Assembly (NCBI GenBank): GCA_025174535.1
Contig: JALBUN010000015.1
Coordinates: 53,501-117,500 of the forward strand
DNA length: 64,000 nt
DNA from: Cantharellus purpuraceus
Lineage: Eukaryota; Basidiomycota; Agaricomycetes; Cantharellales; Hydnaceae
Reading direction: 5' to 3'
Part shown: positions 1 to 64,000 of the stretch, piece by piece
Layout: each line of letters opens with the position of its first letter
Numbering within the stretch: position 1 is the stretch's first letter
Notes under the pieces: model-generated
What the model saw: the letters and a program-made list of their open reading frames with translations, nothing else
The model's database searches: none
Told to the model about the DNA's origin: nothing
Translations under genes and position numbers: made by a program

Positions 1-1830
1 AAGGAGTCAGGATCTCTCAAGATAGCCGGTTGGTATGTGGACGATGGACTATTGGCTACGAATACGAAGGAAGCGATGGAAGAACTCGTTAAAGATATCA
101 GTGGCATTTTTGACATACAAGATCTGGGAGAACCAACGCGGTTATTAGGCATTAAAATCCACAGAAATCGAAGCAATGGGACGATACATATCTCTCAACC
201 CTTGTTCATTAACACCATCGCCAAACGCTTTGAAATATCGCCTGGAAAGTCAATCAACAGTCCCATGGATCCTGTACTTGACTTACGCACCTCAACGAGT
301 TCCGACAACACCATTGACGTCCCTTATGCCTCCCTCATTGGCTGCATCAATTACTGCGCAGTCTTCACTCGACCCGACATAGCGTATGCCACGAACAAAT
401 GTGCCCAGTTCACGTCATGTCCTACAACCGACCATTGGGAAGCCGTGAAGAGGATCGTTCGATATCTACAACATACAGCAAATCATGGCATTCTCTATCA
501 GAAAAACGGCAAGGGAGTCCAAGGATATGCTCATAACCTTGCAGGCTTCACGGATGCAGACTTTGCAGGTGACGTGAATGATCGCAAGTCAACGACAGGG
601 TGGATATTCACGTACAACGGTGCCCCTCTCTCTTGGGCCTCGAAGAAACAAACATGCGTTTCATGATCATCGATGGAATCCGAACTGATTGCAGGATCGT
701 TCGCTTCAGCAGAGGGGATATGGTTGATAAGATTGGGACAAGATTTTGTTAAGAAAAGATATGGAGGGGTGTTGTGGGTGAGTGTAAAATGATGGTGAGG
801 GATGGTGGCGAAGTAGATTTTGAATAGGGGAGCAATTACTGCAAGGATGCAGATATATGCGGGGTCGATGGAAAGATATTGTTTAGTAGAGTAATGTTAC
901 CAAATATCAGAATATTTGGTTAAGAACTAGGACTTCTGCAAAATATTTGAGCAGAAATGGGAATAGCAACACTTCGAAAAAGTGTTTGCTAAATAGAAAT
1001 GGATGTAATGATCCAAATCGTTCGTAATTTGAGATAGAAATAGTTGATGCAATATCCTAATGGGATATGCAAAAGATTTCCAATCGAATAGGTCGTTTAG
1101 GAGTTATTCCAGGAACGACAGAAAGTTGACACAAGCTGTTTGTTTGCAGCTTGGAAGGGATTAAGAGTAGTGAATCTCCTTTTTGATACTCATACACAGT
1201 TGTAGTTAATATACAATTTGACAATCACATGATAAAAAAGCCTTTTAGTAAGATTGAAACATATGATAAAAGAAATGATGTGGATACTGATAATATGTGG
1301 TGTCATGGGGAAAAACTTTTTACAGAGAAAGGAGTTTTTACCCGTTTGACTTGAGGTTTATGACGAATGAAAATCATCATAATACCTCCATTTTTGAGTA
1401 GTAGCCACCCCCGTAGAACGAAAGGATGGCTCACAAAATAAAATCGAAAAACACCTTCTCCTCATCCCTTAATCAAAAAATTCCCAAACTTTTCACAACT
1501 TTTTCTTATCATAAAACTCCCCCTTCTTGCTCCAATAGATTGTAATATTCCTTGAATAAATTCTTGACAGATTTCACGCATGTTTTCGCTCCAATCCCAG
1601 TCTTCACTGACAACCAGTCTTTCCTCATGTTCGCCAACAACGACATCAGTAATAATCGAACCAAACACATCGATACGCACTATCACTATGCACGTGATCA
1701 AGTTTCAAAAGGAAACATCGTATTACATTATATTCCCACACACATCAACCCTGCCGACATCTTGACTAAGCCACTATCTCCACGCAAGCATCAGCAATTA
1801 CTCGCTTTGCTCGGCATCTGCTGTGCTTGA
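1..1830 (+). pseudogene. Ty1/copia family B pol, RT end and RNase H (broken)
   Basis: The reading frame is open from base 1 and carries the end of a copia reverse transcriptase, with the YVDD active site near base 50, then an RNase H of the type ending before a polypurine tract. A premature TGA lies at 664-666, where the sister element on the minus strand at 4.8 kb has Arg before SSMESE. A solo LTR of another family (747-1567) interrupts the RNase H. Removing it and one GATTT copy rejoins the frame through FTDNQSF to a natural stop at 1828-1830. A G-rich tract (1829-1837) follows and serves as the polypurine tract before the LTR at 1838. The 5' part of the element lies outside the window. The protein is clearly related to copia A, yet its LTR is unrelated. 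Confidence 0.9.
747..1567 (-). mobile_element. Solo LTR, copia family A, TSD GATTT
   Basis: This 821-bp block starts TGTTAAG and ends TTGACA. It is nearly identical to the LTR of copia A at 8906-9726. The 5-bp duplication GATTT is present on both sides (742-746 and 1568-1572). It sits inside the RNase H of copia B, so it is a later insertion that lost its internal region by LTR-LTR recombination. Confidence 0.93.
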
Positions 1831-1837
1831 GGGGGCG

Positions 1838-2569
1838 TGTTATTTGGAAGACCAGACTTCTAGGGAACAGAGGGGGAACAGAGGGGATAGGAGGAATAGG
1901 AGCACATAGGAGGCTCAGGAGGTTGAGGGGGAGGTAGGAAAGCAAAGGGAAATGGTTAGGAGGGAAGAGGAGAAGCCCCTGTAAGCTCCACAGACATCAG
2001 AACATTCTCCTATATTTCTTTTATATTTTATTTCGTCATTTTTTCCCTATTGGCTCCACCCCCCATTTCATTTTTATCACAGGTTTCTTTCCCATGTTTC
2101 AAATGACACAGAACTTTTATCACGAGTTATTAGCATGCATATCTTGTATAAAACACGCCTAGATAGATATGCAATGGACCAGAGAATTTACTCTCACTTG
2201 TTTTTGTTGACTGTGTCTGAACTATTTGTTTCTGGAATAACTCCAGAACGAACGTGTATTTCTACAATCCTTTGCATACTCTTCCAGAGTATTGCAACAT
2301 ATATTCGAATCCCAGTTTGCGAAGCCTAAGCTCCACTGGTTGATTTTCTATTAAGCATTTACTCTCGTTCGAGTCATCTGCTCCTGATCCCTGCTTAAAT
2401 TGTCGATATCTAGATGAAGATCACACCAAATCCCATCAAACTTCGTAGGAAGATACTACTCAAGTATATCTTCAATTCGACTATGCATACATCCAGCTCC
2501 CATCACCCCTCTGTCTCTATTCAAAATCTACTCTCCACACACCCCCAGCAAGGCGAAATTTTTTCAACA
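1838..2569 (+). mobile_element. 3' LTR of copia family B
   Basis: It begins TGTTATTTGG directly after the pol stop and polypurine tract and ends TTCAACA, so it has the TG..CA termini of an LTR. A TATAAAA box is near 2150. It is related, with many differences, to the block at 39483-40243. It ends exactly where an inverted copy of the DUF6535 locus begins, which indicates that copia B inserted into that gene copy. The matching uninterrupted site is at about 30219. Confidence 0.82.
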
Positions 2570-4189
2570 CATACTTTACAAGCCAACCTTTGGCAAGCAC
2601 TCTAGCCAGTGCACCGATGAGGGTAAACGTCAGGCTAGTACACCATAGATAATTCACATGCAAGTACAAAGTGGATAGAGTGAAGGAAGATCTGGACACG
2701 TTTAAAGAGCAGAAAAGCAGTAGCATGCTTTGTGGCTCTGCCTGCAATCCTTTCCGCCCCTAGATAAGGAAAGCAATCAGAATTCCAACGGATAGACCGG
2801 CCTGAGGCACGTCAGACTTTGCCTGTGAGCCGACGAAACTCTGGACTCATGGATACCAAAAGGGTGTCATGGCCACTCTGCCATCACTTCACCAATCCCT
2901 TGTTCTCGGCCTCCGTTTCCTTCATGTAGAATGACCATATGGGTACATCAGGGTGATAATGAGGCATATGAGCTGTCACTTATCTCGGCAGGATCAGACT
3001 CTGAGGTGGTGGCGGAAATGTCGTGGGACGGAGGGTTAGCATGAGCAAGGGTGTCTCAATACAGCAGTAATTCAAGGACAATGTGAGGTGATGGAACCAA
3101 GACCGGCACAGACCTTCATGGTTGTGTTCCTGGCCTTCAACCTGGCACGACTTGAGTATGATTCATTGGATGTATACCGCAGGGCTACGCAGACAGACCT
3201 TGCCTTGCTTAAATATGGTCAGAGCGAAGATGCCTGATATCAGGCTATGAAACGATCGGCGCGGCGCTTCAGTGTTATATTTCTGGGCTTCAGCCTCTGG
3301 CAAGTCAGACGGGTGCTAGTAACCAATGTCGATAGTATCAGCCATCACATGTGCTGCAGGACCACACACATTCACTTGCTCAGACATGGAGGTTAGATGC
3401 TAAGATAGTGAAACGCCAGTATTATGTGGCCACAACACTTCTTTGCATTCAAACTTCGAAGACGACCTTATTCTTTCTTTCAGCCAGAATGAGTGTTTCC
3501 AGTCATCTCGAAGTCCGTCTGCGGTTCCTGCGCACATCGCGTAAAGTGCTGAAATTTTGCTATTCTTCAACCATATGCATGTCGATGGCAATATTCTCTT
3601 GAATTACACTTCACAATCGGCCTCCCACCCTTGCATATTCTCCACAAAGTCAAGTGTGGTGGGTGTAGTATAGGATGTTGTAAACCATGCGTACAGGCTT
3701 ATTCTGTTCCCGCCAACATACACAACCACTCATTCATCTCTCGTCACAAGCTCCATATCACATTCCAAATACTATGCTCTGTCCGATCACCAGTCATGAG
3801 GCTAGATCATATTATCATTGCCTACACAAACGACTGCCTGCATGATATATCCCTGCATACAGTCAGGAGTCATGGATCCATATGCCAAGTCTTTTATCTT
3901 TGTAACTAGCTATTCAATTCTATCTCCTATTTCTCATTCATATTGATTATCACCCCCTCTATGTCTAATATCACCTGATCCTCATGTCCAATCCTCATCG
4001 CTTTATACCTCCTACCTGATCATATACAAAACACAGTCTATTTTCTATTCTATTTCACTCATGTGATATAGATACTTCATGTATGATCTGGATTCCAAGA
4101 TCATTTTCACATGTATAAGTATACCTACTACAGATATGTATTTCTCCAGTCAATCTGAGTCATTGTACTCACTGACTCACGTTTGTCTC
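2570..4189 (-). pseudogene. Inverted partial copy of the DUF6535 locus
   Basis: About 1,620 bp are nearly identical, in inverted orientation, to 28599-30219. On the minus strand it holds the first part of a DUF6535 membrane protein (near 2570-2950) and about 1.2 kb of the DNA upstream of it. The gene is cut at the codon for the Tyr in AKGWLVKY by the copia B LTR on the left. On the right it ends abruptly at a truncated copia A LTR. The ORFs of 83 and 92 codons on the other strand are identical in both copies but look non-coding to me. Confidence 0.85.
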
Positions 4190-4190
4190 T

Positions 4191-4483
4191 GATGTGGATA
4201 CTGATAATATGTGATGTCATGGGGAAAAACTTTTTATAGAGAAAGGAGTTTTTATCCGTTTGACTTGAGGTCTATGACAAATGAAAATCATCATAATACC
4301 TCCCTTTTTGAGTAGTAGCCACCCCCGTAGAACGAAAGGATGGCTCACAAAATAAAATCGAAAATCACCTCCTCCTCATCCCTTAATCAAAAAATTCCCA
4401 AACTTTTCACAACTTTTCCTTATCATCAAACTCCCCCTTCTTGCTCCAATAGATTGTAATATTACTTGAATAAATTCTTGACA
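4191..4483 (-). mobile_element. Truncated 3' LTR of copia A
   Basis: It corresponds to the last 293 bp (plus-strand sense) of the 821-bp LTR at 8906-9726. The other 528 bp are missing and replaced by the DUF6535 copy at the 4190 breakpoint. The polypurine tract of copia A adjoins it (4484-4492, G-rich on the minus strand). No target duplication can be checked because the outer end is lost. Confidence 0.9.
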
Positions 4484-4490
4484 TGCCCCC

Positions 4491-5780
4491 TCAAGCACAG
4501 CATATACCAAGAAGCTTGAGTAAATGCTGATGCTTGCGTGGAGATAATGGCTTTGTAAGGATGTCGGCAGGGTTGTTATGTGTAGGAACATAATGAAGGA
4601 CAATGTTTCCATTCGCAATCTGATCATGAGTGTAGTGATAGTGTGTGTCGATGTGTTTTGTGCGAGTATTACTGATATCATTGTTCGCGTATGCGATAAA
4701 AGATTGATTATCAGTGAACACAGGAATTGGGGTGAACGGAAGTGTGAAATCTGCTCCCAATTTGATCAACCATATTCCTTCTGTAGATGCAAATGACCCT
4801 GTGATGAGCTCCGATTCCATTGAAGATCTGGTGACGCAAGTTTGTTTCTTCGAGGCCCATGAAATAGGCGTGCCATTGTAAGTGAACATCCAGCCGGTAG
4901 TGGATTTTCGGTCGTTTACATCGCCAGCGAAGTCCATGTCTGTAAATCCAGCTAGGTTGTGGGCATATCCTTCCATGCCTTTGCCGTCCCTCTTATAGAG
5001 TATGCCAAGATCTGATGTATGCATTAGATACCTGACAATCCTCTTGATGGCCTCCCAATGCTCGGTTGTGGGATGAGAGGTGAACTGAGCGCATCGATTG
5101 GAGGCGTATGCAATATCCGGTTGAGTAGATACTGAGCAGAAGTTGATTGAGCCAATGAGTGACGCATATGGGACATCGATTTCATCATTTGAATCGGTGG
5201 ATTTCCTGAGATCGTGTGATATATCCATCGGGCTATTGATGGATTTTCCGGATGAAATTTTGAAACGTTTCGCAATGTTATGAATGAAGGCAGGTTGGGA
5301 AATATGAATGGATCCATTGGTTCAATCTCTGTAGATTTTAATGCCCAATAGACGTGTCGGCTCACCCAAATCTTGAATTTCAAAAGAATTACTGATCTCC
5401 TCGACAAGTTTGTCCATAGATTCTTTTGTACGTGTTGCCAACAACCCATCATCTACATACCAGCCAGCAATTTCAATATTTCCTGGTCCATCTGATCGGA
5501 AAAAGACTGTTTCATCGGCTAGTCCAGATCTAAATCCGAGCTTCTCCAATTTGGATTTGAGTGTTTGATGCCACACACGTCCAGACTGTTTGAGGCCGTA
5601 GATACCTTTATTGAGCTTGCAAACAGAGTTTTCATTCCCTTTGATGATAAAGCCTTCAGGTTGATGCATATATACGTCTTCCTCGAGTATACCATTTAAG
5701 TACGCCCCTTTAACATCCACTTGGCATAATTCAAGATCATTTTGAGCTGCAAGCGCGAGAATGAATCGAATAGATGTGAA
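4491..5780 (-). pseudogene. Copia A reverse transcriptase and RNase H (stops)
   Basis: This is the C-terminal half of copia A pol. It contains the RT region around DVKGAYLNG, the intact YVDD motif near 5455, then an RNase H with AGFTD, the Arg before SSMESE and FTDNQSF, ending GICCA with a stop just before the polypurine tract. Two in-frame TGA codons break it, at 5781-5783 and 5322-5324. Family alignment puts Arg at the first, and the copia B copy has Arg in the matching stretch at the second. Active-site motifs are otherwise preserved, so this copy decayed recently. Confidence 0.9.
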
Positions 5781-6455
5781 TCAGATAGTGGGTGAATATG
5801 TTTCATCATAATCGATGCCAGGGATCTGAGAAAAGCCTTGAGCTACGAGTCTAGCTTTAATGGTGTAAGCTTGTCCCAGATTATCTTTTTTGACACAAAA
5901 GACCCATCTATTTCCGAGGATATTGGTATCACTCGGTTTATTAACGAGTGTCCATGTATTGTACTTTGATAGATTCTTCATTTCATCTTGACAAGCTCTT
6001 CTCCACTCATCTGCATGTGGAGAATTCATAGCGTCTTGATAGTTTGATGGCTCATCATCCGCCAAAGTAACGAAGATTTGCTCAGTTCGTTCAAGAGCCA
6101 TTGTGCCCTCTGATAGGGCAGATAACTCTGTATACAATGCTTTGACTCATTTACCTCGTCCATAAGTGACATTTGATGGATCGAGCCAGGCGCCTCTTTC
6201 AAAGTCCTTGGGTGCATATATGCGGTCTTCCTGCGATTCTTCCGATTCTTCAGCTTCTCTCGTTTCAGCTTCTCTTTCAACTTCTTCAATCTCAATTTCT
6301 CTATCCGGTTCCTCAAATTCGGATGCAAATGGAAGTTCGTGATCATCTGTCCAACGAGTTCCAGGAGATGGTGTGTCGATTGGAGTGATATGAGTGATGA
6401 TATCCTTTTCCCAGAGATTTGGGAGGTCATCATCATCAGTGGCATGGATAGTTAC
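5781..6455 (-). pseudogene. Copia A pol linker and start of RT
   Basis: The same reading frame as the rest of pol, from the acidic, Glu/Arg-rich linker after integrase to the RT start (WVFCVKKD, VAQGFSQIPG, ETYSPT). It is bounded by in-frame TGA stops at 6456-6458, 6147-6149 and 5781-5783. The last falls where copia RTs have a conserved Arg. It makes one continuous coding frame with its neighbours if these stops are ignored. Confidence 0.85.
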
Positions 6456-7628
6456 TCATTCAACATGATTTGACTCATCAAAAATCGCATCGCAGCATTT
6501 CATGATTGTTCGCATGCGTGGGATCCATACTTTGTAAGCCTTTGAATTGTCGAAGTAACCAACAAATATTCCCTCAATCGACCTAAAATCTCCTTTCTTC
6601 CGGATCTGTTTGGGTACAAGAACCCAACATTTTATGCCATAAGTCTTGAGCCAATCGATGCGGGGTTTTCTACCCCAAAATGCTTCGTATGGAGACATTT
6701 GAATGCGTGAGTGCAGGAGGCGGTTTTTGACGAAGTTTGTAGTATGCACTGCCGAGACCCAGAATTTAAATGGTAGTGATGAGTCGTGTAGTAAGGTTAA
6801 TGCGCCCTCTTGAAGCATTCGATTATATCGTTCGGCGACCCCATTATGCTCTGGAGTATACGGTGAAGTCGTTTCGTGTATTATACCGAGCTCACCGCAT
6901 AATTGCTCGAATTCATGTCCAATATATTCACTGCCATTATCTGTTCGAATTCGTTTCACCTGTGTATTCTTCTGCCTTGAAATCCATGATAAAAATCTCT
7001 TGAATGAATCTGTAACAGTCTTGCATTCCTTGTTCTTCAGGAACTCGATGCTCGCGTATCTTGTCTTCAAATTGATCCAGGTAATAAAATACCTGTATCC
7101 TCCTATAGATAGCTCAAATGGGCCACAGAGATCCGAAACGACAATCTCTCCAATATCATTTGGGATCTCCTCAATCTTCTGGAATGGAGCGCGAGTTTGT
7201 TTCCCGTATGGACAGCTTTGACATAGGACTGTCTCATCAAAATTTATTTTTGAAGGAAGACCGATGGCTGTATTATTCTTCAACATTTTATCGATCGTGG
7301 AGTAGCTTGTATGCGTGAGTCGATGATGCCAAATGGTGGCATCTGTAGATTCAATGAATGAATGAACTTGATTATCACCAATTTCAGGAGGTTTGTCTAT
7401 GAAAGCTTTGAATGCGAATAGATTATTGATCTTTGAACCCTGTGCAATAATGGCGTTGTCCATAAACAAAAACGAATGAGTCTTTGTGAATGATACGTTC
7501 ACATTGGCATTGGTGATTCGTCCAACCGATAAAAGATTCACTTGAAGCTTCGGCACATATACTACATCCAGTAGAGTGAATGATGCATCATCAACATCAT
7601 CAGATGTGATTGTGATGTTGATATTCCC
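6456..7628 (-). pseudogene. Copia A integrase
   Basis: It inserts element cDNA into the genome. The zinc-binding part has the H-x4-H pair (HHRLTHTSY) followed by CQSC. The catalytic core follows, with D in VVSDLCGPF, D in RTDNGSEY and E in EHNGVAERYN, all present. The frame is open from about 7556 to a TGA at 6456-6458. Upstream it joins gag-protease in the same frame through a single TGA at 7629-7631. The family places integrase before RT, as seen here. Confidence 0.92.
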
Positions 7629-8867
7629 TCATTGATTCGCAGTGAATGATTCTCCACTGGTGGTTTCAATGATGAGAGGGGGAACCGTATACATTGTGTC
7701 AAAAAGGTTTTTCCTCCCACATATATGACTGGATGCAGCTGAATCCATAAACCAGAGATGGGAGTCATTTTCCATTGACGAAAATGCAGAAGTGCTAGTA
7801 GATACAACCACTTTTGGTGTCGGTGAAGAATTGGCACTGGATATATGCGCCATGAGAGCAATGTTCGGCTTCTTTTGTCCAGTAGGCTTGGCTATAGATG
7901 GAGTCGATGATTTAGGTAGAATGGATTGATGAGTTTGAACTATGGGTTGACTCTGATTATTCCAAGGTGCCCTGCCCTCCATATGGCCTCCCGGTGCATA
8001 ACATCTAATAGATGTATGTCCGCGTCTTCCACAATTTGTACAATGGAGATTCAAATAGGAGTTTACTTGATGAGAGAAAGTTGGACCAGTAGTAGAAAAT
8101 TGATTGGCAGGTGGTGTGGAATCAATGTGTCGACGATTTTGGGGAGAATAGGGAGTAGGATCGCTATTTCGATTTTGTGATGAAGATTTAGCAGAAAATG
8201 CAGTAGAGGTTTGAGTAGAGAACTCAAGAGCATTAATATTAGCTTCATGAGCTTCCAATTTCTGCTCGATTTGATTGATATCCGTATGAATCATCTGAAT
8301 TGTTTGAGCGATTGGTCTCCAAGACTCGGGTACATTGCGCAAAATGGTGGCAGCATGTGTCGAGTCTGGAATCTTTTCTCCCATTTTATCAAGCTGATTC
8401 CTGTATTCTCTCATCACTGTCAGATAGGAGCTGACAGACTGGCCTTCAACCATATGATAACTCTCATATCTCATCCGAATGATACTGATCTTGCTTGGAT
8501 CCTTGGACTCGAATTTATTCGTGAGTATTGACCATGCAATCGTAGCTTGATCCATTGTATCAATGGCGCTTTGATATTCAGAGGAGATGGTTAAGAGAAG
8601 TTGGTTGTATGCGGCATTATTCCGATCATGCCATTTGATAATAGCTTGTTGGAGTGGGGTTTGTCCTACAAGTTGAACGCCTTCAATATTCATGAGAGTA
8701 ACTTTTGCCACTGTTGGTAACTCGTCTGTCCCCAGAATAGTCGCATAGAGTCCCCTGTCACGAGCTGTAGCAAGCAATTCTCTCTTCCATGGGACCCAAT
8801 TGTCTCTACTCAGCTTTGGCCTGATTTCCCTGAATTTATGAACATCATGCTTTTGTGGCTGAGCCAT
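7629..8867 (-). CDS. Copia A gag and aspartic protease
   Basis: A 412-codon open frame starts at the ATG 38 bp inside the 5' LTR. The N-terminal 200 residues match the UBN2-type gag capsid of copia elements. A CCHC zinc knuckle (CTNCGRRGHTSIRC) lies near residue 282. The retropepsin-like active site appears as FMDSAASSHI near residue 375. It should continue into pol, but TGA at 7629-7631 stops it. In the element it would package RNA and process the polyprotein. Confidence 0.92.
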   Translation of the reverse strand: MAQPQKHDVHKFREIRPKLSRDNWVPWKRELLATARDRGLYATILGTDELPTVAKVTLMNIEGVQLVGQTPLQQAIIKWHDRNNAAYNQLLLTISSEYQSAIDTMDQATIAWSILTNKFESKDPSKISIIRMRYESYHMVEGQSVSSYLTVMREYRNQLDKMGEKIPDSTHAATILRNVPESWRPIAQTIQMIHTDINQIEQKLEAHEANINALEFSTQTSTAFSAKSSSQNRNSDPTPYSPQNRRHIDSTPPANQFSTTGPTFSHQVNSYLNLHCTNCGRRGHTSIRCYAPGGHMEGRAPWNNQSQPIVQTHQSILPKSSTPSIAKPTGQKKPNIALMAHISSANSSPTPKVVVSTSTSAFSSMENDSHLWFMDSAASSHICGRKNLFDTMYTVPPLIIETTSGESFTANQ

Positions 8868-8890
8868 TATGACGTTTCAATCGAAGAGTC

Positions 8891-8904
8891 TGAGACTCTT
8901 AATC
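8891..8904 (-). promoter_or_regulatory. Primer-binding site, tRNA-Lys(CUU) anticodon arm
   Basis: The plus strand reads TGAGACTCTTAATC, which equals the anticodon stem-loop sequence of eukaryotic tRNA-Lys(CUU). The element RNA (minus strand) therefore carries its complement one base inside the 5' LTR. Copia of Drosophila primes from an internally cleaved initiator tRNA. The position here points to the same half-tRNA mechanism with a different tRNA. The tRNA sequence is recalled from known consensus, not searched. Confidence 0.7.
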
Positions 8905-8905
8905 G

Positions 8906-9726
8906 TGTTAAGAAAAGATATGGAGGGGTGTTGTGGGTAAGTGTAAGATGAAGGTGAGGGATGGTGGCAAAGTAAATTTTGAATAGGGGAGCAATTACTG
9001 CAAGGATGCAGATATATGCAGGGTCGATGGAAAGGTGTTGTTTATTAGAGTAATGTTACCAAATATCAGAATATTTGGTTAAGAACTAGGACTTCTGCAA
9101 AATATTTGAGCAGAAATGGGAATAGCAACACTTCGAAAAAGTGTTTGCTTAATAGAAATGGATGTAATGATCCAAATCGTTCGTAATTTGAGATAGAAAT
9201 AGTTGATGCAATATCCTAATGGGATATGCAAAAGATTTCCAATCGAATAGGTCGTTTAGGAGTTATTCCAGGAACGACAGAAAGTTGACACAAGCTGTTT
9301 GTTTGCAGCTTGGAAGGGATTAAGAATAGTGAATCTCCTTGTTGATACTCGTACACAGTTGTAGTTAATATACAATTTGACAATAACATGATAAAAAGCC
9401 TTTAGTAAGATTGAAACATATGATAAAAGAAATGATGTGGATACTGATAATATGTGGTGTCATGGGGAAAAACTTTTTATAGAGAAAGGAGTTTTTACCT
9501 GTTTGACTTGAGGTTTATGACGAATGAAAATCATCATAATACCTCCATTTTTGAGTAGTAGCCACCCCCATAGAACGAAAGGATGGCTCACAAAATAAAA
9601 TCGAAAATCACCTCCTCCTCATCCCTTAATCAAAAAATTCCCAAACTTTTCACAACTTTTCCTTATCATAAAACTCCCCCTTCTTGCTCCAATAGATTGT
9701 AATATTACTTGAATAAATTCTTGACA
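8906..9726 (-). mobile_element. 5' LTR of copia A
   Basis: An 821-bp LTR (TGTTAAG..TTGACA on the plus strand), almost identical to the solo copies at 747 and 45269. It lies next to the primer-binding site. Sequence beyond 9726 is an LTR C fragment, so copia A inserted into an older gypsy LTR. The expected duplication TCTAA (9727-9731) cannot be matched because the other end is truncated. Confidence 0.93.
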
Positions 9727-9921
9727 TCTAAGTCAGACTCCATCTCCAAAATCTTGGACACCGGTATTAGTGAGGGCGCAGCACATAAGCTGAAGCCAAG
9801 TCCGTTCCGACCCCCACGATGTGCTCTGACTCTGACCCAACCTCCGACCCAACCTCCGACCCAACCTCCGACCCAACCTCCGACCCAATCTCCAATCCCC
9901 AATTGGACCTAGTGCATAACA
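9727..9921 (-). mobile_element. Gypsy LTR C fragment with 12-bp tandem repeats
   Basis: It matches the start of LTR C (41276-41838, 50057-50595) in reverse, ending GTGCATAACA. It contains about five copies of a 12-bp unit (CCCAACCTCCGA) at 9835-9895. The unit number varies between LTR C copies. Short ORFs over it, such as the repeated TQPP reading, are a by-product. Confidence 0.8.
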
Positions 9922-11022
9922 AAGGTGCACTCAAGAAATAGCTCATAGAGGACAGAAGGGCACCTGATAAGGTATCAATCCATTAGCCTCCTGACATCAT
10001 TTAGGACAAGCACCTGAAGTCATTCAAGGCAGGTGGTTGGTACGCACCAATGAATTGGTACAGAAGCCTGATGCAAGGCACAATGAGTGAGGGTGACAAA
10101 GGTGAGGCTTATTATATTTCTATTGTACCCTTGTTCACGTCAATCTTATGTCACCTTAGCCATTCCTAAGGAGTGCTACAATATTACATACCCAGTTCTT
10201 ATGGTTGTCACTCTTCTGGATACTATTTGTATCCCAGCTATGGCAAAGGCTGTCATGACAGCCATGTGCACAAATGCAACAGTGTGTTAGCTAGACACTG
10301 GTCACTGGGCTATGCTTGAGAAGCCCCATGAGCTTAATGCCTTCATTGACGAACTCTTGGGGGGCTTGTCAGTTGAAATATGACTGCATAGACAATGTGA
10401 TGCATAACTAAATGGGACTTAATCAGGGCCGAGTAGGCTTAGGAACTGATTATATGCAGTTAAATGGGCCATGGTAAGATCATCAGTAAAATACTACACC
10501 CATAATTGGAGTCACTTAGGTCGCTTAATGTGACTATTTCCAAGTCTTATCCAGCTGATGCAGGCTGCCTTCAGGTTGAAGAAGATTGAATTGTTTTCTG
10601 AATGAGCATGTCTCTAGTATGACAGTGAAGACAGGCTCTTCATACTATCATGAAGAGCCTGTATATATATATCACATCAACTCAACTTGTCAACTGGCAT
10701 GGCATTGTACGTCTCGGAGATTTGGCCCGGGGTTCCATTTGTCTGGGTTCAATTAGTGATGGCTCTCCATAAGCAATACAAATGGGAGACACGTGACCAA
10801 AATGCTGTGTCCAGTCACATGCCACATGTGGCTCCAGTGGCTGAGACCAAAACAGCTGTTCCTTGACCATGCTTAGAAGATCAAACTGTGAAAGGAGCGG
10901 TTCGAGTCAGGAACCTCACAAGTATGTGTCCTGATAGGCAGACCTTGTTCTGATCTCACACCTCCCTCCTCTCATCTCTAACTTCTAGTATACTTGATTG
11001 ATCATTCGGCTGGCCGCCAATG
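9922..11022. other. No recognisable gene
   Basis: About 1.1 kb with scattered short ORFs that resemble nothing I know. One perfect 13-bp stem with a 6-base loop is at 10631-10662, followed by a short TA run. The last 300 bp may contain the promoter of the TOR gene. I see no clear TATA box there. Confidence 0.4.
10631..10662. repeat. Perfect 13-bp inverted repeat (hairpin)
   Basis: ACAGGCTCTTCAT is followed after six bases by its exact reverse complement, then TATATATATA. It is isolated from any gene I can define. It may be a remnant of a small TIR element or a transcript end. Confidence 0.6.
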
Positions 11023-14000
11023 ATGCAGAGTGCGGCTTCGATGGAAAACGATGTCAACAAAATCTTCTATGACATTTGCAATTCGAAACAAGCGACTTGA
11101 AATTATGCAATATCCCAGTTGCATAACTATGTATGTATATCCAGTTCTAGTTGGACTTGTGAGTAAGACTTTCCAGGTCGTTTCATGTGGATCATTCGCA
11201 CCCTCGACTGCATCAGTCAAATGGGAGGATGAGGTCAGACGGAATTTACACACCCTGGTAAATTCAAAGACCCTAGAACAGATGCGAGGGGCTATCCTAG
11301 CCATTGGTATGATATCTCTACTGTTGCTCTTACTGAATGAAATTCACCAAATTTTCATAGACGTAATCCTAGAGATCATCAAAGAGGATCCCCTCGATAA
11401 TAGGAGAAATCTCTTCCGCTTTTACAACTATCTAACCACTATATTGTGTCAAACGCAAGACACAAATATTCTCGCTGGAGCTTCATGGTCACTTGGTAGA
11501 CTTATACAGATTAGCGGCACTGTTCTCGGGGAACACTTTGTGGAGGAGCAAATTCCTTATTTTCTCGAAATGGAGGCCAATTCACCATTCAGCACCGTAC
11601 TCGCTTTGAAAGAACTTGCTCGACACAGTCCTGCGTCTTTTTTCCCACACCTTTCAAACGTGTTTCTCTGTATCTGGTGGCTTTTGCAGCATTCACAGGT
11701 ACACCATTTCTCTTTATACAATTTTCCCCTGTTGACTAATGGCAATGGCAGATTGACTTCTGCCATGCCGCTGCACAACTGATGGGATACATACTAGCTG
11801 CTATGGGAGTCCGTGATTTCCAGTCGAACCGAGAATTTATTGCAAATCTGGTCGATAGAGCACAACGCGACCTTGAATCTAATTCAATTGCCGTTCTGCA
11901 TGGTTCGCTGCTTGCATTGCGCGAGTTCTTTCTGTATGCAGAGAAGGTGAGAATTCTTCTTAAGACAACCTGAAATCACTTATTCAGGCCCGTGGTGTTA
12001 TAGGAATTCCTCATGGACCGCTTTCTTGAAATGTGCCAGGCAGTGCTCCGCTTTCGGGTCCACGCAGACCCCGCTGTGAGAAGCGTAGTGATGGATATGA
12101 TCCCAATATTCGCCCGCTTTGACCGGCAGGTTTTCCGTGATCAGTTCTTCCTCAATTGTATGGTTTACTTGATTGAGCGACTTGACTCGACCGACGGCCC
12201 AAAAGGTTAGTGATCACTTGCGCAAATTTGAAATGCCGCTGCTGAAAGTCTTTCAGCATACTTGGCGATTGGCAATTTATCGTCTTCTGTTCAAACAGAT
12301 TTGATCCCCTTCGTTGATGCAATCTTCCAGCACGTGGGAGGCATCCTACGGAAGCACACATAAGATATAGTTCTGAGTCAATTGATCCGTACCACTGATG
12401 TGAACCTCTTTCTGAAGCCGTCAGACTCCTGAATTATTGGATCACGTGTTTGACACAATTGGATTGCTAGCCTGCTCAATGGGCCCTGCCATCGCACACG
12501 CCGTTAATGATCAATTGGAATTGATATTTGCTTGTGAACTCAGCGAGTCCCTTCTCCGTATGCTTGAGACGATAGTGCGATATATCTCGGCGTTACTTGG
12601 CGTAATCCAAGGTCAGAGGGTATTACTTTACTCTCGGAATTTATCTAGTAATCACGCATCATAGTGTGTCTCCTCAATGTTCTTTCCATCATCCTCAGCG
12701 GTCAGCACTTTCAAGTGCAAGGCGCACCGCACCCCCCTGGCGAGACCTATGAGATTCCCACCTCCACCAATGTGAGTTTTGAAGCTTAAAGAAGAGGGGC
12801 TGTGTAGCTAACGATAAACTATCAGTCAAACAAGCATGTTACCCTGGCGCTTACAGTCCTGGGGTCCTTCAATTTCAAGGGCCATTTACTTAATGAATTC
12901 GTTGCCAAGGCTGTCATTCCTTATTTGGATAAAGAAGAAGTGGCCACGCAGAAGGTGGCTGCTCTTACCACTTGCAGGCTTCTTGCAAGGGATCCAATCC
13001 GGTACCAGCGCAGCTATCATGCACTATGTACTCTCGCGAAAACGATGGACAAGCTCTTATCTGTCGCCATTGTGGACTCTGGTGCGTGTCAAATATCATC
13101 TAGTAGGCGGATGAATCATTCATTCGACTTGTGTTTACATAGAACCCACCGTCCGATATACCGTGCTGTCCTCATTAAAGACAAGTCTAGATAAAGCCCT
13201 TTCCCGTGCTGAATATGTCCGAATGCTGGTGATCGCGCTTCATGACGAGGCTGTTGAGAATCGAATTCTGGCCATGCAAATTGTAGGACGCATTGCGAGA
13301 TGTAATACCGGGGATGTTTTGCCTCCTCTGCGGAAATCCTTGATACAACTGTTGACTGAACTAAAGTGTTCATTTTCCCCGTACGTCTGTTGATAACCAT
13401 TATCAGTCGAACTCCACCTATACCCTAATCAGGCAGAGCAAAGAAAGTGCAATTCGTATCCTTGCAGCTCTTTTAATTGCTACACATGCAGTGGTAGAGC
13501 AACATGTCAACGAGGTCCTCAGCGTCCTACTTGATTTCAGCAGGGATTCCAATCCCGTGGTCACTACCCACGTCCTGATTTGCCTCGGACAGCTTATGAC
13601 TGTAGATGACACGGCCGCCGTCTCTAGACAGATTCCTCGGATTATGGCTATCATCTTGTCTTCGTTATCCGGATCTTCGCAAATCCGCTCCACGGCTCTT
13701 GATTGTTTGGGGCGGCTGTGTACTAACATAGGATACGTTATCGTACCAATGGAGCAATATCCCCAACTTCCCCCACTGCTACATGGAATGCTGAAGCGGG
13801 AACAGAGTCCCAATGTGAGACTTCAGGTCATCAAGGTGATTGGTCTGCTAGGCGCACTTGACCCAGTTCAATACCAGGTACGATCTGCTTTGTCGTGACA
13901 TATCTCACATACTAATGCTTAGACTAGGTCAAGGTCCAGGGTTTAGTAATCATGGAGTTTCCTCCCGAATCTATCAATATAGTGCAAGACCCAGATACCG

Positions 14001-15437
14001 AGAAATCCCCCAAGGCGAGATCAGATCCTCCTTCAAAGCCCGATGACCTATACGAAGACCACGTAGTTGACTTACTGTTGGATATTCTTCAGACGCCCTC
14101 ATTAGGCAACCACCATCACTTGGTAATTGACTCGCTCATATCCATTGCAAAGACTCGCGGTATTAAGTTCGCATCCTTCATTCCGAAGGTGAGCTCCTAG
14201 TTATGGCTGACCCAATGTAATAGTATCCTGATATAGGATCATCACTACAGTTCATGCCGACCTTTTGCAACATTATACGAGACGCTATCCCCAGCTTACA
14301 GGGTTACTATCTTGGCCAGCTCACCTTTCTAGTTTGCGCAGTACACGAGCACATCCGTGGTTGTGTCAGTGACCTAATTGAACTCATCCAAGGCATTTGG
14401 GATGCTGCAGCACAGCGCCTGCCACTGGTTGTACTTGTTGAGACCTTAGCTGAAGCCCTCGCATCAGAGCTTAGACCATATGTGGCGGGTCTTATCCCCA
14501 AGCTATTGCTGATACTTCAAGAGAACAAAACGGAACCTCTCGCTGCAATACAAGTCAAAGCTTTAGCCGCTCTGACCGCATTTGCTTTTAACTTGCACGA
14601 CTACTTGAACTTGGTCGTTCTGGTCATCGTCTCGTGTTACGAATGCAGACATACACCTTTTATCCTTCGTAAGGAGGCCATACAGAGTCTTACCGGCCTC
14701 TCTAATACCGTTGAATTGTATCCATATACATCACGGACCATTCACTCCTTGATACCTCTATTAGGAGAGCTTGATGAGCCACTCCATGGTTGATGCACTC
14801 CGTTCATTTACTTATACCCTTGGCAATAGCCTCATAATCTTTATCCCGATCCTAACCAAGGTGTGTAAGGTGACGGAGGTTCTACAATGTCAAGGCTTAT
14901 TGTTGTGTCAAATAGACTCTCAGTAACAACACCGTCGACGTAGAAAAACTTCTGGACCTGTTTTCAAACGTGCTTCACAACCATCCTCTTCCTCCGTTGC
15001 AACGTTCACCTCAGTAAGTCTATCCGTGACGGAATGTTTTCAAAGAGCTGATCAGTTATATCGAAGTATCCCCGAAGAAGAACCGCCAGCAGATTCGGTG
15101 CGGTTGCCAAACCGACATCTTTTGAAACAAGCTTGGGATGTTTCGCGAGTGTCGGACAGCCCTGATGCTTGGATCGCGTGGTTTGCCAACCTCGCAGCTC
15201 AATTCTCCAAAGAGTCGCCATCTGTCTCCTTGAGATCATACATGAACCTTTTTGATGTCTATCCTAATATCTCTACAAAACTATTCAATCCAGCTCTAGC
15301 ATCCTGTTGGGAACATCTGGGCGAACCATTCCAGGTTTGTTATCCTATTCTCACCCAAGCCAATTGCTTACAGCTCTTGGTTAGGAGGATCTAATCCAGA
15401 CATTACAGCGCGTGATGTCTTCTTCTGTCACTCCCGA
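11023..15437 (+). pseudogene. TOR: TOR kinase relic, N-terminal HEAT-repeat half
   Basis: TOR is the PI3K-related kinase that controls growth in response to nutrients. From ATG 11023, exons split by short GT-AG introns follow the TOR HEAT region in order. Examples are DVNKIFYDICNSKQA, KWEDEVRRNLHTLVNS, NYLTTILCQTQDTN, SIAVLHGSLLALRE, FLEMCQAVLRFR and AYLAIGNLSSSVQTDL. The introns at about 11120, 11308, 11700, 12204 and 13878 have normal ends. An in-frame TGA at 11098-11100 falls where an Arg is expected. The coding sequence runs up to 15437, in the early FAT domain (LIQTLQRVMSSSVTPE), where the transposon begins. The stops here and in the second half mark it as a pseudogene, probably a paralogue of a working TOR elsewhere. 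Confidence 0.88.
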
Positions 15438-16000
15438 GACGCTTGTTCGGAATCATGTCAGTATACAATATTCTGATGTATAGGAGATATACATCAGGAT
15501 TTCAATGATACATAAAGCCAGGGAGTTACAATTTGGATATCTTAAAAGATTTCGGATGTGTGAAATTTTCATAAATATAAACATATATTCTATATTTTAA
15601 TAAACTAAAGATAAGATATTTGGTTGAGATGAACATAATTATTTACATGGATATAATAGGAATGTATATATGAATATAATTGGTATTATATAGGGTATTT
15701 AGATATACAAATACCAGGTGGGGATTAAAGATAGTTCAAATTATGTTATAAGTATTGTATAAGAAAGAATCAATGATATTTGGATGTTCCTTCAAGAGAG
15801 TTGCCACCACTAAATCAGGAAAAAAAGAATTATTTTTGAGAATTATGCCAAAATATCAAAATATGTTTTAATCTAGTATATTGTGTAAAATTTGAGAATC
15901 ATGTTGAAATATGAAAACAAGTCCGAATTGAAGTGTATTGTATAAAATTTGAGGAAAATAGGTTGTACATACGTATTTGTTGTATTTCTGAATAAGCGTC
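15438..16000 (+). repeat. Left terminal 563-bp TIR repeat
   Basis: A complete copy of the dispersed unit also found at 22691, 32251, 37288, 37867 and (reversed) 53052. A near-palindrome of about 25 bp lies 34 bp from the left end. It has no coding capacity. The inner flank is TTA. Confidence 0.95.
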
Positions 16001-16533
16001 TTAGGAAAGTCTTGGAAACAAACACCTTTAATGCAGTGAAGCTACTTTTAAAACAAAGTAACTTAGTTAGGGCATAGTGGTAGATAATCTTGTTCTAACA
16101 TAAGACTGTATGACTATCCCTCGTACTTTAGGGTGCAATACCATCAGATTTTCCATCCAAAGTGGTGGAAAATAATGATCCTGCTCCATACTAGTATATA
16201 ACTCTGTTAATTTCTGTTCCAGAAGTGTGCCATCAGTACATCTGTATAAAGTCAGTGATTGGAACCTTGATATTTATAAAGGAACTTACCTCAGAAACAA
16301 ATCATGGAGGGATCCTATCCGAGATATATACCAATCATTAACTCTTCTATCAAACTCTATCTTGCATTGAAGCATAAAAGAGAGCATCTTCATAATGCTT
16401 ATAACATAAAAACATAATAATCATTTTATTAAGAAAGCAAGATGTATATATCTACTGCCTATACAAAATATCAAATGTTCAGAAAAAATGATTATTATGT
16501 TTTTTCATTTCTGTTTTATAAGCAGAGAGGGAT
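16001..16533. other. AT-rich leader inside the transposon
   Basis: No ORF of note. It lies between the left terminal repeat and the first coiled-coil ORF. A stretch at 16071-16150 looks faintly tRNA-like but does not fold convincingly. It could hold a promoter for the ORFs downstream. Confidence 0.4.
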
Positions 16534-16782
16534 TTGAAAATGCCACAAATCTTTGAAGATATAAAAGCAATCAAAGGCTGGATAAGTGACAATGATGCAC
16601 TGATAAAAGCTATGGCAAGTCAAATGGAAGTAAAAGATGAATTAATATCTGATCTTATAAATGTCAAGTCTTGGATGAGTGAAAAGGATAGGCAGATCAC
16701 TATGCTTGAACAACAGGTTAATTCCCAGAGTCAGGAAATTCAGGTGCTTAAGAAACAGGTTGAGGAAAAAATACAATTATAA
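16534..16782 (+). CDS. Coiled-coil protein, transposon ORF, first part
   Basis: An 82-residue ORF with heptad-like spacing (IFEDIKAIKGWISDND, KSWMSEKDRQ, LEQQVNSQSQEIQVLKKQ). It resembles the next ORF, which shares the WMSE..D phrasing, and is probably an upstream exon or frameshifted part of the same gene. A possible intron acceptor (TTGACAG) ends at 16794, but no donor keeps the frame cleanly. I do not recognise the family. Confidence 0.6.
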   Translation: MKMPQIFEDIKAIKGWISDNDALIKAMASQMEVKDELISDLINVKSWMSEKDRQITMLEQQVNSQSQEIQVLKKQVEEKIQL

Positions 16783-16787
16783 CTACT

Positions 16788-17711
16788 TTGACAGACAGGA
16801 AAGAGAATTTAGATGAATGGATGAGTGAAATGAATGATATTGTATCAGGATTTGGAACAGATATTCATAAACTTCAGAGACAGGTTAATAGGTGTGTTGC
16901 CACAATATCAGACCATGGAACAGATATTCATCAACAGGTCAATACACATAATGCAGAGAATCTTATATTGGACTATAGAACAGATATTCATAAACTTCAG
17001 AAACAGGTTAATAGATGTATTGCAACAATATCAGACATTGTGGAATGGAAATCTGAAGTGCATGAGTGGATTGTAGAAACAGATGATACTGTAGTGGAAC
17101 TTGGAACAGACATTAATAAACTTCAGAAACAGGGTGATAAATATAAAGCAATAATATCTGAGATTGTTGACTGGAAATTTGATATGAATCACTGGGCTGG
17201 AAAACAAGAACAGGAGGTAACAAGGTTACAGGAAAATGGTACCAGAAAGGTGACATTTAAGATAGTGAAAAGAGGTGTAGACTATATACTTATAGACTCA
17301 GATCAGTCTTTTAGACTAAATAGAATGGAATTATTCATAAATGGTGAGCCTAGAAAACTATCTACAATATATACTAGAAAGAATGAAATGTCATCATATG
17401 ACGTAGATGGTAATAGGATTAATTTTCAAACATGGAAGCAAGGAATGACTCAAGGTTTAAGGCATCAAGAAAAAAGGTCTAATGAACGATCTCAAACTCC
17501 TAGTTCAAGGCATCAAGAAAAAAGGTCTAAGGAACGATCTGATTCAGACTCTGATCAATCTGATTCAGACTCTGATCAATCTGATTCAGACTCTGATCAA
17601 TCTGATTCAGACTCTGATCAATCTGATTCAGACTCTGATCAATCTGATTCAGACTCTGATCAATCTCAAATTCCTAGTTCAAGAAAAAGATGTAGAGGGA
17701 GAACCCAGTAA
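16788..17711 (+). CDS. Coiled-coil protein with Ser-Asp repeat tail
   Basis: About 300 residues, first ATG at 16821. Three or four diverged repeats of GTDIHKLQ.QVNRC.ATISD alternate with W-containing helices over the first 150 residues, which suggests a long coiled coil. A compact middle follows (TFKIVKRGVDYILIDSDQ). Then comes an Arg/Ser/Gln-rich part with two RHQEKRS phrases, six exact SDSDSDQ repeats and a basic end (SRKRCRGRTQ). The basic end may be a nuclear signal. Function is unknown. It could be an accessory DNA-binding or structural factor of the element, but that is a guess. Confidence 0.65.
   Translation: MTDRKENLDEWMSEMNDIVSGFGTDIHKLQRQVNRCVATISDHGTDIHQQVNTHNAENLILDYRTDIHKLQKQVNRCIATISDIVEWKSEVHEWIVETDDTVVELGTDINKLQKQGDKYKAIISEIVDWKFDMNHWAGKQEQEVTRLQENGTRKVTFKIVKRGVDYILIDSDQSFRLNRMELFINGEPRKLSTIYTRKNEMSSYDVDGNRINFQTWKQGMTQGLRHQEKRSNERSQTPSSRHQEKRSKERSDSDSDQSDSDSDQSDSDSDQSDSDSDQSDSDSDQSDSDSDQSQIPSSRKRCRGRTQ
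17541..17666 (+). repeat. 21-bp tandem repeat, six copies
   Basis: Six back-to-back identical 21-bp units encode SDSDSDQ within the preceding ORF. The identity of the units suggests recent slippage while the frame was kept open. Confidence 0.95.
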
Positions 17712-17725
17712 TGTAAGCCTCCGAA

Positions 17726-18508
17726 GACGTAGGATACAAGGTCACCTTGGAGTGAATGGCTGTCCATGAGCAGTCTAATGATGTCCCTATCTGTTGTTTC
17801 ATTTCTCCATGATTTCCCCTTTAGTAGCTCAACTTCACACGCTTCGTCAGCTGGCTTGATCAGCATTTCTTGCATCATTTGCTCCTCATATTGTGTCATT
17901 GTGCCCTGGGAATTTGTATATAAAAGGGCGCTAGTTTTTGCCTTTGGAATCAAAAAACAAGTTTTCAGCCAACGCTCTAAGTCTACACTCTACATCACAA
18001 TCCATCATCTCTACACTGAGGTAAAACACCTTGGTTCAACGATCAGATTTCCCTCCGCCACCGAGAGGTTGCTTCTCCTGAAACCAGCTGTCGTGTACCT
18101 CCCAACCGGGCTCCGCATTGTCATCCAGTCACAGAGCACGATCAGCCATCGGGACCGACCTTTTGCTCCCATCCTCATCCAACCACAGAGCACTATCCCA
18201 CTTCCCTGTTACGTACCCCTCGACCTGATTGATCTTTTGAGTGCTGAACAACTGCGTTACACACCGCCTGCTTGCTAGGACCATTGCACGCAGGCTTATA
18301 GGATCTATTCCATAAGCTAACCGACACCGAGTGACATCATCGGGCTGCTCAAGGACAACGATTCAATTATCTGGTACACCATGCCGCTGCAAAGTCTCAC
18401 CTACTGTCTGCTCAGTAAGTGCATCATTATCAACCCTCACAGCCAAAAGGCTGTCCTTTGATAATGTGATCAAACTGCTCCTGACAAGGTGACCTTCCAT
18501 CCGACGTC
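17726..18508 (+). mobile_element. 0.78 kb nested block with 24-bp terminal inverted repeats
   Basis: The left end at 17726-17749 and the reverse complement of 18485-18508 match at 21 of 24 positions and share AAGGTCACCTTG. The block is visibly richer in GC than the transposon around it and starts 14 bp after the stop of the SD-repeat ORF. It contains a TATAAAAG box (17919-17926). Its stretch at about 18215-18330 is repeated at 55081-55190. I see no clear target duplication. It is probably a separate small element, or part of an LTR, that landed in the transposon. Confidence 0.55.
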
Positions 18509-18818
18509 ATTACCATGATATGATAATATCCAATCGGCTGGTACACCTATTTAGCTATGCAGCAAAGAATTTGGAATGAAAGACTGGCAAGATAGGAAAC
18601 AAGGAACTGGTAGAAGAATGATAGATGAAAGGACAGGGAATTCTGTATGGGACTTTGTTGTAGTATTCAGAACGAGTGCATGCATCTGGCTATTGACAAC
18701 TTTAGAAAATATATATAATTCAATTTATAAATATTAGATAAAAATATGGACATTCTGCTCTTCAGAACTATGCACATATCTAGTAAATAAATTTTATATA
18801 TCCTTCTTTATTGACATC

Positions 18819-19043
18819 ATGGGTAAAGATAAGAAGTGCAATGATTGGAGTTCTCATGATCTTTGGGATTATGGTATAATGGTTGACACACAATGGACTA
18901 AACAGTTTTTTGAGACAGATTTTAGAGATATTACTTTAGATACTGATGATGAGATCCTCAGTTTTGATTACAAAAAAGATGATGTGAAATGTTTAAAGGA
19001 GTCTTCAAGAAAATTTTTTACATACTTAGATAAGGAAGAATAA
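18819..19043 (+). CDS. Small unknown ORF (74 aa) in transposon
   Basis: It starts MGKDKKCNDWSSHDLWDYG and is acidic in the middle (DTDDEILSFDYKKDD). ATG follows an AT-rich leader with TATATA at about 18795. The codon choice is AT-rich like the transposase. No family recognised. Confidence 0.5.
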   Translation: MGKDKKCNDWSSHDLWDYGIMVDTQWTKQFFETDFRDITLDTDDEILSFDYKKDDVKCLKESSRKFFTYLDKEE

Positions 19044-19065
19044 GGGAAAAAGTGCTTTAGAGGAA

Positions 19066-19311
19066 ATGACAATACCTTGCATTCAAACATCGAGAAAAGT
19101 CCCCCAGTTTTACCTAGTAACTGTTACAAGAGAGCTTGATCATGCTATCACAGAAGGGTTGTTTTCAGAAGTGATAACAAATGTAAGGTGTTGTTTTCCT
19201 GTAACAGTAACAGGTATGAAACATATTAATAGTAGAAAGAATGTTCTACAGTGTTTTGAAGCATTTAAGAAGTTTGTAGATATACTTGATAGGAAATTAG
19301 ATGAGAAATAA
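19066..19311 (+). CDS. Small unknown ORF (81 aa) in transposon
   Basis: It follows the previous ORF by about 20 bp in the same orientation. The protein has a hydrophobic beta-like start (FYLVTVTRELDHAI) and a C-terminal helix (CFEAFKKFVDILDRKLDEK). It could be a downstream exon of the 18819 ORF. No family recognised. Confidence 0.5.
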   Translation: MTIPCIQTSRKVPQFYLVTVTRELDHAITEGLFSEVITNVRCCFPVTVTGMKHINSRKNVLQCFEAFKKFVDILDRKLDEK

Positions 19312-19349
19312 TGAGTTTTGAAAATTAATATATAATAACCAGAGACACC

Positions 19350-19529
19350 ATGTTGAATATACCCGAGATTGGTGATAAGGTATCATTTATCAATGCAAGA
19401 ACACAAATGACAGTGACAGGTATTGTTACATTAGTAACTGGCACTTTGTCAGATGACACTTTGCTAATAACTGTTACTTATGATGACAATGAGATTCAGC
19501 TACCACTACTTGCACTACAACAAGTATAA
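19350..19529 (+). CDS. Very small ORF (59 aa) in transposon
   Basis: It opens MLNIPEIGDKVSFINAR and continues with Thr/Val-rich beta-type sequence to LLALQQV. It reads like a small beta-barrel (GDKVSF..G.V...V.YDDNEIQLPL), but I cannot assign it. It is the third ORF in an ordered cluster on the plus strand. Confidence 0.4.
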   Translation: MLNIPEIGDKVSFINARTQMTVTGIVTLVTGTLSDDTLLITVTYDDNEIQLPLLALQQV

Positions 19530-19822
19530 GATAAATCAGATAAGTGAATATGCAATATTTTTATTCACTCAAATGAAGGCATGTGTGGTGATAGTGAAAA
19601 ATTCAAATTACTTGGAAGTGCAATCATATAACTACTACATCTGTAGTTACAGATTGTAAGGATATTAAATGTCCTAAGAGCTCTGAACATTCAAAAAATA
19701 CTCATCATGATACTAATGGTACTTATTGTTGTGTGAACAAAAGTTCAAATCTTGAAATTATCCAAGTGAAAATAAATGAAAAATGTTGTGAGTGTAGAAA
19801 CTAGGACTTTTAAATCAACTCC

Positions 19823-20473
19823 TTATGAGGATTCTTTGAACATCTGATTTCTTATACTTTGGAATATAATGTCAATAGCATTAGAACACTCTTCAAACTG
19901 AGCTTCTATGCTGTATCCAGAGGAAGGATATACAACAATTGAAACACCCTGATTGTTATTGGTGGTTTCATATAATTTTAACCTACCATCCTTAGTTATG
20001 ATCATACCATAGATTGTGATTTTACTTTTCTTGAAAACTCTCTGCTGTTGTTTCAATGCAACAACCATTGATGTAACCAAATTGTTATACACATCACAGT
20101 TCTTACAAGTTTCCCCAGCAATAGAAATATCACACTTCTTGCCAGTTTCTCTAGCAATAGAAATATTACAACTAGGCAGATTATCCTGTTGCATGGTTTG
20201 CAGACTTGACATACAATGATTTTGTTGAATCCAGGTTGAATTACTTATTTCATTGCCCTTTTCAATCATCTTATTGTACAGTGCTTCTGGTGTTTTATCT
20301 CTTTCCTGAGAAACCGATCCAGCTGGAAAGAAGTCCTTTGGGGGATTTCTTAATCTGAATTTTATGTAGATGGTGTCAGAGTCTATATACAAAGGATTTT
20401 CATCATCCTCTGGTTCTTTTTTAACAAAGACAGTAGATATTTTACTAACAACTTGCTTAGAGACAGACAACAT
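19823..20473 (-). CDS. Unknown 216-aa transposon protein
   Basis: One uninterrupted frame. The N-terminus is basic/acidic (KKEPEDDENPLYIDSD). A Cys-containing repeat occurs twice in the middle (CNISIARETGKK, CDISIAGETCKN), and the C-terminal half looks folded (KSKITIYGMIITKDGRLKLYETTN). It lies head to head with the ORF at 20570, about 100 bp apart, so a shared promoter is likely. It could be the second (Myb-like) protein that Harbinger elements usually carry, but I see no Myb motif. Confidence 0.6.
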   Translation of the reverse strand: MLSVSKQVVSKISTVFVKKEPEDDENPLYIDSDTIYIKFRLRNPPKDFFPAGSVSQERDKTPEALYNKMIEKGNEISNSTWIQQNHCMSSLQTMQQDNLPSCNISIARETGKKCDISIAGETCKNCDVYNNLVTSMVVALKQQQRVFKKSKITIYGMIITKDGRLKLYETTNNNQGVSIVVYPSSGYSIEAQFEECSNAIDIIFQSIRNQMFKESS

Positions 20474-20569
20474 AGCTTCATAGAATAAATATTATTTAAT
20501 TTAAAATTCAATTATCAAAAAAATGAACATATTTTTGTTTTACTGTAATATAAGAGTATCTTAGTCAAA

Positions 20570-20785
20570 ATGCCCTCAGACCAGCAAAAACGCACAAAGG
20601 AGCAAAAAGAGAAAGAGCAAAAAGAGAAAGAGCAAAAAGAGAAAGAAGAAAAAGAGCTTCAGCAACTTAAAATGTGGAATGATCAAAGGGACAGAGCATA
20701 TAATAAGTTGATGGACAATCATTGGAATTTTCTATACACAAAGTGGCCTGTCTTAGAACACAAAAATATCATAGAACAAAACTAA
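20570..20785 (+). CDS. Lys/Glu-rich leader ORF before transposase
   Basis: 71 residues with a KEQKEKEQKEKEEKE run, made by 15-bp tandem repeats, then LQQLKMWNDQRDRAYNKLMDNHWNFLYTKW cut in phrasing like an alpha-helical domain. It is probably the 5' exon of the transposase gene. An intron with a good acceptor (TTGTTTTCAG) would end near 20875. Confidence 0.5.
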   Translation: MPSDQQKRTKEQKEKEQKEKEQKEKEEKELQQLKMWNDQRDRAYNKLMDNHWNFLYTKWPVLEHKNIIEQN

Positions 20786-20861
20786 AAGATATGAATGACA
20801 TGGATGATGTAAAAAAGTAGTATATAACAAGCTTGGACCAATACCAGTATTTTTCTTTCTT

Positions 20862-21931
20862 GTGGTATTGTTTTCAGTTGAAGAACATTCTACACCTTAT
20901 AGAGAGATAGAAAAAGGCTTGTTAGTACTATATCATCTACTCAAAGGTCCTACTTATGAAGAAATAGGAAATTTCATGCCATCAAGTAGCTTTTATGATG
21001 TTCATAAGGAATTTTATGGTCGTCTGCATCATCTTAACTTTGATCTAGATAAACAAGTTACTGATTCACTGCTTACAATGTTCTCAAATATAATAATAAG
21101 GATATTATCAGCTCTTATAAAGAATCCTCCAAAAATGGAATCAGTGACATTACTTCTTGATGGTCATGATACAAGAGGAATTTTGATTGGATCGACATCT
21201 GAAGAGGGGTACTCACATAAATTTAAAAGGCAGGATTTCGTACTCAAGTATGCATTGACATTAATCAAATGGTTCTATTCACCTCACCTTCATTGGCATG
21301 TAAACTAAATCCTGATGCAAAAATGTTTGTAGAGATGGCTGTATGGAATAAAATAGATAAGAATGATCAGATAGGCTTTGATGGAGCTTATCCATCTGCT
21401 ATTCCAGAAGTAGTAAAGGCAAGTATATTAAAGCCTAAGAACTTCTTTTATCCTTTTCGGAAGCCAAAAAATGTTGAACTTAAACCTGAAGAAAAGATTT
21501 TTAATAAGAAGTTTGGTGCCTTTCGTTCAACAGTAGAAGCATTCTTTGGAGGGTTTGCAATATTGTTTGAAAAATTTGATAATAAGAGATCTATTAGAAC
21601 TACAAATCCTGCTGTCTTTAATCTGGAATTAAAGGTAGCATGTCTATTATGGAATATTAAGAAATTTGTAGAACTACGTAAGATCAAACCATCCCCTTAT
21701 CATGAAAAATGGTGTGAACAATATTTTGATTACCCTGAGGAAGAGGACCCAGATATTGAGCCACCCAGATCATTACTTGAAAGAGCAGAAGATGTTGACA
21801 AGATGACTCTATCTCAACAACGACTATTAGAAAGATGTGAGTATGATGTGGAGATGCATTATGAGACTGAAAATGAAGTAGAACAAATAATAAGGCAAAG
21901 AAAAAGGAAAGTACGTAGAATATTTAGTTAA
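20862..21931 (+). pseudogene. PIF/Harbinger-like DDE transposase (frameshifted)
   Basis: It catalyses cut-and-paste transposition. The three acidic residues can be placed: D in VTLLLDGHD (about 21160), D in IGFDGAYPS (about 21375) and E in RSTVEAFFG (about 21535). After the third come FEKFDNKR and a helix (ACLLWNIKKFVEL), typical of DDE_Tnp_4-type enzymes. A one-base frameshift near 21270 breaks the frame between the first and second D. A second one near 21910 separates the chromodomain. The 3-bp target duplication of the element supports the superfamily call. Another IS5-like family is possible. Confidence 0.72.
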
Positions 21932-22058
21932 ATGGAAATGTTATGCAGAGAAAACTTGGGAAGCAACATCAAGCTTTAAATCTACAGAATGTATTAAAGA
22001 GTATTGGAAAGACAATAGTAATAGTATTATTGTATACCTATGCTACATTCAACTGTAA
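21870..22058 (+). pseudogene. Chromodomain at the transposase C-terminus
   Basis: After ENEVEQIIRQRKRK in the transposase frame, shifting by one base gives KYVEYLVKWKCYAEKTWE and then FKSTECIKEYW before a stop at 22056-22058. This is the chromodomain pattern (VE.I...R, YLVKWK.Y...TWE, I..YW). The two tryptophans are present. The first aromatic cage residue appears to be replaced by a polar one. In retrotransposons such domains bind methylated histone H3. A role in targeting this DNA transposon is inference. Confidence 0.75.
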
Positions 22059-22113
22059 ATTTTTTTCCCAGAATAAAATTGAATATTTGTATGTTTTATA
22101 CTTATAGGTATCT

Positions 22114-22611
22114 ATGGAGACTGATCCATTACTGAAACAGCGTCTCAATCAACAGTTTTACCAAAAGCCTTTTCACAGCAATCCACACCGGCTAGCTAAT
22201 TGTACAACGTGTGACTGGTACCCCTTTGGGCAGTATCTGGACCGTTCATATGCTGAAGGTGAAGTGTTCCAGCTTTCAAAGTATCCTCATATCAAATATG
22301 TATTTCTTGGTCTACAACCTGATAAAATAGGCTATAATGAAAGTGATCCTATTTTTGTAGCAGAATTTGCAGGTTTTCTGAATAAAACCAACAGATTTGT
22401 AAGTGGTTCTGATCCAACCTCTGGATATGCACACATTATAACCACACATGTGAATCAGGCGTTTGTTAGACAGCCAGGCCCAGATATAAATAGGCAGAAA
22501 CTATATCTTGGCCGTACAGTGCACATGATCTACATAACTAGTATTGGTATACTATTGGCTTTGCTGTGTTGGACAGTGTCCAGACATACCAATGAAGATA
22601 AGAATTCATAA
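22114..22611 (+). CDS. Unknown 165-aa protein with C-terminal membrane helix
   Basis: An intact frame from METDPLLKQRLNQQFYQK. It has a CTTCDW motif near residue 30 and ends with one hydrophobic segment (MIYITSIGILLALLCWTV) followed by a polar tail, which suggests a tail-anchored membrane protein. It is the last ORF before the right terminal repeat. A membrane protein is odd cargo for a Harbinger-like element. No family recognised. Confidence 0.55.
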   Translation: METDPLLKQRLNQQFYQKPFHSNPHRLANCTTCDWYPFGQYLDRSYAEGEVFQLSKYPHIKYVFLGLQPDKIGYNESDPIFVAEFAGFLNKTNRFVSGSDPTSGYAHIITTHVNQAFVRQPGPDINRQKLYLGRTVHMIYITSIGILLALLCWTVSRHTNEDKNS

Positions 22612-22690
22612 TGGCATGTCTAAATCTATGGAGAAAGAAGCTTGTTGATGATATAAGGTGATGATTTTTGTTTTTAAAATGACCTCCCTA

Positions 22691-23255
22691 GACGCTTGTT
22701 CGTAATCATGTCAGTATACAATATTCTGATGTATAGGAGATATACATCAGGATTTCAATGATACATAAAGCCAGGGAGTTACAATTTGGATATCTTAAAA
22801 GATTTCGGATGTGTGAAATTTTCATAAATATAAACATATATTCTATATTTTAATAAACTTTAAAAGATAAGATATTTGGTTGAGATGAACATAATTATTT
22901 ACATGGATATAATAGGAATGTATATATGAATATAATTGGTATTATATAGGGTATTTAGATATACAAATACCAGGTGGGGATTAAAGATAGTTCAAATTAT
23001 GTTATAAGTATTGTATAAGAAAGAATCAATGATATTTGGATGTTCCTTCAAGAGAGTTGCCACCACTAAATCAGGAAAAAAGAATTATTTTTGAGAATTA
23101 TGCCAAAATATCAAAATATGTTTTAATCTAGTATATTGTGTAAAATTTGAGAATCATGTTGAAATATGAAAATAAGTTTGAATTGAAGTGTATTGTATAA
23201 AATTTGAGGAAAATAGGTTGTACATATGTATTTGTTGTATTTCTGAATAAGCGTC
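22691..23255 (+). repeat. Right terminal 565-bp TIR repeat
   Basis: The same unit and orientation as 15438-16000, differing at only a few positions (for example CGTAATC for CGGAATC, and a 3-bp length change near 22860). Its inner flank is CTA and its outer flank is the duplicated CGA of the TOR exon. Confidence 0.95.
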
Positions 23256-26200
23256 CGAGGTAGCACACTATATGCTTGACCTCGTCGAGTACATGGAGCA
23301 CACAGAGAATCCGTTGCCGGTCTCTCATGCTTTCATGGCAGATAATTGCTTCAGACTCCAGGCATACGCAAAGGCTTTGCATCACCGAGAACTTCAATTC
23401 TTCCAAGATTTTGCTCCTTGAACGATTGAAGGGTTAATTGACATCAACGCCATGCTTTGTCAGGGTGATGCTGCTTTAGGGACCTTGAACCTAGCCAGAA
23501 AACATCACGATGTCCCCAATCCTGAATCGTGGTATGAAAAGCTGGGGCAGTGGAGTGATGCCCTTCAAATATACCAAGGGAAAGAAGACTCATCAGAAGG
23601 GACGCACGAGCTCATCATTGGAAAACTGTGATGTCTGCACGCCTTAGGTGAATGGGAACAAGTGACTGCTCTTGTAGCGCAGAAATGGCCACACGACGAT
23701 AGTAAGCTACAGTCAATACTCGCTGCACTTGGGGCGGCAGGCGCCTGGCACACTGGGTCCTGGACGTCGTTGGAAACCTACTTTTCTGCCATGGAGCGCG
23801 ACTCAGGAGATCGTGCGTTTTATAGCGCGGTATCGTATATTCAACAGAATTGACATTCGCATGCGTTGTCCCATGTATACGTGGCCAGAGACCTTCTTGA
23901 CCCTGAGTTGACATCTTTACTGGACGAGAGCCCTGACCGCTTAGATCGGTACCATTCTTCTACAACTCTTTAAAGCAACATCTAATTTTTCCTGATGTCC
24001 AAGCACAGATGTTGTCTGAGCTTGAGGAAGCCATCTTGTACAAGCGATTGTCACATAAGTCGAAACGGCGCCCGAAGCTACGTGAGACATGGAAGAGACG
24101 GTTGGATGTTCTGCTGATCTCTCACTCAAAGATAACTGATATCAAGCTTCTTCAGACGAGATGGATGCCAGCACAACCCAAACGTGTGGCAGAGGATCCT
24201 CAAAGTCCGTAGTTTGGCAATAAAGCCGGAGGAGGACATCGATACCATTGTACGTTTTGCGAATCTTTGTCGTAAGTCTGTAGGTTCGGAGCGGCAAAGC
24301 GGGCGATGGACTCTTTAGTCCAGTTAGAAGATAAAGTAGGTGAATTAATCTCCTGTGGACTCTCAGAATGCTGATCTTTGATCCATGTCCAAGGCGCCTC
24401 CGCAGATAATATATACACATCTTAAGTGGCTTTGGGCTAGCGGGGATCGCGCAAGCGCACTATCGTCGATACGAAAGTTTATTGAAGGACTGTCACAGAC
24501 CCACAAGCTGGACAATTCCACTGAAGCGAAGACAATTGCCCACATCTTGGCGCGGTGTCATCGCAAGCACGGGAATTGGCAGATTGAGATTGACGGTGGC
24601 CTAACTTCAGTAGGTGTGATTCTTAACTCAACTCTGGACATGACGGCTGATTGGTTACACAAGGCAAATGCTGGTCCCGTCCTAAAATCGTACAGCCTGG
24701 CGACAACGCTTGATCCACAGTGGTCAAAAGCCTGGCATATGTGGGCCCTTTCAAACTGGGATATCATTCGAGTCTCCCCAGAAATGTCTACAGACGTGGA
24801 GCTGGGGGACACAGAATCAGTAGCTCATCGTACATCCCACATAGTTGCTGCGATTGAAGGAAAGCTGTATACTCTTCAGTGTGAATTAGTCTAACCCTGC
24901 TAACAGGATTCTTTGGTTCACTTGCACTAATGGGCCAGAATAATTTACAAGACGTGCTGAGCCTCCTGACCCTATGGTTCAGATATGGTGTTCAGCCTGA
25001 AGTTACAAAAGCAATGATCAAAGGTTTCAAAGGGATCACTTGCACTCTGTGGCTAGGTGTAGTTCCGCAGGTATCTTTCTGATGCCACCGCTAGTGTTCT
25101 CAGACCTCTTGTATGGGTTACATGTACTTTGGTACTGTCCTAGATCATTGCCAGAATCCAAACTCCGATTCCCATTGTCAGAGAGGCTCTCTTTCATCTA
25201 TTGGCGACTATCGGTCTAGAACACCCTCAAGCTCTCGTCTACCCTTTAACCGTTGGCGCGAAGTCTCCTAGTCTCCCAAGGAAGACGGCGGCGTTGAAGA
25301 TCTTGGACCAGATGACCTCTCATAGTATGGTTTTGGTGGAACAGGTCAGTTCCATGGCGACTCATTTGTTACACATTTGCTCAGCCAGGTTTGCTATTAT
25401 GAGGCCAAGCTTGTGGCACGGGAACTGAGCCGCGTAGCAATCAGCTGGGGGGAGCTTTGGTATGAAGCGCTACAAAGGTCGGGACAACACTACTTGAATG
25501 AAGACTCGAAAGCGCTCCTGGACCACCTTCAGTCACTTTACAAACTACTTCAAGTTCACACACCTATCACCTGTCTTCAGTGGATATATGCTTACCTGTA
25601 ATATGATCAGGATCCTTCAACGTTTGAACAAGAGTTTAAGGAAATCCTTGGCCCTACGTTAGAAGAAGCGAGAGCGCTTTGTCGTCGTCACTGCACTCAA
25701 GGTGACAAAAATGCCTTCGACCATGCCTGGCACCTTTATTTTCATGTGTATCAACAATTAGAGTCACATCTCCCCGACATCCAAACAACCACACGCCCGG
25801 GTTCTAATCAAAGTCTTGATTTGCATTTGGTATCACCACAACTTCTACGTGCTGTCAATTTGGAAATTGCTGTGCCAGGTGGGTATTAGTCACTCAGAGA
25901 TTACGGGTTGATGATCTCGGCGTGAACCTGATCAGGCACGTATATGAGTGGACGTCCCATCATTAGGATAGCCAGTTTTGCGCACATTGCAAATGTGCTA
26001 TCAACCAAACAGCGACCACGGCAATTAGTAGTGGTCGGAAATGATGGCCAACGATATATGTATCTCCTTAAGGGTGCGTTTTCGAAGCCTTTTATTGTCA
26101 TGTTTACTGACATTTCCCTGTAGGCCGTGAAGATCTTCGTCAAGACGAGCGAGTTATGCAGGTCATTGGACTTGTCAATACACTTCTCGCAAAGGACAGG

Positions 26201-27527
26201 GAGTGTTTGAATAGACGCTTGCATCAGCAGCGGTACACCGTTATCCCACTAGCACCAGATGTCGGATTAATTGGCTGGATGGCTGGAACAAACTCCTTAC
26301 AAAGACTCATAAACAATTATAGGAAGAACCAAACATATTAGCCGATTTAGAACACCGAATGATCTTAACGGTCAGCAGCCCAACACCTATCACACTTGTG
26401 ACACCACTGATGTATCTATGCAGGAGGAACCTGGGTACGACACAGATCTGAATATCACTCTTGCACGTAAATTGGAAGTATTCGAATCTGTCTTAAGCGC
26501 AACCACTGGTCAAGATCTCTATCGCATCCTCTTATAAGGGAGTGATAACTCAGAAGCTTGGGTAACCAGGCGAACTACTTACACACAATCACTTGCCGTT
26601 GGCAACATGATATGTTATCTCCTGGGCGTTGGAGACCGACACCCTGGCAATATCATGCTTGATCAGTCAATGGGGAAAGTAATCCACATCGATTTTGGAG
26701 ATTGTTTCGAGGTCTCATTTGAACGGGAATCCTTACCGGAGAGAGTTCCTTTTCGTCTCACGTGAATGCTTATGCACGCTATGGAGGTGAGACCCTCATT
26801 CATATATTGTGCTGTGAGACTGAGATTTTTGTCAGGTGTGTGGGATCCAAGGAGGTTTTAAAATATCGTGCGAACTCAGCTTCACTGTTTTTCGAGACAA
26901 CAAGGAGTCTCTTTTGGCTGTCCTTGAGGCATTAGTGTACGATCCCCTGATTAATTGGCAGCTCATCCAAGCCGAATCTCAAGGCAAGTGCTGAATCTCA
27001 AGGCAAGTGCTGAGTCTCTTATCTCTATCCAGTAACTGAGTGTTGGCTCGTGACCGCTTGGCTCGTGACCACCTAGCCCCCAAAAGAGTTGCGTCCTCAC
27101 TGAGCTCTACACATGATAGTCCTAATCAACGGACTATACCAAACGAAACTGAGATGCTGGATGGTATGTCAATGAAGACTTCAGCGACTCTTCTCTGAGA
27201 CACAGTTCTTGTCTAGATGCTGCTGCTACAGGATCTAACCGCGAAGTCCGTAACGAACGTGCTCTAACAGTTTACCGCCGCGTCGAGAGCAAATTAACAG
27301 GTCGGGAACTCTGGTACTTTTTCTTGGGAAATCATCATAACCTTTTGCTTAGGCCATGATTTTGGATCGGAGCAACCATTGTCCGTTCCTGCACAAGTGG
27401 AACGACTCGTTCAGCAGGCAACTTCTAATGAAAATCTATGCCAACATTTCCAGGGATGGTAGGAATCCAGCTCTTCCTTAGTTGCGTCCTCCTTAACAAC
27501 TACCATGACAGGTGCCCTTTCTGGTGA
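23256..27527 (+). pseudogene. TOR: TOR kinase relic: FAT, FRB, kinase and FATC half
   Basis: It resumes the FAT domain in frame (VAHYMLDLVEYMEHTEN, YAKALHHRELQFF, WYEKLGQWSDAL). The FRB domain follows at about 25430-25860. The kinase domain starts near 25980, with REDLRQDERVMQ, the catalytic loop [10 protein letters not shown] and the metal-binding [15 protein letters not shown] tail ends in the canonical GWCPFW before TGA 27525-27527, with an intron splitting the penultimate Trp codon. Damage: TGA at 23419, 23629 and 26763 at expected Arg positions, TAA at 26535, and a one-base frameshift near 26325. Key kinase residues survive, so decay is recent relative to gene age. Confidence 0.9.
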
Positions 27528-28598
27528 TTCATATTGGAAATTCGCTGTCGTCCATCGCTGTCTTAGTGTCACACCCTCCTTAAAGCCTTTTGTCCGGAAA
27601 CCATAATGAGTGGTACTATACTCTTGTGAAGGTAAAAGACACCCTTGTGTACAACCAAGTTCATATTATGCATATTCTGTACGTGTTGCATTTACTCTAC
27701 AGCCATGAAGGGAATCCCTCGACATATAGGGGTTGTCCGGTAGTCGATTAGTTATACACGGTACGGATAATTTACGAATCTCTCATCTCGTGAATCGTTG
27801 AAATGGGATGTGAACCATGTCTTCAAACCCATGCACAGGGTTGACTTGAGTATAGGCAGGGTCCAAGACTATTGCTCTTTCATGTTACATTGTTTGCGTC
27901 GGCTTCACTGCTCTTGATCTCACTCTACACCAGATGTCTTCAACACCTCTCCTCGTTTCTCTTCATAGTGATAGGACTACCCACAATTTTTTTAACATGT
28001 TGCAGTGATAAAACTATATCACTCCGGATTTCTCCCTGGACTCTCGTGCACTGTTGTTCCACACTAGTATGCTAATACCGCGTCGGCAAATTCTGCGTGC
28101 CACAAGACGCCCAATGTCTTCAAATCAGAAATACTCGATACCATTTGGCTGCCCCAAGCTGGTCACACGCAGTAGTGTTCACATCCCCTGCTATATTCAG
28201 GCAGGAAAGCCAACAGTGGCATGCAGACGTTGCATCGATAACTGCTACTTCAGACCCAGGATGAATTCCACACTCAGGACTTTATAAAGAGGGAGAAACC
28301 ACTCTGGAAGCATATCAGGCAAACTTGAATGTTCACGTTTCCTCATCAAACATAGGTCGGGTATAACGTCTTGTCCTTCTTGTAGTCTCGTCATGTGGTC
28401 TTTGAGACTTGCCGGTCTTGAATGGAAGCATTGAGGCCAGCCTATCATGAACGTAATTCCTGGTGTTGGTGCGAGAACCAGTGAATAGGAGGATGCTTGG
28501 AGACGTATAATGCACTGCATGGGTGTTGTCCTATGTTGAGAGATTAAGTAGAAGATAGAACGAGAGCGAGTGTACCAGTATATAACTGGATTTGCAAC
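27528..28598. other. No recognisable gene
   Basis: The TOR 3' region and intergenic DNA. Short ORFs on both strands show no family signal. I see no repeat copy here that occurs elsewhere in the window. Confidence 0.4.
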
Positions 28599-30219
28599 GA
28601 GACAAACGTGAGTCAGTGAGTACAATGACTCAGATTGACTGGAGAAATACATATCTGTAGTAGGTATACTTATACATGTGAAAATGATCTTGGAATCCAG
28701 ATCATACATGAAGTATCTATATCACATGAGTGAAATAGAATAGAAAATAGACTGTGTTTTGTATATGATCAGGTAGGAGGTATAAAGCGATGAGGATTGG
28801 ACATGAGGATCAGGTGATATTAGACATAGAGGGGGTGATAATCAATATGAATGAGAAATAGGAGATAGAATTGAATAGCTAGTTACAAAGATAAAAGACT
28901 TGGCATATGGATCCATGACTCCTGACTGTATGCAGGGATATATCATGCAGGCAGTCGTTTGTGTAGGCAATGATAATATGATCTAGCCTCATGACTGGTG
29001 ATCGGACAGAGCATAGTATTTGGAATGTGATATGGAGCTTGTGACGAGAGATGAATGAGTGGTTGTGTATGTTGGCGGGAACAGAATAAGCCTGTACGCA
29101 TGGTTTACAACATCCTATACTACACCCACCACACTTGACTTTGTGGAGAATATGCAAGGGTGGGAGGCCGATTGTGAAGTGTAATTCAAGAGAATATTGC
29201 CATCGACATGCATATGGTTGAAGAATAGCAAAATTTCAGCACTTTACGCGATGTGCGCAGGAACCGCAGACGGACTTCGAGATGACTGGAAACACTCATT
29301 CTGGCTGAAAGAAAGAATAAGGTCGTCTTCGAAGTTTGAATGCAAAGAAGTGTTGTGGCCACATAATACTGGCGTTTCACTATCTTAGCATCTAACCTCC
29401 ATGTCTGAGCAAGTGAATGTGTGTGGTCCTGCAGCACATGTGATGGCTGATACTATCGACATTGGTTACTAGCACCCGTCTGACTTGCCAGAGGCTGAAG
29501 CCCAGAAATATAACACTGAAGCGCCGCGCCGATCGTTTCATAGCCTGATATCAGGCATCTTCGCTCTGACCATATTTAAGCAAGGCAAGGTCTGTCTGCG
29601 TAGCCCTGCGGTATACATCCAATGAATCATACTCAAGTCGTGCCAGGTTGAAGGCCAGGAACACAACCATGAAGGTCTGTGCCGGTCTTGGTTCCATCAC
29701 CTCACATTGTCCTTGAATTACTGCTGTATTGAGACACCCTTGCTCATGCTAACCCTCCGTCCCACGACATTTCCGCCACCACCTCAGAGTCTGATCCTGC
29801 CGAGATAAGTGACAGCTCATATGCCTCATTATCACCCTGATGTACCCATATGGTCATTCTACATGAAGGAAACGGAGGCCGAGAACAAGGGATTGGTGAA
29901 GTGATGGCAGAGTGGCCATGACACCCTTTTGGTATCCATGAGTCCAGAGTTTCATCGGCTCACAGGCAAAGTCTGACGTGCCTCAGGCCGGTCTATCCGT
30001 TGGAATTCTGATTGCTTTCCTTATCTAGGGGCGGAAAGGATTGCAGGCAGAGCCACAAAGCATGCTACTGCTTTTCTGCTCTTTAAACGTGTCCAGATCT
30101 TCCTTCACTCTATCCACTTTGTACTTGCATGTGAATTATCTATGGTGTACTAGCCTGACGTTTACCCTCATCGGTGCACTGGCTAGAGTGCTTGCCAAAG
30201 GTTGGCTTGTAAAGTATGC
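28599..30219 (+). repeat. Inverted duplicate of 2570-4189
   Basis: About 1,621 bp nearly identical to 2570-4189 in reverse orientation. This copy runs on into the remainder of the DUF6535 gene, so it is the more complete version. The breakpoints are at GAGACAAAC (28599) and GTAAAGTATG (30219). Confidence 0.93.
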
Positions 30220-30956
30220 ACCTGCATCTCCTGGAATGTCGTCCAGTGATGCTTGTGAACGTCATCTTTGTGCCATTGGGGCTTTCAAGTGGCATTTTAG
30301 TGCAGTCATCAGTGGCATCCCATTTCTGATTCCGCTGGCCCTCTTCTCGTTCTTCCCAAGAGTCATACTTCCCAAGAGTTGTACTATTCATCATGGACAA
30401 CAGCAGTGGAATTGGATATACTATTCTCGGCTTGGTCCTCTTCACTGCAGCCGTCTGTGTTTTGGGGACCGTCTTACCATGGTTCTCCCTGGGATGTCTG
30501 CTTCAAACAACAATGTCTGATTTTATACTGGGGATGGGCAGTATTTACACGATACAAGAAAGACCGTACTTTTGCTTACAGGGTGGGAAAGTTTGACTCT
30601 GGGAAGAGTATGTCGTTCTGGCACATGCTTGCAGATCTGCGTTATAAGCCAGGGCACATGGAACTCGAAGCGACAATCTTCTCTCATGGGTCATTGCAAA
30701 CTCTGCCGTAGAGAAAACATATGAAGAGGCTGTCCGAGTTGTAGCGGGCATGCCTTTGACACGTTTCGACGCATATCGGGGGGGGGAGCGTGATGGCCAA
30801 AGTATGGAGCTGTGTCAGTACTTTGCGACAGGGTCTGCCGATGCTTCAGGTTGTTCTCCAGATCTCACAATAGCCGTTGATAATATCAGTCAAGTCGAGG
30901 CTTATCTGTATGCTCTGCTCCAGCTTGCGAAGAACGACCCCCAAGTCATGCCTTGA
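29842..30956 (+). pseudogene. DUF6535 multi-pass membrane protein relic
   Basis: DUF6535 proteins are membrane proteins of unknown role, expanded in mushrooms. Order seen: IWSFYMKETEAENKGLV, then in-frame TGA at 29902-29904, WQSGHDTLLVSMSPEF, a short intron-like gap, then the hydrophobic core TLYLHVNYLWCTSLTFTLIG with AKGWLVKYAPASPG and CERHLCAIGAFKWHF. A frameshift near 30350 leads to GIGYTILGLVLFTAAVCVLG and LPWFSLGC in another frame, then WVIANSAVEKTYEEAVRVVA to a stop at 30954-30956. At least one stop and one frameshift make it a pseudogene. The family call is from remembered consensus phrasing. Confidence 0.72.
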
Positions 30957-32250
30957 ATTGTTCCAAGCAGAGACAACCATTGCACACGGTGGAATGATAT
31001 ATACAGCCGTCCCTGCAGTTCCTTGCATTTTGCGTGCGGACAGAGAGCCTACTGGCGGCGAAAAAGGACAATCACCAGGACACCGAGGCTTGTTGGTGTT
31101 GAAAGCAGGCGTCATAGAGCCCGCTGGGGAGACTAGCATTAGCATGGTGGCTGCCAAGACGTGCTCGTTTCTGGTGTTCACATGCTCATCCATTTGAACA
31201 TCAAGCTTCCGGGGGCTGGACAACCAGCCATCTCGAGGTATGCAAAAATCAGATATTACAGCAACTATCTTAAACAAACATCCTTTGATTGACTCCATCT
31301 CGCTTCGCCCTAGCTCCGTCGCACTGGTAGGTAGCGCTGGGCCTTGTTGAACAAACTCATCATGGACGAGACGTCTGTCCGTTTCGTCGTCCTCTAGGGA
31401 AAACGCACCGCAACAGCCTGGCAAGTGTGAGCGTTGGTCCGGGGTTCTGACGGGTTCAGTGTATGGTTTCATGAGGTACGGGTAGAGGTGGGAGATGCAT
31501 CGAGCACAGGTGCATTCCTAAAGGATGAGCCAGAGTAGAAAACCAGCTGGTAGTTCTTTCACTAATCACAGCTGAGGACGGGCAAATCGATGACCAATTT
31601 TCAGGCCGAAGGGACTGAACAACATCTTTTTAGTTTACTGTCAATTCACCCGTTCATTAGGCTAAGAGGGTTCACGCATTGATCACAGTTACACTTATGT
31701 GGGAAGAGGCACACAAGGTGTGGTTGAGATGGGACAGGTGCGAGCGATAGCGAGACAGGCCGCGAGTAGAGTACGTGTGGGCAGAAAAGATGTGAGTGGA
31801 GCAGGGGGCTGGAGTTTTGGAAAGGTAGCAGGGAGCAGATTGGGAAGTTGGGGGTGGATGTTCAGAGTATGAGGAGTAGTGGAGGTGGAAAGCAAAGAGG
31901 GGGGATATGGCGAGGTGGGGAGTCGAGAGGGAGAAACAGGAGAGGGGAAGAGGAAGGGGATGAAGGCAGGGTGTCATTTTGTTGAAGAACAAGTCCTGAT
32001 CAGATGTGAGTAACTTCTGAGTGTTTTGTGCAGGAGAAGTTCGTATATGGGCTACCAGACATGCATCGATTCTGCTAGACCTTTGTTGCTGCCTTTTATT
32101 CAGAAAATTGTGCTGCAGTCTATTGATTATCCTAGTGGATTAAGATGACGACGAGGACGAGACTGAAGAGTGAGATAGCGAGAGTGCTTTGACGAAGAGG
32201 AGGGAGCATAGATGCCATTGAGTTTGTCAATACATGAACAGTAAGTGTAT
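30957..32250. other. No clear gene; purine-rich stretch
   Basis: It contains a weak continuation of the DUF6535 3' region up to about 31240. A strongly strand-asymmetric G/A-rich stretch lies at 31730-31970 on the plus strand. Nothing else recognisable. Confidence 0.4.
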
Positions 32251-32815
32251 GACGCTTGTTCGGAATCATGTCAGTATACAATATTCTGATGTATAGGAGA
32301 TATACATCAGGATTTCAATGATACATAAAGCCAGGGAGTTACAATTTGGATATCTTAAAAGATTTCAGATGTGTGAAATTTTCATAAATATAAACATATA
32401 TTCTATATTTTAATAAACTTTAAAAGATAAGATATTTGGTTGAGATGAACATAATTATTTACATGGATATAATAGGAATGTCTGTATTAATATAATTGGT
32501 ATTATATAGGGTATTTAGATATACAAATACCAGGTGGGGATTAAAGATAGTTCAAATTATGTTACAAGTATTGTATAAGAAAGAATCAATGATATTTGGA
32601 TGTTCCTTCAAGAGAGTTGCCACCACTAAATGGGGAAAAAACAATTATTTTTGAGAATTATGCCAAAATATCACAATATGTTTTAATCTAGTATATTGTG
32701 TAAAATTTGAGAATCATGTTGAAATATGAAAATAAGTTTGAATTGAAGTGTATTGTATAAAATTTGAGGAAAATAGGTTGTATATATGTATTTGTTGTAT
32801 TTCTGAACAAGCGTC
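32251..32815 (+). mobile_element. Solo 565-bp TIR repeat, TSD TAT
   Basis: The same family as the termini of the TOR transposon. Ends are GACGCTTGTTCGGAA and TTCTGAACAAGCGTC. TAT lies on both sides (32248-32250 and 32816-32818). Confidence 0.95.
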
Positions 32816-33075
32816 TATCATGAAGTGACATGAGATTCATTTTGACTTTATTTGTGCTCATTTTGGCACACATGATTGCTGTAATGTGTGTATGCCAACG
32901 TACACGTCATCAGACCCATTGCGCCAGCATTGATAAGTAAAATTGACAAATGGAGACTGCGCATCCCAACATCAACTATCTTCTCAATGTGATGGACAGT
33001 GAAGCACCATCAACTCATAATATCGAGCTCAACGGGAGATGTATAGCAACATATGAAAGAGTGGTGGTTTCTTGA

Positions 33076-34305
33076 ATGCCGGAATGGAAACCGACAGGTT
33101 CCAAGACTTGGAGTCGACAAGCCAGCTTTGTATCCAATGTAAAGCCATTTCGTCTGTCTCTTGCAATCTCTGTAAGATCTTCAGTGCTCAACGTTCAACG
33201 ACCATCACGGCAACGTCAGTTTAATCAAATTTTGGTCTCAAGGACTAAATTGGTTCATAGTATGTCGAGCTCAATGGGAGATGCACCAATATATGAAAAT
33301 AGGGCTGGTTTTATGAATGCCAGAATTGAGGCTTACAGAGACTCGGAGTCGAAAAAGCGAATTTCATATCCGCCCCATCTTCTCCCCCGAGTCTCGTTCA
33401 ACGTCAAGAACCACGGCGGCATCAATTGCTCCATTTCCCATGCTCTTTCAAGGACTAACCTCATAGGATCCTCTTCTAGTAGTACAGATATATCCGCGAT
33501 TCGTTGGTGACGCAACACATGCAAGCCAGCCACGTTCTTGAAAAGGATCCAAGGTGCACGCCACGCAGCACCTTCTGTCTGCCCCACGCTGGCTGGAACA
33601 AGCACAGCATGCGTTATTAAAGCCCGAAGTCAAAGGAAGCTAACCATTGGCAGGAAGCCTTTGACAATCTGAATGACTCTGCGACCTCAACAAGCAAATT
33701 TCGCACACGGCGACTCCCGGACTCTACGGCATATTCGGCCTCAATGACAGTAAGGCTTTGGCTCAAAAGCACATACATGCACAAATAGAGGGTTTTCTGA
33801 GACACTTAATGATCACACAAAAAGGCATGATGTATCGGTGCCTTTTCTATCTCAGAATAGATATGATAGATCTCATTTTAGGTGGCCCCTTATGAAACTT
33901 GGTCTGCCAGATCCTGACTACAATGCGTGGGAACCGCGCCAAGTGCTTGCGGCCTACTGTGAACTATCAACCAGCGTCCCCCATGAACCGACTGGGTCCA
34001 TTCTGACCACTTCGACTGCATCAGAGTTACAAGAGGAACAGTTCCAGGTGGAGGGCGCAATGTCAATGGTAGAGGAACAGAATAGCCAATCAAGGACTCG
34101 TGAAGTTGTCTCCGGGTCTTCATCGCGCAATGTTTTGCTCGAAGACCAAGACTTCATGCAGATCTATGATGTAGTATTTTCCCAAGTACTCAATTCACAG
34201 TTTCTGACATTTCTGCCTCAAAGCTTTACACACAGTCCTTTAAAGATTCGATTATGGCCAGTCGGCAGAATTAACCACATCAGTGTCGCTAGTTGGACGA
34301 TCTGA
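33076..34305 (+). other. Decayed coding-like region, unrecognised
   Basis: Two ORFs (33076-33510 and 33838-34305) with serine-rich, low-complexity content and a repeated phrase (.GDAPIYE.. and a similar stretch about 240 bp earlier). They may be exons of the gene that continues to 36.6 kb. I do not recognise a domain. Confidence 0.35.
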
Positions 34306-34367
34306 AGAGTTTGTTGGAAATGAGATGACAGAGATCGAGCAATCTAACAAGACGGCGGCTCACAAAA

Positions 34368-36600
34368 TTGAATCTGCATGGGCGCTGCATATCACTCGTG
34401 CGGAGGAATGCAGATGAGCTGTACTTGCGAAATGAACAAACCACGAAGTTATCTGGATCAGAGACTGGGGAGATTGAGCAGCATAACACTACAGTTCATG
34501 ATATATCTGGATCAACGATGCTTGTCACTTCTGTGGAGGTCCATGGGAATGAGTCTTCTTTCGACATATCAATTGTTTCTGCTGGCCGTGAGGAAGATGG
34601 ATGCAGTGAGGCCAGCACTGTGATATGCTCTGAGCATCTACATATGTCATCGGATGACACGCAAGTGCAGCAGATACAAGCTGTATGCGTGAAGTCCGAG
34701 AGCGAGAGGTCAGTCCAGGATCAGCATGGCTCGACCGTGTGCTCAGTGGCAGCAGACGACGTTACTGATTATGGGGGGACTCTTATTCCTGCTGATATTA
34801 ACACCATTACTGCCCTACCCGGAGCAGCAGGGCAATTGGAGACAGTACGGATGACGAGGGGTGGGGGGTTAGTGGAGCAGACCATCACAGAAGTGACAAT
34901 GGAACAGATCGCGCAAGTAGCAGCAGAGCCAGATATTTGCGTCACATTTGCAGCGTCATCGGGACAACATGGCGGTCAGGCCTTGGAGCAAGGGAAGGGG
35001 GAAGGGAAGTCTGTTGACATCATGATTCTTCCCGAGGTGGAGATGCAGTGGGACTCGTCGGTGCAAGCCCAGGTAGTGTGAGAGTCCACACAATCCATAC
35101 AGGAAGCCATGATACCAGCCCAGCCGACTATGGGGTCTGAGCCTCAGTTGTCCACAGTGAGTGCATTGTGTAGTCATGTACGCAAGTTTGACCAATTGGA
35201 TTTTACCGACCATACGGTACAGACCCCAGCAGTCCCCGGTTCAGCCAACCACGGCGGAGTCCTCAACCCAGGAAAATGTTGGTCCTTGTCCTAAACAGAG
35301 GTTGAAACATCAAGTGGGATTGGGAGAATTGACCAGAGTGGGTATTCTGGCAGTTACAATGTAAGGAGTTAGGCTCTGATTCTTAATGCTATTGAGGCTG
35401 ACTGTGTGGGGCTGTTTGATGCAGGGTGATGTGCAGACTGAGGTAGGGGAGGTGGTGAACGTGGGATCTGCCACCATAGGATCACTGCAAGAGGTTACAC
35501 AAAGTTCAGTGCAGTGGGTCGCCCCAGCGCAGGTGTCTCTCCAAGGGCTCTCACAAGAGATCAGCCAAAGCTCGACAGAGAAAGTCACTCTAGGATCATC
35601 AGCAATGCAAGACGTTTCCCAGTACAAGTCAAAAGCAGACCAGCAATCCAATCAAGACACGTCTCTCGAAGGGCAGTTCACGAGAATGGCGGTCCCGCTG
35701 GTGGAACAGTATACCAGTGGAATGGAATTGCAGTCCATCGGGATGATTGGGGATGTTGCTGTCATGCTGGCAGAGGGCACAATTGCTAGTGATGGTGCCA
35801 TACAATCGGCAACAACGAATATTACCTCCTCGTCAATGGCAAAAGAGGTTTTGCAGGTGGCGGCGCAAGAGAATGTCACTATTTCCTTGTCGACAGAGGT
35901 TGCGCAAACGGCCACTCAGCAAAGTATTCCCTTGTCCACAGAGCTCGTGCAGACAGCGGTGCAGGGAAATATCTCCTCATCCATGGAGGTTGTGCAAACG
36001 GCCAATTAGCAAAAGTATATCATCGACAGAGCTTCCGCAGACGACGATGCAGGAAAGTATCTCCTCGTCCACGGAGGTTGCGCAAACGGCCATACGGAAA
36101 AGTATCTCCTCATTGACGGAGCCTGCACAGATGGCGGCACAGGTAATATCTCCTCATCCACGGAGGTTGCTCAAACGGCCACTCAGAAAAGTTCAACTCG
36201 GCTCGTCAACTGCTGATGTTGCGATATTTGAGACCCATCAGTAAGGGGGTGCTCAGTCTTTAACAGGCATTGTGGTTTCTGCCATGAAACCGAACGTGTC
36301 GACTTTGCGGGTGCAAGGATTGGTGCAGGGCAAGAATGTTGAGGCAACATACGACTCCGTGATGGCAAGCTCTAGCGACGTGCGAGCTGGTTCACTCACC
36401 ACATCCCCTCTACCTCCACTCTCATCGCATGTGAAGACCATGGCATAAGCTTTGCGTCTGCTGGAGTTGAACGAGTTGACACCAGCGTTGTTAATGAGCT
36501 CAAGGGCGGGGTTCAAACAGTCAACAAGACAGTGAGGGAGGGTATTGGAGTATGTGAAGTGTGCGCATGTCGTTGACACATCACAGCGTATCATGCACAT
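34368..36600 (+). pseudogene. Decayed low-complexity gene with 18-residue repeats
   Basis: A 237-codon acidic, Ser/Val/Gln-rich frame runs 34368-35081. It stops at a TGA that, if read through, continues in frame as ESTQSIQEAMIPAQ. An intron with good ends could join it to 35427, where the same style of sequence continues to 36009. From 35870 a roughly 54-bp unit repeats about six times, encoding IS.STEVAQTATQ-like 18-mers, before the frame is lost. Homologous-looking coding continues to about 36560. The function is unknown. The composition suggests an extended or secreted-repeat type protein, with no signal peptide seen. Confidence 0.45.
35870..36215 (+). repeat. 54-bp tandem repeat, about six units
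   Basis: Units share TCCTC/TTG-TCNACGGAGGTTGC-CAAACGGCC phrasing at a regular 54-bp spacing. Later units shift reading frame, so repeat number or single-base changes destroyed the ORF. Confidence 0.8.
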
Positions 36601-37156
36601 TACTGCTGCGTTTCAAGCCTCAATATATTACATATACACACTTAAAATTTTCACCACCACAGACATATATAACACGTCTGTGGTTGCTCGTTCTCCCTCA
36701 GCTGTATTCACAATATACAGGCTGAGGTGAGGAGCACTAGAATATGCATTCCCTGCCCACTTGCTTATTTCTTTTGTTATCTAGTCTTGATCATTATCAG
36801 ACTTCAATAGAATGGCATTATCTGGTTGAGCAGTAGTAGATTCCATGGTGCATGAGATGCCAGCAACTATATAAATTTGGAAATGCATGATTAAGAATTG
36901 TGAGTCACACCAACACTGGTGCCATGTTGTATTCGGCTTGAGAAGATGGATGTTGTGACAACATGAAATTTGATATTCACAGTGCTGAGGGAACTTCACG
37001 CGAAAGGGTTCGCACACATCAGATTAGCTTTAACCATATGAAGAGCACAAACTTGAGGAAGCCCTAGAGTTGCATCATCATTCTCCATTTGATATGGCAT
37101 AGACCTCACAGGAGTTACCAGACTCACATAATGAACAACCTCAGAAAGGGCTTCTT
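36601..37156. other. No recognisable gene
   Basis: Intergenic DNA with one short inverted repeat (CCACAGAC..GTCTGTGG, 36657-36683), possibly a transcript end. Nothing else. Confidence 0.4.
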
Positions 37157-37287
37157 TGGGCCATTTTGGGCAAAATCACACACAATGGTTAATCTGACAG
37201 GACTACATATGGCCAAAAATGTGAGAGTACATTCAACACTACTGTACCATGTGTATGCACTCAAAATCGCAAAGACACAAACCCTAT

Positions 37288-37853
37288 GACGCTTGTTCAG
37301 AATCATGTCAGTATACAATATTCTGATGTATATCTCATATACATCAGAATTTCAATGATACATAAAGCCAGGGAGTTACAATTTGGATATCTTAAAAGAT
37401 TTCAGATGTGTGAAATTTTCATAAATATAAACATATATTCTATATTTTAATAAACTTTAAAAGATGAGATATTTGGTTGAGATGAACATAATCATTTACA
37501 TGGATATAATAGGAATGTATGTATTAATATAATTGGTATTATATAGGGTATTTAGATATACAAATACCAGGTGGGAATTAAAGATAGTTCAAATTATATT
37601 ACAAGTATTGTATAAGAAAGAATCAATGATATTTGGATGTTCCCTCAAGAGAGTTGCCACCACTAAATGGGGAAAAAAAGAATTATTTTTGAGAATTATG
37701 CCAAAATATCAAAATATGTTTTAATCTAGTATATTGTGTAAAATTTGAGAATCATGTTGAAATATGAAAATAAGTTTGAATTGAAGTGTATTGTATAAAA
37801 TTTGAGGAAAATAGGTTGTATATACATATTTATTGTATTTCTGAACAAGCGTC
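37288..37853 (+). mobile_element. Solo TIR repeat, TSD TAT
   Basis: 566 bp, ends GACGCTTGTTCAGAA and TTCTGAACAAGCGTC (perfect 15-bp TIR). TAT flanks it at 37285-37287 and 37854-37856. The empty site is visible at about 44995 in the sister gypsy copy. Confidence 0.95.
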
Positions 37854-37866
37854 TATGGAATGCTTA

Positions 37867-38432
37867 GACGCTTGTTCGGAATCATGTCAGTATACAATAT
37901 TCTGATGTATAGGAGATATACATCAGGATTTCAATGATACATAAAGCCAGGGAGTTACAATTTGGATATCTTAAAAGATTTCGGATGTGTGAAATTTTCA
38001 TAAATATAAACATATATTCTATATTTTAATAAACTTTAAAAGATAAGATATTTGGTTGAGATGAACATAATTATTTACATGGATATAATAGGAATGTATA
38101 TATGAATATAATTGGTATTATATAGGGTATTTAGATATACAAATACCAGGTGGGGATTAAAGATAGTTCAAATTATGTTATAAGTATTGTATAAGAAAGA
38201 ATCAATGATATTTGGATGTTCCTTCAAGAGAGTTGCCACCACTAAATCAGGAAAAAAAGAATTATTTTTGAGAATTATGCCAAAATATCAAAATATGTTT
38301 TAATCTAGTATATTGTGTAAAATTTGAGAATCATGTTGAAATATGAAAATAAGTTTGAATTGAAGTGTATTGTATAAAATTTGAGGAAAATAGGTTGTAC
38401 ATACGTATTTGTTGTATTTCTGAATAAGTGTC
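37867..38432 (+). mobile_element. Second solo TIR repeat, TSD TTA, 13 bp downstream
   Basis: Nearly identical to the TOR transposon ends. TTA flanks it at 37864-37866 and 38433-38435. The empty site AATGCTTAAGCAAC is at about 45005. The last TIR base pattern is GTGTC instead of GCGTC, again a C-to-T change at CpG. Confidence 0.95.
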
Positions 38433-39482
38433 TTAAGCAACTTCCTGTCCCAGAGCAACCATGGAACTCGATCTCCATGGATTTCATAGAGAAACACCCC
38501 CCATCGCTCGGATATGACACCATACTTGTGATTGTTGACAGGTTCACTAAACAGTCACTATTCATTCTGATGCATGACACCATCACCTCCGCCTCACTAG
38601 CCAAGTTGTTCATTCTCCACATATTCTAAACATGGAGTCCCCTTGCATGTCACATCCGATCAGGGCTCAGAGTTTGTGTCCTCCTTCTTTCACACATTAG
38701 GAAAGGCTCTCAACATGAAGCTTCATTTCACCTCCGGATACCATCCTGAAGGAGACAGACAAACAGAACGAATGAATCAGTCCCTGGAACAATATCTCTA
38801 AGTCTATTGTAACTATCAACAAGACAACTGGGCTGACCTACTTTTGATTGCAGAGTTTGCCTACAACAACACTCCAAATGCGACTACTGGCGTCTCTCCA
38901 TTCTTTGCTAATAAAGGCTACCATCCGAACATCTCTGTCCACCCCGAGAAGGAACTCGCCTCCATCAAAGCCTGCCAATTCATAACCAACCTCAACCAAC
39001 TACACCAACATCTCTGAGAAACCATCTCCGATGCCCAGAAACAATACCAAGTCTCTGTGGACCGATGCCACATCCTGGCTCCAGACCTGCAAATCAGAGA
39101 CAAAGTATTCATCAAGGCCAAACATTTCCAGACCACCTGTCCATCGAAAAAACTCTCCAAGAAATACTTAGGTCCTTATGAGGCCATTGCTCACACAGGC
39201 AGCAGGTCCTTCACCCTCTGCCTCTGACCACTTCCAAGCAGTTCACCTGGTCTTCCATATATCAATGCTTGAACCTGCTACTACAAACGAGATCTCCAGT
39301 TGCACCCAACCTCCACCTCCTCTGATCATCATCAAAGGAGATAACAAATATGAGATATCTGAGATCCTGGACTTGAAGATTGATTGTCAGTACAAGTGCA
39401 AGCTCCAGTAACTAGTCAAATGGACTGGATATGAAGGCACCAATGAAGAGTCCTCATGGATCTCCATGTCCAAACTCAATCA

Positions 39483-40243
39483 TGTTGTTCCAGCTGCTGG
39501 ACGTCTAGCTGCCGGACTTCTGGGGAGAAGGGAGAGGAGAGGGGGATTAGAGAGGACAGGGGAGGAACAGGAGCATATAGGAGGCTCAGGAGGTTTTGAG
39601 GGACAAAGGGGGTAAAGGAGGACGGTTACAGGAATGGAATAGGGAACAGGAGAAGCCCCTGTGAGTTCCAGAACTTCCTGGACATTATTTTGCTTTTATT
39701 TTCATCATTTCATCATCATGGACACTTCCCCCCATCATCATCTCATCATCCATCCCATCATTGACTCAGGACATTTACAAATGACTTCACTCATTCATAG
39801 GACTTAGTATCATATATAAATCACATCTGTAATGCACTTGAATGGATAGAGCAATTATCTCTCACTTATTCTGTCTGTGTGTCTGAATCTATTCGTACCT
39901 GGAATATCTCCAGAACGAAAGTGTATTTCTATTAGATTTTGCATATTCTATTAGAATATTGCATATCCAACTCGAATCTCAAATTACGAAGCCATACAAT
40001 CCCTGGCTATTTGTTTATTAAGCATTTACTCTCGTTCGAGTCATCTGCTCCTGATCCCTGCTCAAATTGTCAATATCTAGACAAAGACTACACCAAATCC
40101 CATCAAACTTCATACGAGGATACTCCCAAGATATATCTCAAATTTGACTGCGCATACATCGTGTTCCCACCACTGCTCCATTTTCTATTCGACTTCTGCT
40201 CGTCACTACACCCCAGCAAGGCAATGATTTACATTATTCAAAT
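39483..40243 (+). mobile_element. Solo copia B-type LTR inside gypsy chromodomain
   Basis: 761 bp, TGTTGTTCC..AAATAACA, alignable along most of its length with the copia B LTR at 1838-2569 (shared ACTCTCGTTCGAGTCATC block). Flanks are AATCA and TCTGC, so there is no target duplication. About 170 bp of gypsy chromodomain sequence occurs on both sides, which suggests recombination between two insertions. Confidence 0.75.
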
Positions 40244-40484
40244 AACATCTGCCTCCTCTGATCATCATCGAAGGCAATAACAAATATGAGATATCTGAGA
40301 TCCTGGACTTGTAGATTGATTGTTGGTACAAGTGCAAGCTCCAGTACCTAGTCAAATGGACTGGCTACGAAGGCACCAATGAAGAGTCCTCATGGATCTC
40401 CACATCCGAACTTGATCATGCATCCAAATCCATTTCCAATTTTCACTCCACTTATCCAGACAAACCTGGCCCTCTTATGAATCT
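40244..40484 (+). pseudogene. Gypsy pol C-terminus with chromodomain
   Basis: Starts inside the integrase tail and reads KYEISEILD, CKLQYLVKWTGYEGTNEESSW, then FHSTYPDKPGPLMNL and the natural stop. It is a second copy of the segment at 39305-39482. One stop (TAG at ILDL) precedes the chromodomain core. The chromodomain would guide integration to heterochromatin in this gypsy class. Confidence 0.85.
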
Positions 40485-40648
40485 TTAAGTTCCATTATTG
40501 ATGCTAATTCTATTATTTCACATCATCATTTCATTACAAAGTCACAAAGGAAATTACAAGTCTACCCAACCTCCAAAAGAATCTCACTCCACCCCATTTT
40601 TTCTCCACTCCAAAATATTACAATCATTTTCATTATCATTTTTTTTAG

Positions 40649-40980
40649 TTATACATTGCACTTCCTTTTTCCCTTCCCCTTGTCTACCTCAGGCTCTGTC
40701 TCTGACTCATCATCACTCTCCACATCTGACACCCAATCTTTCTCATCCCCCATGTCTGAATCCTTGTCCAAGGGGGCCATGAACTTCCACAGCCAATGCA
40801 ACTCAGCAGTCTGCCGACCCTCCAGAACCTCCTTCCATTTCATCATCTTCACTAACTCCACTAACAACCCCTCCATCCGCTGGAGGTGCTCCGACTGAAG
40901 GTTAACCAGCCAGATAAGCTGGCCCACAGTACTGTTGGGCACGGAGACATGCCCCATACCTGCACCAGTCATTGCCCCGA
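40649..40980 (-). pseudogene. Antisense accessory ORF of gypsy G, C-terminal part
   Basis: A minus-strand frame reads GQLIWLVNLQSEHLQRMEGLL, WKEVLEGRQTAELHWLWKFM, an acidic tract (DVESDDESETEPEVDKG) and KGKRKCNV. It is antisense to pol and gag. Its stop lies 165 bp after the gypsy pol stop, so the two genes converge. Upstream it is fused to antisense gag at about 40980. The N-terminal part of what looks like the same gene type is at 50712-51430. Similar charged coiled-coil proteins are common in mushroom gene catalogues (recollection, not searched). Confidence 0.6.
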
Positions 40981-40984
40981 ACAG

Positions 40985-42560
40985 ATGGACCACATAGAGG
41001 CCATCAATGAAGAAGACAACACCCCGCCCTCCCCAAATCTGGCGTAAGCCATCTCCCTGCTTGCCAGCAGCATCTGTAACCCACAAGCCCCTAAGTCCCA
41101 GACCAAGGTCTGGGAACCCAACCCATTCGATGGCTCTGATCCATAAAAGCTCCAGCCATTCTTGGTTCAATGCCAGTTGAATTTCCATGACTGCCCCGAC
41201 GGGTTCACATCTGATCGGGTGAAGGTCACCTTCACCATGTCCTATCTCAAGGGCACCACACTGGACTACACTCATTGTTACGCACTAGGTCCAAATCGGG
41301 GTTGGAGATTCGGTCAGAGGTTTGGTTGGAGGTTTGGTCAGAGGTTTGGTCAGAGGATGGGTAGGAGTCAGAGAAGGAGTTGGGTATGTTGTGGGGTTGG
41401 AATGGACTTGGCTTCAGCTTATGTGCTGTGCCCTCACTAATACCGGTGTCCAAGATTTTGGAGATGGAGTACAACTTAGAGAGTTAGGATCGGACTTAGG
41501 AACTAGTCATGATTTGATATTCAAACTGGGGAATGAAGCCCCCAGTTGGGCAACTTAAATACATATTTTGAAATCTAATAATAATTACTCTGGTGATGGG
41601 TCTCTGAGGCCAATGGCCTTACATGAGTATGTCTGAGTCCCACGGGGATGGATGTCTGGGTTCCTATGGTGATGCTGATGCATCAATTGGAACCGGAGAC
41701 GGATGGGCAGAATCGGCAGTGACAATCGGACAGGTAAATGGAGATGTGGCAGTTTCCAAATGGAGTATAGATTTCATATGCATGGGGATCTGAGTGGATC
41801 GGATGGGGATCTGGGTGTTAATGAATATAGTCATAACACTCATGGACGACTCTGATGATCCGTTATGGTCAGAAGACTACTCTGACTTCATCTCCAAACT
41901 TCAGACCAATTTCGGTCCTTACAACCCTGAGGCCAATGCTGAGAATGAACTCAATCAACTTCGGATGAAGGAAAATCACAAAATCGCAAAATACATTGTG
42001 AGTTTCCAGCGGCTAGCCCTGAAAGTCCAATGGGGTGACATCACACTCCGATGCCAATTTTACATTGGTCTTCCATCCTGCATCAAGGACAAGATATCAC
42101 GCATCAGTAAGCCAGATACTTTGGTTAACCTTCACAAGCTCGCCCAATCCATCGATGCCCGTTATTGGGAACATCAATCCAAGGTCTCCTGCAAAAATTC
42201 AGCTAACAACAAATCAGAAAAATCATTGGACAAGACCCCAAAGTCCAACAAGGGGTCCAATAAGAAGACCACCTCCAACTCAGGCCAGAAGTCAAACATG
42301 GGTAACACTGCCGCTTCCGGTTCTGGTCAGAACAACTCTGGAACTGGCAATAGCTCTGGAGCTCACAAGAGCGCTCTGGACCTCTCCACCAAGCTGGGAA
42401 AGATGGAAAACTTACCCAGCAGGAATGCCAGTGTTGCATGGACAACAACCTCTGTCTGTTCTGCAGAAAACCCAGCCACCAAGCCAAGGATTGCAACAAG
42501 GCAACCTCATCCACAGCAGGGGCAAAGGGCCATGCCACCAATGCCATGACGGATCAAAAA
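40985..42560 (+). pseudogene. Gypsy family G gag with CCHC knuckle
   Basis: The gag homology starts at the equivalent of DRIEAVNEEDD of the 52.3 kb copy, so the first 20 or so residues are missing. It runs through FLVQCQLNFHD and MSYLKGTTLDY, is interrupted by a solo LTR C at 41276-41838, then continues MDDSDDPLWSEDYSDF, FYIGLPSCIKD and a zinc knuckle CLFCRKPSHQAKDC near 42450. A TAA replaces the Arg in SDPRKLQ, and about 11 bp are missing at the LTR site. Frames change twice. Confidence 0.88.
41276..41838 (+). mobile_element. Solo gypsy LTR C, TSD CTCAT
   Basis: 563 bp from TGTTACGCACTAGG to GTCATAACA with CTCAT on both sides (41271-41275 and 41839-41843). It includes GT-rich 12-bp-type repeats near its start. 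Confidence 0.93.
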
Positions 42561-42639
42561 AAACAGTAAGCAGTCCTATAGCCTCCATATGGGCTGAGGG
42601 CTGCATTCATCCTCCCCATACGCATCCGCTCTTTCCCAC

Positions 42640-45031
42640 TCCAACTCCCTTACCCTCCTCATCTACTCTGACTCCATTCCCGATACTGCTATTCAAGCAT
42701 TAATTGACTCCGGTTCTACTCACTGTTTCCTTGATTCCTCTTTTTCCAATTTACATAAACTCCATACATACATCATAACTCCGATATCGCTCTGATTATT
42801 TGATGGCACTACTAATGCTGTTATTTCACAAGCTATAGATCTGTCTATCCGTTTTTCTGTTGGAGAAATCCAGAACCTTACATTCTATGTTACTCTGCTT
42901 GACTCCAGCTGTTCTGTAGTTCTCGGACATAATTGGCTCACCACTACAATCTGTTGATTGACTGGGCATTGGGCCATATCACATTCCATTCCCCAGTACA
43001 GGCTGTGTCATCCCCAATGTCACCAGCAACTTTAGGTGCAAAATTATCTTCCGCCTCCACTGACTCCGCTCCGATAGATACTCCATCTACCCCGCCATCT
43101 ATATCAATGGTGGACGGTATGGTCTTCGCCAGACTAAGCAAACTGGATGGTTCTCACACATTCCAGGTTCACCTCTCCGACCCGATATTCCTTGCTGCCT
43201 GTTCTGCCCGATCAACTCCACCAGACCTATCTATGGTCCCTAAGGAGTATCATGAGTTCGCCGATGTGTTCAGCAAGTCTAAAGCCAACTCCCTAGTGGA
43301 ACACCGACCATATGATCTCAAGATTGAGTTGGATGACAACTCCACCCCTCCACTTGGCCCTATCTACTCGCTATCCCAAAAAGAGCTACTGGCTCTCCAG
43401 ACATTCATAGACGAGAAGTTGGCCACGGGCTTCATCCACCCATCCCTATCTCCCCATGGAGCTCTGGTCCTGTTTGTCCGCAAAAAGGACGGATCACTCC
43501 GTCTATGCATGGACTTCTGTGGACTTAACAAGATCACCAAGGAAGACCGATACCCAATACCCTGCACTGTGGACCTACTTGAGAGTCCGTGAAAAGCTAA
43601 GATCTATTCCAAAATAGATCTCTGACATGCCTACCATCTAGTCTGCATCTGAGAAGGCAATGAGTGGAAAACAACCTTCCACACTTGATATGGATCTTTC
43701 GAGTGGTGTGTCATGCCCTTCGGACTGACCAATGCTCCAGCCGTGTTCCAGAGGTTCATGAATGATACCTTCGCTGACCTCCTCAATGTGACCGTCCTTG
43801 TTTATTTAGACAACATTTTGGTATATTTGGACAACGAAGAAGAGCATCGGACACATGTCCGAGAAGTACTCTGACGTGGCCTCTTCACCCGCACCAACAA
43901 ATGTGAATTCCACTCTGACTCAGTTGAGTATCTAGGCTATACCCTCTCCCCAGCAGGACTGACAATGTCTGATGACAAAATCAAAGCCATACAGGAATGG
44001 CCAGAACCGTGGAAAGTCAAAGATGTACAGTCCTTCCTGGGGTTTGCCAATTTCTACTGCCACTTCATTTATGGCTACTCTGATATCACCATTCCGCTTA
44101 CCTGACTTACTAGGAAGGGTACCCAATGGAATTTCACTGATGAATACATTCCTATCCTATTAGAAACCAATGCCTCCAACTATGCACTTGCCACAATCCT
44201 GTCCATCATCTCTCCAGACAATGGACAAGTCCATCCAATCACTTTTCACTCATGTACATTTACACCCCCTGAACTGAACTATGATGTCCATGACAAAGAG
44301 CTCCTTGCCATATATGAAGCCTTCCAGGGAGACACTACCTCAAAGGCCCCCCTGATCCAGTGGACATCATAACAGACCACAAGAACTTGGAATACTTCTC
44401 CACAACAAAACTGCTCACCTGGAGACAAGTCCGATGGTCTGAATACCTGTCTCAGTTCAACCTCATTATCCGTTTCCATCCTGGTCGACTCGGAGCAAAG
44501 CCTGATGTGTTAACTAGACACTGGGACATCTACCCTAAAGAAGGGAGTAGCAACTATGCCACTGTAAACCCACACAACTTTTGTCCTGTGTTCACTAACG
44601 AGCAGCTGGCATTGTCCCTATTGGCATCCACCCTCATGACTCCCACCCTCTGAGCTGTCACCATTATGGACATCGACCAACTCCGCTCCAACATCTGCTC
44701 ATCACTCCGATCCGATCCAGTTGCAGTTAAACACTTCAACAACCCTTCTGATCCAAAATGGTCACTTGACCCCAAAGGACACCTCCGACATAACAACCAG
44801 ACATACGTCCCTGACGCCAACGGTCTCCAACTCTGAGTTTTGCAGTATTATCATGATCACCCAATCTCCAGCCATTTTAGGCAAAATCACACACAAGGGT
44901 TAATCTGACGAGACTATGTATGGCATGCGAGAATACATTCAACACTACTGTAACTCCTGTACCACATGTATGCACTCAAAATCACAAAGGCACAAACCCT
45001 ACGGAATGCTTAAGCAACTTCTGGTCCTGGA
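42640..45031 (+). pseudogene. Gypsy family G pol: protease, RT, RNase H, integrase start
   Basis: Order: protease ([21 protein letters not shown]), RT ([42 protein letters not shown], active site YLDN in place of YLDD at 43806-43814), RNase H (LLETNASNYALATIL in place of the usual ETDASDYA, then YDVHDKELLAI), linker, and integrase zinc-binding region ending at LTR D (45032). In-frame TGA stops at 43590, 43623, 43650, 43686, 43872 and 44103 all sit at family Arg positions. Catalytic Asp codons have become Asn by G-to-A at CG. The copy is dead. Confidence 0.93.
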
Positions 45032-47274
45032 TGTTTTGGAACCCGCAAAATTATGGTGTTAGGGCAAACTCTAAATCACCACAATAAATGAACAGCTGAG
45101 AAGAATATCAAATCCTACTGCAGCACAACTCCAGAAACAATTTAACATTTGTACTTTGGTTACAATCTGTTGTAATGGTCAATGCAGACGATATGCAGGA
45201 AGGTAATATGTTTTTTAGCAGCAGGGAATGAATAAGACTTCCAGAGTCTAGAGTTCACGGACGCTTAGTGTTAAGAAAAGATATGGAGGGGTGTTGTGGG
45301 TGAGTGTAAAATGATGGTGAGGGATGGTGGCGAAGTAGATTTTGAATAGGGGAGCAATTACTGCAAGGATGCAGATATATGCAGGGTCGATGGAAAGATA
45401 TTGTTTAGTAGAGTAATGTTACCAAATATCAGAATATTTGGTTAAGAACTGGGACTTCTGCAAAATATTTGAGCAGAAATGGGAATAGCAACACTTCGAA
45501 AAAGTGTTTGCTTAATAGAAATGGATGTAATGATCCAAATCGTTCGTAATTTGAGATAGCAATAGTTGATGCAATATCCTAATGGGATATGCAAAAGATT
45601 TCCAATCGAATAGGTCGTTTAGGAGTTATTCCAGGAACGACAGAAAGTTGACACAAGCTGTTTGTTTGCAGCTTGGAAGGGATTAAGAGTAGTGAATCTT
45701 CTTATTGATACTCGTACACAGTTGTAGTTAATATACAATTTGACAATCACATGATAAAAAAGCCTTTTAGTAAGATTGAAACATATGATAAAAGAAATGA
45801 TGTGGATACTGATAATATGTGATGTCATGGGGAAAAACTTTTTACAGAGAAAGGAGTTTTTACCCGTTTGACTTGAGGTTTATGACGAATGAAAATCATC
45901 ATAATACCTCCCTTTTTGAATAGTAGTCACCCCCGTAGAACGAAAGGATGGCTCACAAAATAAAATCGAAAAACACCTTCTCCTCATCCCTTAATCAAAA
46001 AATTCCCAAACTTTTCACAACTTTTTCTTATCATAAAACTCCCCCTTCTTGCTCCAATAGATTGTAATATTCCTTGAATAAATTCTTGACACTTAGGGGT
46101 CCAGATATTCCAAAATGAGGAGAATGCACTTAGAGGCTAAAGGAAGTAGGTGGATGAATCCAACCATCCAACCAGTGGCACTCAGAAGTGGGTAACAGCG
46201 ATGTGTGAAGTAGTCTAGCAACTGCTTCACATGAGTTCAAGATTCTAATGCTCTGCAAAGGCAGTACACACTAGTAACTTAAACAAGAGCACTAATGGCA
46301 GGACTATTGACAGACAATCTCACCCTGTAGATTTGTAGTCATGCGAGGTAGATACTACACTCATGCCCAAAGCAGGACAATTACTACTTTGAGTGCAATC
46401 GAATACAGTTACACAACTGTAAGCGACCCTTGAACTGGACAATCAACAGTTACTGAGATATAGAGCTGTATGTCACTCTAGTCACACTGATGTGCAAATG
46501 ATGGGGTAGAAATGGCTATTCTTTTCAGAGGCAGAATGGCCTCCTTATATATTGTATTTACAGGGGCTGACTAATGGTTCTGGAATATTCTACCTATTAA
46601 TAGATGGAAACTACTGGAAGGTTGTGGAAGGTAGAGGAAAGGGGTAGAATATTCCAAGCCAATCACAGGTTCTGATCACTGAACTAACACTGATCAGGAG
46701 CTGAATAATGGTTCTGGAAAGTTCTATCTAATAATAGAAGGAAACAGCTAGAATGTTATGGAAAGGGGTAATTCCAAGGCCATCACCTGATCTGATCATC
46801 AATCAGCTACTCTGATCTCTGAACTAGGCACTGATCAGGCAAAAAGAAGGGTATCCACCCTGTTTTCTGCACTGGTTTGCACAGCCATGGATAGCCACAT
46901 CTCAGATGATGATCTGCATGGAAAATAGGGTCCTGAGAGGCTGTGGTTGTCAAGTTAGAGAATATTTATTGATCAGAGACATCTGAGGTTGAATTCAGGC
47001 TGAATGCCTGGTCCAAAGGGGGAGAGCTAGCTGTGCGAAGGTTTGTGGGTGCCTATGGGTCCACAACTGTAGCACAGCAGAAATAAATGATTCTGGGCCA
47101 AGTTCTGCATGGAATATTCCCAAAAAAAATATGGAAAAATAGAGAATATTTGAATAAGTCCATTCCAGGTACAAGCATCAAATATATGCTGATATTTAGG
47201 AATGGAAAAGCAAAGTATAGCACATTGGTGCTGCATAAATAGGATTTGATAGGGAAAAGGTGGTTCCCATACAG
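45032..47274 (-). mobile_element. Solo gypsy LTR D (minus), containing a solo LTR A
   Basis: Reversed copy of LTR D (58337-59789): it runs from TGTTTTGGAACC to CCCATACA on the plus strand. Net length is about 1.41 kb once the nested LTR A is removed. Flanks differ (gypsy integrase on the left, an LTR C tail on the right), so the locus was rearranged after insertion. Confidence 0.85.
45269..46091 (-). mobile_element. Solo LTR A nested in LTR D, TSD CTTAG
   Basis: 823 bp, TGTTAAG..TTGACA, with CTTAG at 45264-45268 and 46092-46096. Nearly identical to the LTRs at 747 and 8906. Confidence 0.95.
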
Positions 47275-47330
47275 TGGGGATCTGAGTGGATCAGATGGGG
47301 ATCTGGGTGTTAATGAATATAGTCATAACA
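47275..47330 (+). mobile_element. LTR C tail fragment
   Basis: The last 56 bp of LTR C (GGGGATCTGAGTGGATC.. to GTCATAACA) lie between LTR D and the MPS1-like fragment. Confidence 0.8.
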
Positions 47331-47737
47331 CATGCCCCAAAATGGAAGTGAGACTTTCAATTTGAAACAGATTGCTGGTCTGCCAACAATCAACAGAGAG
47401 CTTCCTGAGAGAACTACAGTCCTTGTCACTTTTACAATAGGTTGGTGGGAATATGGAGTTATGAGGGACAGTGGCCTAATGTCTCCTGACAAAAAGGTGA
47501 GTGGAAGTAATCCCAGCTCACCTTCAAAAACAAGGGAAAGGGGATACACGAAAGCAATTTCATTCAACCAACAAAACATTGTTGTCCTTGACAAACTACA
47601 AGCTTTGGTAACTGCCGCGGCAGTCGGCCATCGCCCCTTCATGTCACACACCAATGGTGAGTCCGATGCCCAAGGTTGCGCCCCTCCCTGCATGTTGATT
47701 TCCATCCACACAACTCATTCAATACCGAGATTCAGCA

Positions 47738-48336
47738 TTGGGATCAAGCATGGGGAACACACAGCAGGATCTGGCGTCCATTACACCGCAGCCGGAGCCT
47801 CTGCCTGGCCTCAGTCATAGCAACTCGCAACAGCAGATGCAGTCTCAGCCCTCATCCCATGGTCAGCATCAACAGAGTCCTACTGCTCTGGAAGTGCATC
47901 ATATGCATTTGAATGGGGCAGGGTACCATGCACATGCAAATGGAGGACAAGCTGGTGGTGCTGCTGTGGCAAAAGGAAAGAAGTGGGCGATGGGGGCGGA
48001 GGTTGTGGGGGATGTTGATCGCGATTTGGGTGGGTTGGGCTCATTGGGTGAGGTGGGAGTGCATGAGAAGGATGCCAGAAAGACGAAGCCTCCCCCAGCT
48101 CCCGTGAAAGTCAATGGAGCCAAGAACTTCACTGTGCGCAACATGTTTTTTCTTCTTTTCTTTTTTGGTGGTGCATGACTCATATGGCTTTTGTCATTGT
48201 GTAGGTGAACAGGAAGACATATGACAAGCTCAATATGATTGGCAAGGGTGGATTGTCGAGGGTGTATCGTGTCATTACTCCCTTGAACAAGATATATGCC
48301 CTCAAATGGGTGAGTCTTGACCGGATGGACCATCCT
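47738..48336 (+). pseudogene. MPS1/TTK-like spindle checkpoint kinase, truncated after N-lobe start
   Basis: Exon 1 is Gln/Ser/His-rich, as in the N-terminal extension of fungal MPS1, and ends KVNGAKNFT at 48133. A 71-bp GT-AG intron (48134-48204) joins VNRKTYDKLNMIGKGGLSRV and YALKWVSLDRMD. The glycine loop GKGG.SRVY and the ATP-site Lys (ALK) match MPS1 kinases, which monitor chromosome attachment. After 48336 the homology stops: the rest of the kinase is absent. The upstream ORF 47332-47820 in other frames may include more 5' exons. The fragment may be a captured or broken gene. Confidence 0.72.
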
Positions 48337-49261
48337 GACGCATGTTCTCCTGCAGCAATGGTAGCATGGACTTGCTTCTGGTCATTCCATCGTACTGCTG
48401 TCATTGCTATTATTCCCGCTCATTCCCATGTTTTCTTGTCTTCCCCTCATGATCTCTGCACATACACCAGCAGTATTAGTTTCCTTTTTCTCTCAGTTTC
48501 CACAATCCATCCCATCCCCCCCCTACACATACAATGCATGATGACTTTCGTTTCCTTCTCTATTCTTTGACCATCGTATGGTGACATTGATTAATATACC
48601 ATTTTTCTAAATGAGTCCTGAAAAGGCTAAGTGGCTGCGGCACAGCTTACCCAATGACCCCGATCAACAACATATGTCACATGTCACATTTGATGTCAAA
48701 CCTGGCTGGCCTGACTATAAAGAGCAACTAAAAAGTAAATTCCTAGTATGATACAAGCAGTTTTACATCCTCCTCGAAACAGCTAATTGGCATGGGAATG
48801 ATATCATGATATCAATGTATAGGTCCTACCACCTCAAGTTTTGACTTCATGCAAGGGCTCTGCGAGTTTTCTGTTGAAGTCCACACGAGCCTGAAGACCA
48901 TGACCAGTGTGGTGAGCGCACCTCAGAACCAGCAAATCCAATTGCGATGCACTCTTCATCCTCGTTGAACATGTCGAATGCACGTGTGAGCTCTTGAAGC
49001 GTCATTCCACGCTTTCCCAATCCCCCATCACATGGTATGTTTTGGACAACGATTCTAAGGGGGTATTCTCTGCCCCTGAGGAGCAATGCTGTACTCGCTG
49101 TGGGTTAGAGGGAACATGTGAGGACTGGGATGCTTGATAGCTCAACATGAAAGGCGTCATAAGCTGCATGAAAGGGGGGGAGAGGTAGCCAGGTACTCTA
49201 TATATCACCGGCGATTCAGAGATCGCGAGTGACGTGCACCACTTGCTGTCCTTTTTCAATG
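48337..49261. other. No clear gene; one minus-strand ORF
   Basis: Plus-strand DNA has intron-like pyrimidine-rich stretches. The minus ORF 48847-49086 (LRIVVQNIPCDGGLGKRG, ELTRAFDMFNEDEECIAIGF) reads like true coding sequence, perhaps one exon, but I cannot name it. Confidence 0.35.
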
Positions 49262-49910
49262 CCCCTCGCGCCACACATCAGCCTCACCATTGAGTTTGCA
49301 CCCACCGAGCGCGGCGGACGTCCCACGTGCTGGGTGCGTGAGTTCAGAGTCTGAGGTACCTGCACCCACCCCCCTTGCACCTGCCGCACTCACACCTGCC
49401 CCCTCCAGCCCATCCACCACCCAGGGCAGGCCAGAACCAATCCGACTCACACTTCGCTCCCTCTGGCCCACACTTGTGCCCTCTTCAGCCCTCACTCGCG
49501 TCCACACTCACACCCCTGCACTCACGCCCCCTCCACCCCACACTTGCGTCTGACTCCCGCCCATGCCTCCTCTAGCCCACACTCACACTGCCACACTCGC
49601 ACCCGTGTCCGCACCTGCATTGTTGTCTGACTCGCACTCACACCCCCTCTAGCCCACACCCCCTTCAGCCTGCATGCGTGCCCACTGACGTGCACTGTGC
49701 TGTCCCTGCCACCCAGTCTGTCCCCCGCCAGCGTCCACCCCGGTGACGGTGCATATGGTGTGCCCCATGGCGACAGGGACAACTACCGCCACCATGATAA
49801 CGGCCCAGAGGAGGGCACTAGCGCCTGTACTTGCACCTGCTGCACTCACACCTGCACACTAGCACCCGCATTCGCACCTGCCATACTTGCCCCTGCCCCG
49901 CACATGCAAC
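49262..49910 (+). repeat. C-rich degenerate minisatellite (repeat F)
   Basis: The plus strand is a C/A-rich run of CACACTCACACC-like units with very few G. Its right part (49715-49860) is repeated in inverted orientation at about 55740-55860, where the G-rich strand (GGTGCAAGTGTGGG) is on the plus strand up to 56040. The ORFs across it in all frames are compositional. Confidence 0.7.
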
Positions 49911-50056
49911 ATGTATTTAGTAAAATAATTCTTTAGTTTTTTGTTTTTTTTTTAGCAAAGTGTTATTTAGAGATTTAATAAGATTTAATTAAGTTGACAA
50001 ACCCTAAGGACAAATGGAAAATAAAAATGACATGAGAGAGATTTTAACCTTCAACC

Positions 50057-50595
50057 TGTTACGCACTAGGTCTGATTGGGGGTCAGAGATTGGGTCAGAG
50101 TTCGGGTTGGAGGTTGGGTTGGAGGTTGGGTCAGAGTCGGAGCATGTCATGGGGGTCGTGACGGACTTGGCTTCAGCTTATGTGCTGCGCCCTCACTAAT
50201 ACTGGTGTCTGAGATTTCAGAGATGGAGTACGACTTAGAGAGTTAGGGTTGGACTTAGGAACTAGGTGTGATTTGATATTTGAACTGGGGAATGAAGCCC
50301 CCAGTCAGGCAACTTAAATACATATTTTGAAATCTAATAATAATTACTCTGGTGATGGGTCTCTGAGGCCAACGGCCTTACATGAGTATGTCTGAGTCCC
50401 ATGGGGATGGATGTCTGGGTTCCTATGGTGATGCTGATGCATCAATTGGAACCGGAGATGGATGGGTGGAATCAGCGGTGACAATTGGACAGGTAGATGG
50501 AGATGGTGGTTTCCAAATGGAGTATAGATTTCATATGCGCGGGGATCTGAGTGGATTGGACGGGGATCTGGACGTTAATGAATATAGTCATAACA
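50057..50595 (-). mobile_element. 3' LTR C of the gag-only element
   Basis: 539 bp, TGTTACGCACTAGG..GTCATAACA, closely matching the solo copy at 41276. In the plus-strand reading shown here it has the same orientation as that copy. The strand of LTR C relative to gag therefore differs between the two contexts, and its true sense is uncertain. Confidence 0.8.
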
Positions 50596-50697
50596 GTATC
50601 TCCCCATTTAAGGCCGAGCCCCTGAGGCCTCATGTCCATGGATTGAATAGGTGAGACGGTTGGGTGCAGTCGGAGTTATACTGGGGGTCTGGAGACA

Positions 50698-50705
50698 TAT
50701 AAAAG
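50698..50705 (+). promoter_or_regulatory. TATA box for the antisense ORF
   Basis: TATAAAAG, oriented toward the antisense ORF and just outside the LTR. The first ATG (50712) is too close for a normal start. ATGs at 50733 and 50736, or the one before SVAKLEQLL, are likelier. Confidence 0.5.
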
Positions 50706-50711
50706 GAGGGC

Positions 50712-51430
50712 ATGATTGAGGTCTTATCCTCAATGATGTCAAACCCTTTGGCAAGCATGAGCGTGGCCAAGCTTGAGCAGCTGCTCTTGGCCCGACGGAA
50801 GGAAGAGGAGGAGGAGCGGAAACGGAAAGAGGAAGAGGAAGCAGAACGGAGACGGAAGGAGGAGGAGGAGGCAGAACGGAGACGCAAGGAGGAGGAGGAG
50901 GTGGAACGGAGATGGAAGGAGGAGGAGGAGGCAGAACGGAGATGGAAGGAGGAGGAGGAGGCAGAACAGAGACGCAAGGAGGAGGAGCAGAGGCGGAAAG
51001 AGGCGGTGGAGATGGAACGGAGACGGAAGGAGGAGGAGGCAAAAGCCAAGAGAGCTCGCAGGGTAAAGGAACTTGCGGCAGTGATGGAGGCTGTGAGACT
51101 GAAGGAAGTGGAGGAGCAGGCGCATGAGCTAGAGGCCGCCATGGAGGTAGAGGAGGAGGTGACCGGGGCAGGGGGAACCAGCCACCCAGAAAGTCCAAGT
51201 GTGCCAATATGGACAGGGACCCCGGAAGTCACCATTATTTCCGTTACGCGGTCGGAGACAACTTGCCCAACAACTGTCACTGTGGTTGACTTGCCATTAC
51301 GTCTGCGGGTACGGCCATTGTTTGGGTTGGGTGCAGCTGAGGAAGATGAAGCGGCGGAGGCGGAGAGAGCGGAGGTGGAGGCGGACCCTGATGCCAATAT
51401 GGAGCTCGATGCAAATGCGGAACCCGAGTA
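50712..51430 (+). CDS. Antisense accessory ORF of gypsy G, N-terminal part
   Basis: Reads MSNPLASMSVAKLEQLLL, then about 120 residues of KEEEEAERRR-type repeats (a long charged coiled coil), VKELAAVMEAVRLKEVEE, a Ser/Thr/Pro-containing middle (TSHPESPSVPIW, TVTVVDLPLRLRV) and an acidic Ala-rich part. At about 51433 it is fused to antisense gag and ends at 51599. The 24-33-bp repeats keep the frame open. It probably complements the C-terminal piece at 40649-40980. Function unknown. Confidence 0.65.
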
Positions 51431-51434
51431 CTCT

Positions 51435-52308
51435 TGCGAGCTCTGGAGTTATTGCTGGTGCCAGAATTGTTCTGACTGGAACCGGAAGCAGCAGCATTAC
51501 CAGTGTTTGACTTCTGGCCTGAGTTGGCGGTGGCCCGCCTATCGGACCCCTTGTTGGACTTTGGGGTCTTGTCCAATGATTTGTCCAATTTGTTGTTAGC
51601 CGAGTTTTCATGGGAGACCTTGGATTGATGTTCCCAATAACAGGTGTCGATGGATTGGGCGAGCTTGCGGAGGGTAGCCAAAGTCTCTGGCTTACCAACA
51701 CGTGATATCTCGTCCTTGATGCAGGATGGGAGTCCGATGTAAAATTGGCGTCAGAGTGTGGCATCGCCCCATTGGACTTTTGGAGCTAGCTGCTGGAAAC
51801 TCACAATGTATTTTGCAATTTTATGATTTTCCTTCATCCGAAGTCGATTGAGTTCATTCTTGGCATCGGCCTCGGGGTTATAAGGACCAAAATTGGTCCA
51901 AAGTTTGGAGATGAAGTTGGAGTAGTCCTCTGACCATATCGGGTCATCAGAGTCATCCATGAGTGCTGGCTCAAAGTAGTCCAGTGTGGTGCCCTTGAGA
52001 TAGGACATGGCAAAGGTGACCTTCACCCGATCGGGTGTGAATGCGTTGGGGTGGTCATGGAAATTCAACTGGCATTGCACCAAGAACGGCTGGAGCTTTC
52101 GCGGATCAGAGCCATCGAAGGGGTCGGGTTCTTGGACCTTGGTCCGGGACTTAGGGGCTTGTGGGTTACGGATGCTGCTGGCGAGCAGGGAGATGGCTTG
52201 CACCAGATTTGGAGAGGGTGGGGTGTCATCTTCTTCATTGACGGCCTCTATGCGGTCCGTCGGTTCTTCAACGACCTTGGGGATGGTGTCGATGCTGGGA
52301 GGGGGCAC
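51435..52308 (-). pseudogene. Gypsy family G gag (truncated)
   Basis: The longest gag in the window: starts MPPPSIDTIPKVVEEPTDRI, has FDGSDPRKLQPFLVQCQLNF, a TGA at 51751-51753 where Arg is expected (ATL-RQF), FYIGLPSCIKDE and an Asn/Ser/Gly-rich tail. It ends at the junction with the antisense ORF before the zinc knuckle. Confidence 0.88.
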
Positions 52309-52599
52309 CTCGATGGTTCATGCGCGTTCAGAATTGGCAGTGGATCGTGGCATTGGTAGGAGTGAGTGTGGCAGTTCAAATATACTGTTACGCACTAGGT
52401 CCGATTGGGGGTCGGAGATTGGGTTGGAGTTCGGGTTGGAGTCATAACACAACCAAACAGAAAAGACACATGCAGTCAACCACTGATCCAAGAGGGACAT
52501 AGGCAGGCATGTGACATCATGCTATTATAGAGGTTTTTCTCAAGTACCACCAAAGGAATATGTATGGACAGATCAGAGGAGGATTGGAAATTTGATGTG

Positions 52600-52835
52600 G
52601 TGTATCCAAGTGCATCTGAAAAAGATGTACACATTCAAAACCACACATACACATCCAAAATGACATGTATGCATCTGAATGGACATGTACACATCTAAAT
52701 CAACACATACACATCCATGGTGACCTAATGACTACTTGAACCCACCAGACACAATGACCACCTGAAACTCCACCAGACTGTGATGACCATTTGAACCCAC
52801 CAGACATGGTGACCACTTGAACCCATCCATATATG
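52600..52835 (+). repeat. Two adjacent minisatellites
   Basis: 52605-52722 has about 25-bp units around ACACATACACATCCA. 52725-52835 has about 28-bp units around CCACCAGACATGGTGACCAC. Both are degenerate and non-coding. Confidence 0.7.
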
Positions 52836-52845
52836 GTGTGTGCAT

Positions 52846-53695
52846 ATATGCATTTCTAATCCACATGTAAAAGCATTTCCTAACCCATTCATAAAAGTGT
52901 TTTCTAACCTGCAAATAAAAGCATTTCCTAGCCTGTGTGTAAAAGCATTTCCTAACCCATGCATAACAGCATTTTCTAACCCATGTGTAAAAGCATTTCC
53001 TAACTCATGTGTAAGGGCATTTTCTAACCTGCATGTAAAAGCATCTCCTAAGATGCTTGTTTAGAAATACAACAAATATGCATATACAACCTATTTTCCT
53101 CTAATTTTACACAACACACTTAGATTAAAACTTATTTTCATATTTCAACATGATTCTCAAATTTTACACAATATACTAGATTAAAACATATTTTGATATT
53201 TTGGCATAATTCTCAAAAATAATTCTTTTTTTCCCCATTTAGTGGTGGCAACTCTGTTGAGGGAACATCCAATATCATTGATTCTTTCTTATACAATACT
53301 TGTAACATAATTTGAACTATCTTTAATCCTCACCTGGTATTTGTATATCTAAATAACCTATATAATACCAATTATCTTAATACATACATTGCTGTTATAT
53401 TCATATAAACAGTTATGTTCATCTCAACCAAATGTCTTATCTTTTAAAGTTTATTAAAATATGAAATATATGTTTATATTTATGAAAATTTCACACATCT
53501 GAAATCTTTTAAGATATCCAAATTGTAACTCCCTGGCTTTATATATCATTGCAATTCTGATGTATATCTCATATACATCAGAATATTGTATAATGACATG
53601 ATTCTGAACAAGCATCTAACCCACACATACAAGCACACATAAAAGCATTTTCTAACCCACATGTAAAAGCATTTCCTCACCATAAAATTATTTCT
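52846..53695 (+). repeat. 24-bp minisatellite interrupted by a TIR repeat
   Basis: About nine units of AAAAGCATTTCCTAACCCAT type lie at 52846-53051, and at least two more continue at 53617-53695 after the nested 565-bp element. The 8-residue protein repeat it encodes is incidental. Confidence 0.85.
53052..53616 (-). mobile_element. Solo TIR repeat (reversed), TSD TAA
   Basis: Reverse copy of the 565-bp unit with both TIRs changed to GATGC/GCATC. TAA lies on each side (53049-53051 and 53617-53619). It is the most diverged copy in the window, so the oldest insertion. Confidence 0.93.
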
Positions 53696-53700
53696 GCAAG

Positions 53701-54554
53701 TATACATATACACCCTATGAGTGCATATATCTATCAAGAGGACAGCATTCCTCAAGGGGATACTGCATATATTAATTGTACTTATATGTTATAGTAAGTA
53801 AGTACTTTGGGTACTTACACTGGATCCCTAATCCAACTCCATACTCTGAACTCTGAAATATTGGACCGATGATCTGAGGGGGCACAACACACAAGTTGAA
53901 GCCAAGTCCACTCAATCTGACTCAATAGGTATTGTCCCCACTCATAAGATATGATGTCCATGTTAAGGGCTGATATACTGGAGATTCAATGGAGTAGCTA
54001 GAGTTCAGATGCTAGTGAATAAGGGGAAAAGACTTCAGTTCAACCAGAGACAGTATTGAGCAATAACTATTGAGTTGGATCGAGTGGACTTGGCTTCAAC
54101 TTGTGTGTTACACCCCCTCAGATTGTTGGTCCAATATTTCAGAGTCGGAGGTACGGAGTTGGATCAAGGATCCTGAGTTCGACTTGTCAAGAAGGTACTT
54201 GTCAAGAAGCTAGCAACCAAGAAGATGATGAGGCAAATCTTAGTTGATATACAAACTACTGTAACATACAAGAAGTAGCCTGTATAAGTATGTAGAAAAT
54301 TGAATGATAAGACTAAAACAATAGAACAATAAGATGGATATGGAATACAACATGGAAAGGAGTTCGGAGTTTGGACTCAAGTCCAAACTGACACTAAGCA
54401 ATATAATTGTTGTAACCCATAAGTAGAAATGACTTATAAGGGAAACAATAATGGAGTTTGGGGTTAATGGAGGTGGAGTTGATGGAGGTGGAGTAAAAGG
54501 GGATGGAGATCCAGAGATTGGACTTGGTGTTACAGGATATAACAGTCCACCTAC
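53701..54554 (+). repeat. Left arm of 854-bp inverted repeat
   Basis: Nearly identical in reverse to 56474-57327. The arm holds LTR-like sequence (end GGTGTTACAGGATATAACA). Within the arm, 53852-53935 and 54076-54168 are also inverted copies of each other. Confidence 0.92.
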
Positions 54555-55073
54555 TATGGAAAGGGGTAGAATATTCCAAGGCCATCACCTGATCTGATCA
54601 TCAATCAGCTGCTCTGATCCCTGAATTAGGCACTGATCAGGCAAAAAAAAGGGTGTCCACCCTGTTTTCTGCACTGGTTTGGACAGCCATGGATAGCCAC
54701 ATCTCAGGTGATGATCTCATGGAAAAATATGCCCTGAGAGGCGGTGGTTGTCAAGTTATAGAATATTTATTGATCAGAGACATCTGAGGTTGAATTCAGG
54801 CTGAATGCCTGGTCCAAAGGTGGAGAGCCAGCTGTGTGAAGGTTTGTGGGTGCCTATGGGTCCACAACCGTAGCACAGCAGAGATAAACCATTGTGGGCC
54901 GAGTTCTGCATGGAATATTCCTGAAAAAATATGGAAAAATAGAGAATAGTTGAATAAGTCCATTCCAGGTACAAGCATCAAATATATGCTGATATTTAGG
55001 AATGGAAAAGCAAAGTATAGCACATTGGTGCTGCATAAATAGGATTTGATAGGGAAAAGGTGGTTCCCATACA
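54555..55073 (-). mobile_element. LTR D fragment
   Basis: Matches 46750-47274 (the outer end of LTR D) in the same orientation and ends CCCATACA. Confidence 0.85.
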
Positions 55074-55080
55074 CTACCCC

Positions 55081-55190
55081 TCAACCCGATTGTTCTTTGG
55101 CATGCTGAACAACTGTGTTACACACCATCTGTTTGCTAGGACCGTTGCATGCAGGCTTATAGGATCTATTCCATAAGCAAACCGACAGCG
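55081..55190 (+). repeat. Repeat E, shared with the block at 18215-18330
   Basis: About 110 bp including GCTTATAGGATCTATTCC also occur in the nested block inside the TOR transposon. This links the two loci to one dispersed family. Confidence 0.75.
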
Positions 55191-55192
55191 TG

Positions 55193-55672
55193 ACTACAAA
55201 TCTACAGGGTGAGATTGTCTGTCAATAGTCCTGCCATTAGTGCTCTTGTTTAAGTAACTAGTGTGTACTGCCTTTGCAGAGCATTAGAAGCTTGAACTCA
55301 TGTGAAGAAGTTGCTAGACTACTTCACACATTGCTGTTACCCACTTCTGAGTGCCACTGGTTAGACGGTTGGATTCATCCACCTACTTCCTTTAGCCTCC
55401 AAGTGCATTCCCCTCATTTTGAAATATTTCGACCTCTAAGCATCCATAAACTCTAGACTCTGGAAGTCTTATTGTAAATTTCTTGCTGATAAGAAATGTA
55501 TTACTTTTCTGTGTATAGTCTGCATTGACCAATACAAGGGATTGTAACCAAAGTACAAACATTAAATTGTTTCTGGAGTTGTGCTGCAGCAGGATTTAAT
55601 ATTCTTCATCATTCATGGAATTGTGGTGATTTAGAGTTTGTCCTAACACCATAATTTTGCAGGTTCCCTCCT
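55193..55672 (+). mobile_element. LTR D fragment, opposite orientation
   Basis: Matches 59310-59785, including the end region up to GCAGGTTCC. Together with 54555-55073 it makes a head-to-head mosaic of LTR D ends around repeat E. Confidence 0.85.
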
Positions 55673-55734
55673 TTCCCTCGCTAGCATTCAAACTCCAATT
55701 ACTCCATTGAACCCCTAGTATCCAGCGCTTAACA

Positions 55735-56473
55735 AAATGCAGGCACAAGTGATACAGTCAGTGGGTGCAAGTATGGGCACTAGTGCCCTCCTCCAGGCCA
55801 TTGTCATGGTGGCGGTAGTTGTCCCACACTGTATGCACTGTTGCCACCTGTGCTGGGATAGATACTGGTGGGGTATGAGGGGTGGACTGAGTGGTGGGGA
55901 CAACATGGTGCATGTCAGTGGGCATGTGGGCTGGAGGGGGTGCAAGTGTGGAGGTGCAAGTGTGGGGGTGCAAGTGTGAGGGTGTGAGTGTGGGGGTGCA
56001 AAGTGTGGGTTAGAGATGGTGCAAGTGTGGGTGTGGACATGAGTGCTAGGGGATGGCTAGCTAGTTATAGCAGTCAAGTCATCAAGTTAACATGAACCGG
56101 ACAGCATCAGATTGTAGACAGCAACAGAAAGCAAAAGCTAGTATCATCAAGTTAAAATATACCAGACAGCATCAGATTGTAGATAGTGACTGACAGCAAG
56201 AGCTAGTAGACAGCAAAAGACAGCAAGAGCTAGCAGAGTGACAGATTGTGGACAGCAAGCTTATGGAGGTCAGGGGTACAAAATGAATGAAAATTTCATT
56301 TTGCAAGTGCACACCAGCATCATGCAACTTGTCATATGACCTATCCTTACATAATATTAAGTCAGCATGGTGCCTGTTGAGCACCTCTTGAGCAGCTAAT
56401 GATGCCCATGGACCCACCATGACTGTTTCTTTATATTGACTAGCAGAGTGCCCCTTTCTTTGGAAGGACCCAA
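55735..56473 (+). repeat. Repeat F copy and unassigned tandem DNA
   Basis: 55740-56040 is the inverted counterpart of the C-rich repeat at 49.3-49.9 kb. 56060-56260 has a roughly 70-bp direct repeat (ACAGCATCAGATTGTAGA). A 117-codon minus ORF (56172-56525) contains coding-like sequence (SLAAQEVLNRHHADLILC) that I cannot assign. Confidence 0.55.
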
Positions 56474-57327
56474 GTAGGTGGACTGTTATATCCTGTAACA
56501 CCAAGTCCAATCTCTGGATCTCCATCCCCTTTTACTCCACCTCCATCAACTCCACCTCCATTAACCCCAAACTCCATTATTGTTTCCCTTATAAGTCATT
56601 TCTACTTATGGGTTACAACAATTATATTGCTTAGTGTCAGTTTGGACTTGAGTCCAAACTCCGAACTCCTTTCCATGTTGTATTCCATATCCATCTTATT
56701 GTTCTATTGTTTTAGTCTTATCATTCAATTTTCTACATACTTATACAGGCTACTTCTTGTATGTTACAGTAGTTTGTATATCAACTAAGATTTGCCTCAT
56801 CATCTTCTTGGTTGCTAGCTTCTTGACAAGTACCTTCTTGACAAGTCGAACTCAGGATCCTTGATCCAACTCCGTACCTCCGACTCTGAAATATTGGACC
56901 AACAATCTGAGGGGGTGTAACACACAAGTTGAAGCCAAGTCCACTCGATCCAACTCAATAGTTATTGCTCAATACTGTCTCTGGTTGAACTGAAGTCTTT
57001 TCCCCTTATTCACTAGCATCTGAACTCTAGCTACTCCATTGAATCTCCAGTATATCAGCCCTTAACATGGACATCATATCTTATGAGTGGGGACAATACC
57101 TATTGAGTCAGATTGAGTGGACTTGGCTTCAACTTGTGTGTTGTGCCCCCTCAGATCATCGGTCCAATATTTCAGAGTTCAGAGTATGGAGTTGGATTAG
57201 GGATCCAGTGTAAGTACCCAAAGTACTTACTTACTATAACATATAAGTACAATTAATATATGCAGTATCCCCTTGAGGAATGCTGTCCTCTTGATAGATA
57301 TATGCACTCATAGGGTGTATATGTATA
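56474..57327 (-). repeat. Right arm of 854-bp inverted repeat
   Basis: Reverse complement of 53701-54554 with very few differences. The spacer is 1,919 bp. Confidence 0.92.
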
Positions 57328-58336
57328 GTTATTATGTAAGCCAGTGGATCCAGTACATGTGTAGGTCCACTTATAGTAGACAGAACTTAGACACTACCAC
57401 ACTGTACAACACATTGCCCAACCAATACACTTGGTTGAGTTCTGTGCAATGGTGTGAACTAAGACACCCTTTAACATCTAGAGTTTGACTTGCCAAGAGG
57501 GCACTTGTCAAGAAGCTAGCAATCAAGAAGTTGATGGGGTAAAACTTAGTTGATATACCAACTACTGTAACAGACAGAGAGTAGCCCATATAAGTATGTG
57601 AAGAATTGAATGATAAACTAAAAGCAATAGGATAATAAGATGGATGTGGAATACAACACAGAAAGAAGTTCAGAGTTTGGACTCAAGTCTAAACTATAAA
57701 GGTTTGTTGTAACTCATAAGAGGAAAACCACTTATGTAGAAAACAATAACAGAGTTTGTAACAGAGTTTGAGGTTGATAGAGGTGAAGTTGATGGAGGTG
57801 GAGTAGAAGGAGATGAAGATGGAGTCCAGAGATCAGACTTGGTGTTACAGGATGTAACACAACTCTCCCATCAGACAACATCACACCCAGGATTCTGTTT
57901 TGGAACTGTGAACTTCAACCTAAACTGTGGTGTTAATCACAATCTAAGTTTAGCCCAAGGATATATGACCTTTCAAGGCTAGCAATAAGCTTGAAACTAT
58001 TTTAATGGAGAATCCAATTAAGAAATTATACTCCGGTGAACAAACACAATCAATGTTGCCACAGGAAGTGAAGCAATAGAGATTTTGATGCTTGTCATGT
58101 GTAGTTCATGCTTTACTGCTGATGCAATGTAAAGTCAAGATTGACAGGCGTTCAAGGGAAGTAACCCAGTGCCTTAGTACTGCGGGTTGAGTGGATTAAA
58201 GCCAACAATAATCCCTTCAACATAAAAAGATAGATATGCACTTGAACACTTTCTTCTGAACAAGCGTATTCACTGTATGTGTTTATCTGTGATAGAATCA
58301 ACAGTCAAGGTATTGATCTTGTCTCAAAGAGGTGAG
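57328..58336 (+). repeat. Third, diverged LTR-like copy and unassigned DNA
   Basis: 57478-57860 aligns with the inner part of the left arm (GGACTCAAGTC.., ending GGATGTAACA) but is clearly older. 57861-58336 holds nothing I recognise. Confidence 0.6.
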
Positions 58337-58616
58337 TGTATGGGAACTGGTTTTCCCTTAAAAGATCTTGTTTAAAGTCCCGAAACTGTACAATTCCGCT
58401 TGATGGCCTTGAAATATCTGCATATATCTGCTGCTTTCTCTTGATTCAGGGCCATTCAAATATTCTCTATTTTTTTCATATTTTTTCGGGAATTTTCCAT
58501 GCAGAAATGAGTCTACAAACTTATTGTTCTGCTGGGCGAAGTTTGGGACCCACATGGACCCACAAACCTTCGCAGATATCAGCAGCCCCAAAGTCAGCCG
58601 GAGTCACCGGGACAAC

Positions 58617-58954
58617 TGACTCATTTTCAATCACATGACTCATTTCAATCTCCGACTCAATCTGGTCATCACTGCCAGTAAATGCTCAATATCTTCGCCA
58701 CCACTGCACCTCCTGACTCCATTTTCAGTGGAGAGTTCAATAGAAGCTGTGCCTACCCATAGCTATGCTAATCAGCCTGGGAAACAAAGTATTGACCGAG
58801 TTATTTGAGTAATGGTGACTCATGCAATGACTCCTGCCATGACTCATGCTATGACTCCTTCCATAACTCATACCATGACTCCTGTGATTACTCATACTAT
58901 GACTCCTGCTCTGAGTCACACTATGACTCCATCCATGACTCATGCCATGAGTCA
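58617..58954. promoter_or_regulatory. Cluster of seven TGACTCA (Gcn4/AP-1-type) sites in LTR D
   Basis: Exact TGACTCA or its complement TGAGTCA at 58617, 58636, 58816, 58840, 58912, 58936 and 58948. Most lie in a degenerate tandem repeat of ATGACTC(A/C)TGCC units. TGACTCA is the consensus site of Gcn4-type bZIP activators in fungi. Their use here is inference. Confidence 0.65.
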
Positions 58955-59095
58955 GAGCAAATCCAAGCAGCTCATTGGCTAGGAAACTTCCACCCTCTTC
59001 TCACATATTCCACTAGCTTCCAGTAGTTTCCATCTATTAATAGGTAGAAGTTTCCAGTAGTATTAGTCAGCTCCTGTAAATACAATATAAAAGGA

Positions 59096-59103
59096 GCCCA
59101 TTC
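59096..59103 (+). promoter_or_regulatory. TATA box of LTR D
   Basis: TATAAAAG, about 690 bp before the LTR end and 140 bp after the last TGACTCA site, in the correct orientation for gag. Confidence 0.6.
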
Positions 59104-60073
59104 TGCCTCTGAAATAAATAACCATTTCTACCCCATCATTTGCACATCAGTGTGACTAGAGTGACATACAGTGTCATCCTCTATATCTCAGTAACTGTTG
59201 ATTGTCCAGTTCAAGGGTCGCTTACAGTTGTGTAACTGTATTCGATTGCACTCGAAGTAGTGATTGTCCTGCTTTGGGTGTGAGTGTAGTATCTACCTCA
59301 CATGACTACGAATCTACAGGGTGAGATTGTCTGTCAATAGTCCTGCCATTAGTGCTCTTGTTTAAGTAACTAGTGTGTACTGCCTTTGCAGAGCATTAGA
59401 AGCTTGAACTTGTGTGAAGCAGTTGCTAGACTACTTCACACATCGCTGTTACCCGCTTCAGAGTGTCACTGGTTGGACAGTCAGATTCATCCACCTACTT
59501 CCTCTAGCCTCTAAGTGCATTCCCATCTTTTTGGAATATCTGGACCCCTAAGCGTCCGTGAACTCTAGACTCTGGAAGTCTTATTCATTCCCTACTGCTA
59601 AGAAATGTATTACCTTCCTGCGTATCGTCTGCATTGACCATTACAACGGATTGTAACCAAAGTACAAACGTTAAATTGTTTCTGGAGTTGTGCTGCAGTA
59701 GGATTTGATATTCTTCTCAGCTGTTCATTCACGGAATTGTGGTGATTTAGAGTTTGCCCTAACACCATAATTTTGCGGGTTCCAAAACATTGGTGGACAC
59801 TCTGGGAATTGCTTAAGAGTGTCTAGAGTGTAGATTCTAAGCACCATTGCAGATATAACCCAACCCTCTATCACTAAGTCCTTACTCAATATAGTTTCTC
59901 GTAATCTGGAACAAACCGATTTGGAATTTCCAGAGGACAAGTTCTATAGTCACACTCGTCTGCCCTCCTCCTCTCCTCTTTATCTAAACCCTTATCCAAC
60001 ACCAACTCGTATTCAAACTCGTTTCGAATCGTATCGACCTTGTGACAAGTTGACCTCATTCAAGCTGAGCAAC

Positions 60074-62781
60074 ATGTCTACCTCAACAATTCAACAACAA
60101 CAACAACTCGAGGACAACCCGTCTACTCCTTTGGCTGCTCAACCAGAGTGACCAATTGCCCCTATTACTCCTGGTTTCTTGCACACTAGATCCCCACTCA
60201 CTCCTGTGAATGATCTTGACCAGACATTTACAACAGATGAAGAGATTAGTGCTGCAGATGCCTCCTTTTCTGTGGAAGTTGATCAGACTGACCATGCACT
60301 TACCAATTGGACTTTTGATGGACCCCTTATCACAGGACCATTACAAAATGTCTTCGTAGTGCCTGGTAAGCCTTTGAAAAGCGTAAGTGCAGCAAGAGTA
60401 CGGAGAGAGGTCAGACTTGATCCCCTACTCTCTTCCAGAAGAGATTCACTCCTTAGCATTGCAGAGATGAGCTTTAATTGTGCGGAAGCACCAGGTACTA
60501 GAGCTCTGAATCACCTTGCTATTGGACTCTTCAAGAAAGAGTTGGCCTTACTCAATGTAGTACTACTCGGACATCCTGGACGAGTTAGTCAACATGGTAG
60601 TACGGGGTATTATCTTGATCCATGGAAGTATAAGCAACTGTTAGATGCACTCAATCACATTGCAAGTGAAAGAGAAAGTGTACTGCAGCAGATGAAACTT
60701 CCTACTCCTACTGTCCCTTCATTGCCTTCAGAATGGCCTAGTGACTCCCTTTGGAGTTCCAAGGACATGGAAGTGCTTTGTGTTACGCTATGTGAAGACG
60801 TAGAAAACTTTTTGGCATTTTATTGGGATGCGGTATCCAAGTCTAATGGAATATGGAAACCAGTCAAGGATGACTTTTTGTCTCCTGCACTCCCAGATAT
60901 TGCGGAAATGTCTTCTGACATTAATGGCTTCAAAATTCGTTTTGCTGCTGCCCAAGCTGCTTTGCAGAGAAAGGTTGCTGCAGATACTAGTTTCTATGAA
61001 GCCAAGGTCATTAATGCACCGGTGAACCCTGTCCTTGGACATGAAGTTCCTCCTCATGCATCTATGCCTGTTAGAAACATTCAGCAGTCCACTGTTGCCT
61101 ATACTGCTAAGGAAGCTCCTTTGATTTCCAGAATGGATCAAGGAGAAAACTTTCCAGTTGATCATGAACAGATTAGACAGAGACAGTCTGTGGTTTACAA
61201 TCGCGGTCCCAGACCCTCTACTCTTTTCAATTCTCCCTACCATCAGGATCCTAGTAAACTTACAGGATCTGTGGGTTTGGAAGAAATGTTCTATACTCCT
61301 CCTCAAGTTTGGAGCAGGGGTACTTTGGGCATTCCAGAATCCATTATGGTTCCTCACAGACCTTATGGAGCTTCTGGAGGAGGTGAACCTCCTGATGATG
61401 ACGGATCTCTTGGTCCCCCTCATACACCTAATCCATTTTTGCCTAGACCATCATTGCCACATAGAAGTGTGAGGAGTAATCCTCCCTCTCCTGGTAGGCA
61501 TGGAGGCTCAGGTCCTCCTGATGGAGGTGATGGTGGAGGTTACGGTCATAGTCCAGACTGGGGGGATCTTGATCAGAGAAATCCTAATCTCAGATTAGAC
61601 GCTCCAGTGACTCAGAGCAAGCTAGAAGCGTACTTTGATAACAAGTTGCATCAGGACTTAGTCCCTGAATGGGACGGAAACCCTGACAATGGATATTGAA
61701 AGTAAATCATCTGGCTCAGCGATCTCCTACAGTCTTCAAGCAATTGGGACAAATAATCCCTTTGCGGTTGCGTAAAGGAGCAGAGCGGTGGTTTTTCTCT
61801 TTACCATTATCCTACCGCCAAGAAGCAACTGAGGACTGGAAGTCCATCAGAGAAGTCATTGGTTCATACTATATGAACAGAGCCTGGTTGGATAGGCAGA
61901 AAGCTAGAGCAACTCGTGCTACTTTCAGAGAGCCTGGCTTTACTAATGAGACTCCTAGTGAGTATTACGTTAGAAAGTCAGAGCTATTGAGACTGGTCAG
62001 CAAGCTGTCAGACTCAGAGCTTATATTGGAAATCATGAATGGTGCTCCACCTTACTGGCATATGGTCATTGATGCTCACAGGTGTGCGTCTGCAGTGGAA
62101 TTCCAAACTGCTATCAAGTATCACGAGGAATCGTTGTTGCATGCTCCTTTCTCTTCAGGAGACAACCTGGAAAGACGTATTAGAAATTTGGAAAATTCTT
62201 TGCATCAACCCAAACCTAGGTTTGACTCAAACAGATCTTTTAGAGATGCTAGAGCTCATCTGGTTGGATGGTCATCCAAATTGAATCCTCCAAAATTCCC
62301 TCGGGATGATTCTAATGTATCTAAAAATTTCACACCTGAATCCAAAGGAGCTAGACCCTGCAGGCATTGTGGCAGTAACAAGCATTGGGATAATGAGTGT
62401 AAACATGCTAGTTCAGCATCTCGCTCTGCCCATACACGTTACATGGTTTCTAATGAAGAAGCTAATGCAGACCTTGCCTATGAGGATATGTACCTTGAGT
62501 CACTTCATGAATCAGAAGTAGATTCAAGTTCAGACAATGCTCATGTTAATAATGTTGCAACTGAGAATATTCCTGAAGAACCTTCTTTGGATCAACAGAA
62601 CTCTGCTCAGGATATGGAAGCACATTGTCAACTTGCTAAACCAGCCATGAGCTTGCTGGAAAGTATGTCCCGACTGGGGGGATCCATACCTAATAGAGAA
62701 GAATCTTCTGAGCCTTTGTCTCTGGAAAAATCTTTTTTTGAGACGTTCACTCCTAAATCTCGTCAAGAGAGGAGAGGTTAA
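60074..62781 (+). pseudogene. Gypsy family D gag (one stop, one frameshift)
   Basis: ATG 60074 (MSTSTIQQQQQLED) is in frame with the long ORF that follows. TGA at 60149-60151 splits them (QPE-PIAPITPG). The N-terminal 500 residues are unfamiliar, ending in a Gly/Pro-rich tract. After a deletion/frameshift near 61690 comes the retrotransposon capsid (ILKVNHLAQRSPTVFKQLG, GAERWFFSLPLSYR, SEYYVRKSELL, EIMNGAPPYW) and a zinc knuckle CRHCGSNKHWDNEC near 62360. Stop TAA at 62779-62781. Confidence 0.85.
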
Positions 62782-63062
62782 TGAAAGATTCCAAACATGT
62801 AGCCACATTCCTAAGGAATTCTAAGCTTACTAGTTGGGCTCCTAACTCCTTGATTAAACTCAAGCGTTTCATGTCCAGACCGGCTGGCTGTGCCTTCCTT
62901 GGATCTTCTGCAACCACTACAAATGTTTGGCTGGGAGAATATGGAAAGAATCAAACTGCCCTTGTAGCTGATTCTGGTTCAGACATAACCCTTATCTCTC
63001 AGAAGGCTCTCTGCTCTATGGAGAATCCTCCTAAAATCAATGCAGACCAGATGGTAGGCATT
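62781..63062 (+). pseudogene. Gypsy family D pol start: aspartic protease
   Basis: ATG at 62781 overlaps the gag stop as TAATG. The protease active site reads ALVADSGSDITLIS near 62970. The frame is cut at about 63062 by a minus-strand gypsy pol fragment, so RT and the rest are missing. Confidence 0.82.
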
Positions 63063-64000
63063 GTCAGAGATCTATTTTGGAATAGATCTTAGCTTTTTGA
63101 GGACTCTCGAGTAGGTCCGCGGTGTGGGTTATCGGGTATCGGTCTTTCTTGGTGATCTTGTTGAGTCCATGGAAGTCGATGCATAGACGGAGTGATCCAT
63201 CCTTTTTGTGGACAAATAGGACCGGAGCTCCATGGGGTGATAGGGATGGGTGGATGAAGCCTGTGGCCAAGTTCTGGTCTATGATTGTTCAGAGAGCCAG
63301 TAGCTCTTTTTGGGATAGCAAGTAGATAGGGCCAAGCGGAGGGGTGGAGTTGTCATCCAGTTCAATCTTGAGATCATATGGTCGGTGTTCCGCTAGGGAG
63401 TTGGCTTTAGACTTGCTGAACATGTCGGCGAACTCATGATAATCCTTAGGAACCATAGATAGGTCCGGTGGAGTTGATCAGGTGGAATGAGCAGCGAGGA
63501 ATATTGGATTGGAGAGGTGGACCTGGAATGTGTGAGAGCCATCCAGTTTGCTTAGTCTGGCGAAGACCATAGCGTCCACCAGTGATATAAACGGTGGGGC
63601 AGATGGAGTATCTATCGGAGCGGAGTCAGCGGAGGCAGAAGATAGTTTCACACCTAAAGTTGCTGGTGACGTCAGGGATGACACAGCCTGTACTGGAGAA
63701 TGGAATGTGATATGACCCAATGCCCAGTCAATCAACGGATTGTAGCGGGTGAGCCAGTTATGTCCAAGAACCACAGAACAGCTGGAGTCAAGCAGAGTAA
63801 CATAGAATGTAAGGTTCTGGATTTCTCCAACAGAAAAACGGATAGACAGATCTAGAGGAATCGAGGAAACAGTGAGTAGAACTGGAGTCAATTAATGCTT
63901 GAATAGTGGTATCGGGAATGGAGTCAGAGTAGATGAGGAGGGTAAGGGAGTCAGAGTGGGAAAGAGCGGATGCGTTCAGGCGGACCTCATTTGTCATACA
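63063..64000 (-). pseudogene. Gypsy family G protease and RT start (minus strand)
   Basis: Reads from the right edge: [21 protein letters not shown] cut as protease (Gly of DSG changed to Ser), [20 protein letters not shown], linker, RT start [43 protein letters not shown]. It ends there at the junction. TGA at 63478-63480 interrupts it. It is closely related to the pol at 42.6 kb, with Gln (CAA, 63097-63099) where that copy has TGA. Confidence 0.9.

Follow-up and report, generated by a model that had tools for sequence, protein, structure and literature searches.

A paired-repeat element in the window

The stretch analysed here (the 'window', 64,000 nucleotides of a contig of Cantharellus purpuraceus) carries, in order, CGA, a 563-bp repeat, a 6.69-kb interior, a 565-bp repeat and CGA again. 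We refer to the repeats as long terminal direct repeats (LTDRs) and to the interior as INT; the features of this copy, together with four solitary ('solo') LTDRs elsewhere in the window, are as follows.

15435..15437, no strand, left outer target duplication CGA, read in the window sequence
15438..16000, plus strand, left LTDR, 563 bp, containing its own terminal inverted repeats (TIRs)
16001..22690, plus strand, INT, 6690 bp, first letters TTA, last letters CTA
16534..17711, plus strand, open reading frame (ORF) of a coiled-coil protein with SDSDQ repeats, split over two frames in this copy
18819..19311, plus strand, remnant of a 256-aa protein
19823..20473, minus strand, ORF of a 216-aa protein
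20570..21931, plus strand, PIF/Harbinger-like DDE_Tnp_4 transposase, in this copy interrupted by frameshifts at A-runs
21894..22058, plus strand, chromodomain-like stretch in a frame other than that of the transposase, placed by eye against homologues
22114..22611, plus strand, 165-aa protein with a long C-terminal helix
22691..23255, plus strand, right LTDR, 565 bp, containing its own TIRs
23256..23258, no strand, right outer target duplication CGA, read in the window sequence
32251..32815, plus strand, solo LTDR, duplication TAT
37288..37853, plus strand, solo LTDR, duplication TAT
37867..38432, plus strand, solo LTDR, duplication TTA
53052..53616, minus strand, solo LTDR, duplication TTA

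The two LTDRs lie in direct orientation with 98.4% identity and have the termini GACGC..GCGTC; each contains imperfect inverted repeats, GACGCTTGTTCGGAA / TTCTGAATAAGCGTC, that match by eye at 13 of 15 positions. An earlier note on this DNA had described two direct-repeat TIR ends, each with its own inverted repeats, a single outer CGA duplication and inner flanks of TTA and CTA, all of which can be read in the window sequence; its length of 564 bp, which included the first T of the inner TTA, is corrected here to 563 and 565 bp. All four solos have a matching 3-bp duplication. The window also contains ordinary LTR-like repeats, which are bounded by TG..CA, and ARAGORN reports no tRNA or tmRNA there.

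A genome-wide family of composites, solos and arrays

The paired-LTDR element is real and belongs to a genome-wide family. Searching the genome for the LTDR 5' end at up to two mismatches returned 489 sites, against none for a reversed-pattern control, which, along with the differences between neighbouring pairs given below, rules out a chance origin or mere closeness of repeats. Both ends were located for 54 composites, and both LTDRs were read in 32 of these, taken by contig order together with loci already at hand. Outer 3-bp duplications match in 28 of the 32 (TTA or TAA in 16 of those 28) and the inner flanks are constant among composites, supporting the proposal that the 7.8-kb unit is inserted whole. 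One copy tallied as a mismatch, C26.126007, is the window insertion itself at a near-identical locus, and hence not independent, yet its CGA persists beside a decayed tip.

The inner left junction is likewise constant: all 61 INT left ends found directly follow an LTDR, such that interiors with different termini, sought among these left ends, number 0 of 61. Five INT right ends stand without a recognised left end nearby; three are from a related but older family, one sits at the start of a contig and one is at C45:2949441. Solo LTDRs have their own matching duplication in 15 of 18 cases (ten of the 18 were recruited by similarity to the window repeat, and two adjoin such matches), and three tandem (LTDR-INT)n-LTDR arrays with shared LTDRs were found. 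The outer duplication also matches at the two ends of a dimer (TAA/TAA). Exact patterns for INT-INT junctions and for abutted LTDR-LTDR junctions had no match in the genome. Two candidate lists cover the 40 of 689 and the 23 of 645 entries that were scored. On contig C3 there are three LTDR pairs, spaced by 7.3-7.6 kb, with no recognised interior, and a 1.4-kb flank beside one of them is similar to other dispersed repeats.

Proteins of the interior

The only transposase found in INT is of the DDE_Tnp_4 type, rather than the Kolobok type. Its match to the Pfam model (E 6.5e-05, 23.0 bits) falls slightly below the cut-off of 24.8, while 71 of 80 homologues carry PF13359, and D193, D267 and E319 are invariant in an alignment of ten transposases. 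Relatives occur in Mucoromycota, a chromodomain is present in many homologues, and a sequence search of the PDB gave no match; frameshifts at A-runs in the ORFs may be sequencing errors. Since a DDE_Tnp_4 transposase is combined with TWA-rich duplications, the 'Harbinger-like' label of the earlier note is supported, as is the wider assignment, judged from these sequence features, to a PIF/Harbinger-like DNA transposon family with an LTDR-INT-LTDR build.

The four accessory proteins match no convincing family in Pfam or PHROGs. The coiled-coil protein, which gives many weak matches, is a single 355-aa frame in copy L043, and the 256-aa protein is uninterrupted in copies L037, L038 and L041. Relatives of the latter lead to a PD-(D/E)XK-like predicted model of moderate confidence, but a nuclease activity is doubtful, and the single PDB match of this family by sequence search is weak and unrelated (E 0.22). 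The 216-aa and 165-aa proteins are each full length in all 18 complete copies used for interior comparisons; the former has no homologue at E 0.001, and the latter no family that we could find, with a poor model when folded alone (mean pLDDT 47.7), which was discarded. Among the five interior proteins, Pfam matches to a Myb/SANT-like partner (a divergent one could escape detection) or to a His-Me finger were absent, and no reverse transcriptase was found in ten ORF pieces of the window copy, nor in five proteins from other copies.

Left and right LTDRs compared

Within a copy, left and right LTDRs differ on average at 2.28 positions (median 1), and at three or fewer in 25 of the 32 copies; permuting the partners gave a mean of 10.4 and a minimum of 7.4 over 20,000 trials. 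Between copies the corresponding figures are 10.8 (left-left) and 10.4 (right-right), and because the two ends of one copy are closer than either, we reject the idea that left and right elements are separate lineages. Over 16 variable sites, left and right agree in 486 of 512 cells (under permutation the mean fraction is 0.61 and the maximum 0.72). A given site, compared between left and right LTDRs some 7 kb apart, has a mean r2 of 0.77, as against 0.12 for different sites inside one LTDR, where all four combinations occur at 91 of 120 site pairs.

Equality is far from complete: left and right match at every one of the 16 sites in only 20 of the 32 copies (site 115 has an r2 of 0.07), seven show at least four differences, and the own partner is the nearest LTDR, or tied, for only 24 of 32 left and 23 of 32 right repeats. 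Six pairs of neighbouring LTDRs that do not belong to one copy as its ends, at distances of 13 bp to 4.5 kb, show 12-32 differences; two composites whose right LTDRs face each other across 0.4 kb differ there by just six. LTDR variants are shared with solos at 15 of 16 sites; at site 314 the counts were tied, with the alleles given as one letter in this test, and both alleles occur in solos. Diversity is 2.1% in the LTDR as against 0.55% in INT, although unevenly so, with the INT-proximal LTDR end at 0.8%, no higher than parts of INT, and the INT stretch 18038-18437 at 2%; recombination is widespread in both.

Some exchange among LTDRs after doubling is likely. For 46 of the 57 left-right substitution differences both letters occur elsewhere in the set, many of them in recombinant-looking copies or in the window/C26 pair (each counted for the other), and only 11 resemble new mutations. 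Of the four copies whose outer flanks do not match, two have left and right LTDRs of different classes, as between-copy exchange predicts. In C15.457793 left and right are unlike on one side only and the duplication is intact. Several left-right differences of the window copy recur at the near-identical C26 locus, and so have outlived the split between the two. Assembly polishing could influence left-right equality.

Judged from the sequences, both LTDRs of a copy in most cases derive from a single template, itself already recombined with other family members: a left-right median of 1 as against about 10 between copies, despite the reshuffling, points to LTDRs that mix first and are doubled later. 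The ends would then be identical at insertion, a working likeness to LTR elements without membership among them. An earlier proposal had set a composite transposon beside a DNA transposon with LTR-like direct repeats, and the latter fits better, because left and right LTDRs do not evolve as separate lineages.

How the two ends might be kept alike

Equal ends within copies hint at an unusual way of multiplying; that ends mostly match within copies yet are reshuffled from copy to copy suggests a stage with only one end. We consider it probable that a single-LTDR intermediate (circle or array) inserts in cointegrate fashion. In the simplest form of such a mobile stage, an LTDR-INT circle would be freed by recombination between both LTDRs, leaving a solo; the transposase would nick both ends of the circle's LTDR and join these to a target cut with a 3-bp stagger; the LTDR would be copied by repair synthesis, placing INT between two identical LTDRs in one duplication, as in a cointegrate. 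As a variant of the same idea, monomers might be cut as a unit from homogenised arrays. More tentatively, we speculate that a nuclear circle of one LTDR plus INT may spread by cointegrate-style replicative transposition, with the LTDR as the true transposon and INT as its backbone, and with LTDR-LTDR recombination re-releasing the circle, leaving solos and allowing LTDRs to be swapped with the solo pool. The sequence analysis turned up neither a circle nor an excision product nor any activity, and the description of PIF/Harbinger elements as cut and paste (PMC10288884) runs against the cointegrate proposal.

The main rival, which we judge rather unlikely though it could mimic part of the left-right pattern, is a cut-and-paste composite in which gene conversion inside the copy later equalises the LTDRs, and in which copies and solos also convert one another. 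Hosts commonly convert direct repeats against each other, and equal ends, the widespread recombination in LTDR and INT and the 46 of 57 differences that use letters found elsewhere would all sit well with it; the six neighbouring non-partner pairs, however, remain 12-32 differences apart even at 13 bp to 4.5 kb, several window differences survived the split from the C26 locus, and conversions hitting left and right separately should yield unlike ends more often than is seen. Less probable still is the entry of a single-LTDR circle into an existing solo by homologous recombination, one of the models put forward for KolobokP (PMC9587614), whereby the composite inherits the solo's duplication: solos are plentiful and have variants in common with composites, and C15.457793 has the expected look, but a crossover predicts complementary-mosaic ends, and equal or nearly equal ones prevail (25 of 32 within three differences).

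An RNA route in trans, as in LTR retrotransposons, seems very improbable; while equal ends and reshuffling recall LTR elements, it sits poorly with the GACGC..GCGTC ends (the ordinary LTR-like repeats of the window end in TG..CA instead), the 3-bp TWA-rich duplications and the DDE_Tnp_4 transposase inside. The lack of a reverse transcriptase in the ORFs tested speaks against this route too and, with these unlike ends, led us to reject an LTR retrotransposon as such. Scarcely credible, finally, is a plain composite in which two independent MITE-like elements lie by chance on either side of a transposase gene and are mobilised jointly without change: each LTDR is indeed a complete TIR element that also occurs solo with its own duplication, but such a transposon predicts that left-left and right-right distances are the smaller, and is contradicted by the reverse (2.28 as against 10.8 and 10.4).

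Comparison with known systems

PIF/Harbinger elements have a DDE_Tnp_4 transposase, 3-bp TWA-rich duplications and small non-autonomous relatives, and some members may lack the Myb/SANT-like second protein. The fungal element shares the transposase and the duplications, its solos taking the part of the small relatives, but differs in that its ends are two direct repeats, both of them whole TIR elements, in that the search for a Myb/SANT-like partner found none, and in the chromodomain of many homologues. Bacterial cointegrates and IS26-type pseudo-composite units have the order element, circle backbone, element, with direct, identical copies and an outer duplication; known in bacteria, such a route is proposed here for a eukaryotic DDE_Tnp_4 element. 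These bacterial units are also mentioned in the KolobokP account (PMC9587614).

The earlier note had called composites a bacterial idea, which the KolobokP elements of seven animal phyla (Kojima and Bao 2022, PMC9587614) and the composite insertions of linked Ac elements in maize (PMC4270019) contradict. Maize Ac/Ds composite insertions and macrotransposons likewise enclose linked TIR elements and intervening DNA in one target duplication (PMC4270019; PMC9910405), one model having re-replicated ends (PMC4270019), but they are individual rearrangements with varied inner DNA, whereas the fungal family proliferates with a fixed interior.

The LTDR architecture itself is already known from KolobokP, and is met here in another superfamily and kingdom; we found no fungal or Harbinger LTDR element in the PMC open-access literature, and the design, in the literature found, is described only for animal KolobokP. 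As the fungal case has a different transposase, the design may have more than one origin and may carry an advantage. It also bears on a question left by the KolobokP authors, namely how the architecture is kept (PMC9587614), and puts within reach a direct test of whether a eukaryotic cut-and-paste superfamily can use a replicative, cointegrate-like route; the portions of their account drawn on here hold no test of within-copy LTDR equality alongside between-copy reshuffling.

The likeness to KolobokP (PMC9587614) extends to LTDRs of comparable length (about 450 or 660 bp in KolobokP) that each contain TIRs, to solos that have duplications, to (LTDR-INT)n-LTDR arrays, to an INT that encodes a DDE transposase and to an accessory nuclease, a His-Me finger (homing endonuclease) in KolobokP but in the fungal element only a PD-(D/E)XK-like protein whose activity is doubtful. 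KolobokP, however, belongs to the Kolobok superfamily, occurs in animals, has solo duplications of 3-5 bp (PMC9587614) and shows the INT-INT junctions that exact patterns did not find in the fungal family, which has a DDE_Tnp_4 transposase with fungal relatives and 3-bp TWA-rich duplications.

Results

The assembly that holds the window comprises 40.15 Mb in 50 contigs (C1, C3 and so on below), with the window at C15:53501-117500. With LTDR denoting a long terminal direct repeat that carries its own TIRs, and INT the interior between two of them, the window contains:

15438-23255: composite (LTDR-INT-LTDR), reading CGA, LTDR of 563 bp, INT of 6690 bp, LTDR of 565 bp, CGA
747-1569, 8906-9726 and 45269-46091: 823-bp repeat with TG..CA ends
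2570-4189 and 28599-30218 (minus strand): 1620-bp stretch, two inversely oriented copies that are 99.9% identical

The two LTDRs of the composite are in direct orientation and 98.4% identical, each with its own imperfect 15-bp TIRs; on the INT side they are flanked by TTA and CTA. Four ‘solo’ LTDRs also lie in the window, each with its own 3-bp duplication (TAT, TAT, TTA, TTA). At 13952-24891, ORFs on either side of the composite match mTOR_dom (E 5.9e-10) and FAT (E 2.6e-18), so the target was probably a TOR-kinase-like gene or pseudogene. The insertion is also present at a near-identical locus on contig C26; C15 ~1-80000 and C26 ~57000-137000 apparently overlap (99.5-100% identity at the few stretches compared), perhaps as two haplotypes or redundant contig ends. 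Transposase frames vary among copies with A-run length (window ~20762, 20811 and 21225); either genuine decay or errors in sequencing may be responsible. As for the other repeats, their TG..CA ends and the GATTT and CTTAG seen by eye on both sides of two of the three copies give the 823-bp elements the appearance of solo LTRs from an ordinary LTR retrotransposon, in contrast to the LTDRs, and the duplicated 1620-bp stretch is a very recent repeat.

Genome-wide, LTDR 5' ends number 489 at ≤2 mismatches (reversed control, 0) and INT left ends 61 at ≤3 mismatches. The earlier note proposed asking whether other INT copies are always flanked by LTDRs, and on the left side they are, an LTDR 3' end standing immediately before the INT in 61/61. 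On the right, 33/33 LTDRs of this family that were read followed directly on the INT, with reads positioned so as to show the junction. In all, 59 INT right ends were found and 54 left/right pairs could be made, spaced 6.0-7.3 kb apart in 53 and 12.4 kb in one; seven left ends (five near contig ends) and five right ends (three in older relatives, one at a contig start, one at C45:2949441) were unpaired. Arrays at C44, C45 and C38 have one LTDR length (565-567 bp by coordinates) between successive INTs, the C45 dimer having TAA at both outer ends and the C44 array a truncated left end. One composite, L034 (C1:2359644-2368997), has a 12.4-kb INT: ~5.6 kb of additional sequence, containing ORFs of 755, 212 and 259 aa, interrupts it near INT position 800 and is probably a nested element. 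Same-orientation LTDR pairs 7.3-7.6 kb apart with no recognised INT (C3:969588-977165, C3:1370027-1377378 and C3:2017548-2024848) could hold other interiors or be due to chance.

Outer 3-bp flanks were identical in 28 of the 32 composites with both LTDRs read (TAA 8, TTA 8, ATA 4, TAT 2, CAA 2, and AAA, CGA, TAG and TTT 1 each), and 15/18 solos had a matching duplication. Among the four mismatches (named by contig and position), C26.126007 is the window insertion at its near-identical locus (two 3.6-kb stretches match at 99.6%), its tip decayed and CGA still there; C1.456961 and C3.1362356 have left and right LTDRs of different sequence classes, a result expected of crossing-over between copies; and in C17.49346 the flanks are TTA/ATA. 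Flanks also showed that another LTDR (C23) and an INT (C24) have served as targets. The single outer duplication bears out the earlier note's claim that the 7.8-kb unit moves as one, and we conclude from these flanks that the composite inserts as a unit.

Within a copy, left and right LTDRs differ by a mean of 2.28 events (median 1, n=32 copies), by none in 10/32 and by three or fewer in 25/32; between copies the means are 10.8 (left-left), 10.4 (right-right) and 10.6 (left-right). Permuting partners over 20000 trials gave a mean left-right difference of 10.4 and a minimum of 7.4, and the true partner was the nearest LTDR (or tied) for 24/32 left and 23/32 right LTDRs. At 16 LTDR sites with common variants, scored in the 32 copies, 486 of 512 cells showed agreement between the two ends, against a fraction that averaged 0.61 and never exceeded 0.72 with permuted partners; 20/32 copies agreed at every site, and there were 23 different left haplotypes. 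Mean r2 was 0.77 (lowest 0.07) for the same site in both LTDRs, ~7 kb apart, and 0.12 for different sites inside one LTDR, where 91/120 site pairs had all four combinations; for INT sites (18 copies) it was 0.08-0.19 by distance class, with four combinations in 346/595 pairs.

Transposases 63-67% identical at C23:1090802, C35:14068 and C24:167193 adjoin slightly different INT right ends, with an LTDR start directly after CTA in 3/3 right-side reads. Over the pieces that matched, these LTDRs are 75-84% identical to that of the window; at C35 the whole LTDR is present, TIRs included, and those at C23 and C24 run out into other sequence. As the relatives' INT right ends are also joined to an LTDR, the paired-end design may be older than the present family.

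Discussion

The left/right comparisons show that in most cases a single template gave rise to both ends of a copy, and agreement across ~7 kb coupled with loose linkage inside the LTDR indicates reshuffling among family members first, with doubling afterwards. A composite transposon of two lineages would predict the opposite left/right pattern and was rejected. The main rival is local gene conversion equalising the ends, which does not obviously account for the data: in six pairs of neighbouring LTDRs that do not belong to the same copy, the differences number 22 (two solos separated by 13 bp), 32 (a solo 116 bp from a right LTDR), 19, 19, 12 and 19, although a seventh, the facing right LTDRs of two C9 composites, differs by only 6. 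Moreover, five left/right differences of the window copy are common to the C26 locus, and are therefore older than that split and have outlived it. Against a pure copy-then-mutate history, 46 of the 57 left/right substitution differences over 32 copies involve letters that are both present in other LTDRs of the set (11 look new), many coming from recombinant-looking copies and the window/C26 pair; some exchange between LTDRs after doubling is likely.

Diversity in 18 full copies is 2.1% for the LTDR and 0.55% for INT, an uneven contrast, with 0.8% in the LTDR part adjoining INT and 2% in INT stretch 18038-18437. Both alleles occur in solos too at 15/16 variable LTDR sites, and eight solos met by position differ by a mean of 22, against 10 among left LTDRs of composites. 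This fits a young INT whose LTDRs have swapped sequence with an older pool of solos, the alternative being that the LTDR simply evolves faster than INT.

Unit insertion, ends mostly of one template, prior recombination, solos and arrays are established at the level of sequence; a stage with a single LTDR is what we infer. We propose that a circle of one LTDR plus INT would be nicked at both LTDR ends, which would be joined to a 3-bp staggered target and the LTDR copied, generating a ‘cointegrate’, an LTDR-INT-LTDR unit whose ends are equal and which lies within a single duplication. Recombination between its LTDRs would release the circle again and leave a solo behind. On this model the inner TTA and CTA would be the sequences that border the LTDR in the circle, and they may represent an old duplication that has since changed at one position; in a close variant, monomers would be cut out of an array.

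In maize, composite insertions show that linked TIR elements can carry intervening DNA inside one duplication (PMC4270019). The LTDR-INT-LTDR design itself is already known from KolobokP, transposons present in seven animal phyla, for which the authors discuss both circles and unequal crossover but regard the pathway as not known (PMC9587614). The fungal family shares this architecture but differs in transposase superfamily, its own being PIF/Harbinger-like (DDE_Tnp_4).
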